Source: Acidobacteriota bacterium
Lineage (GTDB): Bacteria; Acidobacteriota; Thermoanaerobaculia; Thermoanaerobaculales; Thermoanaerobaculaceae
Length of the DNA stretch: 38,920 bases
NCBI GenBank assembly: GCA_004298115.1
Contig: SCRJ01000113.1
Location: forward strand, 1-38,920
Reading direction: 5' to 3'
Part shown: piece after piece, positions 1-38,920 of the stretch
Numbering within the stretch: position 1 is the stretch's first letter
How the letters are laid out: every line of letters begins with the position of its first letter
The notes under the pieces: generated by a model
Seen by the model: only the letters and a program-made list of their open reading frames with translations
Told to the model about the DNA's origin: nothing
Databases searched by the model: none
Position numbers and translations under genes: made by a program

Positions 1-137
1 AAGATGCGCTCGTGCGCCTGGCCGCCCTCGCCGCCGCCAATCCCGAGATCGCCGAGTGCGACGTCAACCCTTTGCTCGTGCTGGACGAAGGCCGGGGCTG
101 CGTCGCCGTCGACGCCCGCATCCGCCTCACGCCGTGA
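1..137 (+). CDS. ADP-forming acyl-CoA synthetase, C-terminal fragment (partial)
   Basis: The frame starting at base 3 is open from the window edge to a TGA at 135-137 and gives about 44 residues. It contains ECDVNPLLV followed by a glycine-containing turn and VAVDARIRL. This is the usual end of the ATP-grasp subunit of ADP-forming acetate/acyl-CoA ligases and succinyl-CoA-synthetase-like enzymes, where an acidic residue, then NPL, then a VDARI strand close the domain. These enzymes interconvert acyl-CoA, ADP and phosphate with the acid, CoA and ATP in the cytoplasm. Only the tail is present, so the exact substrate and fusion state cannot be read. The gene converges on folK, whose stop is 23 bases away. 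The family is fairly sure; the substrate is unknown. Confidence 0.7.
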   Translation, partial: DALVRLAALAAANPEIAECDVNPLLVLDEGRGCVAVDARIRLTP

Positions 138-159
138 TCGCAGCCCCGGCGCGCCGCCG

Positions 160-666
160 CTATCGCGCGGGCGCGGTTGGAAACGGGCCGATCCGTTCGC
201 AACGCTGGACCAGGATTGCGGGACGGGCGGCCAGCTCGGGGAGGGTGCGGTGGAGGCGGGGGTGGCGCCAGCCGGGCGCCGCCTCGGCGGCCGGCGCGAG
301 GGCAAAGCGGCGTTCATCCAGGCGCGGGTGCGGCAGCGTCAGCACGATCGACTCGATGACGAGACCGGGCGCGAGGAGCAGATCGAGGTCGAGGGTGCGC
401 GGGCCCCAGCGCTCCTCGCGGGTGCGGTCGCGCCCGGCGGCGGTCTCCAGCCGCTGGCAGAGCGCCAGGAGCTCCGCCGGATGGCGGTCGGTTTCCACGA
501 GCACAGCGGCGTTGAGGTAGTCGGGCTGGGGTGGGCCTTGCGGGGCGCTGCGCCAGACGCCCGAGCGCGCCAGGACACGCAGGCCGCGGGCGAGGTCGTC
601 GAGGGCGCGCGAGAACGCCCGCGCCACGTCGCCGCGGTTGCCGCCGAGGCCGATCACGAGTTGCAC
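160..666 (-). CDS. folK: 2-amino-4-hydroxy-6-hydroxymethyldihydropteridine diphosphokinase
   Basis: FolK transfers diphosphate from ATP to 6-hydroxymethyl-7,8-dihydropterin in folate synthesis, in the cytoplasm. The 168-residue protein begins VQLVIGLGGNRGDV, the N-terminal strand and glycine turn of the family. It carries the signature RWGPRTLDLDLLL with the two metal-binding aspartates, then LPHPRLDERRFALAP, which lines the pterin site. The length fits the family (about 160 residues). I chose the GTG at 664-666 because a GGGGAG motif lies about six bases upstream and the homologous sequence begins there; the reading frame continues upstream to 762 without resemblance to FolK. No folate gene neighbours it, so it appears to be a lone gene, divergent from the coiled-coil gene at 729. 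Confidence 0.93.
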   Translation of the reverse strand: MQLVIGLGGNRGDVARAFSRALDDLARGLRVLARSGVWRSAPQGPPQPDYLNAAVLVETDRHPAELLALCQRLETAAGRDRTREERWGPRTLDLDLLLAPGLVIESIVLTLPHPRLDERRFALAPAAEAAPGWRHPRLHRTLPELAARPAILVQRCERIGPFPTAPAR

Positions 667-728
667 GCGCGTCTCCCCGCCATCCTCGCATGATACGATC
701 CCTCGAACGACGCCGTGGGAGGCGACAG

Positions 729-1256
729 ATGGACGACGCGGTGGCAGCGGCGCGGGAAGCACGCACCCTCCTCGAGCGCCTCGGCGCGCGCGTGCCGGGC
801 TTTACGGGGTACCTGGAACGTGAGCTTCGCCGGGAGGTGGACCAGCTCCTGCGCGCCGATCTCGCCGGCCGGCTCGACGCCGCACGCGCGGGCGTGGCGG
901 CGTTCTCCCGCACGCTCCGCCTCGGAGCGGCCGAGCGGCTGGCCCGCCTGGCGGCGCTCGACAGGTCGCTCGACGGCGCCGCGAACGCGCTCCGGCACGC
1001 GGGTTCCGGCTTCGGCGGGATGTTCGACGCGGTCAAGGTGCGCGAGGAGCAGCTCGAGGCGCTGTACCGCTTCGACCTCGACCTCGTCGAGCGCGTCGAC
1101 GCCGTGCGCGCGGCGTCCTCGGCCCTCGGCGCCGACGAGGAGGCCGTCGCCCGGCTCGAACAGGCGGTGGCTGCGGTCAGCGCCGCCCTCGCCGGCCGCG
1201 AACGGGCCGTGGTCGGCGCCTTCGGAGAGCGAACCCGCGAAAGGGGTGAGCGATGA
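729..1256 (+). CDS. Coiled-coil protein of unknown function, coupled to SPFH gene
   Basis: I do not recognise the family. The 175-residue product is almost wholly predicted helix, rich in Ala, Arg, Glu and Leu with heptad-like spacing. It has a short Gly/Phe break (GSGFGGMFDAVKVREEQL) near the middle. There is no signal peptide and no membrane segment. The ATG at 729 is preceded by GGGAGG about six bases upstream, which decides the start. Its TGA overlaps the ATG of the SPFH gene (ATGA at 1253-1256), so the two are translationally coupled and probably act together, perhaps as an adaptor of the SPFH assembly. That role is inferred from position only. Paired strong SD and coupling argue that the gene is real. 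Confidence 0.7.
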   Translation: MDDAVAAAREARTLLERLGARVPGFTGYLERELRREVDQLLRADLAGRLDAARAGVAAFSRTLRLGAAERLARLAALDRSLDGAANALRHAGSGFGGMFDAVKVREEQLEALYRFDLDLVERVDAVRAASSALGADEEAVARLEQAVAAVSAALAGRERAVVGAFGERTRERGER

Positions 1257-2308
1257 ACGAATTCCTCGAGGTCCTCGAGCACTACGATCCCACCGGCGAG
1301 GAGATCGCGTTCCGCTACCCGCCCGAGGGCAGCGCGGAGATCAAGTTCGGGGCGCAGCTCGTCGTGCACGAGGCGCAGGAGGCGGTGTTCTACCGCGACG
1401 GCCGCGCCCTCGACGTCTTCGGCCCCGGCCGCCACACGCTCACGACGCAGAACATCCCGGTCGTGACCAAGGTCCTGGCGCTGCCGTTCGGCTTCACCTC
1501 GCCGTTTCGCGTCCAGGTCGTGTTCGTCTCCAAGCGCACCTTCCTCGACCAGAAGTGGGGGACGCGCGAGCCCGTCGTCTTCCGCGACCGCGAACTCGGC
1601 GCCGTGCGCCTGCGGGCGTTCGGCACGTATGCATACCGGATCCGGGACGCGCGCACCTTCGTCAACACGGTCGTGGGGTCTCTCGGACAGTTCGACACGG
1701 CGCGCCTCGCCGACTTCTACCGCGACATGATCGTGGCCCGGCTCAACGACCTGCTCGGCGAGAGCCTGACGTCGATCCTGGACCTGCCCGCCCACTACGA
1801 CGAGCTGGCGCAGCTCGCCAAGGCCAGGCTCGTCGAGGACTTCGGCAAGTACGGCGTCGACCTCTCCGACTTCTACGTCAACTCGGTCACGCCGCCGGAC
1901 GAGGTGCTCGCGCGCCTCGACGAGCGTGCCGCGATCGGCGCCGTCGGCGACCTCGCCGCCTACACGCGTTTCAAGGCCGCGGTGGCGATGGGGGACGCGG
2001 CGCGCGCCGACGGCCAGGGCGGCGGCGGCGCCTCGGGCGGCCTCGGCATCGGCCTCGGCGCGGGGTTCGGCGTCCAGATGGCGGGCGCCCTCAGCGAGGC
2101 GATGCGCGCGGGCGCGGGCGCTCCGGCGGCCGCCGGCGCGTGCGCGCGCTGCGGCAATCCGGTGCCGGTGGGCGCGCGCTTCTGCCCGGCGTGCGGCGCC
2201 CCGCTGACGGCGGCGTGCCCGCGCTGTCAGAAACCGGTGCCCGCCGCGGCGCGTTTCTGCCCCGCCTGCGGCGCTCCGATGACGCCAGGGCCAGCCCCGG
2301 CGTCGTAG
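1253..2308 (+). CDS. SPFH/band-7-like protein with two C-terminal zinc ribbons
   Basis: The 351-residue protein resembles the YdjI-type SPFH proteins annotated as virion core protein-like. Residues about 1-250 form the SPFH-like body, with segments such as FRYPPEGSAEIKFGAQL and VHEAQEAVFYRDG. A Gly/Ala-rich linker follows (about 255-295). Two tandem zinc ribbons end the protein: C297/C300/C311/C314 and C322/C325/C336/C339, both of the form CxxC-x10-CxxC. There is no N-terminal membrane segment, so it may be a cytosolic or peripheral scaffold. Relatives form membrane-associated oligomers linked to stress responses. Here it is coupled by ATGA to the coiled-coil gene upstream. The biological role is not established; the domain assignment is fairly sure. 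Confidence 0.8.
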   Translation: MNEFLEVLEHYDPTGEEIAFRYPPEGSAEIKFGAQLVVHEAQEAVFYRDGRALDVFGPGRHTLTTQNIPVVTKVLALPFGFTSPFRVQVVFVSKRTFLDQKWGTREPVVFRDRELGAVRLRAFGTYAYRIRDARTFVNTVVGSLGQFDTARLADFYRDMIVARLNDLLGESLTSILDLPAHYDELAQLAKARLVEDFGKYGVDLSDFYVNSVTPPDEVLARLDERAAIGAVGDLAAYTRFKAAVAMGDAARADGQGGGGASGGLGIGLGAGFGVQMAGALSEAMRAGAGAPAAAGACARCGNPVPVGARFCPACGAPLTAACPRCQKPVPAAARFCPACGAPMTPGPAPAS

Positions 2309-2339
2309 CGGGCGGCGAGAGACCAAGACCGGCCGCCCG
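2309..2339 (+). terminator. Possible hairpin at convergent gene ends
   Basis: CGGGCGGC (2309-2316) pairs with GCCGCCCG (2332-2339) across a 15-base loop, directly after the SPFH stop codon. There is no T-run on either strand. It sits between convergent genes and may slow readthrough, but it is weak evidence for a terminator. Confidence 0.3.
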
Positions 2340-2388
2340 GCGCGCGTTCGCCACGGTGATGGCATGCGGTCGTTGCCGCGGCCGATCG

Positions 2389-2955
2389 TTACGGCGCGTC
2401 TTCTTCGGGGAACAACCCCGGCTGCGGGCAGACCAGCGGTTCGAGGCGGGCCATGACGACGTCGCCCCAGGTGGGGTGCTCGCCGGGGGGGAGGCGCAAG
2501 GCGTCGAGACCGCGCCGGCCGAGCTGCTCGTCGAGGAGCGCGTCGATGTCGCGCTGAAACGCGATGTCGGTGTCGCGCACCCCGTCCCACCGCGGCGTCG
2601 TCCAGATCGGCACCTTGACCAGCAGGTCGTAGGTCGCCAGCCACGCGCCGAGCAGCGGCTCCCAGCTCGCCTGCGTCCCGGCGGCGTGGAGGAGGTAGCA
2701 GTAGTTGTCGAGCACCGAGCGGTCGCAGAGCACGAGCGGGTGGCCGGCCTCGGCCTCGAGCTCCCACGCCATCTGCGTGTGCAGGATCCACCCCTGCGCG
2801 GCGAGCGAGGTCTCGCGGTTGATCGGCAGCGGGCAGCGGCGCGCGACCTCGCGCACCAACTCCACATCCACGTCGCGCCGCTTGAGGCGTGCGGCCAGCT
2901 CGAAGCACAGCGTCGTCTTGCCGACGCCGTGCGTGCCGATGAGCGCGACCTTCAC
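2389..2955 (-). CDS. P-loop ATPase/kinase of AAA_28 type
   Basis: The 188-residue protein starts [16 protein letters not shown], a Walker A motif at about residues 7-15. It continues with LVREVARRCPLPINRETSL, and LVLCDRSVLDNYCYLL resembles the DRS/DRG segment of nucleoside or nicotinamide-riboside kinase-like P-loop proteins. This layout (short, P-loop then DRS) matches the AAA_28 family, whose members include NadR-like kinases and uncharacterised ATPases; the substrate cannot be told. The GTG start overlaps the TGA of the Ser/Thr kinase gene by four bases (GTGA at 2952-2955), so both are read from one mRNA with coupled translation. A function linked to the kinase is inferred from this arrangement only. 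Confidence 0.75.
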   Translation of the reverse strand: MKVALIGTHGVGKTTLCFELAARLKRRDVDVELVREVARRCPLPINRETSLAAQGWILHTQMAWELEAEAGHPLVLCDRSVLDNYCYLLHAAGTQASWEPLLGAWLATYDLLVKVPIWTTPRWDGVRDTDIAFQRDIDALLDEQLGRRGLDALRLPPGEHPTWGDVVMARLEPLVCPQPGLFPEEDAP

Positions 2956-5444
2956 GTCGCCACCCCGCGCTCGATCGCGGTGAGGGCGGCGAGCAACGCC
3001 GCGCCGTCGCGCGGGCGCGAGTCCGGGTCCTTGGCGAGGCAGCGCAGGATCAGGTGAGCGATCGCGGGCTCGAGGTCGGGGGCCAACGCCTGCGGGTCCG
3101 GCGCGGGCTGCTCGAGGTGCGCGCGCAGGATGTTGCCGGTGGCGAACGGCAGCGTCCCGGTCGCCATCTGAAAGAAGGTCACACCGAGGGCGTAGATGTC
3201 GGTGCGCTCGTCCGGCGCCTCGCCGAGGACCTGCTCCGGCGCCATGTAGAACGGCGTCCCCGTCGCGCCCGACGCGGAGAGGTCGAGCTCGTCGAGGCGC
3301 CGGGCGATGCCGAAGTCGAGGATCTTCACCTGGCGGCGGTCGGCGAGGATCATGTTGGCGGGCTTGAGGTCGCGGTGGACGACGTGGCGCTCGTGGGCGT
3401 AGCTGGCCGCGTCGATGATCTGCCGCATCAACGCCAGCAGGTGCCGGCGCACGAACGGCGGCTCCTCGCGGATGAGCTGCAGCAAGGTCGGGCCCGAGAC
3501 GAACTCCATCGAGATGTAGAACGACGAGAAGCCGCGGTCGAAGTCGTAGATGTGGACGATCCCCGGGTGCGAGAGCGCGGCGGCGGCGCGCGCCTCGCGC
3601 TCGAAGCGCCGGATCGCCTCGGGCGTGTGCTGCCGCGGGTTCAGGATCTTGATCGCGACGGTGCGCCCGAGACGGGAGTCGCGAGCGCGGTACACGACGC
3701 CCATCCCGCCCCGCCCCAGCTCCTGTTCGAGCACGTAGCGGGCCGCCGGATCGGTGACGCCGGCCGCTGCGGGCTCGCGGCCCGGCGCAGGCGGCGCGCC
3801 CGACGACGCGGCGTCGTTGGCGGCGCGCTGCGCCGCGACGCGCTGCAGGCGCTGGCCGGCGTCGCGGAAGGCGTAGTCGAACTCGACCACCCGGCGCCAC
3901 GCGCCCTCGGCGGCGCGCACGTCGCCGTGGCGCTCGAGCAGCTCCGCGAGGGTATAGGCGGCGGGAAGCACCTCGCGTCGCAGCGGCAGGCCGGCGACCG
4001 CGCGCTGTACCGCGCTGATCGCCGCGGTGGTCTCGCCCTGCTCCGCCAACCACGATCCGAGCGCCGCCAGCGGCTCCGCCAGGGCCGGGAACGTGCCGCC
4101 GTACCCCGACAGCAGCTCCCACGCCGCGCGCATGTCGCCGCTGCCGTACAGCGTGACGAACCCCTCCTCGACCCGGCCCATGCGCGCCAGCAGGTGGGCG
4201 CGCTCCGCCGTCAGGCCGCCGCGCGCGAGCGCCTCCTCGGCGCGCAGCAGGTCGCCCGCCTGTTCGTGGCACCGCGCCGCCTCCGCGAACTCGCCCGCCG
4301 CCTCCCACGCTGCTCCCGCCTCGCCCCATTCCTCCAGTTCGGCGTACAGCGCGGCGGCCTCGCGCGGGTCGAGGCGCTCGCGGGCGAGCCTGGCGGCCTC
4401 GCGCGGCAGCCCCGCGGCCCGGTAGGCGTCGAACGCCTCGCGATGGCGTCCCAACCGCTCCAACGCCGCCGCCGCCTCCGCGGCCATCCCCGCCGTTCGA
4501 TACTCCTGCAGCGCTTCCTCGACCTTGCCGGCGGCCGCCATCGCCCCGCCGCGCAGGCGAGCCGCGTCCTCGGTCCGCCCGGCCAGGCGCAGGGCGTCGG
4601 CCGCACGGATCGTCTCGCCCGCCTGTTCGAAGGCGCGCGCCGCGTCGAGCGGCTGGTCGGCGGCGAGGAAGAGGTCGGCCGCCTCCCGCTGGCGCCCGCA
4701 CGCCAGCGCCACGGCGGCGGCGAGCGCCGGCCGCTTGCCGTCGCGCGCCGTGCGGATCGCGACCTCGGCCTGCGCCGCCCCGAGACGGCGCCCCTCGAGC
4801 GCGAGCTCGACCGCGTGCAACGCGCGGCGCACGTCGCCGGCGCGAGCGAACGGCTCGACCGCCAACTCCGGACGGCCGTGTTCGATCAGGTGTTGGCCGT
4901 AGCGCAGCCAGACCTCGTTCGCCTCGGTTTCCCGGCCCGCCCGCGCATACAGCTGACCGGCGGCGGCGAGCGAGTCGCCGCCCTCGCGCTGCAGCAGCTC
5001 GGCAGCGCGGCCGAGCTGCCCTCGGGTGCGGGCGAGTTCCGCCGCGCGTCCCCACGCCCGGGCGCGCAAGAAGCTGCGCGAGGCCCGCCGCGGCCGGCCG
5101 GCCTCGAGCCAGTACTCGCCCGCGGCGCGGTGGTCACCGCGGCGGGCGGACCTGACTGCGAGCTCGGCGGGGCTTCCGGCGGCCGGCGAGAACAGACCTC
5201 CGGCTGCGAGCAGCAGCGCGACCGCCAGCAGGTGCCCGGCGGTCATGATCAACGCGGAGTGGGCTGCGGCGAGGAACGAGGGGAGGGCGGCGTTGAGCGC
5301 GTTCGGTCCGAGCAGAGGCACCAACCACCACAGGTTCAGCCAGAGCAGGAGCAACGCGGCCGCGAGGCCCGTGAGGCTGCGGCTGCCGCGCGTGACGAGC
5401 ACGCCGAGAGCGGGCGTCAGCGCAACTCCGGGGCCGAACGGCAT
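2952..5444 (-). CDS. Membrane-anchored helical-repeat protein with C-terminal Ser/Thr protein kinase
   Basis: The 830-residue protein has an unusual order. Residues about 15-75 hold hydrophobic membrane segments (one contains [15 protein letters not shown]). Residues about 90-555 are a long run of TPR-like helical pairs. The kinase domain occupies about 570-825. Kinase motifs are complete: glycine loop [17 protein letters not shown] with Lys599, HRDLKPAN at about 690-697, DFG at 710-712 and APE at about 735-737, so it should be active. PknB-like bacterial kinases usually have the kinase domain first and the sensor after the membrane segment. Here the membrane anchor and repeats precede it. 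Both ends would be cytoplasmic if the membrane part is a hairpin. The downstream P-loop ATPase gene is coupled by GTGA. The first ATG was taken as start; no clear SD is visible. Confidence 0.88.
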
Positions 5445-5548
5445 GCGCGCATTCTAGCGCGCCCGGTTGCCCGGTTCCCGACCGTGACGCAGGGCTCGGC
5501 CGTCGTTTCCGCACCGGCGGAAGTCCAGGTTGCCGTTTCATCGTTGCC

Positions 5549-5630
5549 GTCATCCCCGCGGGGGTGGGGAGCCGGGACCTCCGGTGTCGAGGGCCGAGGC
5601 CCGGGTTCCCACCCTTGCGGGAGGACGACG
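5549..5630. repeat. Dispersed palindromic repeat, copy A
   Basis: The left arm starts GTCATCCCCGCGGGGGTGGG and the right arm ends GGTTCCCACCCTTGCGGG followed by AGGACGACG. The arms are imperfect inverted repeats. Related elements occur at 8160-8247 and 29997-30074. All three are intergenic and share the GTCATCCC/GGGAAYGACG end pattern of REP-like or MITE-like repeats common in GC-rich genomes. Confidence 0.6.
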
Positions 5631-5721
5631 CGAACCAGCGCGGCGGCGCCGGCGGGCGCGGGCGCCGCTCGGCGCCTCCGCCGGGTGCGGACGCGAGGTC
5701 GAGCCGGAGCCGGGAAGGGGG

Positions 5722-5750
5722 CTTGAAAGTTTACAATGTTTCGCTCATAT
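5722..5750 (+). promoter_or_regulatory. Heat-shock (sigma-32-like) promoter of dnaJ
   Basis: CTTGAAA (5722-5728) matches the sigma-32 -35 element exactly. After a 14-base spacer, GCTCATAT (5743-5750) matches CCCCATNT at most positions. A start near 5757 would give a leader of about 29 bases to the dnaJ ATG at 5786. The local sequence is clearly lower in GC than its surroundings. Heat-shock control of a chaperone gene is expected from family knowledge. No CIRCE element was seen. Confidence 0.55.
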
Positions 5751-5785
5751 TTGTGACGCGGCGTGCGCCGCGGGAAACGAGGCAC

Positions 5786-6766
5786 ATGAGAGACCTGTAC
5801 GAGGTGCTCGGGGTCGCGAAGGGCGCCAGCGCGGACGAGATCAAGAAGGCGTACCGCAAGCTGGCGCGCCGCTACCACCCCGACGTCAACCCGGGAAACC
5901 CCGAGGCCGTCAAGCGCTTCCGCGAGATCCAGGAAGCCCACGCCGTGCTCTCCGACGCCGACAAGCGGGCGCAGTACGACCGCTTCGGCACGGTGGACGA
6001 GGGCGGTGCGCCGGCCGGGCCGCGCCCCCGCCGCGGCGCGCAGGGACCGGCCGGGGGGTTCGACTTCCGCTCCTTCGGCGGCTTTGCCGACCTCGGCGAC
6101 ATCTTCGGCACCATGTTCGGCGGCTTCGGTCGCGGCGCGCCGCCGCCGCCGGAGGCCCCGGTCGAGGCGGCGGTCGAGCTCGACCTCGCCGATGCGGTGC
6201 GCGGCGTCAGCGTGGTGGTGCCGGTGCGGCGGGAGGTGGCGTGCAGCGAGTGCGGCGGCAGCGGCCACGCCCGCGCCGGCGTCTGCCCGCGCTGCCACGG
6301 CGCCGGCGTGCTGGTGCGGACCGACCGGCTGCGGGTCAAGCTCCCCGCCGGGGTGGGGGACGGCGACCGGGTGCGCGCCAGCCTCAAGGACGGCGGCCGG
6401 CGTGAGGTCGCGGTCGTCGTCAAGGTCCGGCCGCACCCGTTCTTCGAGCGCAAGGGGAACGACATCCACACGGTGGTGCCGGTATCGTTCCCGGAGGCCT
6501 ACCTCGGCGCCGACGTGGAGATCGGCACGATCCACGGCCCGGTGCGCGCCAAGATCCCGGCCGGCACCCAGTCCGGGCAGCGCTTCCGGTTGCGCGGCAA
6601 GGGCGTGCGCAGCGTCAAGACCGGCGTCAACGGCGACCACTACTACACGGTCCAGGTGACGGTCCCGCGCGTCGTCTCCCCCGCGGGGCGCGACGCCGCG
6701 CGCAAGGTCGCCGACCTGTACACCGGCGCCGGCGACCCCCGCGCCGCCCTCCCGCGCTCGCTGTAG
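5786..6766 (+). CDS. dnaJ: DnaJ-type co-chaperone with a halved zinc finger
   Basis: The 326-residue protein is a Hsp40 co-chaperone that would stimulate DnaK ATPase in the cytoplasm. The J domain covers residues 1-70 with the HPD motif at 31-33. A Gly/Phe-rich linker follows ([19 protein letters not shown]). The zinc-binding part is short: only C153/C156 and C167/C170 (CSECGGSG and CPRCHGAG), two of the usual four CxxCxGxG motifs. The C-terminal substrate-binding sheets (about 172-315) look normal. It therefore lies between class A DnaJ and class B CbpA proteins. The ATG at 5786 follows a weak GAGG and opens directly into the J domain. A heat-shock-like promoter precedes it. Its last 190 bases recur at 7828-8018. 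Confidence 0.9.
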
Positions 6767-6774
6767 CGGCCGCC
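6575..6774 (+). repeat. Direct repeat A: 3' end of the intact dnaJ
   Basis: This segment and 7828-8026 are near-identical direct repeats of about 200 bases, with roughly a dozen differences and one single-base deletion in the second. They flank the radical SAM gene. Both extend a few bases past the TAG stop (CTGTAGCGGCCGC is shared), so the repeat boundary does not respect the gene end. Confidence 0.85.
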
Positions 6775-6784
6775 CGTTTCACTT

Positions 6785-7795
6785 CTATGCGAATGGGCCG
6801 AGCGGGCGCGGTTTGGCTAAAAGGCGGAAGTACGCATCGTCGTCGGCGGGGTCGTCCTTGCAGATCGTGCAGGTCGGACACCACAGCAACGGCCGTTCCC
6901 TGCGGAACTGGTCACGCAGGCGTGCGCGCCACGATCCGTTCCAGACTTGATCGAAACTCGAATCCCTCAGGTTGCCGAGGGGTTCCCGCGCCCACAGCAT
7001 GCACGGCATGACATCGCCGTTGGCGGCGATTGCCACCCGTCTTTCCAGAGCGTGGCACGGCGGCACGCCGGAAAGATCGACCTTCAGACCAGGAGCATTC
7101 TCGCTCAGGATCAAGACCGACACCGCGGCGGCATCGCAGAGGGCCTTGCACTCCAGCAGCACGGATCGGAGCTCATCCCCATGGTGCTTCAGTTGCCGCG
7201 CTTGGAGGCCGATTCCGGGGAAGGTGAGGGTTTCACGCAGTTCGACCTCCCCGGCGCCCCACTGCAACGCGCGGCGCACCGCCTCGACGGCGCTGCGGAA
7301 GTTGTCCTGCACCAGGGTGATGATGACCCGCAAGATCGGTTGGTGTGGGGCGCGGGCAAAGAAGTCCTGCGCATGGGCCGTATTGACCAGCAGCCTGTCC
7401 CACGAGGCGCCACGCCGGACGGTTTCATAGGAGATCGCATCACCACCGTCCAATGAAATCGCGATGCGCCAGAGGCGCGCATCGACGCACGCCTGGAGAT
7501 GTTCGTCCCGCAGCAGTTGGGCGTTGGTGACGAACTCCATGCGCGGTACCTCAAATTCCCCGGCGAACCGAAGGTATCGGGCGAATTTCGGGTTCATCAG
7601 CGGCTCGGTCAAGCACGAGAGCGTGAGGTACTCCGCCTGCGGAAACACCTGCCTCGCGACCTTCTCATAGAGCTCCCAGGGCATGGTGTACTTGGGAAGT
7701 GCCGCCACCCTCGGGTCGGAGAAGGCGCAGGTCACGCACTTCAGATTGCACGCGTTGACGGTGTCGAGAAAGACCTCGAGGGTACGCTCGGCCAT
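6785..7795 (-). CDS. Radical SAM protein with SPASM-like C-terminal cysteines
   Basis: The 336-residue protein has the cluster motif CNLKCVTC (CxxxCxxC) about 20 residues from its start, so it should bind a 4Fe-4S cluster and cleave S-adenosylmethionine. The C-terminal part has VMPCMLW, GNLRDSSFDQVWNG and CPTCTIC, the pattern of a SPASM auxiliary-cluster domain. Such enzymes modify peptides, sugars or cofactors; the substrate is unknown, and no precursor peptide was seen nearby. I chose the ATG at 7793-7795; an in-frame ATG at 7819 is also possible. An extended -10 (TGCTATGCT) ends about seven bases before the chosen ATG, suggesting a leaderless mRNA. GC is visibly lower than in the flanking genes. 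It sits between two copies of the dnaJ 3' end, which suggests acquisition by transfer. Confidence 0.85.
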   Translation of the reverse strand: MAERTLEVFLDTVNACNLKCVTCAFSDPRVAALPKYTMPWELYEKVARQVFPQAEYLTLSCLTEPLMNPKFARYLRFAGEFEVPRMEFVTNAQLLRDEHLQACVDARLWRIAISLDGGDAISYETVRRGASWDRLLVNTAHAQDFFARAPHQPILRVIITLVQDNFRSAVEAVRRALQWGAGEVELRETLTFPGIGLQARQLKHHGDELRSVLLECKALCDAAAVSVLILSENAPGLKVDLSGVPPCHALERRVAIAANGDVMPCMLWAREPLGNLRDSSFDQVWNGSWRARLRDQFRRERPLLWCPTCTICKDDPADDDAYFRLLAKPRPLGPFA

Positions 7796-7827
7796 GGCCC
7801 GGAGCATAGCAAATGCCACTGGATCAG

Positions 7828-8018
7828 GGGCAGCGCTTCCGGCTGCGCGGCAAGGGCGTTCGCAACGTCAAGACGGCGTCAACGGCGACCACTTCTACAC
7901 GGTCCAGGTGATGGTCCCGCGCGTCGTCTCGCCGGCGGGGCGCGACGCCGCGCGCAAGGTCGCCGACCTGTACGCCGGCGCCGGCGACCCCCGCGCCGGC
8001 CTGCCGCGCTCGCTGTAG
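7828..8018 (+). pseudogene. Frameshifted duplicate of the dnaJ 3' end
   Basis: The sequence matches 6575-6766 at about 94% by eye and ends at the equivalent TAG (8016-8018). It lacks the J domain and everything before the last roughly 60 codons. One C is missing where the intact gene reads GTCAAGACCGGCGTC (here GTCAAGACGGCGTC), which shifts the frame. After the shift the reading frame gives VNGDHFYTVQVMVPRVV and an end in PRSL. It is a remnant that cannot make a chaperone. Confidence 0.85.
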
Positions 8019-8159
8019 CGGCCGCTCACTGCGGGACTCAACCCGGGAGCGCCTGCGCCCCCAGCGCTCGGCAGCGGCGGCACGGAGGCCGGGCGGCCGC
8101 GCCGCGGGAACAGTGATCAAGCCGTGAGGTGGGCGTCTCGTCAGCCCCGCAAGGCTTTC

Positions 8160-8247
8160 CGTCATCCCCACGAAAGCAGGGATCTCCGCTTTCCGGCATC
8201 AAGGCAAGGATTTGAGGGGCCTGGGTACCCGCGTTCGCGGGAACGAC
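8160..8247. repeat. Dispersed palindromic repeat, copy B
   Basis: The left arm is CGTCATCCCCACGAAAGCAG and the right arm is GGTACCCGCGTTCGCGGGAA followed by CGACG. It belongs to the same kind of element as 5549-5630 and 29997-30074. The interval 8027-8296 contains nothing else that I can recognise. Confidence 0.65.
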
Positions 8248-8296
8248 GCCGAGAGCCAGCGAGACGGCGACGTGCGGGGGGAGGTGCCAAGCGAAA

Positions 8297-8318
8297 CGAG
8301 GGGGCCGTAGCCCCCTCG
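8297..8318 (-). terminator. Rho-independent terminator of the XRE/TPR/secreted operon
   Basis: CGAGGGGGC (8297-8305) and GCCCCCTCG (8310-8318) form a perfect nine-base stem with a four-base loop. Read on the minus strand, it is followed by TTTCGCTT. It lies 24 bases past the stop of the secreted protein gene. Confidence 0.75.
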
Positions 8319-8341
8319 CCGGAGTCGTCTTGAGTCTTCGT

Positions 8342-9373
8342 TCAGCGTGCGAGGTTCTCGATCAACGGGATCGCCTGGTCGAGCGTGAGTCCGTTGGCGA
8401 CCGCGAGGGTGCGCCGCGGACTCCAACCCTGGTCGCCGTAGGTCACGTACTCGATGGCCCCGTCGTTCACCCGGTAGGCGACCGGGTTCAGGTCGCTGCC
8501 CAGCACGACGCGGGCGTTGTCCATGCTGAAGTCCTGGGTCATCGGGAACGCCTTCGTCAACCCGAAGATCGGCATGTGGCGGCGGCGCTGGGCGATCACC
8601 GTCATCCCCCCGCCGTCGGTCGTCGTGGTCGGCGTCGTGTCGAGCGTGAACCGCACCTGCAGCAACTGGAAGAGGCAGAGCCGCTGCGAGCCGAAGAACA
8701 GCAGCGCGCGGTCGTTCGCGGTCTTGGCAGCGAAGAGCGGGTGCTCGAGCACCGCGGACGGCACCGGCACGTCGCAGCCGAGGCCGATCATCGCGTATTG
8801 GTCGAGGTCCTGCTCGGTCAGGGCGTCCCGATCCCCGGGCTCCGCCGTCAGGCGCAGCAGGGCGTACGTGCCGTGGCCCTGGGCGGTTCCCTCCCACCAC
8901 ACGACGTGGAGGAAGCTGTCCTGCACGAGCGTCGCCTTGGCCGGATCGTCGGGAGATGCGGGGTCGGGGACCGAGGTCGCGACCTGGGTCAGCTCGATCA
9001 CCGGGTTGCGGGGGTACGCCGCGAGGTCCTGGGAGAGGTGGTCGATCCGCTCCCAGTTGCCGCCCCGCCACACCGCCATCATGATCTCCGAGGCCTGCTC
9101 GGCCCAGTTGCGCTGCCAGACCACCGTGACCTTGCCGGTGAGATCGTCGGCCGCGACCTGGATCTGGGTGTCGCTCGCGCCCGCCAGGGCGATCGGGAAC
9201 GGCACCACGCTGCGCACCACCTGGACGCCGTCCTTCGTGCCGGTCAGGACCAGGCCCTCGGGCGCCGAGGCCGCGGTCCAGAGGACGCCGCTGCGGTCGA
9301 GGAAGAACGGGTTCGCGGCGAACGCCGCGGTGGCGCCGAGGACGATCACGCAGGCTGTCAGAAATCGGCGCAT
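8342..9373 (-). CDS. Secreted protein of unknown function
   Basis: I do not recognise the family. The 343-residue product starts with a classical signal peptide (MRRFLTACVIVLGATAAFAA, cleavage likely after AFA), so it should leave the cytoplasm. The mature part is rich in beta-strand patterns such as VTVVWQRNW, HVVWWEGT and ALLFFGSQRLCLFQLLQV, reminiscent of repeated propeller or sandwich strands, but no named repeat is evident. A run of threonines (TPTTTTDGGG) marks a linker near residue 240. The gene is the last of a three-gene operon; its ATG lies seven bases after the TPR gene stop, with GAGGGAG just before it. The regulator at the operon head suggests that this protein is the regulated output. 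Confidence 0.72.
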   Translation of the reverse strand: MRRFLTACVIVLGATAAFAANPFFLDRSGVLWTAASAPEGLVLTGTKDGVQVVRSVVPFPIALAGASDTQIQVAADDLTGKVTVVWQRNWAEQASEIMMAVWRGGNWERIDHLSQDLAAYPRNPVIELTQVATSVPDPASPDDPAKATLVQDSFLHVVWWEGTAQGHGTYALLRLTAEPGDRDALTEQDLDQYAMIGLGCDVPVPSAVLEHPLFAAKTANDRALLFFGSQRLCLFQLLQVRFTLDTTPTTTTDGGGMTVIAQRRRHMPIFGLTKAFPMTQDFSMDNARVVLGSDLNPVAYRVNDGAIEYVTYGDQGWSPRRTLAVANGLTLDQAIPLIENLAR

Positions 9374-9380
9374 GGCTCCC

Positions 9381-10280
9381 TCACGCTTTCAAGTTGATGA
9401 CATCGCGCACGTTGAACGCGCGCAGGAACGACTTCATCCCGCGGAAGTCCGGATAGTGCTCGGCGAGCGCCTGCAGGTAGCCCTCGGAGGCGCCCTCGTC
9501 CTCGAGGTCCATCGCGGCGTCCGCGAGCAGCATCAGGGTGTTGCGCGCCACCGTCGGGTGTCCGTACTCGCGGGCGAGCGGCAGTGCCATCTCGCCCCAG
9601 CCGCGCGCCTCGTCGAAGGCGCCCTGCTGCAGCGCGCCGTAGCAGAGGTCCTGGTACACCTCGGGGAGGAGCTGCCGGGTGCCCAGCGACTCCAGCGCCG
9701 CCGCCGCGTCCCTGCAGAGCGCCGTGCCTTCCTCCACCTGCCCGGTGCACATCAGGCAGTACCCGAGGTTGTCGCGGGCCACCGCGAGGTTGATCTCGTC
9801 GTCGCCGTCCTCGCCGGCGAGCTGCAGCGCGACGCGGAAGTGATCGGCTGCCTCGCCGAAGTGCGAGTCCCTCAGGGCGAGGACGCCGTGCAAGTTGGCG
9901 GAACCCTTGCGGGCGCGCCGTTCGCCGCACGTCTCGGCCTGCTCGCTGGCGCGGCGGGCGTACGCGAGCGCCCGGGCGATGTTCCCTTCGGACTCGTACA
10001 CCTGCGCCGTGTAGTACGCCGCCATCCAGGCGGTGAACGGGTCGCGAGCGCGCATCAGGACGGTCTTCAACTCGCCGATGGCGCCGTCGAGGCGGTCGAG
10101 CTCGAGCAGCACCACGCAGCGGTTGCAGAACGCCCGGTCCGAGAGCTCGCGGTCGCCGGCGCGCTTGGCCTCGTCCTCGGCGGCGGTGAACAGCGACAGG
10201 GCGCGCTCCGGCCGCCCATGCGCGAACGCCCGCTGGGCCAGCTTCGTCAGGCGGAGGTACCGCTCCGAGGCGCCCGTCAC
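9381..10280 (-). CDS. TPR-repeat protein
   Basis: The 299-residue protein is all-helical, built from TPR-like pairs: RAFAHGRPERALSLFTAAED, then segments such as YYTAQVYESEGNIARALAYA and NLGYCLMCTGQVEEGTAL. There is no signal peptide or membrane segment, so it is cytoplasmic. Such proteins often partner the regulator encoded beside them. The GTG start overlaps the stop of the XRE regulator gene (GTGA at 10277-10280), so translation is coupled. XRE-plus-TPR pairs resemble RRNPP/Rap-like peptide-sensing pairs in layout, but no small signal-peptide gene was found here and the resemblance is only architectural. Confidence 0.8.
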   Translation of the reverse strand: MTGASERYLRLTKLAQRAFAHGRPERALSLFTAAEDEAKRAGDRELSDRAFCNRCVVLLELDRLDGAIGELKTVLMRARDPFTAWMAAYYTAQVYESEGNIARALAYARRASEQAETCGERRARKGSANLHGVLALRDSHFGEAADHFRVALQLAGEDGDDEINLAVARDNLGYCLMCTGQVEEGTALCRDAAAALESLGTRQLLPEVYQDLCYGALQQGAFDEARGWGEMALPLAREYGHPTVARNTLMLLADAAMDLEDEGASEGYLQALAEHYPDFRGMKSFLRAFNVRDVINLKA

Positions 10281-10636
10281 TGGTCGCGCTCCTTCTGCCG
10301 GCCGCGCTTGAACTCGACGAACTCCACGACCTCGTCTTGATCCTCGCGAGGCAACACGCGGAACGATTCTAGCAGGGTCGCCTCGCGCGTCGTCAAGCTC
10401 TGCGCGGCGAGATCGCCGAAGAACTCCCCGAGCGACATCTCGAACACCTGCAGCAGGCGGAAGAGGACGTCGAGCGAGACCCGGTACTCGCCCTTCTCGA
10501 TGCGCGACAGGTCGGACTGCTGGATGCCAATATGGCGCGCCAGCTCCGTCTGCGTAAGGCTCCGCGCCTGCCGGTACTGGCGGATGCGTTGTCCCACCGT
10601 CGCGGCGGGCAGCGAGGAGCGGGTCAAGCCTTTCAC
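10277..10636 (-). CDS. XRE-family transcriptional regulator
   Basis: The 119-residue protein carries a Cro/C1-type helix-turn-helix at about residues 12-70: VGQRIRQYRQARSLTQTELA followed by RHIGIQQSDLSRIEKGEY and a third-helix region ending in LLQVFEMSLGEFF. The remaining tail is acidic and charged (DEVVEFVEFKRGR) and may dimerise. The start was taken as the GTG at 10634-10636, the most upstream start after an AAGGAG motif. The spacing is short, so a later TTG is possible. The gene heads an operon with the TPR and secreted-protein genes. A palindrome inside its own promoter (10681-10715) suggests autorepression. It is divergent from the ABC permease gene at 10742. Confidence 0.85.
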   Translation of the reverse strand: MKGLTRSSLPAATVGQRIRQYRQARSLTQTELARHIGIQQSDLSRIEKGEYRVSLDVLFRLLQVFEMSLGEFFGDLAAQSLTTREATLLESFRVLPREDQDEVVEFVEFKRGRQKERDQ

Positions 10637-10680
10637 GGTCTCCTTGTGGCCCCGGGGCGGTTCTGCTAGTGTGCGCCGGG

Positions 10681-10715
10681 ACCACCTCACTATGCTAGGA
10701 CCCCATAGGGGTGGT
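10681..10715. promoter_or_regulatory. Inverted repeat, probable XRE operator
   Basis: ACCACC (10681-10686) pairs with GGTGGT (10710-10715), and CTATG (10690-10694) pairs with CATAG (10704-10708). This dyad overlaps the -10 box and spacer of the minus-strand promoter below, so a bound dimer would block it. The permease gene on the other strand starts 26 bases beyond and could be affected too. Confidence 0.5.
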
Positions 10716-10720
10716 GTCAA
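10692..10720 (-). promoter_or_regulatory. Sigma-70 promoter of the XRE operon
   Basis: On the minus strand, TTGACA (10720-10715) is followed by a 17-base spacer and TAGCAT (10697-10692). The -35 is consensus and the -10 matches at four of six positions. The predicted start near 10685 gives a leader of about 50 bases to the GTG at 10636. Confidence 0.6.
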
Positions 10721-10741
10721 GGCGTCGAGGGGCGTGGAAAC

Positions 10742-11533
10742 GTGATCCGGATCATACGGGAGCTGTGGCGGTGGCGCCGGCTGGTCGGCGAGCTGGCGAG
10801 GCGGGACTTCAAGGCCCGCTACGCCGGCTCGGCGCTCGGCGCCGCCTGGTCGGTGCTCGAGCCGCTGGTGCAGTTCGCCCTCTACCTGACCGTGTTCGGC
10901 GTCTTCCTTGGCATGCGACTTGAAGGGAACGCCGGCGTGGGCAACTTCGGGCTCTACCTGATCAGCGGACTCGTGCCGTTCGCCGCGTTCCAGGAGTCGG
11001 TCGTGCGCGCGACCGGCCTGGCCCGCGAGCGCGTGGAGCTCGTCCGCCACGTCAACGTCCCCCTCGAGGTCCTGCTCGCCGGGTCGCTGGCGGCCGTGTT
11101 CGCCCGCCAGGGGGTGGCGCTGGCCATCGTCATCGCGGTGGCGGCCGCGGCGGGCACGGTCACCGCGGGCGGGTTGCTCTGGCTGCTGGCCGGGATCGCG
11201 GTGCTGACGGTCACGGTGTTCGGGCTGGCGCTCGGCCTGGTCGTCGTCGGGGCGTTCCTGCCCGACCTCGCGCAGGTCGTCGGCACTGCGACGATGGTGC
11301 TGTTCTTCCTCACCCCGATCGTCTACCCCGTGTCGCAGGTGCCGCACGCCGTCGCGGGCTACATGCCCGCGAACCCCCTCTGGGGTATCCTTTCCTGTTT
11401 CCGGACCGCGCTCGTGGGCGGTCCGCCGCCCGCGGGGCCGTTCGCGCTGGCAGCGGCGTGTGCGGCCGCCTTCTTCGTCCTCGGGGCGCTGGTGTTCGAG
11501 GCGCGTCGCCGCCAGGTGCCCGACCTGGCCTAG
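10742..11533 (+). CDS. ABC-2 type polysaccharide export permease (Wzm/TagG-like)
   Basis: The 263-residue protein is the membrane subunit of an ABC exporter for surface polysaccharide. It has an N-terminal cytoplasmic stretch with LVGELARRDFKARYAGSALG, the amphipathic lead-in typical of Wzm/KpsM/TagG proteins. About six membrane segments follow, and the family motif FFLTPIVYPVSQVP is present near residue 190. The length fits (about 260). The start is the GTG at 10742, with no strong SD. The matching ATPase with a C-terminal glycan-recognition domain is encoded at 21450, some 10 kb away, with three secreted-protein genes between. Export of an O-antigen-like glycan to the periplasm is inferred from the pair and from the glycosyltransferases downstream. 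Confidence 0.85.
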   Translation: MIRIIRELWRWRRLVGELARRDFKARYAGSALGAAWSVLEPLVQFALYLTVFGVFLGMRLEGNAGVGNFGLYLISGLVPFAAFQESVVRATGLARERVELVRHVNVPLEVLLAGSLAAVFARQGVALAIVIAVAAAAGTVTAGGLLWLLAGIAVLTVTVFGLALGLVVVGAFLPDLAQVVGTATMVLFFLTPIVYPVSQVPHAVAGYMPANPLWGILSCFRTALVGGPPPAGPFALAAACAAAFFVLGALVFEARRRQVPDLA

Positions 11534-11579
11534 CCAAGCGTTGCAACCGCCGGCGGCGAGCCGGCTCGGAGGGTACGAG

Positions 11580-13292
11580 ATGAACCTGAGAAACACGACA
11601 ATTCTGGCAACCGCGATCCTGCTCCCGGCCCTCGGGTTGGCGCAGGCGATCCAGAGGCCGCCGGTCCCGCCGGTCCCGCCGGCCGCGCCACCCCCGCAGG
11701 GCACGGCGGCGCCGTCGCAAGGGCAGGGTCTGCTCGAGCCGCCCCCGGGCCTCGAGAACAAGGCGAGGCCGATCGTCCAGATGGAGAGCTACGACCAGTG
11801 GGCGAAGAAGTACTACAAGGTCTTCACGATCCCCAAGAAGGACGCGATCCCGCTCGGCAAGAACCGGGTCCGCCCGATGAGGCTGATCAACGTGGTCCTC
11901 GAGATCGTCGGCGAGAAGGGCGACGACTACCTCGTCCGCAACCTGCCGCCGGAGGACCCGCAGGCGGTCGGGCACGACACTTGGTGGCGGAACGAGGGGA
12001 CCGAAATCTTCATGAGGATGAAGAACGACTACTTCAAGGACAAGTACCTGATCGTGGACAACCCCGACGTGCCGCCGCCGTTCGTGGACAAGGTGCGGTT
12101 CGCGCTCCGCGACCAGGGTCTCCCCCACGGCGGCCGCTGGCAGATGTCGTTCGACATCGCGGACATGAACGGGGACGGGCTCCCCGACCTCGTCTTCGGG
12201 CCGCAGCGGACGGGGGAAGAGGCGACAGGGTACATCTTCCTCCAGCAAAAGGACCACAGCTGGCAGCTGTGGCGCGACACCAAGTGGCCGACCAGGGGCC
12301 TGAAGCTCGACTACGGCACGGTGCGGGTCGCCGATTTCGACGGCGACGGCAACAAGGACATCGCGATCGCGTGCCACTTCTCCAAGACCTACGTCCTGTA
12401 CGGCAACGGCAAGGGCGACTTCACGCGCTTCGTGACGGTGCCGCAGACGAACCAGGGGATGACCTCGCGGGCGCTGACGGTCGGGGACTTCAACGGCGAC
12501 GGGCGGCCGGACATCGCCACCTACGCCGAGGTGGACCTCGACATGGGCTCGACCTCGCGGATCACGAGCGGCCTCGTGAACGTCGCGCTCAACCTGCCGT
12601 CCGGCTGGAAGGCGGTCGCCAAGGACTTCTTCCCCGAGGGGATCCAGGGCGACTGGCTCACCGCGGCCGACGTGCTGGGCGTCGGGAGCGACCAGATCCT
12701 GCTCACGTCGCGCGCCCAGAACGTCATGGACCTCGTGTTCCGCAACGGCGGCGGCGGCGAGAAGTGGGACTCCACGGCCCGGCTCTCGTTCCCGGTCAAC
12801 GCCTACGTCCTCGCCAACGCCGTCGGCCCGCTCGACCGCTTCAAGCAACCCGACCTGCTGGAGTGTTTCGAGCAGTTCAACCCGTGGAAGGTCGAGCCGC
12901 CGACGCAGGCGTGCGTGATCTACCGCTTTCACGACGCCCAGGGCCGGCCGCTCCTGACGCCGGACCGGACCGTGCTCTTCCAGGAGAAGGTCGAGTACCA
13001 GAACTACCAGGCGGCCGCGATCGGCGACATCGACGGCGACGGCCGCAACGACATCGTGGTGGCGACCAGCACCGGCAAGGTGCGGGTCTTCCTGCAGGGG
13101 GCCGACGGCCAGTTCTACGAGCAGATGACCCCGGGCATGGACCGGCCCGGCACGGTCTACTTCGACGTCAAGATCGCGGACCTCTACGGCGACGGCAAGG
13201 GCGAGATCGTCCTCGCCGGCTCCCCGGCGAAGGAGCAGGGCGGCGGGGTCTGGGTGTACCAGCCGCTCCCGGTGCGGCCGGTGGCCCCTTGA
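11580..13292 (+). CDS. Secreted FG-GAP/VCBS repeat protein
   Basis: The 570-residue protein starts with a signal peptide (MNLRNTTILATAILLPALGL, likely cut near AQA). A Pro-rich linker follows (PPVPPVPPAAPPP). The body has repeated calcium-loop motifs of FG-GAP/VCBS propellers: DMNGDGLPDLVFG, DFDGDGNKDIAIA, DFNGDGRPDIATY, DIDGDGRNDIVVA and DLYGDGKGEIVLA. These build an integrin-alpha-like beta-propeller outside the cytoplasm. The ATG at 11580 follows GGAGG with a six-base gap. It starts 47 bases after the permease stop and may be cotranscribed with it. Function is unknown beyond an extracytoplasmic propeller; a binding or adhesive role is inferred from the fold. Confidence 0.85.
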   Translation: MNLRNTTILATAILLPALGLAQAIQRPPVPPVPPAAPPPQGTAAPSQGQGLLEPPPGLENKARPIVQMESYDQWAKKYYKVFTIPKKDAIPLGKNRVRPMRLINVVLEIVGEKGDDYLVRNLPPEDPQAVGHDTWWRNEGTEIFMRMKNDYFKDKYLIVDNPDVPPPFVDKVRFALRDQGLPHGGRWQMSFDIADMNGDGLPDLVFGPQRTGEEATGYIFLQQKDHSWQLWRDTKWPTRGLKLDYGTVRVADFDGDGNKDIAIACHFSKTYVLYGNGKGDFTRFVTVPQTNQGMTSRALTVGDFNGDGRPDIATYAEVDLDMGSTSRITSGLVNVALNLPSGWKAVAKDFFPEGIQGDWLTAADVLGVGSDQILLTSRAQNVMDLVFRNGGGGEKWDSTARLSFPVNAYVLANAVGPLDRFKQPDLLECFEQFNPWKVEPPTQACVIYRFHDAQGRPLLTPDRTVLFQEKVEYQNYQAAAIGDIDGDGRNDIVVATSTGKVRVFLQGADGQFYEQMTPGMDRPGTVYFDVKIADLYGDGKGEIVLAGSPAKEQGGGVWVYQPLPVRPVAP

Positions 13293-13294
13293 CA

Positions 13295-13310
13295 CGCCCG
13301 GCAACGGGCG
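13295..13310 (+). terminator. Short hairpin after the FG-GAP gene
   Basis: CGCCCG (13295-13300) and CGGGCG (13305-13310) close a GCAA tetraloop immediately after the stop codon. There is no T-run, so its strength as a terminator is doubtful. Confidence 0.35.
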
Positions 13311-13347
13311 GTAGATTGCCCGGGTGTCTACGTTGGAGCGAGGGCTC

Positions 13348-13376
13348 TTGACAGGCGTGCTTTCCGGATTTAGGCT
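13348..13376 (+). promoter_or_regulatory. Sigma-70 promoter of the secreted protein gene at 13545
   Basis: TTGACA (13348-13353) is consensus. After exactly 17 bases comes TAGGCT (13371-13376), matching TATAAT at three positions. A start near 13383 leaves a leader of about 160 bases. Within it GGCTG (13468-13472) can pair with CAGCC (13481-13485). Two short reading frames tile the leader (see findings). Confidence 0.6.
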
Positions 13377-13527
13377 AATGCCGATGCAGCATAACGAGCG
13401 GTGCGGGCTTCGGGTTTGTTTGAAAATACCTTGCGGGAGGTGATGCCATTGGGTGCGGGGTCGTGGCGGCTGTCGGCTTTCAGCCAAAGTGGCACAAGGT
13501 CGTGGTTGTTTCCCAGCTGTGAAGGAC

Positions 13528-13535
13528 AAAGGAGG
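13528..13535 (+). promoter_or_regulatory. Strong ribosome binding site
   Basis: AAAGGAGG lies nine bases before the ATG at 13545. It is the longest SD match seen in the window and fixes the start of the abundant secreted protein. Confidence 0.75.
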
Positions 13536-13544
13536 AACTAGGCT

Positions 13545-14957
13545 ATGAAGAAGACCATCATCCTCGCGTTGGCCCTCGCCCTCGTCGGCGGCGCGGCTTA
13601 CGCCAACTTCTGCGCGCGGGACACCGTTCCCGCCGCCACGCTGCTCGTCCCCTACATCGTCGTCGATGCGGACGCCAGCGGCAACCCGATTTCGTCCGGC
13701 TACACCACGCTGACCGTGGTGACGAACGTCTCGAGCGCGAAGCAGCTCATCCACGTCACCGTGTGGAACGCCGTTTCGAGCGCCGTCGTCGACTTCGACG
13801 AGGTCCTGTCGGGCTACGACGTGTGGTCGATCAACTGGCGCGACCTCGTCACCGGCGACTTCGAGAACTTCGACACGAGCGCCAAGAGCGGCGGCTTCTG
13901 GAGCGGCACCGTTGGAACTGCTCCGTCGCCGTTCGGCCCGACCACCAACACGATGGTCCCGCCGGCTCTGACGAACCCGCAGGACACCGACTACGCCACG
14001 CCCGCGATGACCAACTGCGGCATGCCGTGGGGCAACCTTTCCCAGTACAAGGGCATCATCGTCAGCAAGCTGCAGGCGCCCCTGATCGCTTGGCCGAATC
14101 AGGACACCAACTGCGACACCAAGACCGAGATCACCGCCTGGCCCGGCTGGCTGTCGAGCGTGACCGCATCGCCGTTGTTCTTCTACGCGACGATCGACAC
14201 CGTCACCGCTTGCAACGCGTTGTTCCCGAGCAGCGTTGACTACTGGAACGCGAACGGCAACCTCGGTTACAACACGCGCAACAACGTCCTCACCGGCTAC
14301 GACTTCTACCTGAACTTCTCGCAGAACTACTCCGAGTCGCTGCCGACCGTCAACATCGAGGCGTACGCCGGCTACACCGGCACCGGCTTCTACAGCAAGT
14401 ACCGCAACCAGGTCGGCGTCAACGTGACGCAGGACGACCGCGAGCCCCTGGGCACCGCGTACGCGTTCAACTACTTCAACTCGCTCGGCGTGACCACCAG
14501 TGTGGCGGTGTGGAAGAACTACTCCGAGTTCGACACCATCAACGACAACGTCCTCGCCTGCCGGCCGTACGTGTACTACGCGTGGGACGAGAACGAGCAG
14601 TCGAAGAGCCGCACGACCCAGGCCTGCCCGTCGGGCCTCTGCTTCGGGAACCCCGAGCCGAACGTGTTCCCGTTCGAGACCCAGAGCGTCCCGGTCACTT
14701 CGACCAACTTCAACGCCCTGATGAGCGGCAACGGCTGGATGCTGATCGTGTTCGATCCGTCCGTTCCGAACCTTCAGCAGGCCGAGCCGTACCTGCAGGC
14801 GTACGTGTTCGCGAAGTACAACTACGGCGCGTACTCGACCTCGGTCGAGGCGACCACGATGGGGAACTTCTGGTGCGCCGCTCCCCAGGTGCTGCCGACC
14901 CTCAACACCAACGCCGGAACTGGCCTTATGAGCCCGTACGGGGTCCTGTTCGAGTAA
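13545..14957 (+). CDS. Secreted protein of unknown family, probably highly expressed
   Basis: I do not recognise the family. The 470-residue protein has a clean signal peptide (MKKTIILALALALVGGAAYA, cut before NFCARD). The mature chain is rich in Asn, Thr, Ser, Tyr and Trp, with beta-sandwich-like strands, and has eight cysteines (for example in FCARD, TNCGMPW and ACPSGLCFG), an even number that could form disulfides. It has no obvious anchor. The gene has its own consensus promoter, the strongest SD in the window and a textbook terminator 24 bases after the stop. Codon choice is less GC-extreme than in its neighbours. Together these suggest an abundant surface or extracellular protein, possibly structural; this is inference from expression signals, not from homology. 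Confidence 0.8.
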   Translation: MKKTIILALALALVGGAAYANFCARDTVPAATLLVPYIVVDADASGNPISSGYTTLTVVTNVSSAKQLIHVTVWNAVSSAVVDFDEVLSGYDVWSINWRDLVTGDFENFDTSAKSGGFWSGTVGTAPSPFGPTTNTMVPPALTNPQDTDYATPAMTNCGMPWGNLSQYKGIIVSKLQAPLIAWPNQDTNCDTKTEITAWPGWLSSVTASPLFFYATIDTVTACNALFPSSVDYWNANGNLGYNTRNNVLTGYDFYLNFSQNYSESLPTVNIEAYAGYTGTGFYSKYRNQVGVNVTQDDREPLGTAYAFNYFNSLGVTTSVAVWKNYSEFDTINDNVLACRPYVYYAWDENEQSKSRTTQACPSGLCFGNPEPNVFPFETQSVPVTSTNFNALMSGNGWMLIVFDPSVPNLQQAEPYLQAYVFAKYNYGAYSTSVEATTMGNFWCAAPQVLPTLNTNAGTGLMSPYGVLFE

Positions 14958-14980
14958 CTCACGTCTTAGCGCACCACTCG

Positions 14981-15011
14981 GCGGGCGGGCTTCGGCCCGC
15001 CCGCTCCTTTT
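14981..15011 (+). terminator. Rho-independent terminator
   Basis: GCGGGCGGGC (14981-14990) and GCCCGCCCGC (14995-15004) form a perfect ten-base stem closed by a TTCG tetraloop, followed by TCCTTTT. It ends the transcript of the secreted protein gene and separates it from the PKD protein gene. Confidence 0.9.
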
Positions 15012-15083
15012 GTGCGCTGCAACACAGGCGCCTGCTGGACAAACCCAAGTCGTTGGCGTAAAGTCAGTTGTCGGAGGTCGACG

Positions 15084-18000
15084 ATGCCACGAACCGTTGT
15101 CAAGACGCGATGCTCACTTGCGACCGCAGCGGCGGCCGGGTTGCTGGCCCTGCTCGGTGCACGCGGCGCCGCGGCGCAGTGCTACAACGGGGACTCGTAC
15201 ATCTACGACCTGTGCGCCACCGAGACCAGCGGCACGATCTACGACACCAGGGGGGCGTTGCACGGCTTCGAGGTGAACGCCGAGGGGCACGAGTTCCTGA
15301 TCGCGACCCTCAAGGCCGACCTCACCATCTGGGACGTCACGAACCTGGCCCCCGGCAGCCTCACCCCGAGGGTGGCCTCGTCGCTGCACATCCCCTGGGA
15401 CGGCGTCAAGCTTGGAGCGGACAGCCACTGGCCGTACACCGACCACCTGCCGAATATCGCGACGCTCGCGAACTACCCGTACGCCCTCGCCTCGATGTAC
15501 GACTTCGGCTGGGACTTCCTCCACGTCGGCGCCACCTCGCAGGGGTTCCTCGGGAACGGCTACAAGCCGGCCGCGCAGCTCACCAACGGCACGTACGTCA
15601 GCGCGGCGCTGTTCGAGGTCGGCGGCATCGCCTACGCGGCCGGCCAGCAGCTCGACCAGGCGAGCATCGCGGCCAACGACAAGTCGGTCCGCATCTACAC
15701 GCTGGGCAGCTACAACAACCCCTCGGCGCCCCCGGGCTCGGCGACGATGGGCCAGGGCGTCCGGGTGCCCGCCGGCTCGGCGGGCGACGGGGCGTACGCC
15801 GGCTTTCCCCTCGCGCTCGGGAGCAATCAGCTCTGGGCCTACTACGACTCCACGAGCGGCAAGACGTTCCTGTTCGTCCGCTACATCACCGGCGGGGGGC
15901 TCCTGATCGTGGACGTGAGCACCCCCAGCCAGCCGCAGCCCGTCACCTGGATTCAGAGCGACTCCACGCTGTTCGCCGGCAACTGGGCGGTGGACTCGGA
16001 CAACCAGACGCTCTGGGTGGGGGACCCGACCCATCCGATCATCCACCCCTACCAGATCGTTGTGGGCAGCGTGCTCGGCCTGGCGACGGTGACGCTGAAC
16101 GCCGGGACCCCGTTCCCCTACTGGGGCGACGGGACGGCCAGCGCGTACGGGACCGTGATCAGCGCGCGGGGCGGCCTCCTCGTCGCCGCCTCCGGGTACA
16201 AGATCGGCTACCTGAGCCTGCTGGGCGGCGGGACGCCGACGCCGATGGCGAAGCAGACGCCGTACACCGACCTCTCGGGGCGGATCTGCGCCAACTCCGC
16301 GTACAACGAGAGCGTCAACGGCATCACCGCGTTCAGGATCGCGGGCAACTACTTCGCCTGCCGCTCGATGATCGTCTCCGCCGACATCGTCGGCATCAAC
16401 AACGCCTGCATGTCCACCACGCCGGTGCCGGGGTTCTCGATCTCCGGCGGCGACGCCGCGGCCGCCTGCAACCTCACCGCGGCCGAGAACGGGTTCCCGG
16501 GCGACACTCTCACCATCACCGACCAGTCCGGCGGGGTGTGGAGCACGGGCGGCTCGCTCGACATCCAGAGCCCGCCGGGCTCCACGATCGGGACGTCGTA
16601 CGGCGGCTCGTTCCCGGCGACGATCACGCAGCACGGCTCGGTGCAGTGGCCCTCCTCGCCGAGCACGCCGCCCGGCGACTTCACCGTCGTCGAGACGATC
16701 TCGGGCGGCACCCCGAACCAGGCGAGCAAGACCCTCACCCTCTGCGCCGCCCCGAAGGCGACGCTGACCGTGAACGTGGGCGGGACCGCCTGCGTCAACC
16801 CCGCGACCGGGTGCAACGGCCTGGTCAACGACGGTGTGGTCCTCGGCAACACCGCCCAGGGGCACCCGGCGGTCGCCGTCGGGCCAACGTACTTCTACCA
16901 GGCGGCGAGCGACCCCTCGGCGTCGCAGGGCTCGTCGTTCTCGCTCGCGGCGAAGACGACGTACACCGTCGGCGTCGTCGTCCCGTACTCGTTTACCGCG
17001 CCGAACGACCCGAACTGCTCCAACGCGCTCTTCGGCGCCAACGTGCCCGCGACCCCGTACCACGCCTGCTCGGTCGGCACGATCGTCGCCGGGTACGGCG
17101 CCGCGAGCTTCGAGGTCCAGCAGCCCGCCGGCGCGAAGGTCGCCGACGCCTTGCAGGCGGGGAACGTGCTCGTGGACCAGCCGGTGACCCTCAAGTTCAC
17201 CGGCCGCGTCGCGACCGGCGACACCCCGAACTTCACCTGGACCGGCATCGGGATGGCGGGGCAGCCGGCGTGCGTCTACTCCGGCGCGCCGAGCTACACC
17301 GGCACCCTGTGCACGATCCCGGCCGGCGCGCTCACCGTCGGCCCGGCGCAGAGCTGGGGCCTGACGATGGCCGTCTGCTCCGGCGGCGGGGGGTTGGGGA
17401 GCGCCTGCACGACGCTCGCCGACACGGTCACCTCGCCGCCGGTGAGCGTGACCCCGAGCGCGTACTCGTTCGCGTTCACGGTCTCGCCGGCCACGACCAA
17501 CATCGGCGGCACGGTCTCGATCACGCTCACCAACGCCATCCCGCCGCCGGGGGGGTTCACCTCGCTGACGTTCAACCTCGGCGGCACGACGTGCGACCTC
17601 GTCACCCAGAAGTCGGTGCAGTGCGGCAGCATCTTCGGCGGCAACCAGTGCCAGGTGACCGGGTCGCCGATCCTGACGTACACCTACGGCGCGAGCGAGG
17701 CGGGGAAGGTGGAGACGATCACCGCGACCGCCTTGTACGGCTCCGGCCAGACGCTCACCTCGCCCTCGACGGGGCAGGTGGCCGTCACGACCAGCGGCGC
17801 CTGCCCGTGCCCGAGCGTCACCACCACGGTGAACGGCCCGAACACGGCGCCGGTCAACCAGACCGTGCAGTTCTCGGCGAGCGCCAGCTCGACCGCCGCG
17901 ATCACTGGCTACAGCTGGACGTTCGGCGACGGCGGCAGCGCGACCGGGCAGAGCGCGAGCCACACCTACACCAGCAGCGGGCTGTACACGGTCCGGGTGA

Positions 18001-21000
18001 CGGCGACGAACTCGTGCGGCCAGACCGGCAGCGCGTCCTACTCGATCCAGGTCGGCGGCGGAGGCGACGGCAACCTGACGATCACCCCGAGCCCGGCGAC
18101 CGTCAACCCGGGCAGCCCGGTGACGTTCACGTTCTCGCCGGGGGTGAGCCGGAGCGGCGACCAGGTCACGATCACCTTCGGGGACGGCACGCAGGCGCAA
18201 GTGAGCTACATCGCGGCGTTCTGCAGCGTGGCGAGCCCGTGCAACATGGTCACCCACCCCTACTCGACCCCGGCGAGGTACACCGTCACGGCGAGCGGGA
18301 CGGTGAGCGGCGTTGCCGTGGGTGGCTCGACCTCGGTGACGGTTCTCTCCAGCTGTGCCCTCCCGTCGGCCCCGGCCGCCTCGTTCACCTTCACGCCGGC
18401 CGCGCCGCGCGTCGGCCAGGTCGTGGGCTTCGCCGACACCTCGTCGGGGACCCCGACCTCCTGGGCGTGGGCGTTCGGCGGCCCCGGCGTGGCCGGCACC
18501 TCGCTGGGAATGGTCCACACCGCCGCCACCGGCAACCTCGCGATCACGCCGAACCCGGGCACCGCGGCGGTCGGGCAGACCGTCATCTTCACCTTCTCTC
18601 CGGCGCTGACGGCAATCAACGATTCCCTCAGTTTCAACTTCGGCGACGGCACGACGACACCGATCTCGTACAACCCGAGCCTGTGCGGCGGCGGGTGCAG
18701 CGCGATCTCGCACGCGTACTCCGCCGCCGGCACGTACACCGTGTCGGCCAGCGGGGCGGCGGGCGGCGTGTCGGTGTCGGGGAGCAGCTCGGTCACGGTC
18801 AGCGGCGCGGGCGGGGGCAGCCTCACCATCACGCCGAGCCCGGCCAACGCGGCGATCGGCCAGACCGTCACGATTGCTTTCTCGCCGGCCGTCGGCCAGA
18901 CCGGCGACTCCGTCGTCATCACCTTCGGCGACGGCACCTCGCAGACGGTGTCGTTCCCGGGGTGTCAGACCAGCGGTGGCTGCAACGTCGCCAGCCACGC
19001 CTACGCGGAGGCCAACACCTTCATCGTGACCGGCAACGGCACGGCGGGGGGCGCCGGCGTGACCGGCAGCGCCACGGTCGTCGTCTCCGCCGGCGGCAGC
19101 GGCGGGAGCTCGACCGCGCAGAACCCGAGCTACACGTTCACCGCCCCGGGCACCTACACCGTGACGCTGACCGCCACGAACTGCAAGGGTTCGACCCAGG
19201 CGTCGCAGCAGGTGACCGTGCTGCCGACCTGCGACCAGAAGGCCCCTCCGACGCCGGACTTCACCTGGCCCACCGGCGCGGTGGCCGGGTTCCCGGAGCA
19301 GCAGCAGCCGTACGTCGGACAGCAGATCACGCTCACCGACGCCTCGACCGGCAGCCCGACGTCGTGGCACTGGTACGACTTCAACGAGCTGGCGATGGAC
19401 CGGACCGTGATGACGCCGACGTTCACCTTCACCTGGCCCACCAACCTGCCCGCAGGCGCCAAGAACCTGCGCATGACCGCCGCTAACTGCTTCGGCGCCT
19501 CGGCGGAGGTCATGAAGACCATGACGATCTACCCCGACGTGCGCCACGTCGTCGCCGACTTCTCCTGGAGCGACGGCACGCTGGCGACCGGCGCGCCGGT
19601 CACGCTCACGGCCGCCACCGGCGACGCGTACGGGAACCCCGACACCTTCACTTGGACGTTCGACGACGGCAGCACGCAAACCGGCCCGTCGGTGACTCAC
19701 ACCTATACCTGTGCCGGGTCGCACCGGGTGACGCTGGCCGCGTCGCGCAGCTACTCCGCCGCGGTTCCTCCGGGGACGGCCTCGCACACCCTCACGGTGA
19801 CCGGCAAGCAGTGCGGGCCGGATGCGGTCATGACGGTGGACGCCGCCAAGACCAACGGTCTCAACGGCACCACCTGGCTCACCGACGTGCGCATCTTCAA
19901 CCCCTCGTCCCAGCCCTCGCAGATCACGGTGCAGCTCCTGCCGGTCGGTTGGAACAACAGCTCGCCGCCGAGCAAGGTCAATACGCTGTCGCCGCATGCC
20001 ACGTGGGTGCTCAACGACGTCCTGGCGTGGGCGCAGAGCGGGGGGGTCGTCGGCACCGACGTCAAGAAGGCGGCGCTGCGCATCGTGTACGACAACCCCG
20101 AGAACGTGGCGCCGATCCTGGTCAGCGAGACCTACACGACGGCGCCCTCCGGCGGCGGCACCTACGGCCAGCTCACGCCGGGGATCGAGGTGGTGCCGAA
20201 CACCACGCCACCCATTCTGTGGATCACCGGAGTCCGCAACAACGGCACCACGAGCGGGTTCCGGACGAACTACAGCCTGCTCAACCTGCGCGACACGGCC
20301 GTCTCGAACCTGCAGTTCACGCTTCTTGATCCCACCGGGAAGTCGCTCGCCACCCAATCGGTGAACCTCGGGGCGTTCGAGTACCGGCAGGACTCGCTCG
20401 CCAACCTGTTCGGCGGCGCGTCCGCCGCGGTCAGCTCCGACCCGCTCGCCGTCAAGGTGGTGGTGCCGGCCGACTCCGACGTGCAGGCGTACGCCTCGGT
20501 GGTGGACAACCTCACCGGCGACCCGGTGCTGGTCCCGGCGGTGCCGCCGCCGTCGGTCCCGATCTTCATCCCCGCGGTGGCGTACACGCCGGGCGTCAAC
20601 GGGACGGTGTGGCGCAGCGACCTGCAGCTCACCAACCCAGACGCGGCGCCGCACACCTGGGCCGTCACCTACACGCCGGGCGGGCAGAACCCGCTGCCGA
20701 TCGTCACGCAGAAGCCCACCGTTGCTGCGCAGAGCACCGTGCGCTACGACGACCTGCTGTCGTGGCTGTACGGCAACCGGCTGACCGATGCCGACAAGAC
20801 CAGCGGCGTGGTCGAGATCACGCCCGCCGACGGGAGCGGCGTGTACCCGATCGTGCAGGCGCGCTCGTTCAACCAGACCGGCAACGGCACGTTCGGCCAG
20901 AACATCCCGCCGATCACGCCGGACATGGGGGTCGCGGCCGGGCAGGGCAAGCGCCTGCTGCTCACCGGGATGTCGAGCGAGGATATCGCCCGCACCAACC

Positions 21001-21320
21001 TCGGCTTCGTGAACCTCTCTGCTACGTCTGGCGTCAACTTCTCGGTGATGTTCTACGACCAAGGTGGCAACGTGCTCAACCCCGTCGATGACCAGCAGAA
21101 CCCGATCCCGTACACGTTCTCGCTCGGCGTCGGCGGGTGGGACCAGGACAAGCTGGAGAACCGGTTCAGGAACGTCTTCAAGACCGGGCTCCCGGCGAAC
21201 CTGGCCGCCATTTCGGCGGTGATCCAGGTGACGGACGGCGGCCCCGGGACGGTGTACGCCACCGTGATCGACAACCTGACCGGCGACCCCAACTTCATCC
21301 TGGCGCAGCCCGCCCCGTAA
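15084..21320 (+). CDS. Giant secreted multi-PKD protein with propeller and duplicated C-terminal module
   Basis: The 2078-residue protein starts with a signal peptide (ATAAAAGLLALLGARGAAAQ). Residues about 60-450 are LVIVD/propeller-like strands (FEVNAEGHEFLIATLKADL, LTIWDVTNL). Ig-like strands follow to about 910. PKD1 (916-989) is canonical, with YSWTFGDGG and HTYTSSGLYTVRVTATN. Three related PKD-like repeats start at residues 997, 1151 and 1246. A second PKD is split: its first half is at about 1094-1133 and its second at about 1339-1379. Two more PKDs cover about 1385-1575. The tail (1578-2078) is a duplicated module, each copy closing with NLTGDP. There is no LPXTG motif or membrane anchor. 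The ATG at 15084 follows GGAGG by six bases. It is likely a cell-surface or extracellular binding protein; ligand unknown. Confidence 0.88.
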   Translation: MPRTVVKTRCSLATAAAAGLLALLGARGAAAQCYNGDSYIYDLCATETSGTIYDTRGALHGFEVNAEGHEFLIATLKADLTIWDVTNLAPGSLTPRVASSLHIPWDGVKLGADSHWPYTDHLPNIATLANYPYALASMYDFGWDFLHVGATSQGFLGNGYKPAAQLTNGTYVSAALFEVGGIAYAAGQQLDQASIAANDKSVRIYTLGSYNNPSAPPGSATMGQGVRVPAGSAGDGAYAGFPLALGSNQLWAYYDSTSGKTFLFVRYITGGGLLIVDVSTPSQPQPVTWIQSDSTLFAGNWAVDSDNQTLWVGDPTHPIIHPYQIVVGSVLGLATVTLNAGTPFPYWGDGTASAYGTVISARGGLLVAASGYKIGYLSLLGGGTPTPMAKQTPYTDLSGRICANSAYNESVNGITAFRIAGNYFACRSMIVSADIVGINNACMSTTPVPGFSISGGDAAAACNLTAAENGFPGDTLTITDQSGGVWSTGGSLDIQSPPGSTIGTSYGGSFPATITQHGSVQWPSSPSTPPGDFTVVETISGGTPNQASKTLTLCAAPKATLTVNVGGTACVNPATGCNGLVNDGVVLGNTAQGHPAVAVGPTYFYQAASDPSASQGSSFSLAAKTTYTVGVVVPYSFTAPNDPNCSNALFGANVPATPYHACSVGTIVAGYGAASFEVQQPAGAKVADALQAGNVLVDQPVTLKFTGRVATGDTPNFTWTGIGMAGQPACVYSGAPSYTGTLCTIPAGALTVGPAQSWGLTMAVCSGGGGLGSACTTLADTVTSPPVSVTPSAYSFAFTVSPATTNIGGTVSITLTNAIPPPGGFTSLTFNLGGTTCDLVTQKSVQCGSIFGGNQCQVTGSPILTYTYGASEAGKVETITATALYGSGQTLTSPSTGQVAVTTSGACPCPSVTTTVNGPNTAPVNQTVQFSASASSTAAITGYSWTFGDGGSATGQSASHTYTSSGLYTVRVTATNSCGQTGSASYSIQVGGGGDGNLTITPSPATVNPGSPVTFTFSPGVSRSGDQVTITFGDGTQAQVSYIAAFCSVASPCNMVTHPYSTPARYTVTASGTVSGVAVGGSTSVTVLSSCALPSAPAASFTFTPAAPRVGQVVGFADTSSGTPTSWAWAFGGPGVAGTSLGMVHTAATGNLAITPNPGTAAVGQTVIFTFSPALTAINDSLSFNFGDGTTTPISYNPSLCGGGCSAISHAYSAAGTYTVSASGAAGGVSVSGSSSVTVSGAGGGSLTITPSPANAAIGQTVTIAFSPAVGQTGDSVVITFGDGTSQTVSFPGCQTSGGCNVASHAYAEANTFIVTGNGTAGGAGVTGSATVVVSAGGSGGSSTAQNPSYTFTAPGTYTVTLTATNCKGSTQASQQVTVLPTCDQKAPPTPDFTWPTGAVAGFPEQQQPYVGQQITLTDASTGSPTSWHWYDFNELAMDRTVMTPTFTFTWPTNLPAGAKNLRMTAANCFGASAEVMKTMTIYPDVRHVVADFSWSDGTLATGAPVTLTAATGDAYGNPDTFTWTFDDGSTQTGPSVTHTYTCAGSHRVTLAASRSYSAAVPPGTASHTLTVTGKQCGPDAVMTVDAAKTNGLNGTTWLTDVRIFNPSSQPSQITVQLLPVGWNNSSPPSKVNTLSPHATWVLNDVLAWAQSGGVVGTDVKKAALRIVYDNPENVAPILVSETYTTAPSGGGTYGQLTPGIEVVPNTTPPILWITGVRNNGTTSGFRTNYSLLNLRDTAVSNLQFTLLDPTGKSLATQSVNLGAFEYRQDSLANLFGGASAAVSSDPLAVKVVVPADSDVQAYASVVDNLTGDPVLVPAVPPPSVPIFIPAVAYTPGVNGTVWRSDLQLTNPDAAPHTWAVTYTPGGQNPLPIVTQKPTVAAQSTVRYDDLLSWLYGNRLTDADKTSGVVEITPADGSGVYPIVQARSFNQTGNGTFGQNIPPITPDMGVAAGQGKRLLLTGMSSEDIARTNLGFVNLSATSGVNFSVMFYDQGGNVLNPVDDQQNPIPYTFSLGVGGWDQDKLENRFRNVFKTGLPANLAAISAVIQVTDGGPGTVYATVIDNLTGDPNFILAQPAP
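18072..19100 (+). repeat. Three PKD-like coding repeats, two nested inside another PKD
   Basis: Units start at about 18072, 18534 and 18819. They read N/S-L-x-I-TP-x-P, then FTFSP or IAFSP, then a TFGDGT-type turn, then HxYxxxxxYTVxASG-like ends. The first unit stands between PKD1 and PKD2. The second and third interrupt PKD2 between SWAWAFGG (ending about 18482) and STAQNPSYTFTAPGTYTV (from about 19110). Confidence 0.75.
19815..21317 (+). repeat. Tandem duplicated C-terminal module
   Basis: Two modules of about 240-255 residues follow each other (residues about 1578-1820 and 1826-2078). Each has a first half with NGTxWxxDLxxxNP and a second half with RTNYSLLNL or RTNLGFVNL, and ends YASVVDNLTGDP or YATVIDNLTGDP. 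The halves themselves look like related beta-sandwiches, giving an A-B-A-B arrangement. Confidence 0.7.
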
Positions 21321-21343
21321 ACCCGCATCGTTGCGTTCCACCC

Positions 21344-21369
21344 GCGGCCCGCCCTCACCGGCGGGCCGC
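21344..21369 (+). terminator. Hairpin after the PKD protein gene
   Basis: GCGGCCCGCC (21344-21353) and GGCGGGCCGC (21360-21369) form a perfect ten-base stem with a CTCACC loop, 23 bases past the stop. Only TTCG follows, so termination may depend on the stem strength. I see no clear promoter between here and the GTG at 21450. Confidence 0.6.
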
Positions 21370-21449
21370 TTCGCCGTGCGGGAACTGGCTGACCAGCGGG
21401 CGACCTCCGACCCGACCGCGTCAAGGTGGGTTTGTGTTAGCCTCGTGGC

Positions 21450-22682
21450 GTGGAGAGAGAGACCGCGCCGACGGCGACGGACACCCCCCCCAGCGTCGAG
21501 ATCCGCGGTTTGGCCAAGCGCTACCTCCTTTTCGGTCGGCGCCGCGACCGCGCTCTCGCGCTGCTCGGGCGCACCGGCGGCCTGCGCAGCGTGACGGCAC
21601 TCGAGGGGATCGACCTCGAGGTCCGGCCCGGCGAGGCGGTCGGGGTGGTCGGCGAGAACGGCTCCGGCAAGAGCACGCTCCTGCGCCTCGTGGCCGGGAT
21701 CTCGACCCCGGACGCCGGGACGATCCGCGTCGCTCAGCCGGTGGCGCCGATCCTCGAGCTGGGGCTCGGCTTCCACCCCGAGTTCACCGGCCGCGAGAAC
21801 GCGCTCCTCTACGGCTCCCTACTCGGCATTCCCGCGCCGGCAATGGCGGAGCGTCTCGACGACGTGCTGGCGTTCGCGGAGCTCGGGGAGTTCGTGGACC
21901 GGCCGCTGCGGACCTACTCCTCGGGAATGGCGGCCCGCCTGGCGTTCGCAGTCGCCACGAACGTTGACCCGCGGGTGCTGGTGGTGGACGAGGCGCTCGC
22001 GGTGGGCGACGGAGCGTTCCAGAAGAAGTGCGTGGACCGCATGGTGCGGTTCAAGGAGGAGGGCCGCACCGTCCTGTTTTGCTCGCACGCGATGTACCTC
22101 GTCACCAGCTTTTGCGAGCGGGCGGTATGGCTGCACCAGGGGCGGATCCGGAACGAGGGCCCGTCGCAGGGCGTCGTGGAGGAATACGAGAGCTACCTGA
22201 TGCAGCGCGAGAAACGGCGCCTGGCGGGTGTCGCCGAGACGCCGTGGAGGCCGGCGGTGGTCGGAGGGCGGCGCGGCAGGATCGCGGACGTGCGCGTGCT
22301 CGGCCTCGACGGCTCGCCGGCGGAGAGGATGGGCCCGGGGGAGGGGTTCGAGGTGGTGCTCGCGGTCGAGAGCCTGGACCGGTCGTCCGCGTTCCATGTC
22401 GCCGTCGCGATCGATTCCCAGGACGGGCGCTGCATCTTTGCCGCCACTACCCACTTCGACGGGGTCGCACCGCTGGCCGGCGCGACGGAGTACGAAGTTC
22501 GCCTGCGCATCCCGGCGTTGCCGCTGGCGTCGGGCACGTTCGCGGTCTCGGGGTTCCTGTTCGACGAGAACGGCCTGCACACCTACGACCAGGTCGTGGC
22601 GCCGGCCGCGCTCCGCGTCGAGAGGGCGCGCTGGACGCCGTCGCTGCTCGAGCTCGACCACGAATGGATCGTGTCGGGGTGA
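21450..22682 (+). CDS. Polysaccharide ABC exporter ATPase with C-terminal glycan-binding domain (Wzt-like)
   Basis: The 410-residue protein powers glycan export with a Wzm-type permease. The nucleotide-binding domain has Walker A GENGSGKS at residues 68-75, the Wzt-type segment LELGLGFHPEFTGRENALL, signature YSSGM at 156-160, and Walker B LVVDEALAVGD near 175-185. After the YESYLM linker (about residue 250) a beta-rich Wzt C-terminal domain runs to the end (FEVVLAVES, FHVAVAI, FAVSGFLFDENG). In characterised homologues this domain binds the modified end of the finished chain. The start is the GTG at 21450; no strong SD is visible. The permease partner is the gene at 10742. The downstream GT gene overlaps by GTGA at 22679-22682. 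Confidence 0.9.
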   Translation: MERETAPTATDTPPSVEIRGLAKRYLLFGRRRDRALALLGRTGGLRSVTALEGIDLEVRPGEAVGVVGENGSGKSTLLRLVAGISTPDAGTIRVAQPVAPILELGLGFHPEFTGRENALLYGSLLGIPAPAMAERLDDVLAFAELGEFVDRPLRTYSSGMAARLAFAVATNVDPRVLVVDEALAVGDGAFQKKCVDRMVRFKEEGRTVLFCSHAMYLVTSFCERAVWLHQGRIRNEGPSQGVVEEYESYLMQREKRRLAGVAETPWRPAVVGGRRGRIADVRVLGLDGSPAERMGPGEGFEVVLAVESLDRSSAFHVAVAIDSQDGRCIFAATTHFDGVAPLAGATEYEVRLRIPALPLASGTFAVSGFLFDENGLHTYDQVVAPAALRVERARWTPSLLELDHEWIVSG

Positions 22683-23710
22683 CGCGACGGCCCCTCGCGA
22701 TCGTCTACCTCCTCGAGGACACCGCGCTTTTCGGTGGGGTGAAGATCGTTCTGCACCAGGCGGAGTTGATGGCGCGGCGCGGGCACCGCGTGACGGTGGT
22801 GAGCAAGGGCGAGCGGCCGGCGTGGTTCCCGCTCAGCACCCAGTTCCTGCGTGTGCCGAGCTTCGACCCCGGACTGCTTCCCGCCGCCGACGTGACCGTC
22901 GCCACGTTCTGGACCACGATCGCGGCCGCGGCGGCGGTGCGAACCGGGCAGGGCGTGCACTACTGCCAGGGGTTCGAGGCGAGTTACACCCACAACGCTG
23001 CCGAGCACCCGCTGATCCTCGAGGCGTACCAGACGCAGATCCCGTTTTTCGCCTTGTCCCCTCACCTCGGGGTGCTGGTGGCGGAGAGGTTCCGCCGGCG
23101 GGGCCGCGTCGTGCCGCCGGCGCTGGCGCCGTATTGGCACTCGGCCTGGCGCAGCGGCCCGGGGCGGCCGCCGCGCGTCGTCATCGCCAACCCGTTCGAG
23201 ATCGACTGGAAAGGTGTGGCTACCGGTCTCGAAGCGATCCGCCTGCTGCGCGGGCAAGGCCTTCCGTGCCGCCTGATCCGGCTCTCGCAGTGGCCGCTTT
23301 GCGATGCCGAGCGCGCGGTGCTCGTGCCGGACGAGTTCCACCACGGACTCAAACCGCAGGAGGTGGCGAGGCTTGTGCGCGGCGTGGATCTCATGCTCGC
23401 CCCGTCGTGGGAACAGGAAGGGTTCGGCCTGCCGGTGCTGGAGGCAATGGCGTGCGGGGTGCCCGTGGTGGCGTCGGAGATCCCGGCGTTTTGCGGTTTC
23501 GCAGGCGCCGCCGCGGTGCTCGTGCCGTTCGACCGCCCCGAACGTTTTGCTGCCGCTGCGGCCGAACTCCTGAGTGACCGCCGGCGGTGGCGCACCGTGC
23601 GGCGCCGCCAACTCGAGGCCGCCCGGGCGTTTTTTGAGGCGCGGGTCGCGGCGATCGCCGAGGACGCACTGTACTGGATTGCGGAAGGGCGCTGGAGGAA
23701 CCGGCCGTGA
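22679..23710 (+). CDS. Glycosyltransferase family 4-like protein
   Basis: The 343-residue protein has the GT-B layout of family 4. Its N-terminal half carries FGGVKIVLHQAELMARRGH, the glycine-rich acceptor-side motif. The C-terminal half has APSWEQEGFGLPVLEAMACG and VPVVASEIPAF, the EGFGLPxLEAMA signature that binds the sugar nucleotide. It should transfer a sugar from NDP-sugar or similar during cytoplasmic assembly of the exported glycan. The GTG start overlaps the ATPase stop by four bases, so it is coupled to the exporter. The sugar and linkage cannot be predicted. Confidence 0.87.
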   Translation: MTRRPLAIVYLLEDTALFGGVKIVLHQAELMARRGHRVTVVSKGERPAWFPLSTQFLRVPSFDPGLLPAADVTVATFWTTIAAAAAVRTGQGVHYCQGFEASYTHNAAEHPLILEAYQTQIPFFALSPHLGVLVAERFRRRGRVVPPALAPYWHSAWRSGPGRPPRVVIANPFEIDWKGVATGLEAIRLLRGQGLPCRLIRLSQWPLCDAERAVLVPDEFHHGLKPQEVARLVRGVDLMLAPSWEQEGFGLPVLEAMACGVPVVASEIPAFCGFAGAAAVLVPFDRPERFAAAAAELLSDRRRWRTVRRRQLEAARAFFEARVAAIAEDALYWIAEGRWRNRP

Positions 23711-23747
23711 GGATGGCCAGCTCTCCTCGACGTCGCGACGCCGACCG

Positions 23748-24800
23748 ATGAGCGCCGAGGTTTCGCTCGTGCTCGTTGCATGCCGCTCGTCGGCGGTGGC
23801 GCCCGTCGCCGTGGCGGGTTTCCGGGCCGAGGCCGCGGTGCTGGGCGTCTCGAGCGAGGTCGTAATCGTGGATCACAGCGACGACGAGGGTGAGCAGACG
23901 CGGCTGCAGGCGCTGGCGCCTGAGCGGTTGCTCGCCCAGCCCAACCGCGGCTATGCGGCCGGGATCAACGTCGGCGTCGCGGCCAGTTCGGGGCACACGG
24001 TCCTCGTCGGCAACCCCGACATCGCGTTCGAGCCAGGGTCGGTCGCCGCGCTGCTGACCGCGCTCGACGGCGGTTGGGACGTCGTCGGGCCGCAGTTCAC
24101 GCTCGCCGGCTGGCTGTTTCCGCCCGCCGACCTGCAGACGCCCGGCGAGCAGCTGCGACGCTGGCTCGCCGGACGCTCTCCGGCACTCTGGCGGCGCGAG
24201 CTGCGCCGGGAGTTGGCGCGCTGGCGCGCACTATGGGATGCGTCGGAGCCGGTGGCATTGCCGCTGCTCTCGGGCGCGCTGCTCGCGTTCCGGCGCGGGG
24301 CGTCCGAACGGGTCGGGCCGTGGGACGAGGGGTACTTCCTCTACTTCGAGGAGACCGATTGGCTGCGCCGCGCGGCCGCGGCCGGGCTGCGGCTGGCGCA
24401 GGTGCCGCGCGCGCGGGTCGAGCACAGCTGGGGCCACGCGGCCGACCCGGAGGCGACCGGCGAGCAGTTCGCGCGCTCCCGCCGTCGTTTCCTCGCGAGG
24501 CACCACGGCTGGCGGGGGCGCCTCGCGGCCCGGTTCGTGGGGGCACGCTCGCCGCTGCGCCCGTCGCCGCTCCCCGCGGGGGCGGAGGCGCTGCCGCGGG
24601 GCCGGCTGCAGTGGCTGCTGTCGCCGACGGCGCTCGGGGTCCCGGCGGCGGGGTCCTCGGGGTCCGCGCAGGAGCTCTCGGGAGCGTTGCGTGGCGTCTC
24701 AGCGGCGCGGGGAAACCGCGGACGCTTCCTCGTCCTCGCGCTCGAGCCCAGCTCCGGGCGGCTCGCCGGTGTGTGGTCGTGGGAGGTGGGCGGTGGATGA
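23748..24800 (+). CDS. Glycosyltransferase family 2-like protein
   Basis: The 350-residue protein has a GT-A domain in residues about 1-245: VSLVLVACRSS, SSEVVIVDHSDD, NRGYAAGINVG (a rhamnosyltransferase-like segment), VLVGNPDIAFEPG (in place of DXD) and LLSGALLAFRR with GYFLYFEETDWLRRA. The EETD residue pattern holds the catalytic base in the family. The C-terminal 100 residues are Arg/Pro-rich and unassigned. The start is the ATG at 23748; no earlier start fits the frame. It lies 37 bases after the GT4 gene and overlaps the following GNAT-like gene by eight bases. It is likely part of the same glycan assembly set. Confidence 0.85.
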   Translation: MSAEVSLVLVACRSSAVAPVAVAGFRAEAAVLGVSSEVVIVDHSDDEGEQTRLQALAPERLLAQPNRGYAAGINVGVAASSGHTVLVGNPDIAFEPGSVAALLTALDGGWDVVGPQFTLAGWLFPPADLQTPGEQLRRWLAGRSPALWRRELRRELARWRALWDASEPVALPLLSGALLAFRRGASERVGPWDEGYFLYFEETDWLRRAAAAGLRLAQVPRARVEHSWGHAADPEATGEQFARSRRRFLARHHGWRGRLAARFVGARSPLRPSPLPAGAEALPRGRLQWLLSPTALGVPAAGSSGSAQELSGALRGVSAARGNRGRFLVLALEPSSGRLAGVWSWEVGGG

Positions 24801-25773
24801 CGTGACGTTCCGCCCGTACAGGCCCGGCGACGAGACCGCGATCAACGAGGGGTTCAACGAGGTCTTCAGTCTGCACCGCACGCTCGACGAGTGGCGCTGG
24901 AAGTTCCCCGAGACGCGGGACGGCCGCGCGATCCTCCTCGCCGCGGATGCCGCGGGCCGCGTACTCGCGCATTACGCCGCGGTCGCCGTGCCGTTCCAGG
25001 CGCAGGGCCGGCTCGTCACCGCCGGCCAGATCGTGGACGTCTACTCGCGGCGCGAGGCTCGCCCCGGTCTTGCGGCGGCGCACGTGTTCCGCGACACGGT
25101 GCGGGCGTTCGTCGCCGCGTACTGTCGCCCGGAGCGGATCGCGGTCGCCTACGGCTTCCCCGGAACACGCCACATGAGTCTCGTGCGACTCGGCGTGGCC
25201 AGCCTCGGCGAGGCCGAGATGCCACCGCTTCCGGTGTCGCTCTGGTCCCGACGGGTCTCTCGCCGCGGCACGCCTTGGCTGCTGCACAACGTGGCGGCCG
25301 GGTTCGACCGCGCCGCGATCGATGATCTTTGGCGCCGCGCTGCGAGCCGGTATCCGGTGGCCGTGGTCCGCGATGCCGCCCGGGCCCAGGCGAGGTTCCT
25401 CGGCCGCCCGGGAACGGAGTACGTGCACCTGATCGACCACAGGCGCGGCGTGGCGCACGCCTGGGTGGTCGTGCGACTCCAGACTCGCCAGGCCAGTGTG
25501 GTCGACCTGGTGTGGGACGGCGAGGACCCGCGTGCATTGGCTGCGCTCGACCGTGCCGTGGGCCGGCTCGCGCACCGCGCCGGTGCAGCGCAGGTTGAGA
25601 TGTGGCTTTCCGGCGATCCCGCCGCCGAGGCGGTCTTGGCTCGGCTCGGTTGGGAGCGAGGCCGCCGCCCCGACGGTCTGGCTATGGCCGCGTACAGCTT
25701 TCACCCGCACCTCGACGTGAGCGCGTTCCCGGGGTCGTTCTACGTCACCATGAGCGACGCGGACCTGGTGTAG
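24793..25773 (+). CDS. GNAT-like N-acyltransferase
   Basis: The 326-residue protein begins VTFRPYRPGDETAINEGFNE, the opening of GNAT acetyltransferases of the GNAT_acetyltr_9 type. It continues with ILLAADAAGRVLAHYAAV, and YGFPGTRHMSLVRLGVASLG resembles the acetyl-CoA site region. A second GNAT-like half may lie at residues about 200-310. Such proteins in glycan clusters acylate amino sugars, a role inferred here from position. The GTG at 24793 follows GGGAGGTGG, which decides the start inside the end of the GT2 gene. The five genes 21450-28791 are tightly packed on one strand and likely form an operon. Confidence 0.7.
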   Translation: MDDVTFRPYRPGDETAINEGFNEVFSLHRTLDEWRWKFPETRDGRAILLAADAAGRVLAHYAAVAVPFQAQGRLVTAGQIVDVYSRREARPGLAAAHVFRDTVRAFVAAYCRPERIAVAYGFPGTRHMSLVRLGVASLGEAEMPPLPVSLWSRRVSRRGTPWLLHNVAAGFDRAAIDDLWRRAASRYPVAVVRDAARAQARFLGRPGTEYVHLIDHRRGVAHAWVVVRLQTRQASVVDLVWDGEDPRALAALDRAVGRLAHRAGAAQVEMWLSGDPAAEAVLARLGWERGRRPDGLAMAAYSFHPHLDVSAFPGSFYVTMSDADLV

Positions 25774-25777
25774 GGCG

Positions 25778-28039
25778 ATGGACGCCGCGACCGCGCTCTG
25801 GGTCGTCGTCCCGCTCGCGCTGGTACACATCCTGGCGCGGCGATCGCGGGCGCTGCTGCTCTTCCAGGTAGCCGTGGACGTGATGCTCCTGCTCCTGCCG
25901 GGACGGCTGCTCCTGCGCGGGTTGCACGTCGGGCCGGGTGCGCCCGGCGCCGCCGAGTGGGGCGGACCGGTCACCGTGGCCGGGTCGTCGGAGCAGAGCG
26001 ACCTGCCGCTCGAGTTCGCGCCGTGGTGGTCCGAGGTGCGGCGTCTCGTCGCCGCGGGCGAGCCGCCGTGGATCTCCGACCGGATCGGCGGTGGCGCACC
26101 GCTGTTCGCCAACGGCCAGTCCGAGCTCCCGTTCCCGTTACAGCTGCCGGTCTGGGCGCTCGGACCGGAGCGGGGCAGTGACGTGATGGCGGTGTGGAAG
26201 CTCGAGCTCGCGGCGCTCGGCGGCTTCCTGCTGCTGCGCCGGCTCCGGCTGCGGCCGCTGGCCGCCACGGCCGGCGCGCTCGCGTACGGCTTCGGCCTCG
26301 CCCAGCTCTCCTGGCTGGTGGTGCCGCTTGCCTGGGTGACCGCGCTGGCGCCGTGGGCGCTGTGGTCGCTGATCGGGGCGCTGCGCGGCGACCGCCGGCA
26401 CACCGCCGGCCTCGCCGCGCTCCTCGGCGCGCTGGCGGGTTGGTCCGTGCACCCCGAGACCGCCGCGTTCCTGTGGCTGGCGCTCGCGCTGGCGGGGACC
26501 GTGCTGGCGTGGGGCCGGTGGCGCCGCGTGCGCCGCCTGGCGGCGCCGTTCCTGCTCGCGCTGCCGATCGCCGCGGTGGGCGCGCTGCCGGTGGTGGCCA
26601 CGGTCGCGGACTCGGCGAAGTTCGCGGCCGGCCGCGGCGGGGCGCTCTACCCCGATCCGGGACTGCCGTGGACGCTCAAGGCGCGGATGGCGGCGCTGAT
26701 CGTGACGCCATGGCGGGACGGGAACCCGGGCGCGGGCACCTGGCAGTGGCGATTCCCCAACGCGGCCGTGGCGGTGGGCGTGGGTGCGGTGCCGGTGGCG
26801 CTGTTGCTGCTGGGAGGCGTCCGGCGGCGCCATCGGCGGGCGGCGGTCGCGCTCGCGGCGGTGGGTCTTGCCGCCGCCGGCCTCGTCTACCAGCTGCCGG
26901 TCGTATCCCAGATCGCCGGCCGGTTGCCGGTGCTCGGCGTCATGACCTGGGTGCGCGCCGGCTTCCTGATCGGGCTCGCGATCGCCGGCCTCGGCGCGCT
27001 GGCGTTCGACGCCTTCTTGCGCCGGCCCTCGCGCTGGCGCCTCGTTGTCGCTGCGCTGGTCGTGGAGGGGGCGATTCTGGCGCTTGCCCTCAGCGGCCCG
27101 GTCCCGGTGCGGCGCGAGGGCGTGGTCGCGGTGGGCGCCCCGGCGGCGGTCGCCGTCGCTGCGGCCGCGGGCGCCGGGGCGTGGGGCGTCCCGCTCGCGA
27201 TCGCCGCCGAGACGCTGGCGAACGGCTGGCGCGTGATTGGGGGCTCGCGCAGCCCGGCGTCGCCGTCGCCGATCGTGCGGCGGCTGCAACGCCTCGTCGC
27301 CACCGAGGGTGGCCGGGTGCTCGGCCTCGGCGGGGCGCTGCCTCCCAACCTGGCGGGGCGGCTGGGCCTCGCCGACCTGCGCAGCGTGGACCCGGTGAGG
27401 CCGCTCGCGCTGGCCCGGTTGCATCAGGCTTTCGGCGCGGCGGGGATGGACCTGCCGGGGCCGGTGGCCACGCCGTGGGCCGGCCTCGCCGGCGCGTGGG
27501 GCGCGCGCTGGCTGGCGACGCCGCCCGAGGGGGTGGCGGGTCCGGCCGCAGCGGGGTGGCGGGAGGTGTACCGCGACGCGGGCGGCCGTCTGTACCGCAA
27601 CCTCCGCGCTCTCCCGGTCGTGCGCGTGGCCACCCGCGTGGTGCCCCCGCCGGGCAGCGCCGAGGCCGGCGCGTGGGAGGGGGTCGACTTTGCCACGACC
27701 GCGGTCGCCGCGGCGTCGGTCGCGGTGAGCGGGGAGGGCGATCTGCGCGTCCTCGACGACCGCCCGTGGCGCCACGAGGCGGAAGCCCAGGTGCGCGGCA
27801 CCGTGCTGGCGGTGCTGCACGTGCCGTACGCGCCAGGCTGGTCGTGCTACCTCGATGGCCGCCGCGTCGCGGCCGTGGACGCCGACCTGAGCGCGATGGC
27901 GATCGTGGTGCCCGCCGGCGAGCACGCCCTGCTGTGGGTCTACACCCCGCCGTGGCTCGTGCCGGGGCTGTTGCTGACGATCGCCGGGCTGTTCGGGGCG
28001 GCGGTGGTGGCGCTACGATCGTCGCGGAGGCGGCGATGA
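25778..28039 (+). CDS. YfhO-like multi-pass membrane protein
   Basis: The 753-residue protein has about a dozen hydrophobic segments in residues 1-480 and a soluble C-terminal part to about 720, then a final membrane helix (LVPGLLLTIAGLFGAAVVAL). An early extracytoplasmic loop has SDLPLEFAPWWSEVRRLVAAGEPP-like sequence, with a W-x-x-DRIGGGAPLFANGQS segment. This is the layout of YfhO/GT-C-like proteins, where a WxP-type loop precedes the helices and the tail holds SWYPGW-like motifs; here YAPGWSCYLDGRRV plays that part. YfhO members help glycosylate surface polymers from lipid-linked sugars. It starts five bases after the GNAT-like gene and its stop overlaps the next ATG. Confidence 0.75.
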   Translation: MDAATALWVVVPLALVHILARRSRALLLFQVAVDVMLLLLPGRLLLRGLHVGPGAPGAAEWGGPVTVAGSSEQSDLPLEFAPWWSEVRRLVAAGEPPWISDRIGGGAPLFANGQSELPFPLQLPVWALGPERGSDVMAVWKLELAALGGFLLLRRLRLRPLAATAGALAYGFGLAQLSWLVVPLAWVTALAPWALWSLIGALRGDRRHTAGLAALLGALAGWSVHPETAAFLWLALALAGTVLAWGRWRRVRRLAAPFLLALPIAAVGALPVVATVADSAKFAAGRGGALYPDPGLPWTLKARMAALIVTPWRDGNPGAGTWQWRFPNAAVAVGVGAVPVALLLLGGVRRRHRRAAVALAAVGLAAAGLVYQLPVVSQIAGRLPVLGVMTWVRAGFLIGLAIAGLGALAFDAFLRRPSRWRLVVAALVVEGAILALALSGPVPVRREGVVAVGAPAAVAVAAAAGAGAWGVPLAIAAETLANGWRVIGGSRSPASPSPIVRRLQRLVATEGGRVLGLGGALPPNLAGRLGLADLRSVDPVRPLALARLHQAFGAAGMDLPGPVATPWAGLAGAWGARWLATPPEGVAGPAAAGWREVYRDAGGRLYRNLRALPVVRVATRVVPPPGSAEAGAWEGVDFATTAVAAASVAVSGEGDLRVLDDRPWRHEAEAQVRGTVLAVLHVPYAPGWSCYLDGRRVAAVDADLSAMAIVVPAGEHALLWVYTPPWLVPGLLLTIAGLFGAAVVALRSSRRRR

Positions 28040-28791
28040 CGCGCGCACGGTTCCCGGTGGAGAGCGATCTGATCCCGTATGCGGCCTCCGTTCCGCCCGG
28101 GTCCCGCTGGCTCGTCCTCGCGCCGCACCCGGACGACGAGGTGTTCGGGGTGGGCGCCACGGTCGCGCTCGCCGTCGCGCGCGGCGTCGAGGTGCGGGTC
28201 GTCATCGCCACCGACGGCGGCGCGCAGGGCGAACCGGCCGAGCGCGAGGGCGCCGCCGCCGCCGCCGCCGCCGCGCTCGGCGTGCCGCCGCCCGAGTTCT
28301 GGCGCCTGGCCGACCGCTCGCTGCATCAGGCCGGTGCCGCGCTGCGCCGCCGCCTCGCGGAGGCGTTCGCGCGCCTCGTCCCCGACGTCGTGTTCGTCCC
28401 GTCGCCTGTGGAGCTGCACCCCGACCACCGCGCGCTCGCGCTGGCGGTGCAGCGCGCCGTGCGAGCGGCGACCCTCGGCGGGCTGCGCGAGCGGCCACCG
28501 CGCTGGGTCGCGGCGTACGAGGTCAGCGCGCCGCTGGCGCCCAACTTCCTGGTCGCGGCCGACGGCGGCTGGGAGGCGAAGCGCCGTGCGGGCGCCTGCT
28601 ACGCCGCGCAGCTGGCGTTCCGCCGCTACGGCGAGGTCGCGGAGGCGCTCGCGGTGCTGCGCGCCCTTACGCTCGACGGCGCGACGCGCGCCGAGGCGCT
28701 GCACCTGCTCCCGGCGCGGCGCGTGGCGCGCCTGTCGTCCCGCCGCTGGGCGGCGCGGATGGGCGCCGTGCCGGCGCCGGCCGCGCGGTGA
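28036..28791 (+). CDS. PIG-L (LmbE-like) N-deacetylase
   Basis: The 251-residue protein carries the zinc-binding motif APHPDDEVFG (H31, D33, D34) and a second site ELHPDHRALA near residue 130, both needed for hydrolysis in the PIG-L family. These enzymes remove acetyl groups from N-acetylglucosamine-containing substrates, so action on the exported glycan or its lipid-linked precursor is a plausible role. It overlaps the YfhO-like gene by ATGA at 28036-28039, with GGAGG six bases before the ATG. It closes the surface-glycan operon. No signal peptide is seen, so it is cytoplasmic. Confidence 0.87.
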   Translation: MTRARFPVESDLIPYAASVPPGSRWLVLAPHPDDEVFGVGATVALAVARGVEVRVVIATDGGAQGEPAEREGAAAAAAAALGVPPPEFWRLADRSLHQAGAALRRRLAEAFARLVPDVVFVPSPVELHPDHRALALAVQRAVRAATLGGLRERPPRWVAAYEVSAPLAPNFLVAADGGWEAKRRAGACYAAQLAFRRYGEVAEALAVLRALTLDGATRAEALHLLPARRVARLSSRRWAARMGAVPAPAAR

Positions 28792-28855
28792 GCGCGGCGG
28801 CGTCCTCACGGCGTGACGGTGCCGCGCCACGAGGCCTTCGCGATCGTCGTGAGCG

Positions 28856-28872
28856 ACGGCACGTTTCTTGCT
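28856..28872 (+). promoter_or_regulatory. Sigma-54-like promoter of the PEGA-domain gene
   Basis: ACGGCACG, then TTTC, then TTGCT matches the -24/-12 consensus YTGGCACG-N4-TTGCW except at the first two positions. GG (28858-28859) and GC (28870-28871) are separated by exactly ten bases. A start near 28883 lies 16 bases before the ATG at 28899. It sits in the only gap between the glycan operon and this gene. Confidence 0.5.
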
Positions 28873-28898
28873 TTTTCGTTGTCGGGATGGGTGGAACG

Positions 28899-29762
28899 AT
28901 GCGCAAGACGATGCTCGCACTCGCAATCGCCGCGGCGGCGCTGGCGGCGGCGCCGGCGGTCGCCGGCCACTGGCACGGCCGCAGCTGGTTCGGCTGGGGG
29001 TTCGGAATCGGGCCGGTGGGCATCGGGGTCGGGCCCGCTTGGTGGGGGGCCGGTTGGGGGCCGGGTTGGGGGCCGACGGGCTGGTACGAGCCCGCGGTCA
29101 CGGCGCCGGCCAGGACCGACCTCACCGCGGTGGACACCGACGTCGAGCCGGAGCACGCCCGCGTCCTCCTCGACGGCGAGCTGATCGGCGTCGCCGACGA
29201 TTTCGACGGGTCCCCCGGCTTCCTCTACCTCGAGCCCGGCCACTACACGCTCGAGTTCACGCTCCAGGGCTACGCGGGCGAGACGGTGGAGGTCGACGCG
29301 GCGGCCGGGCGGTACGTCCCGATCAAGCTCGAGCTGAAGCGGATCCCCGGCGAGAAGGCGGCGCCGTGGTACGACCGGCCGAAGGGTTTGCCGGTGGGCC
29401 GGGTGTTCGGGCCGCCGCCGGTCGCCGCGGCGGTCGCGGCGCGGCCGGGCCCCGACCCGAGCCTGCGGCCCGAGCTGCGCGACCGGGCCGCGATGGGCGC
29501 GCGTCCGCCGGCGGGCGCCGGCGGGGCGGCGCTGGAGCTGCGGGTGACGCCGGCCAACGCGGCGGTCTACATCGACGGCCGTCTGGTCGGGACAGCCGCT
29601 GAGCTCGGCCGTCTCGAACGCGGCCTCGCGGTCCCCGCGGGCCGCCACCGGATCGACGTCGTCGCACCCGGCCTCGCCGCCAAGGGCGTCGACGTCGATG
29701 TGACGGAAGGTCAACGTCAGCAGGTGGTTGTGGAGCTCGACGGCGGGGCTGGACAAAGCTAG
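28899..29762 (+). CDS. Secreted PEGA-domain protein
   Basis: The 287-residue protein has a signal peptide (MLALAIAAAALAAAPAVAGH). A Gly/Trp/Pro-rich stretch follows (WFGWGFGIGPVGIGVGPAWW and similar, about residues 30-70). Two PEGA domains come next: about 80-148 (ARVLLDGELIGVADDFDG, LEPGHYTLEFTLQGYAG) and about 210-282 (AAVYIDGRLVGTAAELG, VPAGRHRIDVVAPGL). PEGA repeats are common in envelope proteins of Acidobacteriota and Myxococcota. The role is likely envelope-associated. Start choice is between ATGs at 28887, 28899 and 28911; 28899 fits the predicted sigma-54 start and the signal peptide. A sigma-54-like promoter precedes it. Confidence 0.82.
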   Translation: MRKTMLALAIAAAALAAAPAVAGHWHGRSWFGWGFGIGPVGIGVGPAWWGAGWGPGWGPTGWYEPAVTAPARTDLTAVDTDVEPEHARVLLDGELIGVADDFDGSPGFLYLEPGHYTLEFTLQGYAGETVEVDAAAGRYVPIKLELKRIPGEKAAPWYDRPKGLPVGRVFGPPPVAAAVAARPGPDPSLRPELRDRAAMGARPPAGAGGAALELRVTPANAAVYIDGRLVGTAAELGRLERGLAVPAGRHRIDVVAPGLAAKGVDVDVTEGQRQQVVVELDGGAGQS

Positions 29763-29778
29763 GAAAAGGGCCTATGCT
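29750..29778 (+). promoter_or_regulatory. Sigma-70-like promoter at the end of the PEGA gene
   Basis: TGGACA (29750-29755, five of six to consensus), a 17-base spacer and TATGCT (29773-29778, four of six) point into the low-GC gap. The predicted start is near 29786. TGCTAC-GT-GTAGCA (29775-29788) is a perfect dyad overlapping the -10. Confidence 0.4.
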
Positions 29779-29785
29779 ACGTGTA

Positions 29786-29970
29786 GCAGTAGATCAAAGG
29801 GGAGGCGGCGGTCAAGCAACCACTCTTGCAATCCATCCAAACAAAGAGCCTATCACGCTTGACCTATCAAACGAGACCTGCCTGCAAAGGCCAACCTAAT
29901 CTGCCTTGAACCACCGACCTCCCATTCTTACCCCGCCGCCGGGATCACATCCCGGCGGCTTCTGTGTTTA
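29786..29970 (+). ncRNA. Candidate small RNA in a low-GC gap
   Basis: The stretch 29763-29934 is close to 50% GC, far below its surroundings, and holds no recognisable gene. A promoter-like pair at 29750-29778 points into it, and a strong hairpin followed by a T-rich tract ends it. The predicted transcript is about 180 bases. GGGAGG (29800-29805) and CCTCCC (29918-29923) could pair over a long range. No known RNA family was recognised. The call rests only on composition and on the flanking signals. Confidence 0.3.
29935..29970 (+). terminator. Hairpin terminator
   Basis: GCCGCCGGGAT (29935-29945) and ATCCCGGCGGC (29949-29959) form a perfect 11-base stem with a CAC loop, followed by TTCTGTGTTT. 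It can end either the PEGA transcript or the candidate small RNA. Confidence 0.65.
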
Positions 29971-29996
29971 CACTCCCGCCCGGCTCTCGCCGCCGT

Positions 29997-30074
29997 CGTC
30001 ATGCCCGCGAACGCGGGCATCGACGCGGTCCTCGTAGGTCGCGACCTGGCTCCCCGCTCCCCGGGGGAATGACG
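29997..30074. repeat. Dispersed palindromic repeat, copy C
   Basis: The left arm CGTCATGCCCGCGAACGCGG and the right arm CCCCGGGGGAATGACG resemble copies at 5549 and 8160. The left arm holds its own small hairpin, TGCCCGCGaaCGCGGGCA. Confidence 0.6.
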
Positions 30075-30096
30075 CGGGTGGTCCGCGCGTCTCCTC

Positions 30097-30131
30097 GGAC
30101 CACGGACCACGGACCACGGACCACGGACCAC
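30097..30131. repeat. Five tandem copies of a 7-base repeat
   Basis: GGACCAC is repeated five times without variation, just after the dispersed repeat and 34 bases downstream of the holB stop (30165). It is a simple-sequence tract, likely from slippage. No function is evident. Confidence 0.85.
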
Positions 30132-30164
30132 CGGCCGCGCCTCGGCCGCGCCCCGGGCCCTGTC

Positions 30165-31130
30165 CTACGCCGCTGGCCCGCGCTTCGCGGCGGCTTGCGC
30201 GAGGGCTCCCACCGCGACGCTCTCGAGGTCGAGGTGGAGCACCACGCGGCGGTTGTCGGCCGCCAGCAGCGCGGCCGCGGCATCGAGGAAGCGCTCGCCG
30301 CCCGCCCCGCCGGCGCCGCCCGCCAGGCGGAGCAGGGCCGCGGTCGCCAGGCCGATCCCGCTCGGGGTGTCCTTGAGCGTCGCCGCCGCGCGCAGGATGG
30401 CCAGGCCGTCGCCGGCCAGCGCCGCCGCCGCCAATTCCTCGAGCGCGAGCAGGGTCTCGGGGAGGCGTTCGCCTCCCTCGCGCAGAGCGAGCTCGACGTC
30501 GCCGCCGGCGGCCGTCACCAGCTCCGCCGCGCGCTCGTCGCTGCACCCCTGCGCGGCGGCCACGAGCGCCGCCAGCTCGTCGGGGCTCGGCGGCGGGACG
30601 CGGAGCTGCACCGCCCGCGATGCGATGGTGGGGAGCACGCGCCTCGGGTTCGCCGCGAGCAGCACGAAGGTGACGGACGGAGGAGGCTCCTCCAGCGTCT
30701 TGAGCAGCGCCGAGGCCGCGTCGCCGCCGAGCGGCGGCGTGTGGCAGGAGTCGACGATGAAGACGCGCCGCCGCCCCTCGTAGGGGAGCTGGGTGATGTT
30801 CTCGACCACGCCTTGCGCCTGTTCGATCGAGATCTGCGTCTTGTCCGCGGCCACGCTCACGATCTCGACGTCGGGGTGAACGCCGCGGCGGACGCGCTCG
30901 CAGGCGCCACAGGCGCAGCCGGCGCCACCGAGGTCGCGGCAGACCAGCGCCGCCGCCAGCTCGAGGGCGAACGCCTCGCGGCCCAGTGTGGGCGGGCCCA
31001 CCACCATGAGGGTTCCGGGAAGCGTCCCCGAGTCGTTCAGCTCGAGGCAGCGGGCGAGCAGGCGTTGCACGCCGACCCACTCCGCCGGGAGGAGCGTGGA
31101 CGACGGCCACGGGAGCTGGCTGGTGCTCAC
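30165..31130 (-). CDS. holB: DNA polymerase III delta-prime subunit
   Basis: The 321-residue protein is the clamp-loader delta-prime subunit. It has a degenerate Walker A (VGPPTLGREAFALELA, lacking the Lys-Ser/Thr pair, as is common in delta-prime), and a zinc site in CRDLGGAGCACGACERV. Next come the Walker B-like region VFIVDSCHTPP and the sensor segment LLKTLEEPPPSVTFVLLAAN. In place of the SRC motif it has ASRAVQL. The C-terminal 130 residues are the helical collar. The GTG start overlaps the tmk stop (GTGA at 31127-31130); tmk-holB is a common pair. It acts in the replisome, loading the beta clamp. Confidence 0.88.
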   Translation of the reverse strand: MSTSQLPWPSSTLLPAEWVGVQRLLARCLELNDSGTLPGTLMVVGPPTLGREAFALELAAALVCRDLGGAGCACGACERVRRGVHPDVEIVSVAADKTQISIEQAQGVVENITQLPYEGRRRVFIVDSCHTPPLGGDAASALLKTLEEPPPSVTFVLLAANPRRVLPTIASRAVQLRVPPPSPDELAALVAAAQGCSDERAAELVTAAGGDVELALREGGERLPETLLALEELAAAALAGDGLAILRAAATLKDTPSGIGLATAALLRLAGGAGGAGGERFLDAAAALLAADNRRVVLHLDLESVAVGALAQAAAKRGPAA

Positions 31131-31759
31131 GGAAAGAGGTCCGCGACGGCGGCTTTGGTGCGCTCGTGCACCTCGTCCGGCGTCCCGCGCGCGTCCACGA
31201 CCGCGACGCGAGCCGGCTCCCGGCGGGCGAGGTCCCGGTACGCTTCGGCGACCGCCTGGTGGAACGCCGTCGCCTCGTCCTCGAAGCGCCGGTTGTCCGC
31301 GGTGGTCGACGGCCGGCGGCGGGCGCGCCCGAACGCCAGCTCGACGTCGAGGTCGAACACCAGAGTGCGGTCGGGTACGAGGCCGGCGCACGCCAGCTCG
31401 TTGAGGCGCGCGACGGTTGCCGCCGGGATGCCGCGGGCGCCGCCCTGATAGGCGAGCGAGGAGTCGGCGAAGCGGTCGGAGAGCACGGTGCTGCCGGCGA
31501 GGAGCGCCGGCTTGACGACCTCGGCGACGACCTGGGCGCGGGCCGCCTCGAAGAGGAACAACTCGGCCGCGGGCGCCGGCACGAGACGGGGGTCGAGGAG
31601 CAGTTCCCGGACACGCTCCCCGAGCGCCGTTCCACCCGGCTCCCTGGTGGTGACGAAGGCGATGCCGCGTCGTTGCAGGTGGCGGGCGAGGAGCAGCAGC
31701 TGGGTGCTCTTGCCGCACCCCTCGACCCCCTCGAACGTGATCAGCCGCCCGCCGGACAC
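31127..31759 (-). CDS. tmk: Thymidylate kinase
   Basis: Tmk phosphorylates dTMP to dTDP. The 210-residue protein has the P-loop FEGVEGCGKSTQ (residues 9-20), the TMP-binding TREPGGTALGERVRELLL, VLSDRFADSSLAYQG with the DR(F/Y)-S motif, and a LID segment with RRRPSTTADNRRFE. The length is typical (about 210). The start is the GTG at 31757-31759, where the homologous sequence begins. It leads a two-gene unit with holB and is divergent from the PP2C gene at 31879. In the 119-base gap I see no strong promoter for either strand. Confidence 0.94.
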   Translation of the reverse strand: MSGGRLITFEGVEGCGKSTQLLLLARHLQRRGIAFVTTREPGGTALGERVRELLLDPRLVPAPAAELFLFEAARAQVVAEVVKPALLAGSTVLSDRFADSSLAYQGGARGIPAATVARLNELACAGLVPDRTLVFDLDVELAFGRARRRPSTTADNRRFEDEATAFHQAVAEAYRDLARREPARVAVVDARGTPDEVHERTKAAVADLFP

Positions 31760-31878
31760 CGCGCAATTCTAGCCCGGATTGTCCGTGGGAGTTCGTCGCG
31801 GCGGCGTCCGGCATCGCCGGGCGGCGACGGCGACGGGGAACTCATCCGGGCCGGCCCCGTAGTATCGTTGTGCCGACC

Positions 31879-34422
31879 ATGACGCACCCACGCTCGCCGG
31901 GGCTGGTCCCGGTCCTTACCTTCGGCGCGGTCGCTTTCCTGGTGGCATGCCTGTCGATCCTCGACATGTTCCTGCCGCGGCCCTACGACGGCGTCATCCT
32001 CGACCCCGACCGCAGCGAGCTGGTGGTGCGCGGGATCGCGCCGGGCTCGGGCGCGGCGGCGGCGGGGTTGCAGCCCGGGGACCGCATCGCGGGCGTCGGG
32101 CGCGAGGTCGTGCGCAATGCCTCCGAGGTCGCCCAGGTGTTGCAACGCCACCGGGTCGGCGAGCGGGTGCCCTATCTGCTCGAACGCGGCGGCGCCCTCC
32201 TCGAGCGCGAGGTCCAGTTGGGGCCGAGACAGCTGGGGACCGCGGCGTACCTGTACGCGTGCTTCTCCGGTTTCCTCTTCTTCTTCATCGGGCTGTACGT
32301 CCTCCTGCAGCGGCCCGACGAGGCCCAGGGCGGGCCCAGCCGTGTCTTCTTCACGCTCTGCACGCTCTTCCTCCTCTTCCTCGTCTGCCGTCTGCGGCCG
32401 GCTTCCTACTCGTGGATCGACGGCGTGGTGCTGACGACCGGAACGCTCTCGCTGTTGGTGCTGCCGGCCGCGTTCCTGCACTTCTTCCTCGTCTTTCCCC
32501 GGCGCCTGAAGCTGACTCTCGGCGGCGCGGCGGAGCCGGGCGAAGGCTCGGGTGGACGGTTCCTGCGGGCCGCGGAGGGGTTCGTCAACTCGTCCCCCAA
32601 TTTCTTCCGCCTGCTGTACCTGCTGCCGCCGCTCTTCTACGTGCTGACGCTGCTGATCGGATCGGTGTTCGCCGTCCACATCCGGGTGGTCTCCGGAGCG
32701 CCGATCTCGAACTGGGTGTTGATGGGCGACTACCTCGTTCTCGGGCTGCTGGCGTTGCTCGGCTCGCTGCTCCGCGCCGAAGAGGGGCGGGAGCGGAGGC
32801 AGATCGCGACCGTGTTCGTGGGCACCGTGGCCGGGGTGACGCCGTTTTTGGTGCTCGGCGTCGTGCTCCCCTCGCTGCTGCGCACGGACCGGTACCTGTT
32901 CTGGGGCGAGGTGCCGCTCACGCTGATCCCGCTCACCTTCGCCTACGCGATCGTGCGCTTCCAGTTCTTCGACATCCGGGTCATCGTCCGGAAGTCGCTG
33001 CTGTACACGCTGGCGACCGCCGTGGTGGCGGGGATCTACGGGCTGGGGATCGTCGTCTCGACGCTGCTGTTCTCCGGGACGTCGCCGTACTTCCCGCTCC
33101 TGCTCGCACTCGCGATCCTGGCGATCTTCGACCCGTTGCGCCGCCGCCTGCAGGAGCCCGTGGACCGGTTCTTCTTCCGCGAGGCGTACGACGCCCGGCG
33201 CGCCGTCGAGGACGTCAGCGCCGCCGTGGTGCGCGAGTTCTCGATCGACGGTCTCGAAGCGTTGCTGGCCACCCGCCTCTCGGAGATCATGCACCTCGAG
33301 TGGGCCGCGCTCCACGTCCGCGAGGGGAAGGTCATGGTGTCGCGAACGGCCCCGCCGCCGCTGCCGCGCGAACTGCCCGCACGGAGCCTGGTGATCGAAG
33401 AGCTCGGCCGCCTCGACGAGCCGGTCCGGCTCGGCGTGCTCGAACCGTTCAAGACGCTCGACGCGGAGTCGCGCCGGCTGCTCGAGCAGCTCGCCGCGCT
33501 CGGCGCCCGCCTCCTCGTCCCCTTGCGCACCCGCGGCCAGCTCCATGCCGTGCTCTCGCTCGGTCCCAAGCGCTCCGAGGAGGAGTTCGGCAAGGACGAC
33601 CTCCAGCTCGTGCGCACGCTCGCCAACCAGGGAGCGGTCGCGCTCGAGAACGCTCGCCTGCTGCGCGACCGCACCCGCCAGGTCGAGCTCGAGAAGGAGC
33701 TCGAGATCGCGCGCCGGGTGCAGTTCTCCCTCATCCCGGCGACGCTTCCGGCGCCGCCGGGATGGCAGGTGGCGGCCCGCTGCGTCCCCGCCCATCAGGT
33801 CGGAGGCGACTTCTACGACGCGCTCGCCGGCGGCGGCAACGGTTCGGTGGCGCTTGTCGTCGGAGACGTGTCCGGCAAGTCGGTGCCGGGCGCGATGATG
33901 ATGGTCGCCGCGCGGGAAGTGCTCCACACCGCCGCCCTCGGCGGCGCCTCGCCGATTCAGATCCTCGAGGTCGCCAACCAGCGCCTGTACACCCCGGGGC
34001 GCCGGATGTTCGTGGCGCTGGCGTACCTGCTCGTGAACGCCGGCGGGTCGGGCGCCTACGCGCTGGCGGGCCAGCCGACGCCGCTGCTGCGCCGGGTCTC
34101 CGGCGAGGTCGAGGAGCTGCCTTCGCCCGTCCACCGGCTGCCGGTCGGCGCGCTGCGCGGAGCGAGCTGGGACCTGCTCCGGTTCGCGCTGCGCCCGGGG
34201 GACACGGTGCTGCTGTACTCCGACGGCCTGACCGACGCGCGCACGCCGGACGGCGAGCCGTTCGGCGACGAGCGCGTCGCGGAGATCCTCGCGCGCGGCG
34301 ACGGGGATCCCGCCGCGGTGGTGGACGCGATGTTGCGCGAGGTGGAGGCGTTCACGCTCGGAGCGGAGCCGTACGACGACATCACCCTGGTGGCGCTGCG
34401 CTGGCGCGGAGGCGTCGCGTGA
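31879..34422 (+). CDS. Membrane PP2C (SpoIIE/RsbU-type) phosphatase with PDZ, multi-helix and GAF domains
   Basis: The 847-residue protein has a single membrane helix (VPVLTFGAVAFLVACLSIL), then a PDZ-like domain at about 45-105 (VVRGIAPGSGAAAAGLQPGD). About seven membrane helices follow to about 420, in a 7TM-like block. A GAF-like domain (about 435-590) and a short coiled coil (LEKELEIARRVQFSL) lead to the SpoIIE-type PP2C domain (about 610-845). The PP2C metal motifs are present: VGGDFYDAL, GDVSGKSVPGAMMM, YSDGLTDAR and YDDITLVAL. It should dephosphorylate a STAS protein in response to an envelope signal. The ATG at 31879 was chosen; an in-frame GTG lies at 31870. Its stop overlaps the next GTG (GTGA at 34419-34422). 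Confidence 0.88.
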   Translation: MTHPRSPGLVPVLTFGAVAFLVACLSILDMFLPRPYDGVILDPDRSELVVRGIAPGSGAAAAGLQPGDRIAGVGREVVRNASEVAQVLQRHRVGERVPYLLERGGALLEREVQLGPRQLGTAAYLYACFSGFLFFFIGLYVLLQRPDEAQGGPSRVFFTLCTLFLLFLVCRLRPASYSWIDGVVLTTGTLSLLVLPAAFLHFFLVFPRRLKLTLGGAAEPGEGSGGRFLRAAEGFVNSSPNFFRLLYLLPPLFYVLTLLIGSVFAVHIRVVSGAPISNWVLMGDYLVLGLLALLGSLLRAEEGRERRQIATVFVGTVAGVTPFLVLGVVLPSLLRTDRYLFWGEVPLTLIPLTFAYAIVRFQFFDIRVIVRKSLLYTLATAVVAGIYGLGIVVSTLLFSGTSPYFPLLLALAILAIFDPLRRRLQEPVDRFFFREAYDARRAVEDVSAAVVREFSIDGLEALLATRLSEIMHLEWAALHVREGKVMVSRTAPPPLPRELPARSLVIEELGRLDEPVRLGVLEPFKTLDAESRRLLEQLAALGARLLVPLRTRGQLHAVLSLGPKRSEEEFGKDDLQLVRTLANQGAVALENARLLRDRTRQVELEKELEIARRVQFSLIPATLPAPPGWQVAARCVPAHQVGGDFYDALAGGGNGSVALVVGDVSGKSVPGAMMMVAAREVLHTAALGGASPIQILEVANQRLYTPGRRMFVALAYLLVNAGGSGAYALAGQPTPLLRRVSGEVEELPSPVHRLPVGALRGASWDLLRFALRPGDTVLLYSDGLTDARTPDGEPFGDERVAEILARGDGDPAAVVDAMLREVEAFTLGAEPYDDITLVALRWRGGVA

Positions 34423-35960
34423 GGGCGGGCGCCCGCGAGGGGTGGCGCCGCGCCAGGCTGGAGACGGTTCTCGACCTTTCGCTGGCGCTCGCCGGTCCGC
34501 GGCAGGAGGGCGAGGTGGTGGAGGAACTGGTGCAGCGCGCGGTCGGCCTGCTCGACGCGCGCGCCGGGATCGCGGTGTCGCTGCTGCCTTCGCTGGTGCC
34601 CGCGACCGTGGTCGCGGTCGGGTGGCCGGCCGAGTCCGGCGCGGCCGCGCGACTGGTGGCCTCCGCCGCGCTGCAGCAGGTTCGCGCCGGCGAGGTGGCG
34701 CGCGTCGCCGGCAGCGTTCTCGGCGTCCCGTTCGCCGAGGTGCTCGCGGCGCCGTGCCTGTGGAGGGAGGAGCTGATGGGGGTCGTGGCGGTCGCCGACA
34801 AGGAGGCGCGCGAGGGGGTGGCCCGCTTCGACGACGAAGACGTCACCTTCCTGCGCTCGCTCGCGCTCCTGGCGGCGCCCGCGATCGCGTCCTCGCGTCT
34901 GCTCGAGGAGGCGGAGCGCACGCGGCTGTTGCTCGAGGAGGAGAACCGGGCGCTGCGGCTGGGGGCCGGCGAGGAGGCCGGCCTCGTCGGGCAAGCCCCC
35001 GCGTTTCGCCGGGTCGTCGAGCTCGCGCGGCGCGTGGCGTCGGCGGACGTGACGGTGCTCGTGCGCGGCGAGTCCGGCACCGGCAAGGAGCGGCTCGCGC
35101 GCCTGGTGCACGCGCTCTCTCCCCGCCACGCCGGGCCGTTCGTGCCGCTCAACTGCGCGGCGGTGCCGGAGACGTTGCTCGAGGCCGAGCTTTTCGGCAT
35201 CGAGCGCGGGGTGGCGACCGGCGTCTCGGCGCGCCTCGGCAAGTTCGAGCTGGCCGGCGGCGGCACCCTCTTCCTCGACGAGATCGGCGACCTCACGCCT
35301 GCGCTGCAGGCCAAGTTGCTGCGCGTGGTGCAGGAGCGCGAGGTGGAGCGGGTCGGCGGGCGGCAGCGGATCACGGTGGACGTCAGGCTGGTGACCGCGA
35401 CCAACCGCGACCTCGAAGCGATGCTGGCCGATGGCGAGTTCCGTGAGGACCTCTACTATCGCCTCCGCGTGGTCGAGCTCACGCTGCCGCCCCTGCGCGA
35501 GCGGCGCGAAGACATTCCGCTCCTCGCGCAGCACTTCGTTCGCCTCCACGGGCGCCGCATGGGCCGCGAGGGTTTGTCGCTCGCCCGGCCCGCGCTCGAG
35601 TTGCTGCTTCGCCACGACTTCCCCGGCAACGTGCGCGAGCTCGAGAACCTCCTGGAGGCGGCGGCCGCCCTGGCGTCGGGCGACCGCGTGGAGGCCGCGG
35701 ATCTCCGCCTCGCGATGGGCGTCGGGCGGGCGGGCGCCGCGGCCTCGTCCGGGACGCTCGACGAGGCCGTGCGCGCGCACGTGCTGCGCGCGGTGGAACG
35801 CAGCGGCGGCAACCGGGTGGCGGCGGCGCGGGCGCTGGGAATCGACCGCACCACGCTGTACCGGATGCTGCTGAGGTGGAATGCAACATTAGATGCAAAA
35901 CGCAACGAACCGGCGAAGAGTGCGCAGGCGCCGCGCTCCCGGCGGAGGACGCGGCCGTGA
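34419..35960 (+). CDS. GAF-AAA+-Fis sigma-54-type regulator with altered GAFTGA loop
   Basis: The 513-residue protein is built as a bacterial enhancer-binding protein. A GAF-like sensor covers about 10-165 and a short coiled coil follows (AERTRLLLEEENRALRL). The AAA+ domain (about 185-410) has Walker A GESGTGKE at 217-224, Walker B GGTLFLDEIG, and the arginine-finger region REDLYYRLRV. A Fis-type helix-turn-helix ends the protein (GNRVAAARALGIDRTTLYRM). The sigma-54-contacting loop reads GVATGV at 264-269 instead of GAFTGA, losing the key Phe and final Ala. The GTG start overlaps the PP2C phosphatase stop, so the two are translated together. A near-consensus sigma-54 promoter lies 94 bases downstream of its stop. 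Confidence 0.88.
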   Translation: MRAGAREGWRRARLETVLDLSLALAGPRQEGEVVEELVQRAVGLLDARAGIAVSLLPSLVPATVVAVGWPAESGAAARLVASAALQQVRAGEVARVAGSVLGVPFAEVLAAPCLWREELMGVVAVADKEAREGVARFDDEDVTFLRSLALLAAPAIASSRLLEEAERTRLLLEEENRALRLGAGEEAGLVGQAPAFRRVVELARRVASADVTVLVRGESGTGKERLARLVHALSPRHAGPFVPLNCAAVPETLLEAELFGIERGVATGVSARLGKFELAGGGTLFLDEIGDLTPALQAKLLRVVQEREVERVGGRQRITVDVRLVTATNRDLEAMLADGEFREDLYYRLRVVELTLPPLRERREDIPLLAQHFVRLHGRRMGREGLSLARPALELLLRHDFPGNVRELENLLEAAAALASGDRVEAADLRLAMGVGRAGAAASSGTLDEAVRAHVLRAVERSGGNRVAAARALGIDRTTLYRMLLRWNATLDAKRNEPAKSAQAPRSRRRTRP

Positions 35961-35992
35961 GCGCCGCTGACCGTTGCAATCTGCATCGTTGC
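35883..35992. promoter_or_regulatory. Repeated GCAAC/GTTGC motifs, possible activator-binding sites
   Basis: GCAAC occurs at 35883-35887 and GCAACG at 35902-35907, and CGTTGC at 35972-35977 and 35987-35992 in the opposite orientation. The distances to the -24 element (36054) are about 60 to 170 bases, in the range of upstream activating sequences. The first pair lies in the end of the regulator gene. Confidence 0.35.
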
Positions 35993-36053
35993 GGATCGAC
36001 GCGGGTCCGCTGGGTTTTGATGTATCATATGTGTTCGGAAATACTTACCATAA

Positions 36054-36070
36054 TTGGCCCGGGGCTTGCA
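36054..36070 (+). promoter_or_regulatory. Sigma-54 (-24/-12) promoter of the partner-switching operon
   Basis: TTGGCCCG, then GGGC, then TTGCA differs from YTGGCACG-N4-TTGCW at one position (A to C). GG (36056-36057) and GC (36068-36069) are exactly ten bases apart. The predicted start is near 36081. It lies just downstream of the AAA+ regulator gene, in a locally AT-richer gap. Confidence 0.65.
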
Positions 36071-36083
36071 AACCTGAGCGGGC

Positions 36084-36257
36084 ATGATGCCGTTGCCCAC
36101 CGCAAGCGTCCTCGCCAACCGGGTCCTGGAGCCGCTCAGCCACCCCTGGGCGGTGCTCGGTGGCGGGTTGCTCGGCGGCGGGGCGCTGTTTCCGGGGGCC
36201 GTCGGCGACGGCGCGCGCCTCGCGTGGCGCCTCCTCTGCCTTCTCCTGGCGCTCTGA
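36084..36257 (+). CDS. Possible small membrane protein
   Basis: A 57-residue frame opens with two ATGs (36084 and 36087) and ends at TGA 36255-36257. It has two hydrophobic stretches, HPWAVLGGGLLGGGALF and RLAWRLLCLLLAL, so it could be a two-helix membrane protein. It lies between the sigma-54 promoter and the anti-sigma gene, 24 bases before the latter. The predicted transcript start is only about three bases upstream, so translation would have to be leaderless; no SD is seen. I do not recognise it. It could be a leader rather than a gene. Confidence 0.4.
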   Translation: MMPLPTASVLANRVLEPLSHPWAVLGGGLLGGGALFPGAVGDGARLAWRLLCLLLAL

Positions 36258-36281
36258 TGCGCCCGCACGGAGGCGACCTTC

Positions 36282-36707
36282 ATGGCTGAGCCCGTGCGGT
36301 TGCGCCTCGTCCTCCCGCGGGTCGCCCGCGCCGAATTGATCGCGGGCGACGCGGTCGAGGATCTCGGGCGTCGCGTCGACTTTCCCCGTGATACCCTTGC
36401 GGAGGTCAAGTTGGCAGTGGTGGAGGCGTGTCTGAACGCTCTCGAGTACGGCGCCGGTGAGGTCGAGGTGGAGCTCACCGTTCATCCGGACAGCGCCAAC
36501 CCGTGGATCGAAGCGGCCGTGGTGGATCACGGGCCAGGCTTCGACCCCGGAGGGCAGCCTCGCCCGGTGCTGGCGGCCAAGCTGCACGCGCGCCGCAAGC
36601 GCGGCTGGGGGCTCGAGCTGATCCGGCGCCTGATGGACGAGGTGGAGATCACGTCCCGCCCCGGCTTGACCAGGATCCACATGACCAGGCGGACGGGAGG
36701 GGCGTGA
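36282..36707 (+). CDS. Anti-sigma regulatory factor, RsbW-type HATPase kinase
   Basis: The 141-residue protein has the GHKL fold of RsbW/SpoIIAB kinases: N box EVKLAVVEACLNALEYGAG, G1 box VVDHGPGFDPG, and G2 box RKRGWGLELIRRLMDEV. These proteins bind and hold a sigma factor and phosphorylate the partner STAS protein. The next gene encodes that partner and overlaps by GTGA (36704-36707). No sigma factor gene is present in the window, so its target is unknown; some relatives control non-sigma targets. Loss of the terminal extension seen in some family members is not evident. Confidence 0.9.
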   Translation: MAEPVRLRLVLPRVARAELIAGDAVEDLGRRVDFPRDTLAEVKLAVVEACLNALEYGAGEVEVELTVHPDSANPWIEAAVVDHGPGFDPGGQPRPVLAAKLHARRKRGWGLELIRRLMDEVEITSRPGLTRIHMTRRTGGA

Positions 36708-37066
36708 CGGTGGAAACGTTCGAGCTTTCGATCGCACAGCGGCAGGGCGAGCTGGCCGTGCTCGAGGTGGCCGGCTACATCAACAACGAGGGGGGCGAGG
36801 CGATCGCGCGCGAGGCCCGCACCCTCCTCGACGCCGGCTGTCGCACGCTCCTGCTCGACCTGCACGCGACCCGGATCATCAACTCGATCGGCATTTCGCT
36901 GCTCCTCGAGGTGCTCGAGCGCACGATCGAGGTCAAGGGCACGCTGGCCTTCTGCTGCCTCACGCCCAGCATCGCCAAGACGTTCCAGATCATGGGGCTG
37001 GCTCAGTACACGCGGATCTTCCCCGACCGCGCCGCGGCCCTCGTGGAGCTCGTCAAGGTCCGATGA
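36704..37066 (+). CDS. STAS-domain anti-sigma factor antagonist (RsbV-type)
   Basis: The 120-residue protein is a single STAS domain: LAVLEVAGYINNEGGEAI, then LLLDLHATRIINSIGISLLLE. The serine in NSIGIS is at the usual phosphorylation site (commonly DSSG). The preceding Asp is Asn here, a mild departure. In the phosphorylated form it is inert; dephosphorylated by a PP2C enzyme it would bind the HATPase and free the target. The GTG at 36704 overlaps the kinase stop; GGGAGGGG lies just upstream and would fit the GTG at 36710 better, so the start is uncertain by two codons. The stop overlaps the ATG of the phosphatase. Confidence 0.9.
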   Translation: MTVETFELSIAQRQGELAVLEVAGYINNEGGEAIAREARTLLDAGCRTLLLDLHATRIINSIGISLLLEVLERTIEVKGTLAFCCLTPSIAKTFQIMGLAQYTRIFPDRAAALVELVKVR

Positions 37067-38607
37067 GCGACGTTCTGCGCGTTCTCGAACTCGCGTTTGG
37101 GGCCGCGAGGGAGGGTGGCGCCCCTCTCCCGCACGCCGTGCTCGAGGGACTGCTCCGGGGGACCGGTGCGGCTGGCGGCGCGATCGGGCGCGGGAACGAG
37201 GTGCTGGCGCGGACCGGGGGGGTGCCGAACGAGCCTCGCCGCGCGCCGCTGCCTGCCGGGCGCGACGCGTTCTGGCTCGAGCTCGACGGCGCGCCGGAGC
37301 CGGCCGAGCCGGTGCGGGTCGCGGCCGGCGTGGTGCTGGGCAACTGGGTGCTGCGCGAGGAGCTCAAGCAAGCGCGTTTCGCGGAGCGCCGGCGGTTGTG
37401 GGAGATCGAGTCGTTGCGGGCGATCGCGGAGGCCCTGGGGGGCACCCTGGAGCCGGCGCGCATCGCCGAGGAACTCCTGATGCACGCCGCGGCGCTGCTC
37501 GACGCGCGTCGCGGCGAGGTGTGGCTGACCGCCGGCGGCGGCGCGGGTCCGGCGTTGCGGCTGGCCGGCGCCGGGGCGACCGCGGCGTGCGCCAGCGGCG
37601 ACTGCGTCATGGCCGCGCGCGTCGGCGGCGAGGTGTTGCGCGCGGACGAGGTGGCGGCGCTGCCCGACCACGGCCTGCTCGAGCCGGGGCGGCTCGCGGT
37701 CCCGGTGGTGGGCCGGCGCGGGCGTCTCGGCGTGCTGGCGCTCGCCGAACGGGAGGTCCGGGGCGGCACGGCGCCGTTCGCGCCGACCGACGCCGAGACG
37801 CTGGCCCTGTACGCCTCGCAGGCGGCAGTGGCGCTGGAGAACGCCACGCTCCACCGCGAAGCCCTCGAGCAGGAGCGCACGGAACGCGAGCTCGAGCTCG
37901 CCGCCACGATCCAGCGCCAGCTCCTGCCGACGGCCATCCCCACTCCCGCCGGCTTCGACCTCGCCGCCAAGAGCGAGCCGTCGCGCCGGGTGGGGGGCGA
38001 CGTCTACGACGTGATCGCGACCCCGAAGGGGCTCTTCCTCATGCTGGGCGACGTGGCGGGGAAGGGGATCCCGGCGGCGTTGATGGCGGCCTCGCTGCAG
38101 GCCGCCGTCCGCCTCCTCGTGCAGGAGTCGCCGCCGCTCGACGAGCTGACCCGCCGGCTTCACCAGCACGTGCTGGCGTCCACGCCGGACAGCAAGTTCG
38201 CGACCGTGTTCCTCGCCTACCTCGCCACCGACGGCGCACTCGAGTGGGTCTCCGCCGGCCACAATCCGGTCCTGCTGGTCGGGCCGTCGGGCGGGTGCGA
38301 GCGCCTGCTGGCGGTCGGTCCGCCGCTCGGGCTGTTGGAGGACTCGCACTACCCGTCGAGCCGGGCCGTGATGGTCCCGGGCTCGGTGCTGCTCGCGTAC
38401 ACGGACGGTCTCTCGGAAGCGCCGGCCCCGGGGGATGACGGCGCCGACTTCGGCGTCGAGGGGATCACCGCGCACACCGTCGCCCGCCGCGGCGAGGCAA
38501 TGGAGCGCCTCGTGGCGGAGCTGTTCACGGCGGTGGCGGTCCACACCGGGGGCGCCCCTCCGCACGACGATCGCACCGTGCTCGCAGCCCGGCGCCTCGC
38601 CGGGTGA
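37063..38607 (+). CDS. GAF-PP2C (RsbU-type) phosphatase
   Basis: The 514-residue protein has a poorly conserved N-terminal part (1-115), a GAF domain (about 120-265: SLRAIAEALGGTLEPARIAE), a coiled-coil linker (LEQERTERELELAATIQRQL) and a SpoIIE-type PP2C domain (about 295-510). Metal motifs are intact: VGGDVYDVI, GDVAGKGIPAALMAA, YTDGLSEA and HDDRT. It is soluble, unlike the membrane phosphatase at 31879. It should dephosphorylate the STAS protein whose gene overlaps it by ATGA at 37063-37066, completing a kinase-antagonist-phosphatase partner switch. A strong terminator follows. Confidence 0.9.
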   Translation: MSDVLRVLELAFGAAREGGAPLPHAVLEGLLRGTGAAGGAIGRGNEVLARTGGVPNEPRRAPLPAGRDAFWLELDGAPEPAEPVRVAAGVVLGNWVLREELKQARFAERRRLWEIESLRAIAEALGGTLEPARIAEELLMHAAALLDARRGEVWLTAGGGAGPALRLAGAGATAACASGDCVMAARVGGEVLRADEVAALPDHGLLEPGRLAVPVVGRRGRLGVLALAEREVRGGTAPFAPTDAETLALYASQAAVALENATLHREALEQERTERELELAATIQRQLLPTAIPTPAGFDLAAKSEPSRRVGGDVYDVIATPKGLFLMLGDVAGKGIPAALMAASLQAAVRLLVQESPPLDELTRRLHQHVLASTPDSKFATVFLAYLATDGALEWVSAGHNPVLLVGPSGGCERLLAVGPPLGLLEDSHYPSSRAVMVPGSVLLAYTDGLSEAPAPGDDGADFGVEGITAHTVARRGEAMERLVAELFTAVAVHTGGAPPHDDRTVLAARRLAG

Positions 38608-38671
38608 CGCCCGTCACCGACATGGCGCTGGCCCGCGCCTACATTCAACTCGACCGTCTTCTCCTTCCTCC

Positions 38672-38702
38672 GGCGCCCCGCCCTCGGGGCGCCAGTTTCT
38701 TG
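38672..38702 (+). terminator. Rho-independent terminator of the partner-switching operon
   Basis: GGCGCCCCG (38672-38680) and CGGGGCGCC (38685-38693) form a perfect nine-base stem with a CCCT loop, followed by AGTTTCTT. It closes the operon that starts at the sigma-54 promoter. Confidence 0.8.
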
Positions 38703-38820
38703 TCCGCCGCCGGGCGCCGCCGGCGTCGGGCCGTCTATCCGGGCGGGGGGCCCGCGGCCGTTCCACCCCACCGCCCGGCCGCTCTTGCCCCCCGGTGCCC
38801 CATAGGCGCTAACTTTAGTG

Positions 38821-38848
38821 TTGACATTGGCGAGCGGGTGAATATGCT
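38821..38848 (+). promoter_or_regulatory. Sigma-70 promoter of the window-edge gene
   Basis: TTGACA (38821-38826), a 16-base spacer and TATGCT (38843-38848). The predicted start coincides with the ATG at 38855, suggesting a leaderless mRNA. GC falls sharply from about 38800 onward. Confidence 0.55.
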
Positions 38849-38854
38849 GTGGGT

Positions 38855-38920
38855 ATGGAAGAATGCGCTCTCGTACAGGAAGAATGGCGATGGGTTGAAG
38901 GTCTCCTGCCTGACGACCTT
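38855..38920 (+). CDS. Probable IS4-type transposase, N-terminal fragment (partial)
   Basis: Twenty-two codons are open to the window edge. EEWRWVEGLLPDDL matches the usual opening of IS4-family transposases, where a Trp-x-x-V and LLPxDL come before a Ala/Arg-rich stretch. This is weak evidence from so short a piece. The drop in GC and the position between a terminator and the window edge fit a mobile element. An alternative frame (ATG at 38844) is also open to the edge. The left end of the element, if present, would lie near 38795-38820 (AGGCGCTAACTTTAG). Confidence 0.4.
   Translation, partial: MEECALVQEEWRWVEGLLPDDL

What the first reader, a model, noticed from the sequence alone, without database searches (positions are those of the whole stretch)
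18360..19220. PKD domain split by two nested PKD-like repeats
The first half of a PKD ends at SWAWAFGG and the missing second half (STAQNPSYTF, then TAPGTYTVTLTATN) appears about 205 residues later. Between them lie two copies of a repeat that also occurs once just before. Joining the halves restores an ordinary PKD. This looks like insertion of repeat units into a loop of another domain, a route for growing surface proteins.
Basis: seen in the sequence. Interest (0 to 1): 0.6.

Follow-up and report, generated by a model that had tools for sequence, protein, structure and literature searches.

The report
PKD domain interrupted by nested PKDs
In a large, probably secreted protein of uncultured Acidobacteria-type bacteria, one small beta-sandwich (PKD) domain is cut open in a loop and two complete domains of the same kind sit inside it; close relatives carry either three inside or none, so this is a real, old insertion which suggests that such proteins can grow from inside a domain as well as end to end.

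Summary
In ORF 15012-21320(+), half A of a PKD (18354-18482) and half B (19101-19232) match complementary parts of Pfam PKD_4 (positions 3-42 and 44-83 of 85). Between them lie a 17-residue linker and two whole PKD-like units (R2, R3); a third copy, R1, lies just upstream. Of 17 genomes searched in the taxonomic family, 3 carry the nested form (2, 2 and 3 units), 6 carry the same PKD uninterrupted, 3 have a related protein without it and 5 gave no orthologue. R1-R3 are only 66-69% identical in DNA and the nesting recurs in three assemblies, so misassembly is very unlikely. AlphaFold2 models made with and without uninterrupted relatives both match single PKD crystal structures across both halves (1l0q, Z 13.8 and 12.6). 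Additions: the nested stretch groups the three species together while the C-terminus and RpoB do not, so the gene is a recombination mosaic; one species shows later copying inside the nest. Domain insertion is common and known; unusual here is a PKD-in-PKD tandem array more than twice its host's size. New variant of a known kind. Function and donor remain inferred.

The parts
15012..21320 (+). ORF of 2,102 residues that holds the feature (GTG start as listed; an ATG at 15084 is a likelier start)
   Evidence: choice of start is my reading
18072..18344 (+). R1, complete PKD-like unit upstream of the split domain
   Evidence: PF00801 35.7 bits, cut-off 23.5; bounds
18354..18482 (+). half A of the host PKD
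   Evidence: PKD_4 positions 3-42; aligned to uninterrupted relatives
18483..18533 (+). 17-residue linker, disordered in the model, present in the 3 nested species
   Evidence: pLDDT under 50 for model residues 46-61; alignment
18534..18800 (+). R2, first nested PKD-like unit
   Evidence: PF00801 38.5 bits; eight strands
18819..19085 (+). R3, second nested PKD-like unit
   Evidence: PF00801 19.3 bits, under the cut-off 23.5; eight strands
19101..19232 (+). half B of the host PKD
   Evidence: PKD_4 positions 44-83, 39.6 bits
19233..19541 (+). next PKD-like domain, after which the C-terminal history begins to differ
   Evidence: no Pfam match alone but 38.8 bits to the HMM of uninterrupted PKDs and 72.5 bits to the iterated one; segment identities

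Best explanation
A large, probably secreted or surface protein has a stalk of PKD domains. In an ancestor shared by the N-terminal parts of three species, one or more R-type PKD units were inserted in frame into the loop after strand C (the SWAWxFG strand) of the host PKD that follows R1. SHOWN: the halves are complementary, the inserted units are complete, the frame is open in three species, relatives have the empty state, copy number is 2, 2 and 3. PREDICTED by model: the host closes across the insert into an ordinary PKD sandwich while each inserted unit folds on its own, joined by a disordered 17-residue linker on one side and a short glycine-rich linker on the other. INFERRED: the units came from copying of R1 or a near relative, the nest grew by copying in place (clear only in one species), and the inserted units stand out as a side arm rather than lengthening the stalk. 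The upstream part that carries the nest was exchanged by recombination relative to the C-terminus.
For: Complementary profile halves; 114.0 bits for A+B against 60.5 and 58.9 alone. Uninterrupted relatives G003, G005, G013, G014, G015 and G012; nested relatives G004 with 2 units and G001 with 3. Model from 7 rows: pLDDT 81.3, host strands 13-16, 25-30, 38-46 and 261-263, 268-278, 281-292, linker 46-61 under pLDDT 50; 1l0q_A Z 13.8, rmsd 1.6, 84 residues, model range 5..295 onto chain 301..386. Control model from the three nested rows only: pLDDT 74.9, 1l0q_A Z 12.6, rmsd 1.8, 84 residues, range 5..295. Nested rows form one clade on R1+A+B (93/93, 92% of 200 bootstrap trees) and on the N-terminal part (82/98). 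G001's R3 and R4 are 77% identical and pair in the unit tree (93/89); a group of G000 R1, G001 R1, G001 R2 and G004 R2 has 94/91.
Against: pTM is only 0.40 and 0.38; no pairwise error or coordinates were available, and the fold listing prints only the first and last aligned residue, so closure of the host is inferred from 84 residues aligned to an 86-residue stretch. Half A alone is weak in Pfam (13.2 bits, cut-off 27) and R3 is below the PKD cut-off. The unit tree is mostly unresolved (2 of 14 inner branches starred; the nested label needs 4 changes, about as clustered as chance: 74 of 500 shuffles as low), so neither the donor nor a single origin of the units is shown. The linker's origin test was unclear. 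AlphaFold2 has seen many PKD domains, so closing the halves may partly be recall. The nested state is patchy on the species (RpoB) tree, which needs recombination or repeated gain or loss.
Confidence: 0.88

Rival explanations
1. Assembly artefact: repeat copies were joined in the wrong order, so the split PKD is not real.
For: The genome is a draft in 203 contigs, and R units are repeats.
Against: R1, R2 and R3 share 66-69% DNA identity and no word longer than 15 bases; the same nesting with its linker is found in G004 and G001, two other assemblies.
Confidence: 0.02
2. The halves are leftovers that no longer fold together: R2 and R3 are the working domains and A and B are degenerating linkers.
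For: A+B of the nested species tends to score lower than the uninterrupted domains: 100.6-120.9 bits against 88.1-147.0 in 6 leave-one-out models. The D of FGDG is missing in all three nested rows.
Against: Both halves keep 50-72% identity to relatives; their strands are modelled with pLDDT mostly 80-93, and both models align to single PKDs over both halves.
Confidence: 0.08
3. The empty state is derived: the nest was present early and was lost cleanly in G003 and G005.
For: On the C-terminal and RpoB trees the nested species are scattered, so a gain followed by two losses fits those trees.
Against: G003 and G005 differ from the nested species over the whole N-terminal and middle region, not only at the insert, and the outgroups G012, G013, G014, G015 are uninterrupted. 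Exchange of the upstream part explains this with one gain.
Confidence: 0.1
4. The units were taken from another gene (for example the short proteins made of one R unit and the C-terminal module) rather than copied from R1.
For: Single R units occur in short proteins of the same genome (G000 C172) and of several relatives, and the unit tree does not place most nested units with R1.
Against: The one C172 unit tested does not group with the nested units but with G005 R1 (87/88), while some R2 units group with R1 units (94/91).
Confidence: 0.3

Closest known systems
Domain insertion (A1-B-A2 architecture), surveyed in PMC13114784 (abstract, passages and first part of section 2.2 read)
   Same: One domain's sequence is interrupted by complete domains, and relatives show the host without them.
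   Different: Insert is an array of two or three domains of the host's own family and more than twice the host's size; the survey reports inserts smaller than hosts in 77.0% of events and with close ends. Its main text does not contain the words PKD or immunoglobulin.
PKD domain (Pfam PF00801 / PF18911), solved in 1l0q and in ColG collagenase (4aqo)
   Same: Host halves together and the inserted units have the PKD sequence and predicted fold.
   Different: Host is discontinuous; its loop after strand C holds about 209 residues.
CnaA/CnaB Ig-like adhesin domains with insertions in loops (PMC12617251, passages)
   Same: Ig-like sandwiches of bacterial surface proteins that tolerate inserted domains in loops.
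   Different: There the inserts are described as usually isopeptide or adhesion domains; here they are PKD units with a further copy next to the host.
Lipin/Pah split immunoglobulin-like domain (PMC7066176, abstract)
   Same: An Ig-like domain made of two separated sequence regions, with relatives in which they are adjacent.
   Different: Eukaryotic enzyme; the intervening region is not an array of the same fold as far as the abstract says.

Membership tests
PKD domain (host, halves A+B) | Sequence match to the PKD profile over its whole length | tested here: met
   In two pieces: PKD_4 3-42 (half A, 13.2 bits, under the cut-off alone) and 44-83 (half B, 39.6 bits); A+B 114.0 bits to the HMM of uninterrupted relatives
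PKD domain (host, halves A+B) | PKD beta-sandwich fold | tested here: met
   In prediction only: 1l0q_A Z 13.8 and 12.6 over 84 residues spanning both halves
PKD domain (R2) | Match above Pfam's cut-off | tested here: met
   PF00801 38.5 bits, cut-off 23.5
PKD domain (R3) | Match above Pfam's cut-off | tested here: inconclusive
   PF00801 19.3 bits, cut-off 23.5, over nearly the whole profile; 47% identical to R1 and R2
Domain insertion (A1-B-A2) | Two complementary host pieces around a complete domain | tested here: met
Domain insertion (A1-B-A2) | Relatives with the uninterrupted host | tested here: met
   6 of 17 genomes of the taxonomic family
Domain insertion (A1-B-A2) | Host pieces form one folded unit in an experimental structure | not testable with these tools
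   prediction only
Domain insertion, trends of the survey PMC13114784 | Insert smaller than host (a trend, 77.0% of events, not a requirement) | tested here: not met
   The whole array exceeds the host: 209 residues against 87 for A+B; each single unit (89) is about as long as the host
Domain insertion, trends of the survey PMC13114784 | Insert's ends close together | not tested
   no coordinates available; that PKD ends lie far apart is recalled

The most novel reading that the evidence does not exclude
Surface proteins can grow by nesting: a tandem array of PKD domains, of a kind whose two ends lie far apart and which should make a poor insert, was placed and later enlarged inside the loop of another PKD, giving a branched side arm instead of a longer stalk, and the nested cassette is swapped between species by recombination.
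Probability: 0.3. Interest if true: 0.55.

Novelty: new variant of a known kind. Interest (0 to 1): 0.4.

Why it matters
Repeat-rich bacterial surface proteins are usually thought to grow by tandem duplication end to end (general knowledge). Here relatives with 0, 2 and 3 nested units exist, a natural series with which to test whether a beta-sandwich tolerates a tandem array in a loop, how it folds, and whether nested growth makes branches. It also shows a trap for annotation: profile searches see two partial PKDs where there is one split domain. A 2026 survey found inserts usually smaller than hosts and with close ends (PMC13114784); this array is larger than its host.

Tried and rejected
Assembly error: rejected, because three assemblies show the nesting and R1-R3 share only 66-69% DNA identity with no common word over 15 bases. 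No reads were available to check depth.

Half A completed by an R unit (strand exchange or a shifted register): rejected on score, 60.3-69.8 bits against 114.0.

Degenerate leftover halves: not favoured, but some relaxation is not excluded (see rivals).

Origin of the 17-residue linker (tail of an R unit, or a copied host loop): inconclusive. For the three linkers together 32 of 500 shuffles (R tails) and 26 of 500 (PKD loops) scored as high; for the window's own linker 470 and 329 of 500.

Other split PKDs: a scan of the 196 loci held then (many overlapping; 2,428 ORFs) for half-PKD pairs flagged 14 ORFs, all from G001 or G004; the window's own case was missed by the thresholds, so the scan is not exhaustive. 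A PF18911 search of 37 genomes of the order listed only part of its matches and could not show splits. A class-wide search (148 genomes, 25 with a match) listed no genome beyond G000, G001 and G004 with a match joining half A to the nested units. No match in plasmids.

Literature: searches returned 0 papers; some searches returned some, and none of the titles, abstract starts or passages I saw describes a PKD inside a PKD. One hit (PMC11823257) uses PKD for pyocin knob; another (PMC11345257) has a PKD next to an interrupted enzyme domain. Only open-licence papers were searched, so absence from print is not shown.

Full report
WHAT IS THERE. The window's ORF 15012-21320(+) codes for 2,102 residues from GTG; an ATG at 15084 (residue 25) starts a stretch that reads like a signal peptide (my reading, not tested). 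Pfam finds 6 PKD stretches (PF00801, 162.5 bits for the whole protein; PF18911 142.9) and no other family above its cut-off; NCBIfam finds nothing above its cut-offs. In the flagged region the order is: R1 18072-18344; half A 18354-18482; linker 18483-18533; R2 18534-18800; six-residue spacer; R3 18819-19085; short glycine-rich spacer; half B 19101-19232; next PKD-like domain from 19233.

HALVES. Half A matches PKD_4 positions 3-42 and half B 44-83 of 85. R1 and R2 reach PF00801's cut-off (35.7 and 38.5 bits, cut-off 23.5); R3 does not (19.3). The uninterrupted relative in G003 scores 57.2 (PKD_4, cut-off 27). With an HMM from 6 uninterrupted relatives, A+B of G000, G001 and G004 score 114.0, 118.3 and 104.7 bits, single halves 51.6-63.0, the 17 R units 3.6-19.7, three other PKDs of the same protein 18.6-38.8, the best of 200 shuffles 8.0.

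RELATIVES. In 17 genomes of the taxonomic family: nested in 3 (G000 with 2 units, G004 with 2, G001 with 3); the same PKD uninterrupted in 6 (G003, G005, G013, G014, G015; G012, whose contig starts inside the PKD but covers the site); a related protein with other domains in its place in 3 (G009, G010, G011); no orthologue recognised in 5 (G002, G006, G007, G008, G016), of which G006 and G008 are 84% and 74% complete. Empty sites read like FGDGAPPLIPGHSSSQQNP (G003) against FGG-linker-R2-R3-GGSSTAQNP in the window; G015's loop differs (FIKEGLNLGSRTERNP). G013 has a second copy (C82) in which leucine-rich-repeat-like sequence follows R1.

STRUCTURE. Window residues 1113-1407 were modelled twice: with 7 rows, nested and uninterrupted (A2; pLDDT 81.3, pTM 0.40), and with the 3 nested rows only, as a control against the alignment itself suggesting closure (A3; pLDDT 74.9, pTM 0.38). 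Both show three strands in half A, three in half B, seven or eight in each unit, and a disordered linker. The best solved matches are PKD domains aligned from one end of the model to the other: 1l0q_A Z 13.8 (rmsd 1.6, 84 residues, range 5..295) and 12.6 (rmsd 1.8); ColG PKD 4aqo Z 13.1 and 12.1. As the chain stretch is 86 residues long and the halves together are about 87, these alignments should consist mainly of the two halves (inference; the listing prints ends only). Foldseek alone lists matches to chains of several Ig or FnIII domains instead.

HISTORY. On R1+A+B (8 rows) the nested rows are one clade (93/93; 92% of 200 bootstrap trees); on the N-terminal part (7 rows; long branches for G013 and G015; G004 only 21% filled) also, 82/98. 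On the C-terminal part (9 rows) they are not: G004 pairs with G005 and G000 with G003, and holding the nested rows together is rejected (p-AU 1.1e-6; the trimming rule failed for 2 of the 9 rows, G015 and G003c, which went in untrimmed). RpoB (16 rows; G013 on a very long branch; G003, G004 and G006 partial) gives the same pairs, (G004,G005) and (G000,(G002,G003)). Conversely, on R1+A+B a pair G000+G003 is rejected (p 0.0008) and G004+G005 marginally (p 0.041). These groups were chosen after seeing the trees, so the p-values flatter. Segment by segment, by bit score G000 is closest to G004 or G001 from about residue 580 to 1510 (G001's sequence is missing for part of this) and to G003 from 1511 on, while G003 and G005 are closest to each other over the N-terminal part, a FnIII-like stretch and R1. 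So two N-terminal forms sit on one C-terminal base, with the joint after the split PKD. The outgroup G013 shares the window's middle region but is uninterrupted, which points to gain rather than loss of the nest (parsimony). The upstream 470-residue gene lies next to this gene in G000, G001, G003, G009 and G015 (positions), which supports orthology.

UNITS. R1, R2 and R3 are 47% identical in protein to each other; G001's R3 and R4 are 77% identical, a later copying inside the nest. The unit tree is mostly unresolved, so 'R1 was the donor' is a preference, not a result.

HOW IT WORKS. Most likely a secreted stalk protein whose host PKD still folds, with two or three extra PKD units held out from a loop. 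In PKD and other Ig-like sandwiches the two ends lie at opposite poles (recalled). A 2026 survey of 48,551 insertions reports inserts smaller than hosts in 77.0% of events and ends close together (median 14.3 against 29.8 angstroms) (PMC13114784; abstract, passages and the first part of section 2.2 read). This insert (209 residues between the halves, host of 87) departs from the size trend, and the disordered linker may be what lets the chain return to the loop (inference).

COMPARISON. Domain insertion is common: 20% of multidomain proteins in that survey, with 65.8% of events between different homology groups, hence about a third within one. CnaA and CnaB folds are described as tolerating insertions in loops (PMC12617251, passages). 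Lipin/Pah has an Ig-like domain made of two separated regions (PMC7066176, abstract); Plasmodium Pf41 has an intra-domain insertion (PMC4587554, search listing only). The ten paper searches showed no description of PKD in PKD, which is weak evidence of absence.

VERDICT. Real, well supported, of moderate interest: a clean natural series of nested and empty states of a known evolutionary device in an unusual setting.

Noticed in passing
window 15012-21320 and L065, L066, L067, L068: The gene is a mosaic: its C-terminal part follows the RpoB tree, its N-terminal and middle parts do not; two alternative N-terminal forms exist in the genus.
   Followed up: partly
L072 (G013:C82): A second copy in G013 keeps R1 but continues into leucine-rich-repeat-like sequence in place of the PKD: another domain swap near the same site.
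   Followed up: no
L005 (G000:C172) and short ORFs of about 370-480 residues in several relatives: Short proteins made of one R unit followed by the C-terminal module of the big protein: possible donors of R units.
   Followed up: partly
L070 (G003:C119): A third variant in G003: the C-terminal base with an unrelated, repeat-like N-terminus.
   Followed up: no
window 13545-14957: A 470-residue upstream gene without Pfam or NCBIfam match that keeps its place next to the big gene in several relatives.
   Followed up: partly
window 19812-21320: C-terminal module of about 500 residues, conserved across the family, without a Pfam match above cut-off.
   Followed up: no
window 21450-24800: Downstream lie a Wzt-like ABC transporter ATPase and glycosyltransferase-like genes, as in polysaccharide export loci.
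   Followed up: no
L066 (G005:C79), protein residues about 869-894: An unusually long run of glycine in front of R1 in G005.
   Followed up: no

Follow-up and report, generated by a model that had tools for sequence, protein, structure and literature searches.

The genes of a partner-switching system in a genome of the class Thermoanaerobaculia (Acidobacteriota) appear to form a single operon driven by sigma-54 within a two-operon regulatory module; we put the probability of this reading at roughly 0.8. The module was identified in a DNA stretch of 38,920 nucleotides (hereafter, the window; Table 1). In the proposed scheme, the first operon would be expressed from a housekeeping-type promoter and would provide a membrane PDZ-GAF-PP2C phosphatase along with a GAF-AAA+-Fis activator. 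The activator would recognise TGCAAC-type sites, arranged in two clusters ahead of a sigma-54 promoter, and would use ATP to open this promoter when its GAF domain senses a signal. The resulting transcript would encode, in this order, a small protein of ~57 aa, an RsbW-type kinase, a STAS substrate and a GAF-PP2C phosphatase, with the kinase, the STAS protein and the phosphatase forming a partner switch that would act on a target encoded outside the locus. Sequence comparison among relatives supports the promoter, the sites, their link to the activator, the small gene and the conserved gene order; the direction of regulation, the signal and the target of the module are what we infer.

Table 1. 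Features of the two predicted operons and their regulatory region (positions in the window)
Feature	Positions	Strand	Basis or remarks
PDZ - multi-TM - GAF - SpoIIE/PP2C phosphatase, heads the EBP operon	31879-34422	+	Pfam PDZ_6, GAF, SpoIIE
GAF - AAA+ (Sigma54_activat) - Fis HTH regulator, proposed dedicated activator	34419-35960	+	PF00158 (4.3e-64), HTH_8, GAF
L1 loop GVATGV (canonical GAFTGA)	35208-35225	+	Ala at the essential Phe position
Fis HTH recognition-helix region LGIDRTTLYR	35835-35864	+	helix/site covariation
Putative distal activating cluster	35882-35906	+	half-sites TGCAAC 35882, GATGCA 35892, CGCAAC 35901
Putative proximal activating palindrome CGTTGCAATCTGCATCG	35972-35988	+	consensus TGTTGCA-N3-TGCAACA
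Predicted sigma-54 -24/-12 promoter TGGCCCGGGGCTTGCA	36055-36070	+	predicted transcription start ~36081; comparative counts
Small protein, 57 aa, first gene after the promoter	36084-36257	+	pN/pS; hydrophobic, amphipathic hydrophobic C-terminal helix
Ribosome-binding site GGAGG of the HATPase gene	36269-36273	+	from the sequence; 8 bases separate it from ATG 36282
RsbW-like HATPase (serine kinase)	36282-36707	+	PF13581 (1.1e-23); N-box EACLN and DxGxGF intact
RsbV-like STAS protein, phospho-acceptor loop IINSIGIS	36704-37066	+	PF01740 (9.7e-12)
RsbU-like GAF - PP2C phosphatase	37063-38607	+	PF07228 (1.3e-41); metal-binding motifs intact

A conserved sigma-54-type promoter element

The putative promoter TGGCCCGGGGCTTGCA has the exact GG-N10-GC spacing, with GG at 36056-57 and GC at 36068-69 separated by ten bases, and departs from the consensus TGGCACG-N4-TTGCW by a single mismatch (A to C). 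An earlier, sequence-only reading of this DNA had described the element as one base off the consensus and located 94 bases after the end (35960) of the GAF-AAA+-Fis gene, and had listed HATPase, STAS and PP2C genes after it; the coordinates and spacings proved correct, and the three gene assignments were confirmed by Pfam.

A scan of the window alone yielded 6 matches at two or fewer mismatches compared to 4.9 expected, which is not above chance. Because the element is not significant in the window on its own, we used conservation across relatives as evidence. Among 41 oriented loci from close and order-level relatives, 34 contain a site with at most two mismatches within the 420 bases preceding the HATPase gene, against 1.2 expected from dinucleotide-preserving shuffles. 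With 13 more distant loci of the class included, the element is present before the operon in 45 of the 54 class loci, compared to 17 of the 581 GC-matched control windows drawn from the same loci. In the region before the HATPase gene, the element maps exactly to position -227 in the same-genus genomes and to about -190 in family f2, where it is often a perfect match to the consensus. Most of the loci that miss a site with two or fewer mismatches carry a three-mismatch version at the aligned position, as in two genomes of one genus (g6) where GA replaces GC at -12; one locus (L182), with a long insertion preceding, shows no clear element. The g6 and L182 cases count against the reading. The source genome (3.97 Mb) encodes RpoN (PF04963 match, 4.1e-55), and rpoN was found in 57 of the 60 relatives. 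Collectively, the conserved element, its position and the synteny support the reading of TGGCCCGGGGCTTGCA as a sigma-54 promoter, in line with the original proposal.

Putative activating sites that track the recognition helix of the adjacent regulator

The paired GCAAC/GTTGC motifs that had been proposed as activating sites are half-sites of the palindrome TGTTGCA-N3-TGCAACA. Such half-sites are located at 35882, 35892, 35901, 35973 and 35982, at distances of 173 to 73 bases ahead of the element, and the distal cluster still lies within the last part of the EBP coding sequence. The half-sites recur from genus to genus within the family, at fixed positions (-173, -163, -154, -82 and -73 from the TGG of the element), within DNA that is otherwise poorly conserved in the upstream alignment. 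The palindrome, with two or fewer mismatches allowed, was detected in 21 of 47 loci compared to 0.08 expected in shuffles, and its distance to the element is constant in most of family f1. The element and the sites are conserved far beyond their surroundings at class-level distance, indicating that selection acts on both.

The sites covary with the recognition helix of the Fis domain: the TGTTGCA-N3-TGCAACA site accompanies 33 of the 34 orthologs with the helix DR[TS]TLYR, compared to 2 of the 27 orthologs with other helices, several of which have TGTGGC-type palindromes instead. Furthermore, in one order-level relative (G020), the EBP, the activating sites and the promoter are all absent whereas the small ORF and the genes for the kinase, the STAS protein and the phosphatase are retained; the sole GVATGV protein of this genome is an FHA-type paralog encoded elsewhere. 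The covariation and the co-loss support the assignment of the sites and the promoter to the adjacent regulator and predict its binding to these sites. Given that G020 keeps the entire switch without the EBP, the switch has an EBP-independent use.

We scanned genomes for a strict composite of palindrome, spacing and promoter with gaps of 50-80 bases, and for a longer version with gaps of 80-110 bases, with the backwards pattern as a control. In the source genome, the strict composite has a single match, at this locus, and the 80-110 base version has none; the control gave zero matches. In most of the other family genomes with matches, the strict composite falls at the same locus. The search for further targets of the activator, covering gaps of 50-110 bases, produced none in the source genome; five relatives have additional matches, which are scattered and were taken as chance. 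The composite site therefore appears, from these scans, to regulate only this operon.

The repeats, like the element, are conserved upstream of the operon in relatives, the comparison that the sequence-only reading had suggested; no same-genus genome that keeps the operon has lost the element, and the one order-level loss, in G020, extends to the activator. It is hardly credible that the consensus match is a functionless chance occurrence: the match count in the window alone is what chance would produce, but the conservation of the element and the palindrome (34/41, 21/47 and 45/54) and the helix covariation contradict this explanation. A minor role of the element, with the switch expressed mainly by transcription running on from the phosphatase-EBP operon, or by a housekeeping promoter that escaped notice, would be compatible with the location of all genes on one strand and the mere 94 bases between the EBP stop and the element. 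We consider this very unlikely, considering the conservation of the element and the sites beyond their surroundings and the arrangement of another locus (L050), where several kilobases separate the EBP from the switch genes, and it is the latter that the sigma-54 site accompanies.

A non-canonical loop in the proposed activator

The gene for the regulator overlaps, by its start, the stop of the preceding phosphatase gene (GTGA) and adjoins the partner switch in 50 of the 54 class loci. The start of the phosphatase gene (ATG 31879) was assigned by conservation; GTAGTATCGTTGTG is conserved directly upstream of this ATG in the same-genus genomes, with GTAGTAT just before the start of the gene, on which the proposed housekeeping-type promoter is based. 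Autoregulation of the phosphatase-EBP operon by sigma-54 was considered and rejected, as the same-genus alignment of its upstream region contains no sigma-54 site.

The Walker A and Walker B motifs of the regulator are intact and a Fis-type HTH is present. The phenylalanine of the GAFTGA loop is taught as indispensable for engaging sigma-54; in published mutagenesis, it is consistently essential, with Tyr as the only usual substitute (PMC7057263). In the regulator, the loop context reads GIERGVATGV, and every readable ortholog has GVATGV in place of GAFTGA, the motif used as the criterion for a bEBP, so that we class the protein as a variant AAA+ regulator rather than a canonical bEBP. The other EBP loops read in the source genome are GAFTGA, GSFTGA or near variants, none of them GVATGV, and the pattern ELFGIExGVATGV occurs once in this genome. 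In a sample of the phylum, a protein with this pattern is encoded in 45 of the 47 genomes of the class compared to 9 of the 349 others. The class-wide GVATGV ortholog is the copy that adjoins the partner switch; the FHA-type and GAF-type GVATGV paralogs are not encoded beside one. Of the 79 nearest EBPs in a genome collection, 13 have HATPase, STAS and PP2C genes after them, and all 13 are Acidobacterial orthologs; apart from one weak match pair, none of the GAFTGA proteins among these 79 precedes switch genes.

As far as we could find, the GVATGV loop is named in a single publication, which reports it for DVUA0100 of Desulfovibrio vulgaris, an EBP predicted from gene and site location to be functional on sigma-54 promoters (PMC4641369). 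In at least one recent survey of genomes, lack of the GAFTGA motif was grounds for exclusion of a protein (PMC12316311).

The earlier proposal that the adjacent protein is the likely activator is strengthened by the covariation and the co-loss in G020, and weakened by the loop, where the case for an activator is least secure. The protein family and the co-loss suggest activation rather than repression, and in this scheme the GVATGV loop would be able to act on sigma-54. Conceivably, the sigma-54 promoter is real but is opened by a distant GAFTGA protein, while the GVATGV protein occupies the sites, either opposing activation or making up half of a mixed hexamer. The source genome indeed encodes many other Sigma54_activat proteins, mostly with GAFTGA or GSFTGA loops, and hetero-hexameric EBPs are known, namely HrpR/HrpS (PMC7057263). 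This arrangement seems distinctly unlikely, however, because G020 loses the promoter and the sites together with the protein, as expected of a lost activator, because both Walker motifs are preserved in the GVATGV protein, and because a comparable prediction of action on sigma-54 promoters exists for the GVATGV-bearing DVUA0100 (PMC4641369). The stronger proposition, that a class-wide EBP lineage opens ordinary sigma-54 promoters through a non-aromatic GVATGV loop, and does so for just one operon in which a partner switch is joined to a new small membrane protein, has in our estimate about an even chance of being correct.

A small protein gene at the head of the operon

Neither the GVATGV loop nor the 57-codon ORF at 36084-36257 figured in the sequence-only reading. 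The pN/pS ratio of this ORF is 0.39 in frame compared to 1.29 and 2.43 in the other frames (0.27 for the HATPase gene), and that of the corresponding ORF in family f2 is 0.43, values that indicate purifying selection on the small protein gene. Small ORFs of ~48-80 codons occupy the same place in families f1 and f2 and in most of the class loci, and share a hydrophobic stretch and an L-x-L-x-L/F-like C-terminus; the proposed homology across families is based on position and this C-terminal pattern, not on full-length similarity. The protein is encoded by a single-copy gene in the source genome, and matched no family in Pfam or NCBIfam. In the predicted structure (mean pLDDT 66), the C-terminal 18 residues are helical (pLDDT 80-87), and the rest is uncertain; judging from the hydropathy, the protein is probably membrane-associated. 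The transcription start predicted at ~36081 leaves the ORF almost no 5' leader in this window, which speaks against the scheme. The place of the small gene in the operon and its retention where the activator is lost suggest that its product works with the switch.

The partner-switch genes

The HATPase, STAS and PP2C genes overlap each other. Orthologs of the HATPase were identified in 57 of the 60 relatives, and its motifs are conserved across the class loci. RsbV and SpoIIAA carry an Asp before the phosphorylated serine (DS[ST]G loop); in all 54 loci, the STAS loop reads [IV][IV]NSIG[IV]S, with the serine present and Asn in place of this Asp. A strict motif count suggested degenerate phosphatases in most relatives, an interpretation that we rejected upon alignment, in which the sites are for the most part preserved, with exchanges between A and G and between Y and F.

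The target of a partner switch is usually a sigma factor; in the loci inspected, the neighbourhood of the operon encodes no sigma factor or obvious effector. Two loci (L077 and L046) continue with genes for a FadL-type porin and a GDSL hydrolase, which may be linked to the switch. With the same promoter and activator, the switch might instead target the activator or its phosphatase partner, in which case the module would feed back on itself in a closed loop and would not pass the signal on to a sigma factor or effector elsewhere. The lack of a sigma factor or obvious effector encoded with the switch, the joint occurrence of the EBP and the switch in 50 of 54 loci and the apparent restriction of the composite site to this operon are compatible with such a loop; nevertheless, we find it rather unlikely, in view of the retention of the whole switch without the EBP in G020. 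A relay to a target encoded elsewhere remains our preferred reading.

Relationships with known systems

The idea that sigma-54 control over a partner switch would be unusual holds only in part. The stacking of an ATP-dependent layer on a phosphorylation switch is supported by the comparative evidence, but a precedent exists in Vibrio fischeri, where the sigma-54-dependent regulator SypG drives the syp locus, which encodes the STAS protein SypA and the kinase/phosphatase SypE (PMC3843225, PMC4517449, PMC12369376). The likeness consists in a sigma-54 activator placed over a locus with a STAS protein and a serine kinase/phosphatase, that is, a transcription layer on a phosphorylation switch. The differences are substantial: SypG is a response regulator under a histidine-kinase relay, whereas here the predicted activator is a one-component protein with GAF and GVATGV; SypE joins kinase and phosphatase activities that are assigned here to separate proteins, with the small protein leading; and the syp locus consists mainly of polysaccharide genes. 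Chlamydia was dismissed as a precedent because its switch acts on sigma-66 and, in the portions of the literature consulted, no sigma-54 promoter is reported for the switch genes (PMC11619594, PMC7482065).

Among the better known switches, the operon resembles those of Bacillus (RsbU-RsbV-RsbW and SpoIIAA-SpoIIAB) in that a HATPase kinase, a STAS substrate with its serine at the usual place and a PP2C phosphatase are encoded together, but differs in the absence of a cognate sigma factor in or beside the operon, the invariant NSIG loop and the sigma-54-type promoter. The regulator shares with the NtrC/NifA-type EBPs the GAF-AAA+-Fis layout, the Walker motifs, the upstream palindromes and the -24/-12 promoter, and departs from them in the contact loop, GVATGV rather than GAFTGA in every readable ortholog. 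DVUA0100 is also an EBP with GVATGV, and its regulon led to the prediction that it works at sigma-54 promoters; the genes reported as its targets belong to type III secretion and not to a partner switch (PMC4641369). Sigma-54 control of partner-switch genes is, then, already known, and what sets this case apart is the proposed one-component GVATGV activator, the apparently single-operon regulon, the separate enzymes, the small leading protein, the NSIG loop and the class-wide conservation.

Implications

The module would be a second case, with another architecture, of ATP-dependent transcription control placed over a phosphorylation switch; it also brings in a conserved and uncharacterised family of small proteins. 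The class-wide pairing of a GVATGV protein with a canonical promoter and helix-tracking sites makes the essential-Phe rule testable with one protein and one promoter. If the proposed activity of the non-aromatic GVATGV loop is true, it would contradict a rule that was drawn from mutagenised activators.

Relatives with an altered or lost promoter

In one related locus (L087, genome G020), the EBP, the activating sites and the sigma-54 element are all lost (positions 9700-10500 of that locus), and the small ORF, the kinase, the STAS protein and the phosphatase are retained despite these losses; this locus is a natural knockout of the EBP, its sites and the element. The genus g6 retains the EBP and the activating sites in both genomes (loci L081 and L082), and the -12 element in both is TTGA, not TTGC. 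In another relative (L182, G058), approximately 6.4 kb separate the EBP from the partner switch, and no clear sigma-54 element remains upstream of the latter. All 54 class orthologs of the STAS protein carry the phospho-acceptor loop [IV][IV]NSIG[IV]S; the residue before its acceptor serine is Asn, where Asp is usual.

Further GVATGV regulators, of the FHA or GAF type, are scattered among Acidobacteriota (L216-L235) and are not encoded near partner-switch genes.

Other features of the window

The large proteins encoded upstream of the main module, namely the PKD-domain and FG-GAP proteins, are of the surface type.

Additional features in the window
Feature	Position	Detail
FG-GAP repeat protein	11460-13292	
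PKD-domain ORF	15012-21320	2102 codons, several PKD domains
Second sigma-54-like element	28857-28872	CGGCACGTTTCTTGCT
Secreted PEGA-domain protein, ATG	28899	26 bases downstream of the element
STAS protein	36704-37066	
Contig end with the start of a new ORF	38833-38920	TTGACA and TATGCT elements upstream of the ORF

Nine related loci (L076-L080, L084, L085, L046 and L043) have a similar element ahead of the PEGA-domain gene. Comparison of these loci revealed no TGCAAC-type site clusters with the PEGA-gene element and, given this absence, an activator other than the main-module EBP would likely be involved.

The contig stops just inside the new ORF, truncating the window's own downstream neighbor. 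Downstream of the partner switch, two relatives, L077 (at 13869-16661) and L046, have one gene for a FadL-type porin of the outer membrane and another for a GDSL lipase-like protein; these may represent the switch's output.
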